Part shown: positions 1 through 64,000 of the stretch, one piece after another | Numbering within the stretch: position 1 is the stretch's first letter | How the letters are laid out: each line of letters opens with the position of its first letter | Source: Deroplatys truncata | Taxonomy: Eukaryota > Arthropoda > Insecta > Mantodea > Mantidae | Reading direction: 5' to 3' | Assembly (NCBI GenBank): GCA_030765065.1 | Contig: CM060984.1 | Span: 506,001-570,000, forward strand | DNA length: 64,000 nt | The notes under the pieces: generated by a model | What the model was told of the DNA's origin: nothing | The model's database searches: none | The model's input: only the letters and a program-made list of their open reading frames with translations | Translations under genes and position numbers: made by a program

Positions 1-3000
1 AATTATTGGAATCGTATTTTTGAGTGGAATGCAATACTTCCTCTACTTACTATAGGCATTTTGTAGACTAGGAGTGTCTCAAAGTGTGAATTTCCGGTGA
101 AATATTGGTATCGTGTTTTTGAGTGGAATACAATACCACCTATAGGCATTTTTTAGACTAGGAGTGTCTCAAAGTGTGAATTTCCGGTGAAAATTGTATC
201 GTATTTTTGAGTGGAATGCAATGCTTCGCCTACTTACTATAGGCATTTTTTAGACTAGGAGTTTTTCGAATGTGTGAATTTCCGTTGAAATATTGGTATT
301 GTATTTTTGAGTGGACTGCAATACTTCCTTTACTTACTATAGGCATTTTTTTAGACTAAGAGTGTCTCAAAGTGTGAATTTCCGGTGAAATATTGGTATC
401 CTATTTTTGAAATGAATGCAATGCTTCCTGTACTTACTATAGGCATTTTCTAGACTAGGAGTGTCTCAAAGTGTGAATTTCCGGTGAAATATTGGTATCG
501 TATTTTTGAGTGGAATGCCATACTTCGACTACTTACTATATGCATTTTTTAGACTCGGAGAGTCTCAAAGTGTGAATTTCCGTGAAATATTGGTATCGTA
601 TTTTTGAGTAGAATGCAATAATTCCTCTACTTACTTTAGGCATTTTTTAGACTCGGAATGTCCCAACCTTTGAATTTCCGGTGAATAATTGGTATCGTAT
701 TTTTGAGTGGAATGCAATACTTCGCCTACTTACTATAGCATTTTTTAGACTAGGAGTGTCTGAAAGTGCGAATTTCCGGTGAAATATTGGTATATTTTTG
801 AGTGGAATGCAATCCTTCGACCACTTACTATAGGTAATTTTTAGACTCGGAGTGTCTGAAAGTGTGAATTTCCGGTGAAATATTGGTATCGTGTTTGTAA
901 GTGGAATGCAATACTTCCTATAGGCATTTTTTTAGACTAGGAGTGTCTCAAACTGTGCATTTCTGGTGAAATATTGGTATCGTATTTCTGAGTGGAATGC
1001 AAAATTCCTGTATTTTCTATACGCATTTTTTAGACTAGGGTGTCTCAAACTGTGAATTTCCGGTAAAATATTGGTATCGTATTTTTGAGTTGAATGCAAT
1101 ATTTCGTCTACTTATTATAGGCATTTTTTAGACTCGGAATGTCTCAAACTGTGAATTTCCGGTGAAATATTGGTATCGTATTTTTGAGTGGAATGCAATA
1201 CTTCCTACACTTACTATAGGCATTTTTTAGACTCGGAGTGTCCCAAAGTGGGAATTTCCGGTGAAATATTGGTATCGTATTTTTGAGCGGAATGCAATAT
1301 TTCTACTCACTATAGGCATTTCTTACACTCGGACTGTCTCAAAGTATGAATTTCCGGTGAAATATTGGAATCGTATTTTTGAGTGTAATGCAATAGGTAC
1401 ATCCTATACTTACTATCGGCCTTTTTTAGACTCTGAGTGTCCCAAAGTGTTAATTTCCGGTTAAATAATGGTATGGTATTTTTGAGTGGAATGCAATTCT
1501 TCGCCTACTTACTATAGGCATTTGTTAGACTCGGAGTGTCCCAAATTGTGAATTTCCGGTGAAATATTGGGCTCTTATTTTTGAGTGGAATGCAATATTT
1601 CGCCTACTTACTATAGGCATTTCTTAGACTAGGAGTGTCTCAAAGTGTTCATTTCTGGTGAAATATTGGTATCGTATTTTTGAGTGGAATGCAATACTTC
1701 CTCTATTTGTATACGCATTTTTTAGACTAGGAGTGTCCCAAAGTGTGAATTTCCGGTGAATAGTTGGTATCGTATTTTTGAGTGGAATGCAATACTTCGC
1801 CTACTTACTATAGGCATTTTTTAGACTGGGAGTGTCCCAAAGTGTGAATATCCGGTGAAATATTGGTGTCGTATTTTTGTGTGGAATGCAATACTTCGTC
1901 AACTTACTATAGGCAATTTTTTAGACTCGGAGTGTCCGAAATTGTGCATTTCCGATGAAATATTGGTATCGTATTTTTGAGTGGAATGCATGCTTCGCCT
2001 ACTTACTATAGGCAATTTTTAGACTCGGAGTATACCAAAGTGTGAACTTCCAGTGAAATATTGGTATCGTGTTTTTGAGTGGAATGCAATACTTCCTATA
2101 CTTACTATAGGCATGTTTTTAGACTAGGAGTGTCTCAAAGTGTGAATTTCCGGTGAAATATTGGTATCTAATTTTTGAGTGGAATGCAATACTTCCACTA
2201 CTTACTATAGGCATTTTTTAGACTAGGAGTGTCTCAAAGTGAGAATTTTCGGTGAAATATTGGTATCGTATTTTTGAGTGGAATGCCATACTTCGCCTAT
2301 TTACTATAGGCGTTTTTTAGACTCGGAGGATCCCAAAGTGTGAATTTCCGGTGAAATATTGGTGTCGTAATTTTTAGTGGAATGCAATACTTCCTATACT
2401 TACTATATGCATTTTTTGAACTAGGAGTTTCTGAAAGTGTGATTTTCCGGTGAAATATTGGTATCGTGATTTTGAGTGGAATGCAATGCTTCGCCTACTT
2501 ACTATAGGCATTTTTTAGACTCGGAGTGTCCCAAAGAGTGAATTTCCGGTGAAGTATTGGTATCGTATTTTTGAGTGGAATGCAATACTTCCTATACTTA
2601 CTATAGGCATTTTTTTGACTAAGAGTGTCTCAAAGTGTGAATTTCCGGTGAAATATTGGTATCGTATTTTTGAGTGGAATGCAATACTTCCTCTACTTTC
2701 TATAGGCAGTTTTTAGACTAGGAGTGTCTCAAAGTGTGAATTTCCGGTGAAATATTGGTATCTCGTTTTTTGAGAGGAATACAATACCACCTATAGGCAT
2801 TTTTTAGACTAGGAGTGTCCCAAAGTGTGCATTTCCGGTGAAAATTGTATCGTATTTTTGAGTGGAATGCAATGCTTCGCCTACTTACTATAGGCATTTT
2901 TTAGACTAGGAGTTTCTGAATGTGTGAATTTCCGTTGAAATATTGGTATTGTATTTTTGAGTGAACTGCAATACTTCCTATACTTACTATAGGCATTTTT

Positions 3001-5987
3001 TTAGACTAAGAGTGTCTCAAAGTGTGAATTTACGGTGAAATATTGGTATCCTATTTTTGAGTGGAATGCAATGCTTCCTGTACTTACTATAGGCATTTTT
3101 TAGACTAGGAGTGTCTCAAAGTGTGAATTTCCGGTGAAATATTGGTATCGTATTTTTGAGTGGAATGCCATACTTCGACTACTTACTATATGCATTTTTT
3201 AGACTCGGAGAGTCTCAAAGTGTGAATTTCCGGGAAATATTGGTATCGTATTTTTGAGTGGAATGCAATAATTCCTCTACTTACTTTAGGCATTTTTTAA
3301 CTCGGAATGTCCCAACCTGTGAATTTCCGGTGAATAATTGGTATCGTATTTTTGAGTGGAATGCAATACTTCGCCTACTTACTATAGGCATTTTTTAGAC
3401 TAGGAGTGTCTGAAAGTGTGAATTTCCGGTCAAATATTGGTATCGTATTTCTAAGTGCAATGCAATACTTCCTATAGGCATTTTTTTAGACTAGGAGTGT
3501 CTCAAAGTGTGAATTTCCGGACAAATATTGGTATCGTATTTGAGTGGAATGCAATACTTCCTCTACTTACTATAGGCATTTTTTAGACTCTGAGTGTCTC
3601 AAAGTGTGCATTTCTGGTGAAATATTGGTATCGTATTTCTGAGTGGAATGCAAAATTCCTGTATTTTCTATACGCATTTTTTAGACTAGGGTGTCTCAAA
3701 CTGTGAATTTCCGGTAAAATATTGGTATCGTATTTTTGAGTTGAATGCAATATTTCGTCTACTTATTATAGGCATTTTTTAGACTCGGAATGTCTCAAAC
3801 TGTGAATTTCCGGTGAAATATTGGTATCGTATTTTTGAGTGGAATGCAATACTTCCTATACTTACTATAGGCATTTTTTAGACTCGGAGTGTCCCAAAGT
3901 GTGAATTTCCGGTGAAATATTGGTATCGTATTTTTGAGCGGAATGCAATATTTCTACTCACTATAGGCATTTCTTAGACTCGGACTGTCTCAAAGTATGA
4001 ATTTCCGGTGAAATATTGGAATCGTATTTTTGAGTGTAATGCAATAGGTACATCCTATACTTACTATCGGCCTTTTTTAGACTCTGAGTGTCCCAAAGTG
4101 TTAATTTCCGGTTAAATAATGGTATGGTATTTTTGAGTGGAATGCAATTCTTCGCCTACTTACTATAGGCATTTTTTAGACTCGGAGTGTCCCAAATTGT
4201 GAATTTCCGGTGAAATATTGGGCTCTTATTTTTGAGTGGAATGCAATATTTCGCCTACTTACTATAGGCATTTCTTAGACTAGGAGTGTCTCAAAGTGTT
4301 CATTTCTGGTGAAATATTGGTATCGTATTTTTGAGTGGAATGCAATACTTCCTCTATTTGTATACGCATTTTTTAGACTAGGAGTGTCCCAAAGTGTGAA
4401 TTTCCGGTGAATAGTTGGTATCGTATTTTTGAGTGGAATGCAATACTTCGCCTACTTACTATAGGCATTTTTTAGACTGGGAGTGTCCCAAAGTGTGAAT
4501 ATCCGGTGAAATATTGGTGTCGTATTTTTGTGTGGAATGCAATACTTCGTCAACTTACTATAGGCAATTTTTTAGACTCGGAGTGTCCGAAATTGTGCAT
4601 TTCCGATGAAATATTGGTATCGTATTTTTTAGTGGAATGCTATACTTCGCCTACTTACTATAGGCATTTTTTAAGCTAGGAGTGTCTCAAAGTGTGAATT
4701 TCCGGTGAAATATTAGTATCGTATTTTTGAGTGGAATGCAATACTTCTTATACTTACTATAGACATGTTTTAGACTAGGAGTGTCTCAAGGTGTGAATTT
4801 CCGGTGAAATAATGGTATCTAATTTTTGAGTGGAATGCAATACTTCCACTACTTACTATAGGCATTTTTTTAGACTAGGAGTGTCTCAAAGTGAGAATTT
4901 TCGGTGAAATATTGGTATCGTATTTTTGATTGAATGCCATACTTCGCCTATTTACTATAGGCATTTTTTAGACTCGGAGTATCCCAAAGTGTGAATTTCC
5001 GGTGAAATATTGGTATCGTGATTTTTAGTGGAATGCAATACTTCGCCTACTTACTATATGCATTTTTTGGACTAGGAGTTTCTGAAAGTGTGATTTTCCG
5101 GTGAAATATTGGAATCGTGATTTTGAGTGGAATGCAATGCTTCGCCTACTTACTATAGGCATTTTTTAGACTCGGAGTGTCCCAAAGAGTGAATTTCCGG
5201 TGAAATATTGGTATCGTATTTTTGAGTGGAATGCAATACTTCCTATACTTACTATAGGCATTTTTTTGACTAAGAGTGTCTCAAAGTGTGAATTTCCGGT
5301 GAAATATTGGTATCTTATTTTTGAGTGGAATGCAATACTTCCTCTACTTTCTATAGGCAGTTTTTAGACTAGGAGTGTCTCAAAGTGTGAATTTCCGGTG
5401 AAATATTGGTATCGTGTTTTTGAGAGGAATACAATACCACCTATAGGCATTTTTTAGACTAGGAGTGCCTCAAAGTGTGAATTTCCGGTGAAAATTGTAT
5501 CGTATTTTTGAGTGGAATGCAATGCTTTGCCTACTTACTATAGGCATTTTTTAGACTAGGAGTTTCTTAATGTGTGAATTTCCGGTGAAATATTGGTATT
5601 GTATTTTTGAGTGGAATCCAATACTTCGTCCACTTACTATAGGCATTTTTTAGACTAAGAGTGTCCCAAAGTGTGAATTTCCGGTGAAATATTGGTATCC
5701 TATTTTTGAGTGGAATGCAATGCTTCCTGTACTTACTATAGGCATTTTTTAGACTAGGAGTGTCTCAAAGTGTGAATTTCCGGTGAAATATTGGTATCGT
5801 ATTTTTGAGTGGAATGAAATACTTCCTATAGGCATTGTTTTAGACTAGGAGTGTCTCAAAATGTGAATTTCCGGTGAAATATTGCTATCGTACTTATAAA
5901 TGGAATGCAATACTTCCTATACTTACTATAGGCATTTTTTTAGACTAAGAGTGTCTCAAAGTGTGAATTTCCGGTGAAATATTGATA

Positions 5988-8900
5988 TCCTATTTTTGAG
6001 TGGAATGCAATGCTTCCTGTACTTACTATAGGCATTTTTTAGACTAGGAGTGTCTCAAAGTGTGAATTTCCGGTGAAATATTGGTATCGTATTTTTGAGT
6101 GGAATGCCATACTTCGACTACTTACTATATGCATTTTTTAGACTCGGAGTGTCTCAAAGTGTGAATTTCCGGGAAATATTGGTATCGTATTTTTGAGTGG
6201 AATGCAATAATTCTTCTACTTACTTTAGGCATTTTTTAGACTCGGAATGTCCCAAACTGTGAATTTCCGGTGAATAATTGGTATCGTATTTTTGAGTGGA
6301 ATGCAATACCTCGCCTACTTACTATAGGCATTTTTTAGACAAGGAGTGTCTGAAAGTGTGAATTTCCGGTGAAATATTGGTATATTTTTGAGTGGAATGC
6401 AATCCTTCGACCACTTACTATAGGTAATTTTTAGACTAGGAGTGTCTGAAAGTGTGAATTTCGGGTGAAATATTGGTATCGTGTTTTTGAGTGGAATACA
6501 ATACTTCCTATAGGCATTTTTTTAGACTAGGAGTGTCTCAAAGTGTGAATTTCCGGTGAAATCTTGGTATCGTATTTTTGAGTGATATGCAATACTTCTT
6601 ATACTTACTATAGGTATTTTTTTAGACAGGGAGTATCCCAAATTGTGATTTTCCGGTGAAATATTGTTATCGTATTTTTCAGTGGAATGCAAACTTTCTG
6701 TGTTTACTATACGCATTTTTTAGATTAGGAGTGTCTCAAAGTGAGAATTTCAGATGAAATATTCGTATTATATTTTTGAGTGAAATGCAATACTTCGCCT
6801 ACTTACTATATGCATTTTTTAGACTCGGAGTGTCTGAAAGTATGAAGTTCAGGTAAATTACTGGTATCGTATTTTTGAGTGCAATGCAATAGTTCGTCAC
6901 CTTACTATAGGCAATTTTTTAGACTCGGAGTGTCCCAAAGTGTGAATTTCCGGAGAAATATTGATATCGTATTTTTGAGTGTAATGCAATTCTTCGCCTA
7001 CTTAGAATAGGCATTTTTTAGACTCGGAGTGTCCCAAATTGTGCATTTCCGATGAAATATTGGTATCGTATTTTTGAGTGGAATGCAATACTTCGCCTAC
7101 TTACTATAGGCATTTTTTAGACTAGGAGTGTCTGGAAGTGTGAATTTCCGGTGAAATATTGGTATCGTATTTTTGAGTGGAATGCAATACTTCTTATACT
7201 TGCTATAGGCATGTTTTTAGACTAGGAGTGTCTCAAAGTGTGAATTTCCGGTGAAATATTGGTATCTTATTTTTGAGTGGAATTCAATACTTCCACTACT
7301 TACTATAGGCATTTTTTAGACTAGGAGTGTCTCAAAGTGAGAATTTCCGGTGAAATAATGGTATCGTATTTTTGAGTGGAATGCCATACTTCGCCTATTT
7401 ATTATAGGCATTTTTTAGACTCGGAGTATCCCAAAGTGTGAATTTCCGGTGAAATATTGGTATCTTATTTTTGAGTGGAATGCAATACTTCGCCTACTTA
7501 CTATATGCATTTTTTAGACTAGGAGTGTCTGAAAGTGTGAATTTCAGGTGAAATATTGGTATCATATTTTTCAGTGGAATGCAATACCTCGCCCACTTAC
7601 TATAGGCAATTCTTAGACTCGGAGTGTCCCAAGGTGTGAATTTCCTGTGAAATATTGGTATCGTATTTTTGAGTGGAATGCAATACTTCGCCTACTTACT
7701 ATAGGCATTTTTTAAACTAGGAGTTTCTGAAAGTGTGATTTTCCGGTGAAATATAGGTATCGTGATTTTGAGTGGAATGCAATGCTTCGCCTACTTACTA
7801 TAGGCATTTTTTAGACTCCGAGTGTCCCAAAGAGTGAATTTCCGGTGAATTATTGGTATCGTATTTTTGAGTGGAATGCAATACTTCCTCTACTTACTAT
7901 AGGCATTTTTTAGACTAGGAGTGTCTCAAAGTGTGAATTTCCGGTGAAATATTGGTATCGTGTTTTTGAGTGGAATACAATCCCACCTATATGCATTTTT
8001 TAGACTAGGAGTGTCTCAAAGTGTGAATTTCCGGTGAAAATTGTATCGTATTTTCGAGTGGAATGCAATGCTTCGCCTACTTACTATAGGCATTTTTTAG
8101 ACTAGGAGTTTTTCGAATGTGTGAATTTCCGTTGAAATATTGGTATTGTATTTTTGAGTGGACTGCAATACTTTCTTTACTTACTATAGGCATTTTTTTA
8201 GACTAAGAGTGTCTCAAAGTGTGAATTTCCGGTGAAATATTGGTATCCTATTTTTGAGTGGAATGCAATAATTCCTCTACTTACTTTAGGCATTTTTTAG
8301 ACTCGGAATGTCCCAACCTGTGAATTTCCGGTGAATAATTGGTATCGTATTTTTGAGTGGAATGCAATACTTCGCCTACTTACTATAGGCATTTTTTAGA
8401 CTAGGAGTGTCTGAAAGTGCGAATTTCCGGTGAAATATTGGTATATTTTTGAGTGGAATGCAATCCTTCGACCACTTACTATAGGTAATTTTTAGACTCG
8501 GAGTGTCTGAAAGTGTGAATTTCCGGTGAAATATTGGTATCGTATTTCTAAGTGGAATGCAATACTTCCTATAGGCATTTTTTTAGACTAGGAGTGTCTC
8601 AAACTGTGCATTTCTGGTGAAATATTGGTATCGTATTTCTGAGTGGAATGCTAACTTCCTGTATTCACTATACGCATTTTTTAGACTAGGGTGTCTCAAA
8701 CTGTGAATTTCCGGAAAAATATTGGTATCGTATTTTTGAGTGGAATGCAATATTTCGTCTACTTATTATAGGCATTTTTTAGACTCGGAGTTTCTCAAAC
8801 TGTGAATTTCCGGTGAAATATTGGTATCGTATTTTTGAGTGGAATGCAATACTTCCTATACTTACTATAGGCATTTTTTAGACTCGGAGTGTCCCAGTGT

Positions 8901-9519
8901 GAATTTTTGGTGAAATATTGGTATCGCATTTTTTAGTGGAATGCAATACTTCGCCTACTTACTATAGGCATTTTTTAGACTCCGAGTGTCCCAAAGTGTG
9001 AATTTCCGGTGAAATATTGGTATCGTATTTTTGAGCGGAATGCAATACTTGTACTCACTATAGGCATTACTTAGACTCGGACTGTCTCAAAGTATGAATC
9101 TCCGGTGAAATATTGGAATCGTATTTTTGAGTGTAATGCAATAGGTACATCCTATACTTACTATCGGCATTTTTTAGACTCCTGAGTGTCCCAAAGTGTT
9201 AATTTCCGGTTAAATAATGGTATGGTATTTTTGAGTGGAATGCAATTCTTCGCCTACTTACTATAGGCATTTTTTAGACTCGGAGTGTCCCAAATTGTGA
9301 ATTTCCGGTGAAATATGGGTATTTTATTTTTGAGTGGAATGCAATATTTCGCCTACTTACTATAGGCATTTTTTAGCCTAGGAGTGTCTCAAAGTGTGCA
9401 TTTCGGGTGAAATATTGGTATCGTATTTTTGAGTGGAATGCAATACTTCCTCTATTTACTATAGGCATTTTTTAAACTAGGAGTGTCTCAAAGTGTTCAT
9501 TTCTGGTGAAATATTGGTA
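5988..9519 (+). repeat. 36-monomer higher-order repeat unit (3532 bp), copy 1
   Basis: Counting monomers by their GTATCGTATTTTT-like core gives 36 distinct variants before the order restarts at 9520. Diagnostic variants are m5 (core shortened to GGTATATTTTTGAG, 6379), m8 (GCAAACTTTCTGTG, 6689), m21 (ATCCCACCTATATG, 7980), m31 (GTATCGCATTTTTT, 8920) and m33 (with GGTACATCC, 9144). The following copy repeats this order at an offset of exactly 3532 bp for 2.86 kb with only scattered differences. Confidence 0.9.
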
Positions 9520-12380
9520 TCCTATTTTTGAGTGGAATGCAATGCTTCCTGTACTTACTATAGGCATTTTTTAGACTAGGAGTGTCTCAAAGTGTGAATT
9601 TCCGGTGAAATATTGGTATCGTATTTTTGAGTGGAATGCCATACTTCGACTACTTACTATATGCATTTTTTAGACTCGGAGTGTCTCAAAGTGTGAATTT
9701 CCGGGAAATATTGGTATCGTATTTTTGAGTGGAATGCAATAATTCCTCTACTTACTTTAGGCATTTTTTAGACTCGGAATGTCCCAAACTGTGAATTTCC
9801 GGTGAATAATTGGTATCGTATTTTTGAGTGGAATGCAATACCTCGCCTACTTACTATAGGCATTTTTTAGACAAGGAGTGTCTGAAAGTGTGAATTTCCG
9901 GTGAAATATTGGTATATTTTTGAGTGGAATGCAATCCTTCGACCACTTACTATAGGTAATTTTTAGACTAGGAGTGTCTGAAAGTGTGAATTTCGGGTGA
10001 AATATTGGTATCGTGTTTTTGAGTGGAATACAATACTTCCTATAGGCATTTTTTTAGACTAGGAGTGTCTCAAAGTGTGAATTTCCGGTGAAATCTTGGT
10101 ATCGTATTTTTGAGTGATATGCAATACTTCTTATACTTACTATAGGTATTTTTTTAGACAGGGAGTATCCCAAATTGTGATTTTCCGGTGAAATATTGTT
10201 ATCGTATTTTTCAGTGGAATGCAAACTTTCTGTGTTTACTATACGCATTTTTTAGATTAGGAGTGTCTCAAAGTGAGAATTTCAGATGAAATATTCGTAT
10301 TATATTTTTGAGTGGAATGCAATACTTCGCCTACTTACTATATGCATTTTTTAGACTCGGAGTGTCTGAAAGTATGAAGTTCAGGTGAATTACTGGTATC
10401 GTATTTTTGAGTGCAATGCAATAGTTCGTCACCTTACTATAGGCAATTTTTTAGACTCGGAGTGTCCCAAAGTGTGAATTTCCGGAGAAATATTGATATC
10501 GTATTTTTGAGTGTAATGCAATTCTTCGCCTACTTAGAATAGGCATTTTTTAGACTCGGAGTGTCCCAAATTGTGCATTTCCGATGAAATATTGGTATCG
10601 TATTTTTGAGTGGAATGCAATACTTCGCCTACTTACTATAGGCATTTTTTAGACTAGGAGTGTCTAGAAGTGTGAATTTCCGGTGAAATATTGGTATCGT
10701 ATTTTTGAGTGGAATGCAATACTTCTTATACTTGCTATAGGCATGTTTTTAGACTAGGAGTGTCTCAAAGTGTGAATTTCCGGTGAAATATTGGTATCTT
10801 ATTTTTGAGTGGAATTCAATACTTCCACTACTTACTATAGGCATTTTTTAGACTAGGAGTGTCTCAAAGTGAGAATTTCCGGTGAAATAATGGTATCGTA
10901 TTTTTGAGTGGAATGCCATACTTCGCCTATTTATTATAGGCATTTTTTAGACTCGGAGTATCCCAAAGTGTGAATTTCCGGTGAAATATTGGTATCTTAT
11001 TTTTGAGTGGAATGCAATATTTCGCCTACTTACTATATGCATTTTTTAGACTAGGAGTGTCTGAAAGTGTGAATTTCAGGTGAAATATTGGTATCATATT
11101 TTTCAGTGGAATGCAATACCTCGCCCACTTACTATAGGCAATTCTTAGACTCGGAGTGTCCCAAGGTGTGAATTTCCTGTGAAATATTGGTATCGTATTT
11201 TTGAGTGGAATGCAATAATTCGCCTACTTACTATAGGCATTTTTTAAACTAGGAGTTTCTGAAAGTGTGATTTTCCGGTGAAATATAGGTATCGTGATTT
11301 TGAGTGGAATGCAATGCTTCGCCTACTTACTATAGGCATTTTTTAGACTCCGAGTGTCCCAAGGAGTGAATTTCCGGTGAATTATTGGTATCGTATTTTT
11401 GAGTGGAATGCAATACTTCCTCTACTTACTATAGGCATTTTTTAGACTAGGAGTGTCTCAAAGTGTGAATTTCCGGTGAAATATTGGTATCGTGTTTTTG
11501 AGTGGAATACAATCCCACCTATATGCATTTTTTAGACTAGGAGTGTCTCAAAGTGTGAATTTCCGGTGAAAATTGTATCGTATTTTCGAGTGGAATGCAA
11601 TGCTTCGCCTACTTACTATAGGCATTTTTTAGACTAGGAGTTTTTCGAATGTGTGAATTTCCGTTGAAATATTGGTATTGTATTTTTGAGTGGACTGCAA
11701 TACTTTCTTTACTTACTATAGGCATTTTTTTAGACTAAGAGTGTCTCAAAGTGTGAATTTCCGGTGAAATATTGGTATCCTATTTTTGAGTGGAATGGAA
11801 TAATTCCTCTACTTACTTTAGGCATTTTTTAGACTCGGAATGTCCCAACCTGTGAATTTCCGGTGAATAATTGGTATCGTATTTTTGAGTGGAATGCAAT
11901 ACTTCGCCTACTTACTATAGGCATTTTTTAGACTAGAAGTGTCTGAAAGTGCGAATTTCCGGTGAAATATTGGTATATTTTTGAGTGGAATGCAATCCTT
12001 CGACCACTTACTATAGGTAATTTTTAGACTCGGAGTGTCTGAAAGTGTGAATTTCCGGTGAAATATTGGTATCGTATTTCTAAGTGGAATGCAATACTTC
12101 CTATAGGCATTTTTTTAGACTAGGAGTGTCTCAAACTGTGCATTTCTGGTGAAATATTGGTATCGTATTTCTGAGTGGAATGCTAACTTCCTGTATTCAC
12201 TATACGCATTTTTTAGACTAGGGTGTCTCAAACTGTGAATTTCCGGAAAAATATTGGTATCGTATTTTTGAGTGGAATGCAATATTTCGTCTACTTATTA
12301 TAGGCATTTTTTAGACTCGGAGTTTCTCAAACTGTGAATATCCGGTGAAATATTGGTATCGTATTTTTGAGTGGAATGCA
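9520..12380 (+). repeat. 36-mer higher-order repeat, copy 2, truncated after m29
   Basis: This copy repeats m1-m29 of the preceding unit at 3532-bp spacing. At about 12380, inside the CTTCC of m30, the sequence switches to the second half of m14 (CTTCCACTACTTAC). The monomer at the join is thus a recombinant of m30 and m14, with the monomer register kept. The same join is found at about 23422. Confidence 0.85.
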
Positions 12381-13943
12381 ATACTTCCACTACTTACTAT
12401 AGGCATTTTTTAGACTAGGAGTGTCTCAAAGTGAGAATTTCCGGTGAAATAATGGTATCGTATTTTTGAGTGGAATGCCATACTTCGCCTATTTATTATA
12501 GGCATTTTTTAGACTCGGAGTATCCCAAAGTGTGAATTTCCGGTGAAATATTGGTATCTTATTTTTGAGTGGAATGCAATACTTCGCCTACTTACTATAT
12601 GCATTTTTTAGACTAGGAGTGTCTGAAAGTGTGAATTTCAGGTGAAATATTGGTATCATATTTTTCAGTGGAATGCAATACCTCGCCCACTTACTATAGG
12701 CAATTCTTAGACTCGGAGTGTCCCAAGGTGTGAATTTCCTGTGAAATATTGGTATCGTATTTTTGAGTGGAATGCAATACTTCGCCTACTTACTATAGGC
12801 ATTTTTTAAACTAGGAGTTTCTGAAAGTGTGATTTTCCGGTGAAATATAGGTATCGTGATTTTGAGTGGAATGCAATGCTTCGCCTACTTACTATAGGCA
12901 TTTTTTAGACTCCGAGTGTCCCAAAGAGTGAATTTCCGGTGAATTATTGGTATCGTATTTTTGAGTGGAATGCAATACTTCCTCTACTTACTATAGGCAT
13001 TTTTTAGACTAGGAGTGTCTCAAAGTGTGAATTTCCGGTGAAATATTGGTATCGTGTTTTTGAGTGGAATACAATCCCACCTATATGCATTTTTTAGACT
13101 AGGAGTGTCTCAAAGTGTGAATTTCCGGTGAAAATTGTATCGTATTTTCGAGTGGAATGCAATGCTTCGCCTACTTACTATAGGCATTTTTTAGACTAGG
13201 AGTTTTTCGAATGTGTGAATTTCCGTTGAAATATTGGTATTGTATTTTTGAGTGGACTGCAATACTTTCTTTACTTACTATAGGCATTTTTTTAGACTAA
13301 GAGTGTCTCAAAGTGTGAATTTCCGGTGAAATATTGGTATCCTATTTTTGAGTGGAATGCAATAATTCCTCTACTTACTTTAGGCATTTTTTAGACTCGG
13401 AATGTCCCAACCTGTGAATTTCCGGTGAATAATAGGTATCGTATTTTTGAGTGGAATGCAATACTTCGCCTACTTACTATAGGCATTTTTTAGACTAGGA
13501 GTGTCTGAAAGTGCGAATTTCCGGTGAAATATTGGTATATTTTTGAGTGGAATGCAATCCTTCGACCACTTACTATAGGTAATTTTTAGACTCGGAGTGT
13601 CTGAAAGTGTGAATTTCCGGTGAAATATTGGTATCGTATTTCTAAGTGGAATGCAATACTTCCTATAGGCATTTTTTTAGACTAGGAGTGTCTCAAACTG
13701 TGCATTTCTGGTGAAATATTGGTATCGTATTTCTGAGTGGAATGCTAACTTCCTGTATTCACTATACGCATTTTTTAGACTAGGGTGTCTCAAACTGTGA
13801 ATTTCCGGAAAAATATTGGTATCGTATTTTTGAGTGGAATGCAATATTTCGTCTACTTATTATAGGCATTTTTTAGACTCGGAGTTTCTCAAACTGTGAA
13901 TTTCCGGTGAAATATTGGTATCGTATTTTTGAGTGGAATGCAA
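12381..13943 (+). repeat. 16-monomer block (1562 bp) duplicating m14-m29
   Basis: This block repeats 10819-12380 at an offset of 1562 bp, i.e. the m14-m29 part of the 36-mer, with a few substitutions (for example near 11217/12779 and 11368/12930). It ends where m30 begins. The sequence then joins a stretch resembling 5240-6350. A parallel copy lies at about 23423-24985. Confidence 0.82.
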
Positions 13944-15069
13944 TACTTCCTATACTTACTATAGGCATTTTTTTGACTAAGAGTGTCTCAAAGTGTGAAT
14001 TTCCGGTGAAATATTGGTATCTTATTTTTGAGTGGAATGCAATACTTCCTCTACTTTCTATAGGCAGTTTTTAGACTAGGAGTGTCTCAAAGTGTGAATT
14101 TCCGGTGAAATATTGGTATCGTGTTTTTGAGAGGAATACAATACCACCTATAGGCATTTTTTAGACTAGGAGTGCCTCAAAGTGTGAATTTCCGGTGAAA
14201 ATTGTATCGTATTTTTGAGTGGAATGCAATGCTTTGCCTACTTACTATAGGCATTTTTTAGACTAGGAGTTTCTTAATGTGTGAATTTCCGGTGAAATAT
14301 TGGTATTGTATTTTTGAGTGGAATCCAATACTTCGTCCACTTACTATAGGCATTTTTTAGACTAAGAGTGTCCCAAAGTGTGAATTTCCGGTGAAATATT
14401 GGTATCCTATTTTTGAGTGGAATGCAATGCTTCCTGTACTTACTATAGGCATTTTTTAGACTAGGAGTGTCTCAAAGTGTGAATTTCCGGTGAAATATTG
14501 GTATCGTATTTTTGAGTGGAATGAAATACTTCCTATAGGCATTGTTTTAGACTAGGAGTGTCTCAAAATGTGAATTTCCGGTGAAATATTGCTATCGTAC
14601 TTATAAATGGAATGCAATACTTCCTATACTTACTATAGGCATTTTTTTAGACTAAGAGTGTCTCAAAGTGTGAATTTCCGGTGAAATATTGGTATCCTAT
14701 TTTTGAGTGGAATGCAATGCTTCCTGTACTTACTATAGGCATTTTTTAGACTAGGAGTGTCTCAAAGTGTGAATTTCCGGTGAAATATTGGTATCGTATT
14801 TTTGAGTGGAATGCCATACTTCGACTACTTACTATATGCATTTTTTAGACTCGGAGTGTCTCAAAGTGTGAATTTCCGGGAAATATTGGTATCGTATTTT
14901 TGAGTGGAATGCAATAATTCTTCTACTTACTTTAGGCATTTTTTAGACTCGGAATGTCCCAAACTGTGAATTTCCGGTGAATAATTGGTATCGTATTTTT
15001 GAGTGGAATGCAATACCTCGCCTACTTACTATAGGCATTTTTTAGACAAGGAGTGTCTGAAAGTGTGAA
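12735..15069 (+). repeat. 24-monomer chimeric higher-order unit (2335 bp), copy 1
   Basis: The unit begins at the TTTCCTGTG variant of m18 and runs through m29. It continues with about 12 monomers matching 5230-6350 (offset 8707, anchored on the TTTTTTTGACTAAG T-tract at 5264 and 13971). Near 15060 it jumps from the m4/m5 region back to m18. The next copy follows directly at 15070. Confidence 0.82.
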
Positions 15070-17400
15070 TTTCCTGTGAAATATTGGTATCGTATTTTTG
15101 AGTGGAATGCAATACTTCGCCTACTTACTATAGGCATTTTTTAAACTAGGAGTTTCTGAAAGTGTGATTTTCCGGTGAAATATAGGTATCGTGATTTTGA
15201 GTGGAATGCAATGCCTCGCCTACTTACTATAGGCATTTTTTAGACTCCGAGTGTCCCAAAGAGTGAATTTCCGGTGAATTATTGGTATCGTATTTTTGAG
15301 TGGAATGCAATACTTCCTCTACTTACTATAGGCATTTTTTAGACTAGGAGTGTCTCAAAGTGTGAATTTCCGGTGAAATATTGGTATCGTGTTTTTGAGT
15401 GGAATACAATCCCACCTATATGCATTTTTTAGACTAGGAGTGTCTCAAAGTGTGAATTTCCGGTGAAAATTGTATCGTATTTTCGAGTGGAATGCAATGC
15501 TTCGCCTACTTACTATAGGCATTTTTTAGACTAGGAGTTTTTCGAATGTGTGAATTTCCGTTGAAATATTGGTATTGTATTTTTGAGTGGACTGCAATAC
15601 TTTCTTTACTTACTATAGGCATTTTTTTAGACTAAGAGTGTCTCAAAGTGTGAATTTCCGGTGAAATATTGGTATCCTATTTTTGAGTGGAATGCAATAA
15701 TTCCTCTACTTACTTTAGGCATTTTTTAGACTCGGAATGTCCCAACCTGTGAATTTCCGGTGAATAATTGGTATCGTATTTTTGAGTGGAATGCAATACT
15801 TCGCCTACTTACTATAGGCATTTTTTAGACTAGGAGTGTCTGAAAGTGCGAATTTCCGGTGAAATATTGGTATATTTTTGAGTGGAATGCAATCCTTCGA
15901 CCACTTACTATAGGTAATTTTTAGACTCGGAGTGTCTGAAAGTGTGAATTTCCGGTGAAATATTGGTATCGTATTTCTAAGTGGAATGCAATACTTCCTA
16001 TAGGCATTTTTTTAGACTAGGAGTGTCTCAAACTGTGCATTTCTGGTGAAATATTGGTATCGTATTTCTGAGTGGAATGCTAACTTCCTGTATTCACTAT
16101 ACGCATTTTTTAGACTAGGGTGTCTCAAACTGTGAATTTCCGGAAAAATATTGGTATCGTATTTTTGAGTGGAATGCAATATTTCGTCTACTTATTATAG
16201 GCATTTTTTAGACTCGGAGTTTCTCAAACTGTGAATTTCCGGTGAAATATTGGTATCGTATTTTTGAGTGGAATGCAATACTTCCTATACTTACTATAGG
16301 CATTTTTTTGACTAAGAGTGTCTCAAAGTGTGAATTTCCGGTGAAATATTGGTATCTTATTTTTGAGTGGAATGCAATACTTCCTCTACTTTCTATAGGC
16401 AGTTTTTAGACTAGGAGTGTCTCAAAGTGTGAATTTCCGGTGAAATATTGGTATCGTGTTTTTGAGAGGAATACAATACCACCTATAGGCATTTTTTAGA
16501 CTAGGAGTGCCTCAAAGTGTGAATTTCCGGTGAAAATTGTATCGTATTTTTGAGTGGAATGCAATGCTTTGCCTACTTACTATAGGCATTTTTTAGACTA
16601 GGAGTTTCTTAATGTGTGAATTTCCGGTGAAATATTGGTATTGTATTTTTGAGTGGAATCCAATACTTCGTCCACTTACTATAGGCATTTTTTAGACTAA
16701 GAGTGTCCCAAAGTGTGAATTTCCGGTGAAATATTGGTATCCTATTTTTGAGTGGAATGCAATGCTTCCTGTACTTACTATAGGCATTTTTTAGACTAGG
16801 AGTGTCTCAAAGTGTGAATTTCCGGTGAAATATTGGTATCGTATTTTTGAGTGGAATGAAATACTTCCTATAGGCATTGTTTTAGACTAGGAGTGTCTCA
16901 AAATGTGAATTTCCGGTGAAATATTGCTATCGTACTTATAAATGGAATGCAATACTTCCTATACTTACTATAGGCATTTTTTTAGACTAAGAGTGTCTCA
17001 AAGTGTGAATTTCCGGTGAAATATTGGTATCCTATTTTTGAGTGGAATGCAATGCTTCCTGTACTTACTATAGGCATTTTTTAGACTAGGAGTGTCTCAA
17101 AGTGTGAATTTCCGGTGAAATATTGGTATCGTATTTTTGAGTGGAATGCCATACTTCGACTACTTACTATATGCATTTTTTAGACTCGGAGTGTCTCAAA
17201 GTGTGAATTTCCGGGAAATATTGGTATCGTATTTTTGAGTGGAATGCAATAATTCTTCTACTTACTTTAGGCATTTTTTAGACTCGGAATGTCCCAAACT
17301 GTGAATTTCCGGTGAATAATTGGTATCGTATTTTTGAGTGGAATGCAATACCTCGCCTACTTACTATAGGCATTTTTTAGACAAGGAGTGTCTGAAAGTG
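15070..17400 (+). repeat. 24-monomer chimeric higher-order unit (2335 bp), copy 2
   Basis: This is a near-identical tandem copy of the preceding 2335-bp unit, anchored by TTTCCTGTG at 12735 and 15070 and by TTTTGACTAA at 13971 and 16306. At its right end it continues into m5, m6 and onward rather than jumping back to m18, so the tandem ends here. Confidence 0.82.
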
Positions 17401-20400
17401 TGAATTTCCGGTGAAATATTGGTATATTTTTGAGTGGAATGCAATCCTTCGACCACTTACTATAGGTAATTTTTAGACTAGGAGTGTCTGAAAGTGTGAA
17501 TTTCGGGTGAAATATTGGTATCGTGTTTTTGAGTGGAATACAATACTTCCTATAGGCATTTTTTTAGACTAGGAGTGTCTCAAAGTGTGAATTTCCGGTG
17601 AAATCTTGGTATCGTATTTTTGAGTGATATGCAATACTTCTTATACTTACTATAGGTATTTTTTAAGACAGGGAGTATCCCAAATTGTGATTTTCCGGTG
17701 AAATATTGTTATCGTATTTTTCAGTGGAATGCAAACTTTCTGTGTTTACTATACGCATTTTTTAGATTAGGAGTGTCTCAAAGTGAGAATTTCAGATGAA
17801 ATATTCGTATTATATTTTTGAGTGAAATGCAATACTTCGCCTACTTACTATATGCATTTTTTAGACTCGGAGTGTCTGAAAGTATGAAGTTCAGGTAAAT
17901 TACTGGTATCGTATTTTTGAGTGCAATGCAATAGTTCGTCACCTTACTATAGGCAATTTTTTAGACTCGGAGTGTCCCAAAGTGTGAATTTCCGGAGAAA
18001 TATTGATATCGTATTTTTGAGTGTAATGCAATTCTTCGCCTACTTAGAATAGGCATTTTTTAGACTCGGAGTGTCCCAAATTGTGCATTTCCGATGAAAT
18101 ATTGGTATCGTATTTTTGAGTGGAATGCAATACTTCGCCTACTTACTATAGGCATTTTTTAGACTAGGAGTGTCTGGAAGTGTGAATTTCCGGTGAAATA
18201 TTGGTATCGTATTTTTGAGTGGAATGCAATACTTCTTATACTTGCTATAGGCATGTTTTTAGACTAGGAGTGTCTCAAAGTGTGAATTTCCGGTGAAATA
18301 TTGGTATCTTATTTTTGAGTGGAATTCAATACTTCCACTACTTACTATAGGCATTTTTTAGACTAGGAGTGTCTCAAAGTGAGAATTTCCGGTGAAATAA
18401 TGGTATCGTATTTTTGAGTGGAATGCCATACTTCGCCTATTTATTATAGGCATTTTTTAGACTCGGAGTATCCCAAAGTGTGAATTTCCGGTGAAATATT
18501 GGTATCTTATTTTTGAGTGGAATGCAATACTTCGCCTACTTACTATATGCATTTTTTAGACTAGGAGTGTCTGAAAGTGTGAATTTCAGGTGAAATATTG
18601 GTATCATATTTTTCAGTGGAATGCAATACCTCGCCCACTTACTATAGGCAATTCTTAGACTCGGAGTGTCCCAAGGTGTGAATTTCCTGTGAAATATTGG
18701 TATCGTATTTTTGAGTGGAATGCAATACTTCGCCTACTTACTATAGGCATTTTTTAAACTAGGAGTTTCTGAAAGTGTGATTTTCCGGTGAAATATAGGT
18801 ATCGTGATTTTGAGTGGAATGCAATGCTTCGCCTACTTACTATAGGCATTTTTTAGACTCCGAGTGTCCCAAAGAGTGAATTTCCGGTGAATTATTGGTA
18901 TCGTATTTTTGAGTGGAATGCAATACTTCCTCTACTTACTATAGGCATTTTTTAGACTAGGAGTGTCTCAAAGTGTGAATTTCCGGTGAAATATTGGTAT
19001 CGTGTTTTTGAGTGGAATACAATCCCACCTATATGCATTTTTTAGACTAGGAGTGTCTCAAAGTGTGAATTTCCGGTGAAAATTGTATCGTATTTTCGAG
19101 TGGAATGCAATGCTTCGCCTACTTACTATAGGCATTTTTTAGACTAGGAGTTTTTCGAATGTGTGAATTTCCGTTGAAATATTGGTATTGTATTTTTGAG
19201 TGGACTGCAATACTTTCTTTACTTACTATAGGCATTTTTTTAGACTAAGAGTGTCTCAAAGTGTGAATTTCCGGTGAAATATTGGTATCCTATTTTTGAG
19301 TGGAATGCAATAATTCCTCTACTTACTTTAGGCATTTTTTAGACTCGGAATGTCCCAACCTGTGAATTTCCGGTGAATAATTGGTATCGTATTTTTGAGT
19401 GGAATGCAATACTTTGCCTACTTACTATAGGCATTTTTTAGACTAGGAGTGTCTGAAAGTGCGAATTTCCGGTGAAATATTGGTATATTTTTGAGTGGAA
19501 TGCAATCCTTCGACCACTTACTATAGGTAATTTTTAGACTCGGAGTGTCTGAAAGTGTGAATTTCCGGTGAAATATTGGTATCGTATTTCTAAGTGGAAT
19601 GCAATACTTCCTATAGGCATTTTTTTAGACTAGGAGTGTCTCAAACTGTGCATTTCTGGTGAAATATTGGTATCGTATTTCTGAGTGGAATGCTAACTTC
19701 CTGTATTCACTATACGCATTTTTTAGACTAGGGTGTCTCAAACTGTGAATTTCCGGAAAAATATTGGTATCGTATTTTTGAGTGGAATGCAATATTTCGT
19801 CTACTTATTATAGGCATTTTTTAGACTCGGAGTTTCTCAAACTGTGAATTTCCGGTGAAATATTGGTATCGTATTTTTGAGTGGAATGCAATACTTCCTA
19901 TACTTACTATAGGCATTTTTTAGACTCGGAGTGTCCCAGTGTGAATTTTTGGTGAAATATTGGTATCGCATTTTTTAGTGGAATGCAATACTTCGCCTAC
20001 TTACTATAGGCATTTTTTAGACTCCGAGTGTCCCAAAGTGTGAATTTCCGGTGAAATATTGGTATCGTATTTTTGAGCGGAATGCAATACTTGTACTCAC
20101 TATAGGCATTACTTAGACTCGGACTGTCTCAAAGTATGAATCTCCGGTGAAATATTGGAATCGTATTTTTGAGTGTAATGCAATAGGTACATCCTATACT
20201 TACTATCGGCATTTTTTAGACTCCTGAGTGTCCCAAAGTGTTAATTTCCGGTTAAATAATGGTATGGTATTTTTGAGTGGAATGCAATTCTTCGCCTACT
20301 TACTATAGGCATTTTTTAGACTCGGAGTGTCCCAAATTGTGAATTTCCGGTGAAATATGGGTATTTTATTTTTGAGTGGAATGCAATATTTCGCCTACTT

Positions 20401-23400
20401 ACTATAGGCATTTTTTAGCCTAGGAGTGTCTCAAAGTGTGCATTTCGGGTGAAATATTGGTATCGTATTTTTGAGTGGAATGCAATACTTCCTCTATTTA
20501 CTATAGGCATTTTTTAAACTAGGAGTGTCTCAAAGTGTTCATTTCTGGTGAAATATTGGTATCCTATTTTTGAGTGGAATGCAATGCTTCCTGTACTTAC
20601 TATAGGCATTTTTTAGACTAGGAGTGTCTCAAAGTGTGAATTTCCGGTGAAATATTGGTATCGTATTTTTGAGTGGAATGCCATACTTCGACTACTTACT
20701 ATATGCATTTTTTAGACTCGGAGTGTCTCAAAGTGTGAATTTCCGGGAAATATTGGTATCGTATTTTTGAGTGGAATGCAATAATTCCTCTACTTACTTT
20801 AGGCATTTTTTAGACTCGGAATGTCCCAAACTGTGAATTTCCGGTGAATAATTGGTATCGTATTTTTGAGTGGAATGCAATACCTCGCCTACTTACTATA
20901 GGCATTTTTTAGACAAGGAGTGTCTGAAAGTGTGAATTTCCGGTGAAATATTGGTATATTTTTGAGTGGAATGCAATCCTTCGACCACTTACTATAGGTA
21001 ATTTTTAGACTAGGAGTGTCTGAAAGTGTGAATTTCGGGTGAAATATTGGTATCGTGTTTTTGAGTGGAATACAATACTTCCTATAGGCATTTTTTTAGA
21101 CTAGGAGTGTCTCAAAGTGTGAATTTCCGGTGAAATCTTGGTATCGTATTTTTGAGTGATATCCAATACTTCTTATACTTACTATAGGTATTTTTTTAGA
21201 CAGGGAGTATCCCAAATTGTGATTTTCCGGTGAAATATTGTTATCGTATTTTTCAGTGGAATGCAAACTTTCTGTGTTTACTATACGCATTTTTTAGATT
21301 AGGAGTGTCTCAAAGTGAGAATTTCAGATGAAATATTCGTATTATATTTTTGAGTGGAATGCAATACTTCGCCTACTTACTATATGCATTTTTTAGACTC
21401 GGAGTGTCTGAAAGTATGAAGTTCAGGTGAATTACTGGTATCGTATTTTTGAGTGCAATGCAATAGTTCGTCACCTTACTATAGGCAATTTTTTAGACTC
21501 GGAGTGTCCCAAAGTGTGAATTTCCGGAGAAATATTGATATCGTATTTTTGAGTGTAATGCAATTCTTCGCCTACTTAGAATAGGCATTTTTTAGACTCG
21601 GAGTGTCCCAAATTGTGCATTTCCGATGAAATATTGGTATCGTATTTTTGAGTGGAATGCAATACTTCGCCTACTTACTATAGGCATTTTTTAGACTAGG
21701 AGTGTCTAGAAGTGTGAATTTCCGGTGAAATATTGGTATCGTATTTTTGAGTGGAATGCAATACTTCTTATACTTGCTATAGGCATGTTTTTAGACTAGG
21801 AGTGTCTCAAAGTGTGAATTTCCGGTGAAATATTGGTATCTTATTTTTGAGTGGAATTCAATACTTCCACTACTTACTATAGGCATTTTTTAGACTAGGA
21901 GTGTCTCAAAGTGAGAATTTCCGGTGAAATAATGGTATCGTATTTTTGAGTGGAATGCCATACTTCGCCTATTTATTATAGGCATTTTTTAGACTCGGAG
22001 TATCCCAAAGTGTGAATTTCCGGTGAAATATTGGTATCTTATTTTTGAGTGGAATGCAATATTTCGCCTACTTACTATATGCATTTTTTAGACTAGGAGT
22101 GTCTGAAAGTGTGAATTTCAGGTGAAATATTGGTATCATATTTTTCAGTGGAATGCAATACCTCGCCCACTTACTATAGGCAATTCTTAGACTCGGAGTG
22201 TCCCAAGGTGTGAATTTCCTGTGAAATATTGGTATCGTATTTTTGAGTGGAATGCAATAATTCGCCTACTTACTATAGGCATTTTTTAAACTAGGAGTTT
22301 CTGAAAGTGTGATTTTCCGGTGAAATATAGGTATCGTGATTTTGAGTGGAATGCAATGCTTCGCCTACTTACTATAGGCATTTTTTAGACTCCGAGTGTC
22401 CCAAGGAGTGAATTTCCGGTGAATTATTGGTATCGTATTTTTGAGTGGAATGCAATACTTCCTCTACTTACTATAGGCATTTTTTAGACTAGGAGTGTCT
22501 CAAAGTGTGAATTTCCGGTGAAATATTGGTATCGTGTTTTTGAGTGGAATACAATCCCACCTATATGCATTTTTTAGACTAGGAGTGTCTCAAAGTGTGA
22601 ATTTCCGGTGAAAATTGTATCGTATTTTCGAGTGGAATGCAATGCTTCGCCTACTTACTATAGGCATTTTTTAGACTAGGAGTTTTTCGAATGTGTGAAT
22701 TTCCGTTGAAATATTGGTATTGTATTTTTGAGTGGACTGCAATACTTTCTTTACTTACTATAGGCATTTTTTTAGACTAAGAGTGTCTCAAAGTGTGAAT
22801 TTCCGGTGAAATATTGGTATCCTATTTTTGAGTGGAATGGAATAATTCCTCTACTTACTTTAGGCATTTTTTAGACTCGGAATGTCCCAACCTGTGAATT
22901 TCCGGTGAATAATTGGTATCGTATTTTTGAGTGGAATGCAATACTTCGCCTACTTACTATAGGCATTTTTTAGACTAGAAGTGTCTGAAAGTGCGAATTT
23001 CCGGTGAAATATTGGTATATTTTTGAGTGGAATGCAATCCTTCGACCACTTACTATAGGTAATTTTTAGACTCGGAGTGTCTGAAAGTGTGAATTTCCGG
23101 TGAAATATTGGTATCGTATTTCTAAGTGGAATGCAATACTTCCTATAGGCATTTTTTTAGACTAGGAGTGTCTCAAACTGTGCATTTCTGGTGAAATATT
23201 GGTATCGTATTTCTGAGTGGAATGCTAACTTCCTGTATTCACTATACGCATTTTTTAGACTAGGGTGTCTCAAACTGTGAATTTCCGGAAAAATATTGGT
23301 ATCGTATTTTTGAGTGGAATGCAATATTTCGTCTACTTATTATAGGCATTTTTTAGACTCGGAGTTTCTCAAACTGTGAATTTCCGGTGAAATATTGGTA

Positions 23401-25010
23401 TCGTATTTTTGAGTGGAATGCAATACTTCCACTACTTACTATAGGCATTTTTTAGACTAGGAGTGTCTCAAAGTGAGAATTTCCGGTGAGATAATGGTAT
23501 CGTATTTTTGAGTGGAATGCCATACTTCGCCTATTTATTATAGGCATTTTTTAGACTCGGAGTATCCCAAAGTGTGAATTTCCGGTGAAATATTGGTATC
23601 TTATTTTTGAGTGGAATGCAATACTTCGCCTACTTACTATATGCATTTTTTAGACTAGGAGTGTCTGAAAGTGTGAATTTCAGGTGAAATATTGGTATCA
23701 TATTTTTCAGTGGAATGCAATACCTCGCCCACTTACTATAGGCAATTCTTAGACTCGGAGTGTCCCAAGGTGTGAATTTCCTGTGAAATATTGGTATCGT
23801 ATTTTTGAGTGGAATGCAATACTTCGCCTACTTACTATAGGCATTTTTTAAACTAGGAGTTTCTGAAAGTGTGATTTTCCGGTGAAATATAGGTATCGTG
23901 ATTTTGAGTGGAATGCAATGCTTCGCCTACTTACTATAGGCATTTTTTAGACTCCGAGTGTCCCAAAGAGTGAATTTCCGGTGAATTATTGGTATCGTAT
24001 TTTTGAGTGGAATGCAATACTTCCTCTACTTACTATAGGCATTTTTTAGACTAGGAGTGTCTCAAAGTGTGAATTTCCGGTGAAATATTGGTATCGTGTT
24101 TTTGAGTGGAATACAATCCCACCTATATGCATTTTTTAGACTAGGAGTGTCTCAAAGTGTGAATTTCCGGTGAAAATTGTATCGTATTTTCGAGTGGAAT
24201 GCAATGCTTCGCCTACTTACTATAGGCATTTTTTAGACTAGGAGTTTTTCGAATGTGTGAATTTCCGTTGAAATATTGGTATTGTATTTTTGAGTGGACT
24301 GCAATACTTTCTTTACTTACTATAGGCATTTTTTTAGACTAAGAGTGTCTCAAAGTGTGAATTTCCGGTGAAATATTGGTATCCTATTTTTGAGTGGAAT
24401 GCAATAATTCCTCTACTTACTTTAGGCATTTTTTAGACTCGGAATGTCCCAACCTGTGAATTTCCGGTGAATAATTGGTATCGTATTTTTGAGTGGAATG
24501 CAATACTTCGCCTACTTACTATAGGCATTTTTTAGACTAGGAGTGTCTGAAAGTGCGAATTTCCGGTGAAATATTGGTATATTTTTGAGTGGAATGCAAT
24601 CCTTCGACCACTTACTATAGGTAATTTTTAGACTCGGAGTGTCTGAAAGTGTGAATTTCCGGTGAAATATTGGTATCGTATTTCTAAGTGGAATGCAATA
24701 CTTCCTATAGGCATTTTTTTAGACTAGGAGTGTCTCAAACTGTGCATTTCTGGTGAAATATTGGTATCGTATTTCTGAGTGGAATGCTAACTTCCTGTAT
24801 TCACTATACGCATTTTTTAGACTAGGGTGTCTCAAACTGTGAATTTCCGGAAAAATATTGGTATCGTATTTTTGAGTGGAATGCAATATTTCGTCTACTT
24901 ATTATAGGCATTTTTTAGACTCGGAGTTTCTCAAACTGTGAATTTCCGGTGAAATATTGGTATCGTATTTTTGAGTGGAATGCAATACTTCCTATACTTA
25001 CTATAGGCAT
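16242..25010 (+). repeat. Segmental duplication of 5200-13968 within the array
   Basis: The order of variants matches 5200-13968 at a constant offset of 11042 bp across about 8.8 kb. Anchors are 5264/16306, 6691/17733, 9144/20186 and 10223/21265. The shared stretch includes the recombinant join at 12380/23422, so that join predates this duplication. Differences are scattered substitutions and small indels, for example the T-tract near 17663 compared with 10151. The ends are approximate because neighbouring monomers are themselves similar. Confidence 0.85.
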
Positions 25011-28000
25011 TTTTTAGACTCGGAGTGTCCCAGTGTGAATTTTTGGTGAAATATTGGTATCGCATTTTTTAATGGAATGCAATACTTCGCCTACTTACTA
25101 TAGGCATTTTTTAGACTCCGAGTGTCCCAAAGTGTGAATTTCCGGTGAAATATTGGTATCGTATTTTTGAGCGGAATGCAATACTTGTACTCACTATAGG
25201 CATTACTTAGACTCGGACTGTCTCAAAGTATGAATCTCCGGTGAAATATTGGAATCGTATTTTTGAGTGTAATGCAATAGGTACATCCTATACTTACTAT
25301 CGGCATTTTTTAGACTCCTGAGTGTCCCAAAGTGTTAATTTCCGGTTAAATAATGGTATGGTATTTTTGAGTGGAATGCAATTCTTCGCCTACTTACTAT
25401 AGGCATTTTTTAGACTCGGAGTGTCCCAAATTGTGAATTTCCGGTGAAATATGGGTATTTTATTTTTGAGTGGAATGCAATATTTCGCCTACTTACTATA
25501 GGCATTTTTTAGCCTAGGAGTGTCTCAAAGTGTGCATTTCGGGTGAAATATTGGTATCGTATTTTTGAGTGGAATGCAATACTTCCTCTATTTACTATAG
25601 GCTTTTTTTAAACTAGGAGTGTCTCAAAGTGTTCATTTCTGGTGAAATATTGGTATCCTATTTTTGAGTGGAATGCAATGCTTCCTGTACTTACTATAGG
25701 CATTTTTTAGACTAGGAGTGTCTCAAAGTGTGAATTTCCGGTGAAATATTGGTATCGTATTTTTGAGTGGAATGCCATACTTCGACTACTTACTATATGC
25801 ATTTTTTAGACTCGGAGTGTCTCAAAGTGTGAATTTCCGGGAAATATTGGTATCGTATTTTTGAGTGGAATGCAATAATTCCTCTACTTACTTTAGGCAT
25901 TTTTTAGACTCGGAATGTCCCAAACTGTGAATTTCCGGTGAATAATTGGTATCGTATTTTTGAGTGGAATGCAATACCTCGCCTACTTACTATAGGCATT
26001 TTTTAGACAAGGAGTGTCTGAAAGTGTGAATTTCCGGTGAAATATTGGTATATTTTTGAGTGGAATGCAATCCTTCGACCACTTACTATAGGTAATTTTT
26101 AGACTAGGAGTGTCTGAAAGTGTGAATTTCGGGTGAAATATTGGTATCGTGTTTTTGAGTGGAATACAATACTTCCTATAGGCATTTTTTTAGACTAGGA
26201 GTGTCTCAAAGTGTGAATTTCCGGTGAAATCTTGGTATCGTATTTTTGAGTGATATGCAATACTTCTTATACTTACTATAGGTATTTTTTTAGACAGGGA
26301 GTATCCCAAATTGTGATTTTCCGGTGAAATATTGTTATCGTATTTTTCAGTGGAATGCAAACTTTCTGTGTTTACTATACGCATTTTTTAGATTAGGAGT
26401 GTCTCAAAGTGAGAATTTCAGATGAAATATTCGTATTATATTTTTGAGTGGAATGCAATACTTCGCCTACTTACTATATGCATTTTTTAGACTCGGAGTG
26501 TCTGAAAGTATGAAGTTCAGGTGAATTACTGGTATCGTATTTTTGAGTGCAATGCAATAGTTCGTCACCTTACTATAGGCAATTTTTTAGACTCGGAGTG
26601 TCCCAAAGTGTGAATTTCCGGAGAAATATTGATATCGTATTTTTGAGTGTAATGCAATTCTTCGCCTACTTAGAATAGGCATTTTTTAGACTCGGAGTGT
26701 CCCAAATTGTGCATTTCCGATGAAATATTGGTATCGTATTTTTGAGTGGAATGCAATACTTCGCCTACTTACTATAGGCATTTTTTAGACTAGGAGTGTC
26801 TAGAAGTGTGAATTTCCGGTGAAATATTGGTATCGTATTTTTGAGTGGAATGCAATACTTCTTATACTTGCTATAGGCATGTTTTTAGACTAGGAGTGTC
26901 TCAAAGTGTGAATTTCCGGTGAAATATTGGTATCTTATTTTTGAGTGGAATTCAATACTTCCACTACTTACTATAGGCATTTTTTAGACTAGGAGTGTCT
27001 CAAAGTGAGAATTTCCGGTGAAATAATGGTATCGTATTTTTGAGTGGAATGCCATACTTCTCCTATTTATTATAGGCATTTTTTAGACTCGGAGTATCCC
27101 AAAGTGTGAATTTCCGGTGAAATATTGGTATCTTATTTTTGAGTGGAATGCAATATTTCGCCTACTTACTATATGCATTTTTTAGACTAGGAGTGTCTGA
27201 AAGTGTGAATTTCAGGTGAAATATTGGTATCATATTTTTCAGTGGAATGCAATACCTCGCCCACTTACTATAGGCAATTCTTAGACTCGGAGTGTCCCAA
27301 GGTGTGAATTTCCTGTGAAATATTGGTATCGTATTTTTGAGTGGAATGCAATAATTCGCCACTTACTATAGGCATTTTTTAAACTAGGAGTTTCTGAAAG
27401 TGTGATTTTCCGGTGAAATATAGGTATCGTGATTTTGAGTGGAATGCAATGCTTCGCCTACTTACTATAGGCATTTTTTAGACTCCGAGTGTCCCAAGGA
27501 GTGAATTTCCGGTGAATTATTGGTATCGTATTTTTGAGTGGAATGCAATACTTCCTCTACTTACTATAGGCATTTTTTAGACTAGGAGTGTCTCAAAGTG
27601 TGAATTTCCGGTGAAATATTGGTATCGTGTTTTTGAGTGGAATACAATCCCACCTATATGCATTTTTTAGACTAGGAGTGTCTCAAAGTGTGAATTTCCG
27701 GTGAAAATTCTATCGTATTTTCGAGTGGAATGCAATGCTTCGCCTACTTACTATAGGCATTTTTTAGACTAGGAGTTTTTCGAATGTGTGAATTTCCGTT
27801 GAAATATTGGTATTGTATTTTTGAGTGGACTGCAATACTTTCTTTACTTACTATAGGCATTTTTTTAGACTAAGAGTGTCTCAAAGTGTGAATTTCCGGT
27901 GAAATATTGGTATCCTATTTTTGAGTGGAATGGAATAATTCCTCTACTTACTTTAGGCATTTTTTAGACTCGGAATGTCCCAACCTGTGAATTTCCGGTG

Positions 28001-29712
28001 AATAATTGGTATCGTATTTTTGAGTGGAATGCAATACTTCGCCTACTTACTATAGGCATTTTTTAGACTAGAAGTGTCTGAAAGTGCGAATTTCCGGTGA
28101 AATATTGGTATATTTTTGAGTGGAATGCAATCCTTCGACCACTTACTATAGGTAATTTTTAGACTCGGAGTGTCTGAAAGTGTGAATTTCCGGTGAAATA
28201 TTGGTATCGTATTTCTAAGTGGAATGCAATACTTCCTATAGGCATTTTTTTAGACTAGGAGTGTCTCAAACTGTGCATTTCTGGTGAAATATTGGTATCG
28301 TATTTCTGAGTGGAATGCTAACTTCCTGTATTCACTATACGCATTTTTTAGACTAGGGTGTCTCAAACTGTGAATTTCCGGAAAAATATTGGTATCGTAT
28401 TTTTGAGTGGAATGCAATATTTCGTCTACTTATTATAGGCATTTTTTAGACTCGGAGTTTCTCAAACTGTGAATTTCCGGTGAAATATTGGTATCGTATT
28501 TTTGAGTGGAATGCAATACTTCCTATACTTACTATAGGCATTTTTTAGACTCGGAGTGTCCCAGTGTGAATTTTTGGTGAAATATTGGTATCGCATTTTT
28601 TAATGGAATGCAATACTTCGCCTACTTACTATAGGCATTTTTTAGACTCCGAGTGTCCCAAAGTGTGAATTTCCGGTGAAATATTGGTATCGTATTTTTG
28701 AGCGGAATGCAATACTTGTACTCACTATAGGCATTTCTTAGACTCGGACTGTCTCAAAGTATGAATCTCCGGTGAAATATTGGAATCGTATTTTTGAGTG
28801 TAATGCAATAGGTACATCCTATACTTACTATCGGCATTTTTTAGACTCTTGAGTGTCCCAAAGTGTTAATTTCCGGTTAAATAATGGTATGGTATTTTTG
28901 AGTGGAATGCAATTCCTCGCCTACTTACTATAGGCATTTTTTAGACTCGGAGTGTCCCAAATTGTGAATTTCCGGTGAAATATTGGTATTTTATTTTTGA
29001 GTGGAATGCAATATTTCGCCTACTTACTATAGGCATTTTTTAGCCTAGGAGTGTCTCAAAGTGTGCATTTCGGGTGAAATATTGGTATCGTATTTTTGAG
29101 TGGAATGCAATAATTCCTCTATTTACTATAGGCATTTTTTAAACTAGGAGTGTCTCAAAGTGTTCATTTCTGGTGAAATATTGGTATCGTATTTTTGAGT
29201 GGAATGCAATACTTCCTCTATTTATATACGCATTTTTTAGACTAGGAGTGTCCCAAAGTGTGAATTTCCGGTGAATAGTTGGTATCGTATTTTTGAGTGG
29301 AATGCAATACTTCGCCTACTTACTATAGGCATTTTTTAGACTGGGAGTGTCCCAAAGTGTGAATATCCGGTGAAATAATGGTGTCGTATTTTTGAGTGGA
29401 ATGCAAGTCTTCGCCTACTTAGAATAGGCATTGTTTAGACTCGGAGTGTCCGAAATTGTGCATTTCCGATGAAATATTGGTATCGTATTTTTTAGTGAAA
29501 TGCTATACTTCGCCTACTTACTATAGGCATTTTTTAGACTAGGAGTGTCTGAAAGTGTGAATTTCCGGTGAAATATTGGTATCGTATTTTTGAGTGGAAT
29601 GCAATGCTTCGCCTACTTACTATAGTCATTTTTTTTAGACTGGGAGTGTCTCAAAGTGTGAATTTCCGGTGAAATATTGGTATCTAATTTTTGAGTGGAA
29701 TGCAATACTTCC

Positions 29713-32700
29713 ACTACTTACTATAGGTAATTTTTAGACTCGGAGTGTCTGAAAGTGTGAATTTCCGGTGAAATATTGGTATCGTGTTTGTAAGTGGAAT
29801 GCAATACTTCCTATAGGCATTTTTTTAGACTAGGAGTGTCTCAAACTGTGCATTTCTGGTGAAATATTGGTATCGTATTTCTGAGTGGAATGCAAAATTC
29901 CTGTATTTTCTATACGCATTTTTTAGACTAGGGTGTCTCAAACTGTGAATTTCCGGTAGAATATTGGTATCGTATTTTTGAGTTGAATGCAATATTTCGT
30001 CTACTTATTATAGGCATTTTTTAGACTCGGAATGTCTCAAACTGTGAATTTCCGGTGAAATATTGGTATCGTATTTTTGAGTGGAATGCAATACTTCCTA
30101 TACTTACTATAGGCATTTTTTAGACTCGGAGTGTCCCAAAGTGGGAATTTCCGGTGAAATATTGGTATCGTATTTTTGAGCGGAATGCAATATTTCTACT
30201 CACTATAGGCATTTCTTACACTCGGACTGTCTCAAAGTATGAATTTCCGGTGAAATATTGGAATCGTATTTTTGAGTGTAATGCAATAGGTACATCCTAT
30301 ACTTACTATCGGCCTTTTTTAGACTCTGAGTGTCCCAAAGTGTTAATTTCCGGTTAAATAATGGTATGGTATTTTTGAGTGGAATGCAATTCTTCGCCTA
30401 CTTACTATAGGCATTTGTTAGACTCGGAGTGTCCCAAATTGTGAATTTCCGGTGAAATATTGGGCTCTTATTTTTGAGTGGAATGCAATATTTCGCCTAC
30501 TTACTATAGGCATTTCTTAGACTAGGAGTGTCTCAAAGTGTTCATTTCTGGTGAAATATTGGTATCGTATTTTTGAGTGGAATGCAATATTTCCTCTATT
30601 TGTATACGCATTTTTTAGACTAGGAGTGTCCCAAAGTGTGAATTTCCGGTGAATAGTTGGTATCGTATTTTTGAGTGGAATGCAATACTTCGCCTACTTA
30701 CTATAGGCATTTTTTAGACTGGGAGTGTCCCAAAGTGTGAATATCCGGTGAAATATTGGTGTCGTATTTTTGTGTGGAATGCAATACTTCGTCAACTTAC
30801 TATAGGCAATTTTTTAGACTCGGAGTGTCCGAAATTGTGCATTTCCGATGAAATATTGGTATCGTATTTTTGAGTGGAATGCATGCTTCGCCTACTTACT
30901 ATAGGCAATTTTTAGACTCGGAGTATACCAAAGTGTGAACTTCCAGTGAAATATTGGTATCGTGTTTTTGAGTGGAATGCAATACTTCCTATACTTACTA
31001 TAGGCATGTTTTTAGACTAGGAGTGTCTCAAAGTGTGAATTTCCGGTGAAATATTGGTATCTAATTTTTGAGTGGAATGCAATACTTCCACTACTTACTA
31101 TAGGCATTTTTTAGACTAGGAGTGTCTCAAAGTGAGAATTTTCGGTGAAATATTGGTATCGTATTTTTGAGTGGAATGCCATACTTCGCCTATTTACTAT
31201 AGGCGTTTTTTAGACTCGGAGGATCCCAAAGTGTGAATTTCCGGTGAAATATTGGTATCGTAATTTTTAGTGGAATGCAATACTTCCTATACTTACTATA
31301 TGCATTTTTTGAACTAGGAGTTTCTGAAAGTGTGATTTTCCGGTGAAATATTGGTATCGTGATTTTGAGTGGAATGCAATGCTTCGCCTACTTACTATAG
31401 GCATTTTTTAGACTCGGAGTGTCCCAAAGAGTGAATTTCCGGTGAAATATTGGTATCGTATTTTTGAGTGGAATGCAATACTTCCTATACTTACTATAGG
31501 CATTTTTTTGACTAAGAGTGTCTCAAAGTGTGAATTTCCGGTGAAATATTGGTATCGTATTTTTGAGTGGAATGCAATACTTCCTCTACTTTCTATAGGC
31601 AGTTTTTAGACTAGGAGTGTCTCAAAGTGTGAATTTCCGGTGAAATATTGGTATCTCGTTTTTTGAGAGGAATACAATACCACCTATAGGCATTTTTTAG
31701 ACTAGGAGTGTCCCAAAGTGTGCATTTCCGGTGAAAATTGTATCGTATTTTTGAGTGGAATGCAATGCTTCGCCTACTTACTATAGGCATTTTTTAGACT
31801 AGGAGTTTCTGAATGTGTGAATTTCCGTTGAAATATTGGTATTGTATTTTTGAGTGAACTGCAATACTTCCTATACTTACTATAGGCATTTTTTTAGACT
31901 AAGAGTGTCTCAAAGTGTGAATTTACGGTGAAATATTGGTATCCTATTTTTGAGTGGAATGCAATGCTTCCTGTACTTACTATAGGCATTTTTTAGACTA
32001 GGAGTGTCTCAAAGTGTGAATTTCCGGTGAAATATTGGTATCGTATTTTTGAGTGGAATGCCATACTTCGACTACTTACTATATGCATTTTTTAGACTCG
32101 GAGAGTCTCAAAGTGTGAATTTCCGGGAAATATTGGTATCGTATTTTTGAGTGGAATGCAATAATTCCTCTACTTACTTTAGGCATTTTTTAACTCGGAA
32201 TGTCCCAACCTGTGAATTTCCGGTGAATAATTGGTATCGTATTTTTGAGTGGAATGCAATACTTCGCCTACTTACTATAGGCATTTTTTAGACTAGGAGT
32301 GTCTGAAAGTGTGAATTTCCGGTCAAATATTGGTATCGTATTTCTAAGTGCAATGCAATACTTCCTATAGGCATTTTTTTAGACTAGGAGTGTCTCAAAG
32401 TGTGAATTTCCGGACAAATATTGGTATCGTATTTGAGTGGAATGCAATACTTCCTCTACTTACTATAGGCATTTTTTAGACTCTGAGTGTCTCAAAGTGT
32501 GCATTTCTGGTGAAATATTGGTATCGTATTTCTGAGTGGAATGCAAAATTCCTGTATTTTCTATACGCATTTTTTAGACTAGGGTGTCTCAAACTGTGAA
32601 TTTCCGGTAAAATATTGGTATCGTATTTTTGAGTTGAATGCAATATTTCGTCTACTTATTATAGGCATTTTTTAGACTCGGAATGTCTCAAACTGTGAAT

Positions 32701-32903
32701 TTCCGGTGAAATATTGGTATCGTATTTTTGAGTGGAATGCAATACTTCCTATACTTACTATAGGCATTTTTTAGACTCGGAGTGTCCCAAAGTGTGAATT
32801 TCCGGTGAAATATTGGTATCGTATTTTTGAGCGGAATGCAATATTTCTACTCACTATAGGCATTTCTTAGACTCGGACTGTCTCAAAGTATGAATTTCCG
32901 GTG
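29713..32903 (+). repeat. Segmental duplication of 820-4010 (A-family satellite)
   Basis: This block follows 820-4010 at a constant offset of 28893 bp. Anchors are the GTGTTTGTAAGTGG variant (892/29785), GGTACATCC (1396/30289) and GAGCGGAATGCAAT (3938/32831). At about 32903 it jumps in register to the equivalent of about 4808, so roughly 0.8 kb present at 4010-4808 is missing here. Confidence 0.83.
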
Positions 32904-34306
32904 AAATATTGGTATCGTATTTTTGAGTGGAATGCAATACTTCCACTACTTACTATAGGCATTTTTTTAGACTAGGAGTGTCTCAAAGTGAGAATTTTCG
33001 GTGAAATATTGGTATCGTATTTTTGATTGAATGCCATACTTCGCCTATTTACTATAGGCATTTTTTAGACTCGGAGTATCCCAAAGTGTGAATTTCCGGT
33101 GAAATATTGGTATCGTGATTTTTAGTGGAATGCAATACTTCGCCTACTTACTATATGCATTTTTTGGACTAGGAGTTTCTGAAAGTGTGATTTTCCGGTG
33201 AAATATTGGAATCGTGATTTTGAGTGGAATGCAATGCTTCGCCTACTTACTATAGGCATTTTTTAGACTCGGAGTGTCCCAAAGAGTGAATTTCCGGTGA
33301 AATATTGGTATCGTATTTTTGAGTGGAATGCAATACTTCCTATACTTACTATAGGCATTTTTTTGACTAAGAGTGTCTCAAAGTGTGAATTTCCGGTGAA
33401 ATATTGGTATCTTATTTTTGAGTGGAATGCAATACTTCCTCTACTTTCTATAGGCAGTTTTTAGACTAGGAGTGTCTCAAAGTGTGAATTTCCGGTGAAA
33501 TATTGGTATCGTGTTTTTGAGAGGAATACAATACCACCTATAGGCATTTTTTAGACTAGGAGTGCCTCAAAGTGTGAATTTCCGGTGAAAATTGTATCGT
33601 ATTTTTGAGTGGAATGCAATGCTTTGCCTACTTACTATAGGCATTTTTTAGACTAGGAGTTTTTTAATGTGTGAATTTCCGGTGAAATATTGGTATTGTA
33701 TTTTTGAGTGGAATCCAATACTTCGTCCACTTACTATAGGCATTTTTTAGACTAAGAGTGTCCCAAAGTGTGAATTTCCGGTGAAATATTGGTATCCTAT
33801 TTTTGAGTGGAATGCAATGCTTCCTGTACTTACTATAGGCATTTTTTAGACTAGGAGTGTCTCAAAGTGTGAATTTCCGGTGAAATATTGGTATCGTATT
33901 TTTGAGTGGAATGAAATACTTCCTATAGGCATTGTTTTAGACTAGGAGTGTCTCAAAATGTGAATTTCCGGTGAAATATTGCTATCGTACTTATAAATGG
34001 AATGCAATACTTCCTATACTTACTATAGGCATTTTTTTAGACTAAGAGTGTCTCAAAGTGTGAATTTCCGGTGAAATATTGGTATCCTATTTTTGAGTGG
34101 AATGCAATGCTTCCTGTAGTAGTGGTGGTATTTATTAAGTATTTAGTATTACATTAATTGCATAACACAGTCGCATGGGTCATAAGACCGTACATGCTCT
34201 CTAGATAAATACCTGGTCTGTATACGTGACTTGCAGTATCAACCAGAAAACAACTATTTTTTTTTTTACAATCACCGCACTATATACATACATACATATA
34301 AGATTG

Positions 34307-34342
<36 letters not shown>
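34307..34342 (+). repeat. Homopolymer A36 (T36 on the LINE strand)
   Basis: An unbroken run of A lies in the 3' untranslated part of the LINE. It reads as T on the element strand, so it is not a poly(A) tail. Its length is likely unreliable in any sequencing or assembly. Confidence 0.95.
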
Positions 34343-34343
<1 letters not shown>

Positions 34344-34360
34344 ACACTGAGTCACACACT

Positions 34361-34364
<4 letters not shown>

Positions 34365-34406
<42 letters not shown>
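34365..34406 (+). repeat. (CA)n microsatellite in LINE 3' region
   Basis: About 21 CA units lie between the A36 tract and the end of the reverse-transcriptase frame; on the element strand this is (TG)n. Together with the A36 run it produces a spurious plus-strand frame rich in Lys and Thr-His. Confidence 0.95.
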
Positions 34407-34408
<2 letters not shown>

Positions 34409-34449
34409 CGCGCACAAGTACTCAAGCACCACATATGTTTAAAGAAAAA

Positions 34450-36900
34450 TTACATAAACACCTTATCTCTTAGTACACGTACTTCCATTAAGTATGTGCC
34501 CAAGCTTGGCCAGTTTTGGCTGTTTAGAATCATGTCCCAGCATGCTGTCCTCCGTCTGTTGGAAGCCAAAAATACTTCCGGTAATAGTTTTTTCCTAATA
34601 CCCTCCGTCTGCACGCATGCTGCCAAAATATGCGTCCAGTCTTCTTGTTCCCCGCATAATGGGCAAATCCTCCTGCCATCGTCATCAACAATCTTGCGAG
34701 CTTTCCACCCTCCCAACCTAAGCCATGCTATTCCAGTCCTCTGTTTTATACTCAATTCCAAAATATATGTTTCCTTACCCGACCTAGTTTTTATTTCATT
34801 TTGTAGCTCCAATGTTGATCTTTGTCTACATTCAGATTCGATTTTCTGCCTGTTTATATCGCATAGTCGTCTTTTGACCTTTCTTACAGCACTGTGTGTA
34901 TTTTCATTACCCCTTTGCCAGATATCATTTAAGCCAATTTTTGATAATTCGCGTTGCAACCCCGCTGCCCCCCATTTTGGATGCCCTATGTTGTTTATTT
35001 GATGACGATAACATATTGCTCTCAGAGTTGTTTGATCGCCTTTAATTATTCGCAGCCAGTACCTAACTACGTTTAGTTTAGCAAATACAAAATCTTCCCA
35101 GCATCCTACCTCCCGAAGAACTCCGTAGTTTGAAGTACCCTTCCCCAACCCTAGAATGCGCTTCCAGAAATTGCATTGTATTTTATTTACATTATCCACC
35201 CTCTCCCATCCCCACACTTCACTGCCGTATAGTAATGAGGACCTAACCATTGCTTCATACATGGTCTGTAATGTTTTTACTGGCATATCTGGTACCCGTG
35301 TCAATATCCTTAATACTTCAGAAAGTTGTCCAATCCCTTTGTGTTTTATAAACTCCATGTTCTTGTTCCATTTTCCGCCCATATCAAACCTTACTCCTAA
35401 GTAATCGAAGTGTTTAACATTTTGAATTTCTTCCTCCCCATAGGTCCACTTTTCATGTTGGCCGTACACATATCCATTTTTAAAGGTGACTGTTTTAGTT
35501 TTAAGAATATTTACCTCCATACCCCATTGCCTACAGTATTGTCGAAGAGCGTTTAAACCAGACTGCAAACCTTTTATCGTTTTAGAAAGAACTACAATGT
35601 CATCCGCGTACAAAAGAATTGGTATTTTTTGGTCTGCGATTGTCGGTGCATCTATGTCTTCCTCCGTCATCACGCTAACAACATCATCAATAAACAAATT
35701 AAAGAGTAACGGAGATAGTATACAACCCTGTTTAACTCCCCTCTGCGCTATGTTACATTCTGATGTATTGTGCTGATCGGTCTTGATAACAAACTTAACT
35801 TCTTTATACATTGCCCTAAGTGCTCTAATCATTTTCCCCGAAAGTCCTTTACGTGTTAATTTCTCCCAGAGAGCACTGCGTTCTACAGTATCAAATGCCA
35901 TTTTAAAATCTACAAATACAGTATATACCTTACCACCTTTATTTCTCAAATTGTCATCAATTATTGTTTTCAGAACAAAGACATTGTCAATAGTCGAGAA
36001 ACCTTCCCTAAATCCTGCCTGAAATTTAGAAACCCTATGATGTGTCTTGGCCCAACACTTAATTCTTTCATATAAGATTCTACTGTAAATTTTTCCAAAT
36101 ATAGAGAGCAGCGAGATACCCCTGTAATTTCCTGGAATGCTGTAACTCCCTTTGCCCTTGTAAAGAGGTTGGATAATGGCGGTTTTCCATGCTTCCGGAT
36201 ATTCTCCGCCTTCAAATATTTTATTGAAGCTTTTTCTATAGAAATCTACCATTTTATTAACTTCTAGCGAGATCTTGAAAAACTCAGCTGACAAGCCCTC
36301 TATACCAGCTGCCTTCCCGTTTTTTAAACATTTTATTGCACGAACAACCTCTGCTGTGCTAATTTCATAATCAAGCATTTGCACAATTGGAGCCCCAGTC
36401 ATCCCTTCAGCGGCCAAAGTATTTAATTGTATTCTAAACTCCCCTCCTTCATAGACTGTTTTAAAGTGCTTTATCCATTCTCCAGCAGGGATAGTTGCCT
36501 GAATGGACCTTCGCCTTCGAATCTGTCTAATAACTTTCCACATGTCACCAATTTCCCCATTTTCGACTACTTGACGTACCTCTTCTGCCTTTGCGTCCTG
36601 CCAAGCTGTTTTGCTCTGCTTTAGGACTTCCCTATATGACTTTCTTAGATTTGCAAAAGAAATTCTACGTTCTTCACCCCCCTCTCTTCTGTATTTGATA
36701 AGTGCAGATTCCGCTGCTTTCTTCGCTGTTTTACACTGATCGTTATACCAACTATTTGATGTTAAGCTGTTTGATGCATTACCCCTTCCTGTTAGCATGT
36801 GCGCACTTGCCTTCTGTATAATATTAGTTATGTTCTGTATACTTTCAGTTCCTTTGTGTTGATCTACGTCAAAAGATATAATTTCGTTTACTATAGGCAT
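34450..36900 (-). CDS. LINE ORF2-like reverse transcriptase, N-terminally truncated, with satellite-derived start
   Basis: The open frame has 816 codons. Residues 1-4 (MPIV) and the first base of codon 5 come from the flanking satellite, so the ATG at 36898-36900 is not the element's own start. Residues 5-150 look like the linker between endonuclease and reverse transcriptase, basic and helical (WYNDQCKTAKKAAESA from residue 51). The reverse-transcriptase domain spans roughly 235-505: NYRGISLLS at 258-266; motif A FVDFKMAFD at 329-337 with Asp331; motif B RGVKQGCILSPLLFNLF at 387-403; motif C YADD at 431-434 with the catalytic Asp pair; LGVRF at 501-505. A C-terminal C-X2-C-X7-H-X4-C knuckle (Cys746, Cys749, His757, Cys762) is typical of LINE ORF2 proteins. 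No N-terminal endonuclease is present, so a full-length protein would be some hundreds of residues longer. The intact frame suggests a recent insertion. Enzyme activity is possible, but autonomous retrotransposition is unlikely. Confidence 0.88.
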   Translation of the reverse strand: MPIVNEIISFDVDQHKGTESIQNITNIIQKASAHMLTGRGNASNSLTSNSWYNDQCKTAKKAAESALIKYRREGGEERRISFANLRKSYREVLKQSKTAWQDAKAEEVRQVVENGEIGDMWKVIRQIRRRRSIQATIPAGEWIKHFKTVYEGGEFRIQLNTLAAEGMTGAPIVQMLDYEISTAEVVRAIKCLKNGKAAGIEGLSAEFFKISLEVNKMVDFYRKSFNKIFEGGEYPEAWKTAIIQPLYKGKGSYSIPGNYRGISLLSIFGKIYSRILYERIKCWAKTHHRVSKFQAGFREGFSTIDNVFVLKTIIDDNLRNKGGKVYTVFVDFKMAFDTVERSALWEKLTRKGLSGKMIRALRAMYKEVKFVIKTDQHNTSECNIAQRGVKQGCILSPLLFNLFIDDVVSVMTEEDIDAPTIADQKIPILLYADDIVVLSKTIKGLQSGLNALRQYCRQWGMEVNILKTKTVTFKNGYVYGQHEKWTYGEEEIQNVKHFDYLGVRFDMGGKWNKNMEFIKHKGIGQLSEVLRILTRVPDMPVKTLQTMYEAMVRSSLLYGSEVWGWERVDNVNKIQCNFWKRILGLGKGTSNYGVLREVGCWEDFVFAKLNVVRYWLRIIKGDQTTLRAICYRHQINNIGHPKWGAAGLQRELSKIGLNDIWQRGNENTHSAVRKVKRRLCDINRQKIESECRQRSTLELQNEIKTRSGKETYILELSIKQRTGIAWLRLGGWKARKIVDDDGRRICPLCGEQEDWTHILAACVQTEGIRKKLLPEVFLASNRRRTACWDMILNSQNWPSLGTYLMEVRVLRDKVFM

Positions 36901-38151
36901 TTTTTAGACTAGGAGTGTCTCAAAGTGTGAATTTCCGGTGAAATATTGGTATCGTATTTTTGAGTGGAATGCCATACTTCGACTACTTACTATATGCATT
37001 TTTTAGACTCGGAGTGTCTCAAAGTGTGAATTTCCGGGAAATATTGGTATCGTATTTTTGAGTGGAATGCAATAATTCCTCTACTTACTTTAGGCATTTT
37101 TTAGACTCGGAATGTCCCAAACTGTGAATTTCCGGTGAATAATTGGTATCGTATTTTTGAGTGGAATGCAATACCTCGCCTACTTACTATAGGCATTTTT
37201 TAGACAAGGAGTGTCTGAAAGTGTGAATTTCCGGTGAAATATTGGTATATTTTTGAGTGGAATGCAATCCTTCGACCACTTACTATAGGTAATTTTTAGA
37301 CTAGGAGTGTCTGAAAGTGTGAATTTCGGGTGAAATATTGGTATCGTGTTTTTGAGTGGAATACAATACTTCCTATAGGCATTTTTTTTAGACTAAGAGT
37401 GTCTCAAAGTGTGAATTTCCGGTGAAATCTTGGTATCGTATTTTTGAGTGATATGCAATACTTCTTATACTTACTATAGGTATTTTTTTAGACAGGGAGT
37501 ATCCCAAATTGTGATTTTCCGGTGAAATATTGTTATCGTATTTTTCAGTGGAATGCAAACTTTCTGTGTTTACTATACGCATTTTTTAGATTAGGAGTGT
37601 CTCAAAGTGAGAATTTCAGATGAAATATTCATATTATATTTTTGAGTGAAATGCAATACTTCGCCTACTTACTATATGCATTTTTTAGACTCGGAGTGTC
37701 TGAAAGTATGAAGTTCAGGTAAATTACTGGTATTGTATTTTTGAGTGCAATGCAATAGTTCGTCACCTTACTATAGGCAATTTTTTAGACTCGGAGTGTC
37801 CCAAAGTGTGAATTTCCGGAGAAATATTGATATCGTATTTTTGAGTGTAATGCAATTCTTCGCCTACTTAGAATAGGCATTTTTTAGACTCGGAGTGTCC
37901 CAAATTGTGCATTTCCGATGAAATATTGGTATCGTATTTTTGAGTGGAATGCAATACTTCGCCTACTTACTATAGGCATTTTTTAGACTAGGAGTGTCTG
38001 GAAGTGTGAATTTCCGGTGAAATATTGGTATCGTATTTTTGAGTGGAATGCAATACTTCTTATACTTGCTATAGGCATGTTTTTAGACTAGGAGTGTCTC
38101 AAAGTGTGAATTTCCGGTGAAATATTGGTATCTTATTTTTGAGTGGAATTC

Positions 38152-41100
38152 AATACTTCCACTACTTACTATAGGCATTTTTTAGACTAGGAGTGTCTCA
38201 AAGTGAGAATTTCCGGTGAAATAATGGTATCGTATTTTTGAGTGGAATGCCATACTTCGCCTATTTATTATAGGCATTTTTTAGACTCGGAGTATCCCAA
38301 AGTGTGAATTTCCGGTGAAATATTGGTATCTTATTTTTGAGTGGAATGCAATACTTCGCCTACTTACTATATGCATTTTTTAGACTAGGAGTGTCTGAAA
38401 GTGTGAATTTCAGGTGAAATATTGGTATCATATTTTTCAGTGGAATGCAATACCTCGCCCACTTACTATAGGCAATTCTTAGACTCGGAGTGTCCCAAGG
38501 TGTGAATTTCCTGTGAAATATTGGTATCGTATTTTTGAGTGGAATGCAATACTTCGCCTACTTACTATAGGCATTTTTTAAACTAGGAGTTTCTGAAAGT
38601 GTGATTTTCCGGTGAAATATAGGTATCGTGATTTTGAGTGGAATGCAATGCTTCGCCTACTTACTATAGGCATTTTTTAGACTCCGAGTGTCCCAAAGAG
38701 TGAATTTCCGGTGAATTATTGGTATCGTATTTTTGAGTGGAATGCAATACTTCCTCTACTTACTATAGGCATTTTTTAGACTAGGAGTGTCTCAAAGTGT
38801 GAATTTCCGGTGAAATATTGGTATCGTGTTTTTGAGTGGAATACAATCCCACCTATATGCATTTTTTAGACTAGGAGTGTCTCAAAGTGTGAATTTCCGG
38901 TGAAAATTGTATCGTATTTTCGAGTGGAATGCAATGCTTCGCCTACTTACTATAGGCATTTTTTAGACTAGGAGTTTTTCGAATGTGTGAATTTCCGTTG
39001 AAATATTGGTATTGTATTTTTGAGTGGACTGCAATACTTTCTTTACTTACTATAGGCATTTTTTTAGACTAAGAGTGTCTCAAAGTGTGAATTTCCGGTG
39101 AAATATTGGTATCCTATTTTTGAGTGGAATGCAATAATTCCTCTACTTACTTTAGGCATTTTTTAGACTCGGAATGTCCCAACCTGTGAATTTCCGGTGA
39201 ATAATTGGTATCGTATTTTTGAGTGGAATGCAATACTTCGCCTACTTACTATAGGCATTTTTTAGACTAGGAGTGTCTGAAAGTGCGAATTTCCGGTGAA
39301 ATATTGGTATATTTTTGAGTGGAATGCAATCCTTCGACCACTTACTATAGGTAATTTTTAGACTCGGAGTGTCTGAAAGTGTGAATTTCCGGTGAAATAT
39401 TGGTATCGTATTTCTAAGTGGAATGCAATACTTCCTATAGGCATTTTTTTAGACTAGGAGTGTCTCAAACTGTGCATTTCTGGTGAAATATTGGTATCGT
39501 ATTTCTGAGTGGAATGCTAACTTCCTGTATTCACTATACGCATTTTTTAGACTAGGGTGTCTCAAACTGTGAATTTCCGGAAAAATATTGGTATCGTATT
39601 TTTGAGTGGAATGCAATATTTCGTCTACTTATTATAGGCATTTTTTAGACTCGGAGTTTCTCAAACTGTGAATTTCCGGTGAAATATTGGTATCGTATTT
39701 TTGAGTGGAATGCAATACTTCCTATACTTACTATAGGCATTTTTTAGACTCGGAGTGTCCCAGTGTGAATTTTTGGTGAAATATTGGTATCGCATTTTTT
39801 AATGGAATGCAATACTTCGCCTACTTACTATAGGCATTTTTTAGACTCCGAGTGTCCCAAAGTGTGAATTTCCGGTGAAATATTGGTATCGTATTTTTGA
39901 GCGGAATGCAATACTTGTACTCACTATAGGCATTACTTAGACTCGGACTGTCTCAAAGTATGAATCTCCGGTGAAATATTGGAATCGTATTTTTGAGTGT
40001 AATGCAATAGGTACATCCTATACTTACTATCGGCATTTTTTAGACTCTTGAGTGTCCCAAAGTGTTAATTTCCGGTTAAATAATGGTATGGTATTTTTGA
40101 GTGGAATGCAATTCTTCGCCTACTTACTATAGGCATTTTTTAGACTCGGAGTGTCCCAAATTGTGAATTTCCGGTGAAATATTGGTATTTTATTTTTGAG
40201 TGGAATGCAATATTTCGCCTACTTACTATAGGCATTTTTTAGCCTAGGAGTGTCTCAAAGTGTGCATTTCGGGTGAAATATTGGTATCGTATTTTTGAGT
40301 GGAATGCAATACTTCCTCTATTTACTATAGGCATTTTTTAAACTAGGAGTGTCTCAAAGTGTTCATTTCTGGTGAAATATTGGTATCCTATTTTTGAGTG
40401 GAATGCAATGCTTCCTGTACTTACTATAGGCATTTTTTAGACTAGGAGTGTCTCAAAGTGTGAATTTCCGGTGAAATATTGGTATCGTATTTTTGAGTGG
40501 AATGCCATACTTCGACTACTTACTATATGCATTTTTTAGACTCGGAGTGTCTCAAAGTGTGAATTTCCGGGAAATATTGGTATCGTATTTTTGAGTGGAA
40601 TGCAATAATTCCTCTACTTACTTTAGGCATTTTTTAGACTCGGAATGTCCCAAACTGTGAATTTCCGGTGAATAATTGGTATCGTATTTTTAAGTGGAAT
40701 GCAATACCTCGCCTACTTACTATAGGCATTTTTTAGACAAGGAGTGTCTGAAAGTGTGAATTTCCGGTGAAATATTGGTATATTTTTGAGTGGAATGCAA
40801 TCCTTCGACCACTTACTATAGGTAATTTTTAGACTAGGAGTGTCTGAAAGTGTGAATTTCGGGTGAAATATTGGTATCGTGTTTTTGAGTGGAATACAAT
40901 ACTTCCTATAGGCATTTTTTTAGACTAGGAGTGTCTCAAAGTGTGAATTTCCGGTGAAATCTTGGTATCGTATTTTTGAGTGATATGCAATACTTCTTAT
41001 ACTTACTATAGGTATTTTTTTAGACAGGGAGTATCCCAAATTGTGATTTTCCGGTGAAATATTGTTATCGTATTTTTCAGTGGAATGCAAACTTTCTGTG

Positions 41101-44100
41101 TTTACTATACGCATTTTTTAGATTAGGAGTGTCTCAAAGTGAGAATTTCAGATGAAATATTCGTATTATATTTTTGAGTGGAATGCAATACTTCGCCTAC
41201 TTACTATATGCATTTTTTAGACTCGGAGTGTCTGAAAGTATGAAGTTCAGGTAAATTACTGGTATCGTATTTTTGAGTGCAATGCAATAGTTCGTCACCT
41301 TACTATAGGCAATTTTTTAGACTCGGAGTGTCCCAAAGTGTGAATTTCCGGAGAAATATTGATATCGTATTTTTGAGTGTAATGCAATTCTTCGCCTACT
41401 TAGAATAGGCATTTTTTAGACTCGGAGTGTCCCAAATTGTGCATTTCCGATGAAATATTGGTATCGTATTTTTGAGTGGAATGCAATACTTCGCCTACTT
41501 ACTATAGGCATTTTTTAGACTAGGAGTGTCTAGAAGTGTGAATTTCCGGTGAAATATTGGTATCGTATTTTTGAGTGGAATGCAATACTTCTTATACTTG
41601 CTATAGGCATGTTTTTAGACTAGGAGTGTCTCAAAGTGTGAATTTCCGGTGAAATATTGGTATCTTATTTTTGAGTGGAATTCAATACTTCCACTACTTA
41701 CTATAGGCATTTTTTAGACTAGGAGTGTCTCAAAGTGAGAATTTCCGGTGAAATAATGGTATCGTATTTTTGAGTGGAATGCCATACTTCGCCTATTTAT
41801 TATAGGCATTTTTTAGACTCGGAGTATCCCAAAGTGTGAATTTCCGGTGAAATATTGGTATCTTATTTTTGAGTGGAATGCAATACTTCGCCTACTTACT
41901 ATATGCATTTTTTAGACTAGGAGTGTCTGAAAGTGTGAATTTCAGGTGAAATATTGGTATCATATTTTTCAGTGGAATGCAATACCTCGCCCACTTACTA
42001 TAGGCAATTCTTAGACTCGGAGTGTCCCAAGGTGTGAATTTCCTGTGAAATATTGGTATCGTATTTTTGAGTGGAATGCAATAATTCGCCTACTTACTAT
42101 AGGCATTTTTTAAACTAGGAGTTTCTGAAAGTGTGATTTTCCGGTGAAATATAGGTATCGTGATTTTGAGTGGAATGCAATGCTTCGCCTACTTACTATA
42201 GGCATTTTTTAGACTCCGAGTGTCCCAAAGAGTGAATTTCCGGTGAATTATTGGTATCGTATTTTTGAGTGGAATGCAATACTTCCTCTACTTACTATAG
42301 GCATTTTTTAGACTAGGAGTGTCTCAAAGTGTGAATTTCCGGTGAAATATTGGTATCGTGTTTTTGAGTGGAATACAATCCCACCTATATGCATTTTTTA
42401 GACTAGGAGTGTCTCAAAGTGTGAATTTCCGGTGAAAATTGTATCGTATTTTCGAGTGGAATGCAATGCTTCGCCTACTTACTATAGGCATTTTTTAGGC
42501 TAGGAGTTTTTCGAATGTGTGAATTTCCGTTGAAATATTGGTATTGTATTTTTGAGTGGACTGCAATATTTTCTTTACTTAGTATAGGCATTTTTTTAGA
42601 CTAAGAGTGTCTCAAAGTGTGAATTTCCGGTGAAATATTGGTATCCTATTTTTGAGTGGAATGCAATAATTCCTCTACTTACTTTAGGCATTTTTTAGAC
42701 TCGGAATGTCCCAACCTGTGAATTTCCGGTGAATAATTGGTATCGTATTTTTGAGTGGAATGCAATACTTCGCCTACTTACTATAGGCATTTTTTAGACT
42801 AGGAGTGTCTGAAAGTGCGAATTTCCGGTGAAATATTGGTATATTTTTGAGTGGAATGCAATCCTTCGAACACTTACTATAGGTAATTTTTAGACTCGGA
42901 GTGTCTGAAAGTGTGAATTTCCGGTGAAATATTGGTATCGTATTTCTAAGTGGAATGCAATACTTCCTATAGGCATTTTTTTAGACTAGGAGTGTCTCAA
43001 ACTGTGCATTTCTGGTGAAATATTGGTATCGTATTTCTGAGTGGAATGCTAACTTCCTGTATTCACTATACGCATTTTTAGACTAGGGTGTCTCAAACTG
43101 TGAATTTCCGGAAAAATATTGGTATCGTATTTTTGAGTGGAATGCAATATTTCGTCTACTTATTATAGGCATTTTTTAGACTCGGAGTTTCTCAAACTGT
43201 GAATTTCCGGTGAAATATTGGTATCGTATTTTTGAGTGGAATGCAATACTTCCTATACTTACTATAGGCATTTTTTAGACTCGGAGTGTCCCAGTGTGAA
43301 TTTTTGGTGAAATATTGGTATCGCATTTTTTAATGGAATGCAATACTTCGCCTACTTACTATAGGCATTTTTTAGACTCCGAGTGTCCCAAAGTGTGAAT
43401 TTCCGGTGAAATATTGGTATCGTATTTTTGAGCGGAATGCAATACTTGTACTCACTATAGGCATTTCTTAGACTCGGACTGTCTCAAAGTATGAATCTCC
43501 GGTGAAATATTGGAATCGTATTTTTGAGTGTAATGCAATAGGTACATCCTATACTTACTATCGGCATTTTTTAGACTCTTGAGTGTCCCAAAGTGTTAAT
43601 TTCCGGTTAAATAATGGTATGGTATTTTTGAGTGGAATGCAATTCCTCGCCTACTTACTATAGGCATTTTTTAGACTCGGAGTGTCCCAAATTGTGAATT
43701 TCCGGTGAAATATTGGTATTTTATTTTTGAGTGGAATGCAATATTTCGCCTACTTACTATAGGCATTTTTTAGCCTAGGAGTGTCTCAAAGTGTGCATTT
43801 CGGGTGAAATATTGGTATCGTATTTTTGAGTGGAATGCAATACTTCCTCTATTTACTATAGGCATTTTTTAAACTAGGAGTGTCTCAAAGTGTTCATTTC
43901 TGGTGAAATATTGGTATCGTATTTTTGAGTGGAATGCAATACTTCCTCTATTTATATACGCATTTTTTAGACTAGGAGTGTCCCAAAGTGTGAATTTCCG
44001 GTGAATAGTTGGTATCGTATTTTTGAGTGGAATGCAATACATCGCCTACTTACTATAGGCATTTTTTAGACTGGGAGTGTCCCAAAGTGTGAATATCCGG

Positions 44101-44457
44101 TGAAATATTGGTGTCGTATTTTTGAGTGGAATGCAAGTCTTCGCCTACTTAGAATAGGCATTGTTTAGACTCGGAGTGTCCGAAATTGTGCATTTCCGAT
44201 GAAATATTGGTATCGTATTTTTTAGTGAAATGCTATACTTCGCCTACTTACTATAGGCATTTTTTAGACTAGGAGTGTCTGAAAGTGTGAATTTCCGGTG
44301 AAATATTGGTATCGTATTTTTGAGTGGAATGCAATGCTTCGCCTACTTACTATAGTCATTTTTTTTAGACTAGGAGTGTCTCAAAGTGTGAATTTCCGGT
44401 GAAATATTGGTATCTAATTTTTGAGTGGAATGCAATACTTCCACTACTTACTATAGG
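38152..44457 (+). repeat. Segmental duplication of 23422-29727
   Basis: Offset 14730 bp holds across about 6.3 kb. Anchors are GGTACATCC at 25280/40010 and at 28811/43541, and TTTAGTGAAATGCTATAC at 29491/44221. Both copies contain a 3531-bp internal repeat of the 36-mer. The right limit is where 29727 goes to a TAGGTAATTTTT variant and 44457 goes to TAGGCATTTTTT. Confidence 0.83.
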
Positions 44458-47400
44458 CATTTTTTAGACTAGGAGTGTCTCAAAGTGAGAATTTTCGGTG
44501 AAATATTGGTATCGTATTTTTGAATGGAATGCCATACTTCGCCTATTTACTATAGGCATTTTTTAGACTCGGAGTATCCCAAAGTGTGAATTTCCGGTGA
44601 AATATTGGTATCGTAATTTTTAGTGGAATGCAATACTTCGCCTACTTACTATATGCATTTTTTGGACTAGGAGTTTCTGAAAGTGTGATTTTCCGGTGAA
44701 ATATTGGTATCGTGATTTTGAGTGGATTGCAATGCTTCGCCTACTTACTATAGGCATTTTTTAGACTCGGAGTGTCCCAAAGTGTGAATTTCCGGTGAAA
44801 TATTGGTATCGTATTTTTGAGTGGAATGCAATGCTTCGCCTACTTACTATAGTCATTTTTTTTAGACTAGGAGTGTCTCAATGTGTGAATTTCCGGTGAA
44901 ATATTGGTATCGTATTTTTGAGTGGAATGCAATACTTCCTATACTTACTATAGGCATGTTTTTAGACTAGGAGAGTCTCAAAGTGTGAATTTCCGGTGAA
45001 ATATTGGTATCTAATTTTTGAGTGGAATGCAATACTTCCACTACTTTCTATAGGCATTTTTTAGACTAGGAGTGTCTCAAAGTGAGAATTTTCGGTGAAA
45101 TATTGGTATCGTATTTTTGAATGGAATGCCATACTTCGCCTATTTACTATAGGCATTTTTTAGACTCGGAGTATCCCAAAGTGTGAATTTCCGGTGAAAT
45201 ATTGGTATCGTAATTTTTAGTGGAATGCAATACTTCGCCTACTTACTATATGCATTTTTTGGACTAGGAGTTTCTGAAAGTGTGATTTTCCGGTGAAATA
45301 TTGGTATCGTGATTTTGAGTGGAATGCAATGCTTCGCCTACTTACTATAGGCATTTTTTAGACTCGGAGTGTCCCAAAGTGTGAATTTCCGGTGAAATAT
45401 TGGTATCGTATTTTTGAGTGGAATGCAATACTTCCTATACTTACTATAGGCATTTTTTTGACTCAGAGTGTCTCAAAGTGTGAATTTCCGGTGAAATATT
45501 GGTATCTTATTTTTGAGTGGAATGCAATACTTCCTCTACTTTCTATAGGCAGTTTTTAGACTAGGAGTGTCTCAAAGTGTGAATTTCCGGTGAAATATTG
45601 GTATCGTGTTTTTGAGTGGAATACAATACCACCTATAGGCATTTTTTAGACTAGGAGTGTCTCAAAGTGTGAATTTCCGGTGAAAAATGTATCGTATTTT
45701 TGAGTGGAATGCAATGCTTCGCGTACTTACTATAGGCATTTTTTAGACTAGGAGTTTCTGAATTTTTGAATTTCCGGTGAAATATTGGTATTGTATTTTT
45801 GAGTGGAATGCAATACCTCGTCCACTTACTATAGGCATTTTTTAGACTAAGAGTGTCCCAAAGTGTGAATTTACGGTGAAATATTGGTATCGTGTTTTTC
45901 AGTGGAATACAATACTTCCTATAGGCATTTTTTTAGACTAGGAGTGTCTCAAAATGTGAATTTCCGGTGAAATATTGGTATCGTATTTTTAAATGGAATG
46001 CAATACTTCCTATACTTACTATAGGCATTGTTTTAGACTAAGAGTGTCTCAAAGTGTGAATTTCCGGTGAAATATTGGTATCCTATTTTTGAAATGAATG
46101 CAATGCTTCCTGTACTTACTATAGGCATTTTTAAGACTAGGAGTGTCTCAAGGTGTGAATTTCCGGTGAAATATTGGTATCGTATTTTTGAGTGGAATGC
46201 CATACTTCGACTACTTACTATATGCATTTTTTAGACTCGGAGTGTCTCAAAGTGTGAATTTCCGGGAAATATTGGTATCGTATTTTTGAGTGGAATGCAA
46301 TAATTCCTCTACTTACTTTAGGCATTTTTTAGACTCGGAATGTCCCAACCTGTGAATTTCCGGTGAATAATTGGTATCGTATTTTTGAGTGGAATGCAAT
46401 ACTTCGCCTACTTACTATAGGCATTTTTTAGACTAGGAGTGTCTGAAAGTGCGAATTTCCGGTGAAATATTGGTATATTTTTGAGTGGAATGCAATCCTT
46501 CGACCACTTACTATAGGTAATTTTTAGACTCGGAGTGTCTGAAAGTGTGAATTTCCGGTGAAATATTGGTATCGTATTTCTAAGTGGAATGCAATACTTC
46601 CTATAGGCATTTTTTTAGACTAGGAGTGTCTCAAACTGTGCATTTCTGGTGAAATATTGGTATCGTATTTCTGAGTGGAATGCTAACTTCCTGTATTCAC
46701 TATACGCATTTTTTAGACTAGGGTGTCTCAAACTGTGAATTTCCGGAAAAATATTGGTATCGTATTTTTGAGTGGAATGCAATATTTCGTCTACTTATTA
46801 TAGGCATTTTTTAGACTCGGAGTTTCTCAAACTGTGAATTTCCGGTGAAATATTGGTATCGTATTTTTGAGTGGAATGCAATACTTCCTATACTTACTAT
46901 AGGCATTTTTTAGACTCGGAGTGTCCCAGTGTGAATTTTTGGTGAAATATTGGTATCGCATTTTTTAATGGAATGCAATACTTCGCCTACTTACTATAGG
47001 CATTTTTTAGACTCCGAGTGTCCCAAAGTGTGAATTTCCGGTGAAATATTGGTATCGTATTTTTGAGCGGAATGCAATACTTGTACTCACTATAGGCATT
47101 TCTTAGACTCGGACTGTCTCAAAGTATGAATCTCCGGTGAAATATTGGAATCGTATTTTTGAGTGTAATGCAATAGGTACATCCTATACTTACTATCGGC
47201 ATTTTTTAGACTCTTGAGTGTCCCAAAGTGTTAATTTCCGGTTAAATAATGGTATGGTATTTTTGAGTGGAATGCAATTCCTCGCCTACTTACTATAGGC
47301 ATTTTTTAGACTCGGAGTGTCCCAAATTGTGAATTTCCGGTGAAATATTGGTATTTTATTTTTGAGTGGAATGCAATATTTCGCCTACTTACTATAGGCA

Positions 47401-50400
47401 TTTTTTAGCCTAGGAGTGTCTCAAAGTGTGCATTTCGGGTGAAATATTGGTATCGTATTTTTGAGTGGAATGCAATACTTCCTCTATTTACTATAGGCAC
47501 TTTTTAAACTAGGAGTGTCTCAAAGTGTTCATTTCTGGTGAAATATTGGTATCGTATTTTTGAGTGGAATGCAATACTTCCTCTATTTATATACGCATTT
47601 TTTAGACTAGGAGTGTCCCAAAGTGTGAATTTCCGGTGAATAGTTGGTATCGTATTTTTGAGTGGAATGCAATACATCGCCTACTTACTATAGGCATTTT
47701 TTAGACTGGGAGTGTCCCAAAGTGTGAATATCCGGTGAAATATTGGTGTCGTATTTTTGAGTGGAATGCAAGTCTTCGCCTACTTAGAATAGGCATTGTT
47801 TAGACTCGGAGTGTCCGAAATTGTGCATTTCCGATGAAATATTGGTATCGTATTTTTTAGTGAAATGCTATACTTCGCCTACTTACTATAGGCATTTTTT
47901 AGACTAGGAGTGTCTGAAAGTGTGAATTTCCGGTGAAATATTGGTATCGTATTTTTGAGTGGAATGCAATGCTTCGCCTACTTACTATAGTCATTTTTTT
48001 TAGACTAGGAGTGTCTCAAAGTGTGAATTTCCGGTGAAATATTGGTATCTAATTTTTGAGTGGAATGCAATACTTCCACTACTTACTATAGGCATTTTTT
48101 AGACTAGGAGTGTCTCAAAGTGAGAATTTTCGGTGAAATATTGGTATCGTATTTTTGAATGGAATGCCATACTTCGCCTATTTACTATAGGCATTTTTTA
48201 GACTCGGAGTATCCCAAAGTGTGAATTTCCGGTGAAATATTGGTATCGTAATTTTTAGTGGAATGCAATACTTCGCCTACTTACTATATGCATTTTTTGG
48301 ACTAGGAGTTTCTGAAAGTGTGATTTTCCGGTGAAATATTGGTATCGTGATTTTGAGTGGAATGCAATGCTTCGCCTACTTACTATAGGCATTTTTTAGA
48401 CTCGGAGTGTCCCAAAGTGTGAATTTCCGGTGAAATATTGGTATCGTATTTTTGAGTGGAATGCAATGCTTCACCTACTTACTATAGTCATTTTTTTTAG
48501 ACTAGGAGTGTCTCAATGTGTGAATTTCCGGTGAAATATTGGTATCTAATTTTTGAGTGGAATGCAATACTTCCACTACTTTCTATAGGCATTTTTTAGA
48601 CTAGGAGTGTCTCAAAGTGAGAATTTTCGGTGAAATATTGGTATCGTATTTTTGAATGGAATGCCATACTTCGCCTATTTACTATAGGCATTTTTTAGAC
48701 TCGGAGTATCCCAAAGTGTGAATTTCCGGTGAAATATTGGTATCGTAATTTTTAGTGGAATGCAATACTTCGCCTACTTACTATATGCATTTTTTGGACT
48801 AGGAGTTTCTGAAAGTGTGATTTTCCGGTGAAATATTGGTATCGTGATTTTGAGTGGAATGCAATGCTTCGCCTACTTACTATAGGCATTTTTTAGACTC
48901 GGAGTGTCCCAAAGTGTGAATTTCCGGTGAAATATTGGTATCGTATTTTTGAGTGGAATGCAATACTTCCTATACTTACTATAGGCATTTTTTTGACTCA
49001 GAGTGTCTCAAAGTGTGAATTTCCGGTGAAATATTGGTATCTTATTTTTGAGTGGAATGCAATACTTCCTCTACTTTCTATAGGCAGTTTTTAGACTAGG
49101 AGTGTCTCAAAGTGTGAATTTCCGGTGAAATATTGGTATCGTGTTTTTGAGTGGAATACAATACCACCTATAGGCATTTTTTAGACTAGGAGTGTCTCAA
49201 AGTGTGAATTTCCGGTGAAAAATGTATCGTATTTTTGAGTGGAATGCAATGCTTCGCGTACTTACTATAGGCATTTTTTAGACTAGGAGTTTCTGAATTT
49301 TTGAATTTCCGGTGAAATATTGGTATTGTATTTTTGAGTGGAATGCAATACCTCGTCCACTTACTATAGGCATTTTTTAGACTAAGACTGTCCCAAAGTG
49401 TGAATTTACGGTGAAATATTGGTATCGTGTTTTTGAGTGGAATACAATACTTCCTATAGGCATTTTTTTAGACTAGGAGTGTCTCAAAATGTGAATTTCC
49501 GGTGAAATATTGGTATCGTATTTTTAAATGGAATGCAATACTTCCTATACTTACTATAGGCATTGTTTTAGACTAAGAGTGTCTCAAAGTGTGAATTTCC
49601 GGTGAAATATTGGTATCCTATTTTTGAAATGAATGCAATGCTTCCTGTACTTACTATAGGCATTTTTAAGACTAGGAGTGTCTCAAGGTGTGAATTTCCG
49701 GTGAAATATTGGTATCGTATTTTTGAGTGGAATGCCATACTTCGACTACTTACTATATGCATTTTTTAGACTCGGAGTGTCTCAAAGTGTGAATTTCCGG
49801 GAAATATTGGTATCGTATTTTTGAGTGGAATGCAATAATTCCTCTACTTACTTTAGGCATTTTTTAGACTCGGAATGTCCCAACCTGTGAATTTCCGGTG
49901 AATAATTGGTATCGTATTTTTGAGTGGAATGCAATACTTCGCCTACTTACTATAGGCATTTTTTAGACTAGGAGTGTCTGAAAGTGCGAATTTCCGGTGA
50001 AATATTGGTATATTTTTGAGTGGAATGCAATCCTTCGACCACTTACTATAGGTAATTTTTAGACTCGGAGTGTCTGAAAGTGTGAATTTCCGGTGAAATA
50101 TTGGTATCGTATTTCTAAGTGGAATGCAATACTTCCTATAGGCATTTTTTTAGACTAGGAGTGTCTCAAACTGTGCATTTCTGGTGAAATATTGGTATCG
50201 TATTTCTGAGTGGAATGCTAACTTCCTGTATTCACTATACGCATTTTTTAGACTAGGGTGTCTCAAACTGTGAATTTCCGGAAAAATATTGGTATCGTAT
50301 TTTTGAGTGGAATGCAATATTTCGTCTACTTATTATAGGCATTTTTTAGACTCGGAGTTTCTCAAACTGTGAATTTCCGGTGAAATATTGGTATCGTATT

Positions 50401-51840
50401 TTTGAGTGGAATGCAATACTTCCTATACTTACTATAGGCATTTTTTAGACTCGGAGTGTCCCAGTGTGAATTTTCGGTGAAATATTGGTATCGCATTTTT
50501 TAATGGAATGCAATACTTCGCCTACTTACTATAGGCATTTTTTAGACTCCGAGTGTCCCAAAGTGTGAATTTCCGGTGAAATATTGGTATCGTATTTTTG
50601 AGCGGAATGCAATACTTGTACTCACTATAGGCATTTCTTAGACTCGGACTGTCTCAAAGTATGAATCTCCGGTGAAATATTGGAATCGTATTTTTGAGTG
50701 TAATGCAATAGGTACATCCTATACTTACTATCGGCATTTTTTAGACTCTTGAGTGTCCCAAAGTGTTAATTTCCGGTTAAATAATCGTATGGTATTTTTG
50801 AGTGGAATGCAATTCCTCGCCTACTTACTATAGGCATTTTTTAGACTCGGAGTGTCCCAAATTGTGAATTTCCGGTGAAATATTGGTATTTTATTTTTGA
50901 GTGGAATGCAATATTTCGCCTACTTACTATAGGCATTTTTTAGCCTAGGAGTGTCTCAAAGTGTGCATTTCGGGTGAAATATTGGTATCGTATTTTTGAG
51001 TGGAATGCAATACTTCCTCTATTTACTATAGGCATTTTTTAAACTAGGAGTGTCTCAAAGTGTTCATTTCTGGTGAAATATTGGTATCGTATTTTTGAGT
51101 GGAATGCAATACTTCCTCTATTTATATACGCATTTTTTAGACTAGGAGTGTCCCAAAGTGTGAATTTCCGGTGAATAGTTGGTATCGTATTTTTGAGTGG
51201 AATGCAATACATCGCCTACTTACTATAGGCATTTTTTAGACTGGGAGTGTCCCAAAGTGTGAATATCCGGTGAAATATTGGTGTCGTATTTTTGAGTGGA
51301 ATGCAAGTCTTCGCCTACTTAGAATAGGCATTGTTTAGACTCGGAGTGTCCGAAATTGTGCATTTCCGATGAAATATTGGTATCGTATTTTTTAGTGAAA
51401 TGCTATACTTCGCCTACTTACTATAGGCATTTTTTAGACTAGGAGTGTCTGAAAGTGTGAATTTCCGGTGAAATATTGGTATCGTATTTTTGAGTGGAAT
51501 GCAATGCTTCGCCTACTTACTATAGTCATTTTTTTGGACTAGGAGTGTCTCAAAGTGTGAATTTCCGGTGAAATATTGGTATCTAATTTTTGAGTGGAAT
51601 GCAATACTTCCACTACTTACTATAGGCATTTTTTAGACTAGGAGTGTCTCAAAGTGAGAATTTTCGGTGAAATATTGGTATCGTATTTTTGAATGGAATG
51701 CCATACTTCGCCTATTTACTATAGGCATTTTTTAGACTCGGAGTATCCCAAAGTGTGAATTTCCGGTGAAATATTGGTATCGTAATTTTTAGTGGAATGC
51801 AATACTTCGCCTACTTACTATATGCATTTTTTGGACTAGG
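44457..51840 (+). repeat. C-family higher-order repeats (~3.53-3.63 kb)
   Basis: Two successive units are offset by 3535 bp on the right (46033/49568 and 47176/50711). On the left the offset is 3635 bp, because one extra monomer (CATGTTTTTAGAC variant, about 44940-45040) is present only in the first. The family is marked by TAGTCATTTTTTTT variants (near 44355, 44850, 47990 and 48487) and by GTATCGTAATTTTTAGTGG. It shares its m30-m36-like stretch with the 36-mer family, so it is a relative and not an unrelated satellite. Confidence 0.78.
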
Positions 51841-53508
51841 AGTGCCTCAAAGTGTGAATTTCCGGTTAAAATTGTATCGTATTTTTGAGTGGAATGCAAT
51901 GCTTTGCCTACTTACTATAGGCATTTTTTAGACTAGGAGTTTCTTAATGTGTGAATTTCCGGTAAATATTGGTATTGTATTTTTGAGTGGAATCCAATAC
52001 TTCGTCCACTTACTATAGGCATTTTTTAGACTAAGAGTGTCCCAAAGTGTGAATTTCCGGTGAAATATTGGTATCCTATTTTTGAGTGGAATGAAATACT
52101 TCCTGTACTTACTATAGGCATTTTTTAGACTAGGAGTGTCTCAAAGTGTGAATTTCCGGTGAAATATTGGTATCGTATTTTTGAGTGGAATGAAATACTT
52201 CCTATAGGCATTGTTTTAGACTAGGGGTGTCTCAAAATGTGAATTTCCGGTGAAATATTGTTATCGTACTTTTAAATGGAATGCATACTTCCTATACTTA
52301 CTATAGGCATTTTTTTAGACTAGGAGTGTCTCAAAGTGTGAATTTCCGGTGAAACATTGGTATCGTATTTTTGAGTGGAATGCCATACTTCGACTACTTA
52401 CTATATGCATTTTTTAGACTCGGAGTGTCTCAAAGTGTGAATTTCCGGGAAATATTGGTATCGTATTTTTGAGTGGAATGCAATAATTCCTCTACTTACT
52501 TTAGGCATTTTTTAGACTCGGAATGTCCCAAACTGTGAATTTCCGGTGAATGTTTGGTATCGTATTTCTGAGTGGAATGCAATACTTCGCCTACTTACTA
52601 TAGGCATTTTTTAGACAAGGAGTGTCTGAAAGTGTGAATTTCCGGTGAAATATTGGTATATTTTTGAGTGGAATGCAATCCTTCGACCACTTACTATAGG
52701 TAATTTTTAGGCTCAGAATATCCCAAAGTGTGAATTTCCGGTGAAATATTGGTATCGTATTTTGGTGTGGAATACAATACTTCGTCCACTTACTATAGGC
52801 ATTTTTTAGACTAGGAGTGTCTGAAAGTGTGAATTTCGGGTGAAATATTGGTATCGTGTTTTTGAGTGGAATACAATACTTCCTATAGGCATTTTTTTAG
52901 ACTAAGAGTGTCTCAAAGTGTGAATTTCCGGTGAAATCTTGGTATCGTATTTTTGAGTGGAATGCAATACTTCCTATACTTACTATAGGTATTTTTTTAG
53001 ACAGGGAGTGTCCCAAATTGTGATTTTCCGGTGAAATATTGTTATCGTATTTTTCAGTGGAATGCAAACTTTCTGTGTTTGCTATACGCATTTTTTAGAT
53101 TAGGAGTGTCTCAAAGTGAGAATTTCAGATGAAATATTCGTATTATATTTTTGAGTGGAATGCAATACTTCGCCTACTTACTATATGCATTTTTTAGACT
53201 CGGAGTGTCTGAAAGTATGAAGTTCAGGTAAATTACTGGTATCGTATTTTTGAGTGCAATGCAATACTTAGTCAACTTACTATAGGCAATTTTTTAGACT
53301 CGGAGTGTCCCAAAGTGTGAATTTCCGGAGAAATATTGATATCGTATTTTTGAGTGTAATGCAATTCTTCGCCTACTTAGAATAGGCATTTTTTAGACTC
53401 GGAGTGTCCCAAATTGTGCATTTCCGATGAAATATTGGTATCGTATTTTTGAGTGGAATGCAATACTTCGCCTACTTACTATAGGCATTTTTTACTTTCT
53501 CTACTACG

Positions 53509-53604
53509 TATAGTAAGTAGGGGAAGTATTGCATTCCACCCAAAAATTCGATACCGAGATTTCACCGGAAATACATGTTTTGAGACCTCCTGAATCCAAA
53601 AAAA
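53509..53604 (-). repeat. Inverted, diverged satellite monomer inside the element, copy 1
   Basis: Read on the minus strand, this segment aligns with nearly the whole satellite monomer. Shared plus-strand blocks, matching the reverse complement of the array, are TATAGTAAGTAGG, GAAGTATTGCATTCCAC, CAAAAAT, CGATACC, ATTTCACCGGAAAT, TTTGAGAC and CTCCT. By eye about 85-90 percent of about 95 positions match, with one or two small gaps. The orientation is opposite to that of the array, so this is not simple read-through of the flanking monomers. Confidence 0.88.
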
Positions 53605-53623
53605 GAATTTTTGGAAACATGTC

Positions 53624-53675
53624 CGTGTGTGTGTCTGTGTGTGTGTGTGTCTGTGTGTGTTATTGTGTGTGTGTG
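53624..53675 (+). repeat. TG-rich tract, copy 1
   Basis: An imperfect (TG)n tract is interrupted by CTG and TATTG. It lies between the inverted monomer and the GAACAGCATAACTC block of the first 647-bp unit. Confidence 0.9.
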
Positions 53676-54155
53676 AACAGCATAACTCAAAAACGAACAG
53701 TCGGATAAGCACCAAACTTGGTATTTAGGTTCAGTATCTTCCAGAGATGCGACACGAAGGTTTTCAAGAAAATCCCCCCACCCCAAACTACCCTTTACAT
53801 GGAAGATTTTTCGAAAATTTTAATTTTCTCAAAAATGGCTCTAACGATTTTGATGAAAATATCATATGTTTAAGATAATGTCATGGGAAATGAAATGTAT
53901 ATCTCGAATTTTCTGGGAATGTCTCCAAAAGTATTCTTTATTGTGAACAACTTTTGCATAACTGGTAAACCATAAGAGATACACAAAATGTTACCACACA
54001 AAAAGTGTAGATCGCGTTAAAATACACAACTTATGTCATATACATTTCTTTTGTTGAGTGAACCGTTTTGGAGATATTGCTTGTTATTTCCTTAAATTTT
54101 CCAATACTTATACTTTTTCTCAAATTCGTTATTCATTTTTACTTTCTCTACTACG

Positions 54156-54251
54156 TATAGTAAGTAGGGGAAGTATTGCATTCCACCCAAAAATTCGATA
54201 CCGAGATTTCACCGGAAATACATGTTTTGAGACCTCCTGAATCCAAAAAAA
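54156..54251 (-). repeat. Inverted, diverged satellite monomer inside the element, copy 2
   Basis: This is the equivalent of 53509-53604 in the second 647-bp unit, 647 bp downstream. Over this segment it is almost identical to copy 1. The same differences from the array consensus (GGGG for GGCG, CACCC for CACTC, CGAGATTT for CAATATTT) are in both, so the segment was in the element before its internal duplication. Confidence 0.88.
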
Positions 54252-54271
54252 GCATTTTTGAAAACATGTCC

Positions 54272-54326
54272 GTGTGTGTGTCTGTGTGTGTGTGTGTGTG
54301 TGTGTCTGTGTGTGTGTGTGTCTGTG
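54272..54326 (+). repeat. TG-rich tract, copy 2
   Basis: This imperfect (TG)n tract with CTG interruptions is in the same position as in copy 1 but differs in length and pattern, as expected for a slippage-prone sequence. Confidence 0.9.
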
Positions 54327-54792
54327 AACAGCATAACTCAAAAACGAACAGTTGGATAAGCACCAAACTTGGTATTTAGGCTCAGTATCTTCCAGAGATG
54401 CGACTCGAAGGTTTTCAAGAAAATCCCCCCACCCCAGACTACCCTTTACATGGAAGATTTTTCGAAAATTTTAATTTTCTCAAAAATGGCTCTAACGATT
54501 TTGATTAAAATATCACACGTTTAAGATATTTTTATGACAAATAAAATGTATATCTTGAATTTCCTGGGAATGTCTCCAAAAGTATAGTTCATTGTGAACG
54601 ACTTTTGCATAACAGGTAAACCATAAGAGATAGACAAAATTTTACTACACAAAAAATGTAGATCGCGTTAAAATACACAACTTATGTCATATACATTTCT
54701 TTTGTTGAGTGAACCGTTTTCGAGATATTGCTTGTTATTTCCTTAAATTTTACAATACTTATACTTTTTCTCAAATTCGTTATTCATATTTT

Positions 54793-54983
54793 TATGTCCT
54801 GGACATGCAAATAGAATGGAATGCGCCACATAGCAACCAGCGTTAAAATATTTGACTATCGCTTAAAACCTAGCATATTCCCCTTGCATCTACAAGAAAA
54901 TTACAAATAAGATTGACATCTCGATATCTCGATTAACATGAAGCATATGGAGAATAAGCGTTTGTAAAATTAGATTGTACAAG
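54793..54983. other. Unique A+T-rich tail of the element
   Basis: This single-copy stretch lies between the second 647-bp unit and the 3' subterminal inverted repeat. No open frame, RNA gene or satellite-like block was recognised. It contains GACATCTCGATATCTCGA, a short local palindrome-rich segment. It is probably part of the transposable element core. Confidence 0.55.
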
Positions 54984-55013
54984 AGTAGAGAAAGTCATGT
55001 GAGTGTAACACAT
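54984..55013 (+). other. 3' subterminal inverted repeat and terminal hairpin of the element
   Basis: AGTAGAGAAAGT (54984-54995) is the exact reverse complement of the first 12 bases of the element and of the first 12 bases of its second unit (54141-54152). It is followed by ATGTG-AGTGTAA-CACAT (54997-55013), a perfect 5-bp stem. The order, inverted repeat then hairpin then end, is the arrangement described for Helentron 3' ends. Confidence 0.7.
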
Positions 55014-55282
55014 CAGATTTTTAGACTAGGAGTGTCTGGAAGTGTGAATTTCCGGTGAAATATTGGTATCGTATTTTTGACTGGAATGCAACACTTCCTA
55101 TAGGCATTTTTTAGACTAGGAGTGTCTCAAAGTGTGAATTTCCGGTGAAATATTGGTATCATATTTTTGAGTGTCATGCAATACTTCGTGTACTTACTAT
55201 AGGCAATTTTTAAACTAGGAGTGTCTGAAAGTGAGAATTTCCGGTGAAATATTGGTATCGTATTTATGAGTGGAATGCAACA

Positions 55283-55650
55283 CTTCCTATAGGCATTTTT
55301 TAGACTAGGAGTGTCTCAAAGTGTGAATTTCCGGTGAAATATTGGTATCGTATTTCTGAGTGGAATGCAAATTTCTTGTATTTACTATACGCATTTTTTA
55401 GACTAGGAGTGTCTCAAACTGTGAATTTCCGGTGAAATATTGGTATCGTATTTTTGAGTGGAATGCAACACTTCCTATAGGCATTTTTTAGACTAGGAGT
55501 GTCTCAAAGTGTGAATTTCCGGTGAAATATTGGTATCGTATTTCTGAGTGGAATGCAAACTTCTTGTATTTACTATACGCATTTTTTAGACTAGGAGTGT
55601 CTCAAACTGTGAATTTCCGGTGAAATATTGGTATCGTATTTTTGAGTGGA
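55283..55650 (+). repeat. Local 188-bp dimer duplication of satellite monomers
   Basis: A short monomer (CTTCCTATAGGC variant) and a full monomer (TATTTCTGAGTGG, CTTGTATTTACTATACGC) occur together twice in succession, anchored at 55283 and 55471. It is a recent two-monomer duplication close to the element boundary. Confidence 0.75.
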
Positions 55651-57461
55651 ATGCAATACTTCCTATACTTACTATAGGCATTTTTTAGACTCGGAGTGTC
55701 CCAGTGTGAATTTTTGGTGAAATATTGGTATCGCATTTTTTAATGGAATGCAATACTTCGCCTACTAACTATAGGCATTTTTTAGACTCCGAGTGTCCCA
55801 AAGTGTGAATTTCCGGTGAAATATTGGTATCGTATTTTTTAGCGGAATGCAATACTTCTACTCACTATAGGCATTTTTTAGACTCGGAGTGTCTCAAAGT
55901 ATGAATTTCCGGTGAAATATTGGAATCGTATTTTTGAGTGTAATGCAATAGGTACATCTTATACTTACTATCGGCATTTTTTAGACTCTGAGTGTCCCAA
56001 AGTGTTAATTTCCGGTTAAATAATGGTATGGTATTTTCGAGTGGAATGCAATTCTTCGCCTACTTACTATAGGCATTTTTTAGACTCGGAGTGTCCCAAA
56101 TTGTGAATTTCCGGTGAAATATTGGTATCTTATTTTTGAGTGGAATGCAATATTTCGCCTACTTACTATAGGCATTTTTAGACTGGGAGTGTCTCAAAGT
56201 GTGCATTTCGGGTGAAATATTGGTATCGTATTTTTGAGTGGAATGCAATACTTCCTCTATTTACTATACGCATTTTTTAGCCTAGGAGTGTCTCAAAGTG
56301 TGAATGTCCGGTGAAATATTGGTATCGTATTTTAGAGTGGAATGAATACATCCTCTACTTACTATAGGCATTTTTTAGACTAGGAGTGTCTCAAAATGTT
56401 CATTTCTGGTGAAATATTGGTATCGTATTTTTTAGTGGAATGCAATACTTCCTCTATTTATATACGCATTTTTTAGACTAGGAGTGTCCCAAAGTGTGAA
56501 TTTCCGGTGAATAGTTGGTATCGTATTTTTGAGTGGAATGCAATACCTAGCCTACTAACTATAGGCATTTTTTAGACTGGGAGTGTCCCAAAGTGTGAAT
56601 ACCCGGTTAATATTGGTATCGTATTTTTGAGTGGAATGCAATAATTCGTCAACTTACTATAGGCAATTTTTTAGACTTGGAGTGTCCCAAAGTGTGAATT
56701 TCCTGTGAAATATTGATATCGTATTTTTGAGTGGAATGCAATTCTTCGCCTACTTAGAATAGGCATTATTTAGACTCGGCGTGTCCCAAATTGTGCATTT
56801 CCGATGAAATATTGGTATCGTATTTTTGAGTGGAATGCAATACTTCGCCTACTTACTATAGGCATTTTTTAGACTAGGAGTGTCTGAAAGTGTGAATTTC
56901 CGGTGAAATATTGGTATCGTATTTTTGAGTGGAATGCAATGCTTCGCCTACTTACTATAGTCATTTTTTTAGACTAGGAGTGTCTCAAAGTGTGAATTTC
57001 CGGTGAAATATTGGTGACGTATTTTTGAGTGGAATGCAATACTTCCTATACTTACTATGGGCATTTTTTAGACTAGGAGTGTCTCAAAGTGAGAATTTCC
57101 GGTGAAAATTGGTATCGTATTTTTGAGTGGAATGCCATACTTCGCCTATTTACTATAGGCATTTTTTAGACTCGGAGTATCCCAAAGTGTGAATTTCCGG
57201 TGAAATATTGGTATCGTAATTTTTAGTGGAATGCAATAATTCGCCTACTTACTATAGGCATTTTTTAAACTAGGATATTCTGAAAGTGTGATTTTCCGGT
57301 GAAATATAGGTATCGTGATTTTGAGTGGAATGCAATGCTTCGCCTACTGACTATAGGCATTTTTTAGACTCGGAGTGTCCCAAAGAGTGAATTTCCGGTG
57401 AAATATTGGTACCGTATTTTTGAGTGGAATGCAATATTTCGCCCACTTACTATAGGCATTC

Positions 57462-57950
57462 TTTTGACTAAGAGTGTCTCAAAGTGTGAATTTCCGGTGA
57501 AATATTGGTATCTTATTTTTGAGTGGAATGCAATGCTTCCTCTAATTACTATAAGCATTTTTTAGACTAGGAGTGTCTCAAAGTGTGAATTTCCGGTGAA
57601 AATTGTATCGTATTTTTGAGTGGAATGCAATGCTTCGCGTACTTACTATAGGCATTTTTTAGACTAGGAGTTTCTGAATATGTGAATTTCCGTTGAAATA
57701 TTGGTATCGTATTTTTGAGTGGAATGCAATACTTCCTATACTTACTATAGGCATTTTTTTGACTAAGAGTGTCTCAAAGTGTGAATTTCCGGTGAAATAT
57801 TGGTATCTTATTTTTGAGTGGAATGCAATACTTCCTCTAATTACTATAGGCATTTTTTAGACTAGGGGTGTCTCAAAGTGTGAATTTCCGGTGAAAATTG
57901 TATCGTAAATTTTAGTGGAATGCAATGCTTCGCGTACTTACTATAGGCAT
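57462..57950 (+). repeat. Local 295-bp trimer duplication of satellite monomers
   Basis: TTTTGACTAAGAGTGTCTC followed by the TCTTATTTTTGAG and CTTCCTCTAATTAC variants occurs at 57462 and again at 57757, a spacing of 295 bp, i.e. three monomers. The TCTAATTAC variant is found only here in the window as far as I saw. Confidence 0.7.
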
Positions 57951-60900
57951 TTTTTAGACTAGGAGTTTCTGAATATGTGAATTTCCGTTGAAATATTGGT
58001 ATTGTATTTTTGAGTGGACTGCAATACTTCCTATACTTACTATAGGCATTTTTTTAGACTAAGAGTGTCTCAATGTGTGAATTTCCGGTGAAATATTGGT
58101 ATCCTATTCTTGAGTGGAATGCAATGCTTCCTGTACTTACTATAGGCATTTTTTATACTAGGAGTGACCCAACCTGTGAATTTCCGGTGAATAATTGGTA
58201 TCGTATTTTTGAGTGGAATGCAATACTTCGCCTACTTACTATAGGCATTTTTTAGACTAGGAGTGTCTGAAAGTGTGAATTTCCGGTGAAATATTGGTAT
58301 CGTATTTCTAAGTGGAATGCAATACTTCCTATAGGCATTTTTTTTGACTAGGAGTGTCTCAAAGTGTGAATTTCCGGACAAATATTGGTATCGTATTTGA
58401 GTGGAATGCAATACTTCCTATACTTACTATAGGCATTCTTTAGACTCTGAGTGTCTCAAAGTGTGCATTTCTGGTGAAATATTGGCATCGTATTTCTGAG
58501 TGGAATGCAAACTTCCTGTATTTACTATACGCATTTTATAGACTAGGGTGTCTCAAACTGTGAATTTCCGGTAAAATATTGGTATCGTATTTTTGAGTGG
58601 AATGCAATATTTCGTCTACTTATTATAGGCATTTTTTAGACTCGGAGTGTCTCAAACTGTGAATTTCCGGTGAAATATTGGTATCGTATTTTTGAGTGGA
58701 ATGCAATACTTCCTATACTTACTATAGGCATTTTTTAGACTCGGAGTGTCCCAGTGTGAATTTTTGGTGAAATATTGGTATCGCATTTTTTAATGGAATG
58801 CAATACTTCGCCTACTTACTATAGGCATTTTTTAGACTCCGAGTGTCCCAAAGTGTGAATTTCCGGTGAAATATTGGTATCGTATTTTTGAGCGGAATGC
58901 AATACTTCTACTCACTATAGGCATTTTTTAGACTCGGAGTGTCTCAAAGTATGAATTTCCGGTGAAATATTGGAATCGTATTTTTGAGTGTAATGCAATA
59001 GCTACATCCTATACTTACTATCGGAATTTTTTAGACTCTGAGTGTCCCAAAGTGTTAATTTCCGGTTAAATAATGGTATGGTAGTTTTGAGTGGAATGCA
59101 ATTCTTCGCCTACTTACTATAGGCATTTTTTAGACTCGGAGGGTCCCAATTTGTGAATTTCCGGTGAAATATTGGTATCTTATTTTTGAGTGGAATGCAA
59201 TATTTCGCCTACTTACTATAGGCAATTTTTTAGACTAGGAGTGTCTCAAAATGTGCATTTCGGGTGACATATTGGTATCGTATTTTTGAGTGGAATGCAA
59301 TACTTCCTCTATTTATATACGCATTTTTTAGACTAGGAGTGTCCCAAAGTGTGAATTTCCGGTGAATAGTTGGTATCGTATTTTTGAGTGGAATGCAATA
59401 CTTCGCCTACTTACTATACGCATTTTTTAGACTGGGAGTGTCCCAAAGTGTGAATATCTGGTGAAATATTGGTATCGTATTTTTGAGTGGAATGCAATAC
59501 TTCGTCAAATTACTATAGGCAATTTTTTAGACTTGGAGTGTCCCAAAGTGTGAATTTCCGGTGAAATGTTGATATCGTATTTTTGAGTGGAATGCAAGTT
59601 TTCGCCTACTTAGAATAGGCATTATTTAGACTCGGAGTGTCCGAAATTGTGCATTTCCGATGAAATATTGGTATCGTATTTTTTAGTGGAATGCTATACT
59701 TCGCCTACTTACTATAGGCATTTTTTAGACTAGGAGTGTCTGAAAGTGTGAAATTCCGGTGAAATATTGGTATCGTATTTTTGAGTGGAATGCATGCTTC
59801 GCCTACTTACTATAGGCAATTTTTAGACTCGGAGTATCCCAAAGTGTGAACTTCCAGTGAAATATTGGTATCGTGTTTTTGAGTGGAATGCAATACTTCC
59901 TATACTTACTATAGGCATGTTTTTAGACTAGGAGTGTCTCAAAGTGTGAATTTCCGGTGAAATATTGGTATCTAATTTTTGAGTGGAATGCAATACTTCC
60001 ACTACTTACTATAGGCATTTTTTAGACTAGGAGTGTCTCAAAGTGAGAATTTTCGGTGAAATATTGGTATCGTATTTTTGAGTGGAATGCCATACTTCGC
60101 CTATTTACTATAGGCGTTTTTTAGACTCGGAGTATCCCAAAGTGTGAATTTCCGGTGAAATATTGGTATCGTAATTTTTAGTGGAATGCAATACTTCCTA
60201 TACTTACTATATGCATTTTTTGAACTAGGAGTTTCTGAAAGTGTGATTTTCCGGTGAAATATTGGTATCGTGATTTTGAGTGGAATGCAATGCTTCGCCT
60301 ACTTACTATAGGCATTTTTTAGACTCGGAGTGTCCCAAAGAGTGAATTTCCGGTGAAATATTGGTATCGTATTTTTGAGTGGAATGCAATACTTCCTATA
60401 CTTACTATAGGCATTTTTTTGACTAAGAGTGTCTCAAAGTGTGAATTTCCGGTGAAATATTGGTATCTTATTTTTGAGTGGAATGCAATACTTCCTCTAC
60501 TTTCTATAGGCAGTTTTTAGACTAGGAGTGTCTCAAAGTGTGAATTTCCGGTGAAATATTGGTATCGTGTTTTTGAGAGGAATACAATACCACCTATAGG
60601 CATTTTTTAGACTAGGAGTGTCCCAAAGTGTGCATTTCCGGTGAAAATTGTATCGTATTTTTGAGTGGAATGCAATGCTTCGCCTACTTACTATAGGCAT
60701 TTTTTAGACTAGGAGTTTCTGAATGTGTGAATTTCCGTTGAAATATTGGTATTGTATTCTTGAGTGGACTGCAATACTTCCTATACTTACTATAGGCATT
60801 TTTTTAGACTAAGAGTGTCTCAAAGTGTGAATTTACGGTGAAATATTGGTATCCTATTTTTGAGTGGAATGCAATGCTTCCTGTACTTACTATAGGCATT

Positions 60901-63900
60901 TTTTAGACTAGGAGTGTCTCAAAATGTGAATTTCCGGTGAAATATTGGTATCGTATTTTTGAGTGGAATGCCATACTTCGACTACTTACTATATGCATTT
61001 TTTAGACTCGGAGAGTCTCAAAGTGTGAATTTCCGGGAAATATTGGTATCGTATTTTTGAGTGGAATGCAATAATTCCTCTACTTACTTTAGGCATTTTT
61101 TAACTCGGAATGTCCCAACCTGTGAATTTCCGGTGAATAATTGGTATCGTATTTTTGAGTGGAATGCAATACTTCGCCTACTTACTATAGGCATTTTTTA
61201 GACTAGGAGTGTCTGAAAGTGTGAATTTCCGGTGAAATATTGGTATCGTATTTCTAAGTGCAATGCAATACTTCCTATAGGCATTTTTTTAGACTAGGAG
61301 TGTCTCAAAGTGTGCATTTCTGGTGAAATATTGGTATCGTATTTCTGAGTGGAATGCAAAATTCCTGTATTTTCTATACGCATTTTTTAGACTAGGGTGT
61401 CTCAAACTGTGAATTTCCGGTAAAATATTGGTATCGTATTTTTGAGTTGAATGCAATATTTCGTCTACTTATTATAGGCATTTTTTAGACTCGGAATGTC
61501 TCAAACTGTGAATTTCCGGTGAAATATTGGTATCGTATTTTTGAGTGGAATGCAATACTTCCTATACTTACTATAGGCATTTTTTAGACTGGGAGTGTCC
61601 CAAAGTGTGAATATCCGGTGAAATAATGGTGTCGTATTTTTGAGTGGAATGCAAGTCTTCGCCTACTTAGAATAGGCATTGTTTAGACTCGGAGTGTCCG
61701 AAATTGTGCATTTCCGATGAAATATTGGTATCGTATTTTTTAGTGAAATGCTATACTTCGCCTACTTACTATAGGCATTTTATAGACTAGGAGTGTCTGA
61801 AAGTGTGAATTTCCGGTGAAATATTGGTATCGTATTTTTGAGTGGAATGCAATGCTTCGCCTACTTACTATAGTCATTTTTTTTAGACTAGGAGTGTCTC
61901 AAAGTGTGAATTTCCGGTGAAATATTGGTATCTAATTTTTGAGTGGAATGCAATACTTCCACTACTTACTATAGGCATTTTTTAGACTAGGAGTGTCTCA
62001 AAGTGAGAATTTTCAGTGAAATATTGGTATCGTAATTTTTAGTGGAATGCAATACTTCGCCTACTTACTATATGCATTTTTTGGACTAGGAGTTTCTGAA
62101 AGTGTGATTTTCCGGTGAAATATTGGTATCGTGATTTTGAGTGGAATGCAATGCTTCGCCTACTTACTATAGGCATTTTTTAGACTCGGAGTGTCCCAAA
62201 GTGTGAATTTCCGGTGAAATATTGGTATCGTATTTTTGAGTGGAATGCAATGCTTCGCCTACTTACTATAGTCATTTTTTTAGACTAGGAGTGTCTCAAT
62301 GTGTGAATTTCCAGTGAAATATTGGTATCGTATTTTTGAGTGGAATGCAATACTTCCTATACTTACTATAGGCATGTTTTTAGGCTAGGAGAGTCTCAAA
62401 GTGTGAATTTCCGGTGAAATATTGGTATCTAATTTTTGAGTGGAATGCAATACTTCCACTACTTTCTATAGGCATTTTTTAGACTAGGAGTGTCTCAAAG
62501 TGAGAATTTTCGGTGAAATATTGGTATCGTATTTTTGAATGGAATGCCATACTTCGCCTATTTACTATAGGCATTTTTTAGACTCGGAGTATCCCAAAGT
62601 GTGAATTTCCGGTGAAATATTGGTATCGTAATTTTTAGTGGAATGCAATACTTCGCCTACTTACTATATGCATTTTTTGGACTAGGAGTTTCTGAAAGTG
62701 TGATTTTCCGGTGAAATATTGGTATCGTGATTTTGAGTGGAATGCAATGCTTCGCCTACTTACTATAGGCATTTTTTAGACTCGGAGTGTCCCAAAGTGT
62801 GAATTTCCGGTGAAATATTGGTATCGTATTTTTGAGTGGAATGCAATACTTCCTATACTTACTATAGGCATTTTTTTGACTCAGAGTGTCTCAAAGTGTG
62901 AATTTCCGGTGAAATATTGGTATCTTATTTTTGAGTGGAATGCAATACTTCCTCTACTTTCTATAGGCAGTTTTTAGACTAGGAGTGTCTCAAAGTGTGA
63001 ATTTCCGGTGAAATATTGGTATCGTGTTTTTGAGTGGAATACAATACCACCTATAGGCATTTTTTAGACTAGGAGTGTCTCAAAGTGTGAATTTCCGGTG
63101 AAAAATGTATCGTATTTTTGAGTGGAATGCAATGCTTCGCGTACTTACTATAGGCATTTTTTAGACTAGGAGTTTCTGAATGTGTGAATTTCCGGTGAAA
63201 TATTGGTATTGTATTTTTGAGTGGAATGCAATACCTCGTCCACTTACTATAGGCATTTTTTAGACTAAGAGTGTCCCAAAGTGTGAATTTACGTTGAAAT
63301 ATTGGTATCGTGTTTTTGAGTGGAATACAATACTTCCTATAGGCATTTTTTTTAGACTAGGAGTGTCTCAAAATGTGAATTTCCGGTGAAATATTGGTAT
63401 CGTATTTTTAAATGGAATGCAATACTTCCTATACTTACTATAGGCATTGTTTTAGACTAAGAGTGTCTCAAAGTGTGAATTTCCGGTGAAATATTGGTAT
63501 CCTATTTTTGAAATGAATGCAATGCTTCCTGTACTTACTATAGGCATTTTTAAGACTAGGAGTGTCTCAAGGTGTGAATTTCCGGTGAAATATTGGTATC
63601 GTATTTTTGAGTGGAATGCCATACTTCGACTACTTACTATATGCATTTTTTAGACTCGGAGTGTCTCAAAGTGTGAATTTCCGGGAAATATTGGTATCGT
63701 ATTTTTGAGTGGAATGCAATAATTCCTCTACTTACTTTAGGCATTTTTTAGACTCGGAATGTCCCAAACTGTGAATTTCCGGTGAATAATTGGTATCGTA
63801 TTTTTGAGTGGAATGCAATACTTCGCCTACTTACTATAGGCATTTTTTAGACAAGGAGTGTCTGAAAGTGTGAATTTCCGGTGAAATATTGGTATTGTAT

Positions 63901-64000
63901 TTTGGAGTGGAATACAATACTTCGTCCACTTACTATAGGCATTTTTTAGACTAGGAGTGTCTGAAAGTGTGAATTTCGGGTGAAATATTGGTATCGTGTT

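Follow-up and report, generated by a model that had tools for sequence, protein, structure and literature searches.

The window analysed here, a stretch of 64,000 nucleotides (G000:C10:506001-570000), comes from a genome of 4.29 Gb in 818 contigs and, contig C10 being 263,225,584 bases long, is situated close to a contig end. It is occupied throughout by an array of a 99-bp satellite that is broken by two insertions, one of which is a transposable element carrying two short segments related to the satellite itself (Table 1). A profile search returned 608 monomer matches of at least 80 bp in the window, in which the aligned bases of the array monomers have a median identity of 93.9% to the consensus (minimum 85.7%). 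Pairwise distances between array monomers have a median of 11.5% and a 99th percentile of 20%, and in a sample of 150 of the 606 monomers the distance to the nearest neighbour was at most 6.6%. The orientation is nearly uniform, as nhmmer placed 610 satellite matches on the plus strand and 2 on the minus strand, and mapping the array consensus on the window gave minus-strand matches only at 53509-53603 and 54156-54253. Multi-kb direct duplications run through the array (5081-13987 / 16123-25029 and 6517-12213 / 37383-43079, among others) and extend up to 8.9 kb at 99.7% identity, and among those listed for the window the 25 longest measure 1.8-8.9 kb with identities of 98.1-99.8%. A rearrangement of the satellite with a 47-bp period is found in three copies (3787-3945, 30029-30187 and 32680-32838), the first and last of which occupy corresponding places in one 3.25-kb duplication, and the register between monomers is weak (best lag 36, 0.914 vs a mean of 0.883).

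Table 1. Features of the window and of related loci; positions are those of the window unless a contig is given.
Feature	Position	Strand	Basis and remarks
99-bp satellite array	1..64000	+	TRF, consensus mapping, profile; broken by two insertions, 34114-36887 and 53494-55017
Non-autonomous Helentron-like (HINE/DINE-1 type) element in the array	53494..55017	+	Two tandem 5' units, one 3' end; last base ambiguous (55016 or 55017)
5' subTIR ACTTTCTCTACT, unit 1	53494..53505	+	12/12 inverted match to 54984-54995
Satellite-homologous segment, unit 1 (element 5' terminal domain)	53509..53606	-	Mapping, nhmmer, alignment
IR arm AGTAGGGGAAGT, unit 1	53516..53527	+	Inside the satellite-homologous segment; 10/12 identity
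(GT)n microsatellite, unit 1	53625..53675	+	TRF
5' subTIR, unit 2 (ACTTTCTCTACT again)	54141..54152	+	12/12 inverted match
Satellite-homologous segment, unit 2	54156..54253	-	Mapping, nhmmer
IR arm, unit 2	54163..54174	+	Alignment
(GT)n microsatellite, unit 2	54272..54326	+	TRF
3' subTIR AGTAGAGAAAGT	54984..54995	+	Inverted match to 5' subTIR
3' hairpin ATGTG-AGTGTAA-CACAT, 5-bp stem	54997..55013	+	Sequence; weak by energy alone
Dispersed loci with an adjoining second partial unit	G000 C9:227592116, C1:270548114, C7:254873262, C6:114705400, C13:44106733		

The anatomy of the element is that of a HINE/DINE-1-like transposon. As described by Thomas et al. (PMC4067079) and for Cg_HINE (PMC7492417), such elements carry a subTIR, an IR, a microsatellite, a 3' subTIR and a palindrome, and they sit in a TT or T-rich target with no clear target duplication. 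Their subTIRs measure 11-15 bp at both ends, and in the same accounts an IR complementary to the 5' subTIR lies 1-22 bp behind it in DINE-1 and in the oyster Cg_HINE but not in the mite HINEs (PMC4067079, PMC7492417). The window element has the subTIRs, the IR behind the 5' subTIR, the T-rich target and the microsatellite. Exact matches to its subTIR are confined in the window to the three element sites, and the IR arm, 10 nt behind the 5' subTIR, is pairable with it at 12/12 positions (two G.T wobbles). Folded as DNA, the 5' end of the element reaches -5.7 kcal/mol with a z of -3.31, and 1/200 shuffles is equally good; the 3' hairpin has a z of -1.09, with 33/200 shuffles equally good, and is followed by CAG at the element end. 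The 3' subTIR lies 21-22 bp from that end, vs about 38-60 bp in the mite HINEs (PMC4067079), a range that describes the mites and is not a rule for all families. The longest stop-to-stop frame in the element is 113 aa, and coding capacity is absent, as is typical of the HINE/DINE-1 class.

The insertion site is a T-run. The flanks read GGCATTTTTT on the left and ATTTTTAGAC on the right, with 6 T and 5 T respectively, and the uninterrupted consensus monomer has GGCATTTTTTAGAC, which represents the empty site; there is no clear target duplication, as a duplication of the T-run would be indistinguishable from Ts belonging to the element. An earlier note on this DNA had compared the case with Helitron-linked satellites; the element is a rolling-circle transposon of Helentron/HINE-like type. 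A canonical Helitron is rejected on the ends (ACTTTC...CACATCAG) and on the insertion in a T-run. Canonical Helitrons have 5' TC and 3' CTRR ends. They insert between A and T, according to PMC4067079. Known RNA families produced no hit reaching gathering scores in 53000-55500, and exact-pattern relatives were found neither for the element 5' end in a viral collection nor for the array pattern in a genome collection, these collections being viral or prokaryotic; one exact-pattern match to a 17-mer in the viral collection was taken as chance.

Consensus mapping covers the element with satellite in two reverse segments only. Aligned with the doubled array consensus, unit 1 scores 104 bits in reverse orientation (E 5.6e-27, 85.4% identity over 96 columns), compared with at most 27.4 bits when the letters of the unit were shuffled 200 times. 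In nhmmer the two segments have 84.8% and 86.4% identity to the array consensus, and a model search found both known segments again. Each unit thus contains the roughly 96-bp, reverse-orientation relative of the monomer that had been noticed before. The homology begins at TATAGTAAGTAG in the loop of the 5' hairpin, covers the IR arm and continues for ∼98 bp to AAAAAAAGC. The segment is single in each unit, lies directly behind the 5' subTIR and is not a central tandem repeat. The longest block unchanged between array consensus and element is the 17-bp GTGGAATGCAATACTTC, and a 14-bp near-palindrome at monomer columns 41-54 (ATTTCCGGTGAAAT) is likewise identical in the two.

The two units are identical over their first 112 bp (53494-53605 vs 54141-54252, 0/112 differences), which comprise the subTIR and the segment, and differ at the very next base. 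The differences of the two segments from the array are therefore common to both, as also claimed earlier. Beyond the first 112 bp, 34/534 compared positions differ (about 6%), and beyond the microsatellite 27/465 do (Fisher p 0.0046 vs the identical first 112 bp). With ∼6% divergence past this point, the internal duplication previously proposed is not a recent one. The identity of the first 112 bp is as expected of a functional 5' end, and the 5' domain looks constrained; alternatively, recent conversion or homogenisation could have produced it.

The IR arm of the element has its counterpart in the satellite monomer. When 12-mers on both strands of the array consensus are compared with the subTIR, the best match (10/12) falls at columns 86-97, which are homologous to the IR, and the next best reaches 8/12. 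Leaving out the 116/606 monomers that are gapped at these columns, identity to the subTIR among the 490 ungapped monomers is 6 of 12 in 1, 7 in 48, 8 in 128, 9 in 169, 10 in 113 and 11 in 31, so that 144/490 match at 10 or 11 of 12 positions, and 22/490 are pairable with the subTIR at all 12. Shuffled 42-base stretches contain a match of at least 10/12 in 0.18% of cases. Sites with at most one mismatch to the subTIR number 35 in the window vs 0.47 expected; they are the 3 exact element sites and 32 array sites, all on the plus strand, and the latter are not independent because many are duplicated copies of one another, nor is the array subTIR match independent of the segment-monomer homology itself.

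An IR arm is described only beside a subTIR, and its presence in the monomer is our main reason for preferring a direction from element to satellite, which we regard as probable, over capture. If a HINE ancestor had instead taken up one satellite monomer beside its 5' subTIR, with the family spreading afterwards, this monomer would have needed to supply a subTIR-complementary IR arm at the right distance, although a captured monomer could serve as IR arm by chance or selection. The uptake of host tandem repeats by Helitrons and Helentrons is on record (PMC12628747, PMC8268682), and several properties of the segment are in favour of capture: it is almost exactly one monomer, 34-39% of array monomers show its states at the variable columns 21, 91 and 92, and a class of 70 array monomers, with a mean distance of 0.204, is somewhat less distant from the element than most other classes. 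However, the nearest array monomer is 17% away from the element segments (median 22-23%), a gap that is itself within the range of array variation given the pairwise 99th percentile above. In an ML tree of 74 array representatives and one element segment, the element has a branch of 0.187 and is in no supported array group, the tree being built from window sequences, unrooted, and with low deep supports (35, 59 and 9). The earlier note had asked whether the element monomers nest in an array subfamily, and in the window, with this unrooted tree and its low deep supports, such nesting is not shown. Considering also the dispersed copies described below, in which the segment is spanned in all 31 scored, we consider capture unlikely.

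A genome search gave 1191 candidates, of which 40 were scored; the query had the segment at its start, and the scored set is skewed to long matches. Nine of the scored copies lie at C10:418634-665537 (97-100% identity) and 31 elsewhere on C1 to C15 (90-97%). In the search alignments the segment is spanned in 31/31 of these dispersed copies, 29 of which align from the first query position onwards and two from positions 5 and 7, and because the query starts with the segment, dispersed copies without it would be under-ranked. A lack of the segment in dispersed copies, which had been raised as a question, was thus not seen in the 31 scored, under a query biased to the segment. A second partial unit adjoins the first in 5/31 scored dispersed loci, like in the window copy. 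The identity of the scored dispersed copies to the window unit (90-97%) vs the ∼15% distance of the segment from the array consensus would also suit a model in which an older Helentron 5' end passed the domain on to the array as well as to the element family, with the satellite arising from a sister family; the same is true of the array monomers that match the subTIR at 11/12 when the arm of the element itself matches at 10/12. We give this common source even less weight than capture.

The copies within the array have a history of their own. Nine were found and eight, including the window copy, were compared at their junctions, which are identical on the left and on the right; pairwise identity over 3.6 kb is 95.3-100%. 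As all eight have one insertion site, a single insertion has multiplied with the array. The 1.8-8.9 kb duplications in the window fit such a spread of one insertion with the array, which is probably continuous across 418 to 666 kb of C10. With its place in the array and its copies of the segment, the window copy could be thought of as the seed of the array, but it runs opposite to the monomers, the closest of which differ from its segments by 17%. Its flanks are the halves of an ordinary monomer, the consensus monomer represents the empty site, and eight copies have the one site; we reject this origin as extremely improbable.

We put the probability at roughly 70% that the 99-bp satellite descends from a HINE 5' terminal domain, and that the family later inserted in the array and multiplied with it. 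The source would be the stretch of ∼98 bp, IR arm included, that immediately follows the 5' subTIR in a dispersed non-autonomous Helentron (HINE) family, and this domain would have been tandemised in a relative of the present element. We infer that tandemisation may have proceeded by aberrant rolling-circle replication reiterating the 5' ends, followed by unequal exchange, and that the repeat then expanded into an array close to one C10 end, all before the element inserted. Into a T-run of the array already present, a two-unit copy of the family then inserted once, in antiparallel orientation to the monomers, and multi-kb duplication within the array multiplied the inserted copy. Amplification of a TE segment to a satellite, the origin put forward in the earlier note, is supported in its direction by the IR arm in the monomer, by the absence of the element from any supported array group and by the 31/31 scored copies spanning the segment; the segment is a 5' terminal domain and no central tandem repeat like that of DINE-TR1, and the window copy is not the source. 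With odds that we judge only a little better than even, the full course of events is that the 5' hairpin domain, and not central repeats, became a large satellite near a chromosome end, that its monomers keep the subTIR-pairing arm, and that the family re-invaded its own satellite and hitch-hikes on array duplications.

The satellite is a variant of a known route, by which satellites arise from Helentron repeats; Helitron-linked satellites in general are the subject of a review (PMC9659126). The DINE-TR1 satellites of Drosophila are reported to derive from central tandem repeats of ∼150 bp (PMC9957191 citing Dias et al. 2015; PMC9957191 also covers dmgsat-7). The likeness lies in a satellite that is homologous to part of a non-autonomous Helentron, whereas in place of central repeats the part involved here is a 5' terminal domain, present once per unit, with an IR arm. 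In the Pacific oyster, related monomers are described both in the Cg_HINE elements and as the classical Cg170/HindIII satellite (PMC7492417, PMC8268682). Cg_HINE agrees with the window element in subTIR, IR, microsatellite and 3' subTIR, its palindrome has a possible counterpart in the weak 3' hairpin, and it likewise has monomers in element and satellite, but in the oyster the repeats form a central module between flanks, and here the monomer belongs to the left flank. Helitrons in tandem, with multiple 5' ends but a single 3' end (Xiong et al. 2016 as summarised in PMC12628747), resemble the window copy, in which two adjoining 5' units share one 3' end, and by analogy the two-unit form and the 5/31 dispersed loci would correspond to the multiple-5'-end model given there. 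In contrast to that system, in which truncated elements are repeated, only ∼98 bp are repeated here, without the subTIR. Both capture and 5'-biased rolling-circle amplification are described in the same review (PMC12628747). A limited search of the open-licence literature turned up no satellite reported to be a HINE 5' IR domain.

For the known Helentron satellites, as presented in PMC9957191 and PMC7492417, central tandem repeats are the source and which came first is hard to say. If the monomer is a 5' hairpin domain, then a structural part that is meaningful only in a transposon reveals the direction. One and the same genome contains the array together with dispersed elements and tandem 5' forms, so that the stages by which the satellite arose could be put in sequence.

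The other insertion in the array, at 34114-36887, is non-LTR-retrotransposon-like. A minus-strand frame at 34450-36903 has 817 residues from stop to stop and matches RVT_1 (E 8.7e-39), with LINE-1 ORF2 as its best match among solved structures (E 2.2e-27). Beyond the stop-codon end of this frame TRF identified, in the plus-strand reading, an A-run at 34307-34342 and a (CA)n repeat at 34353-34406.
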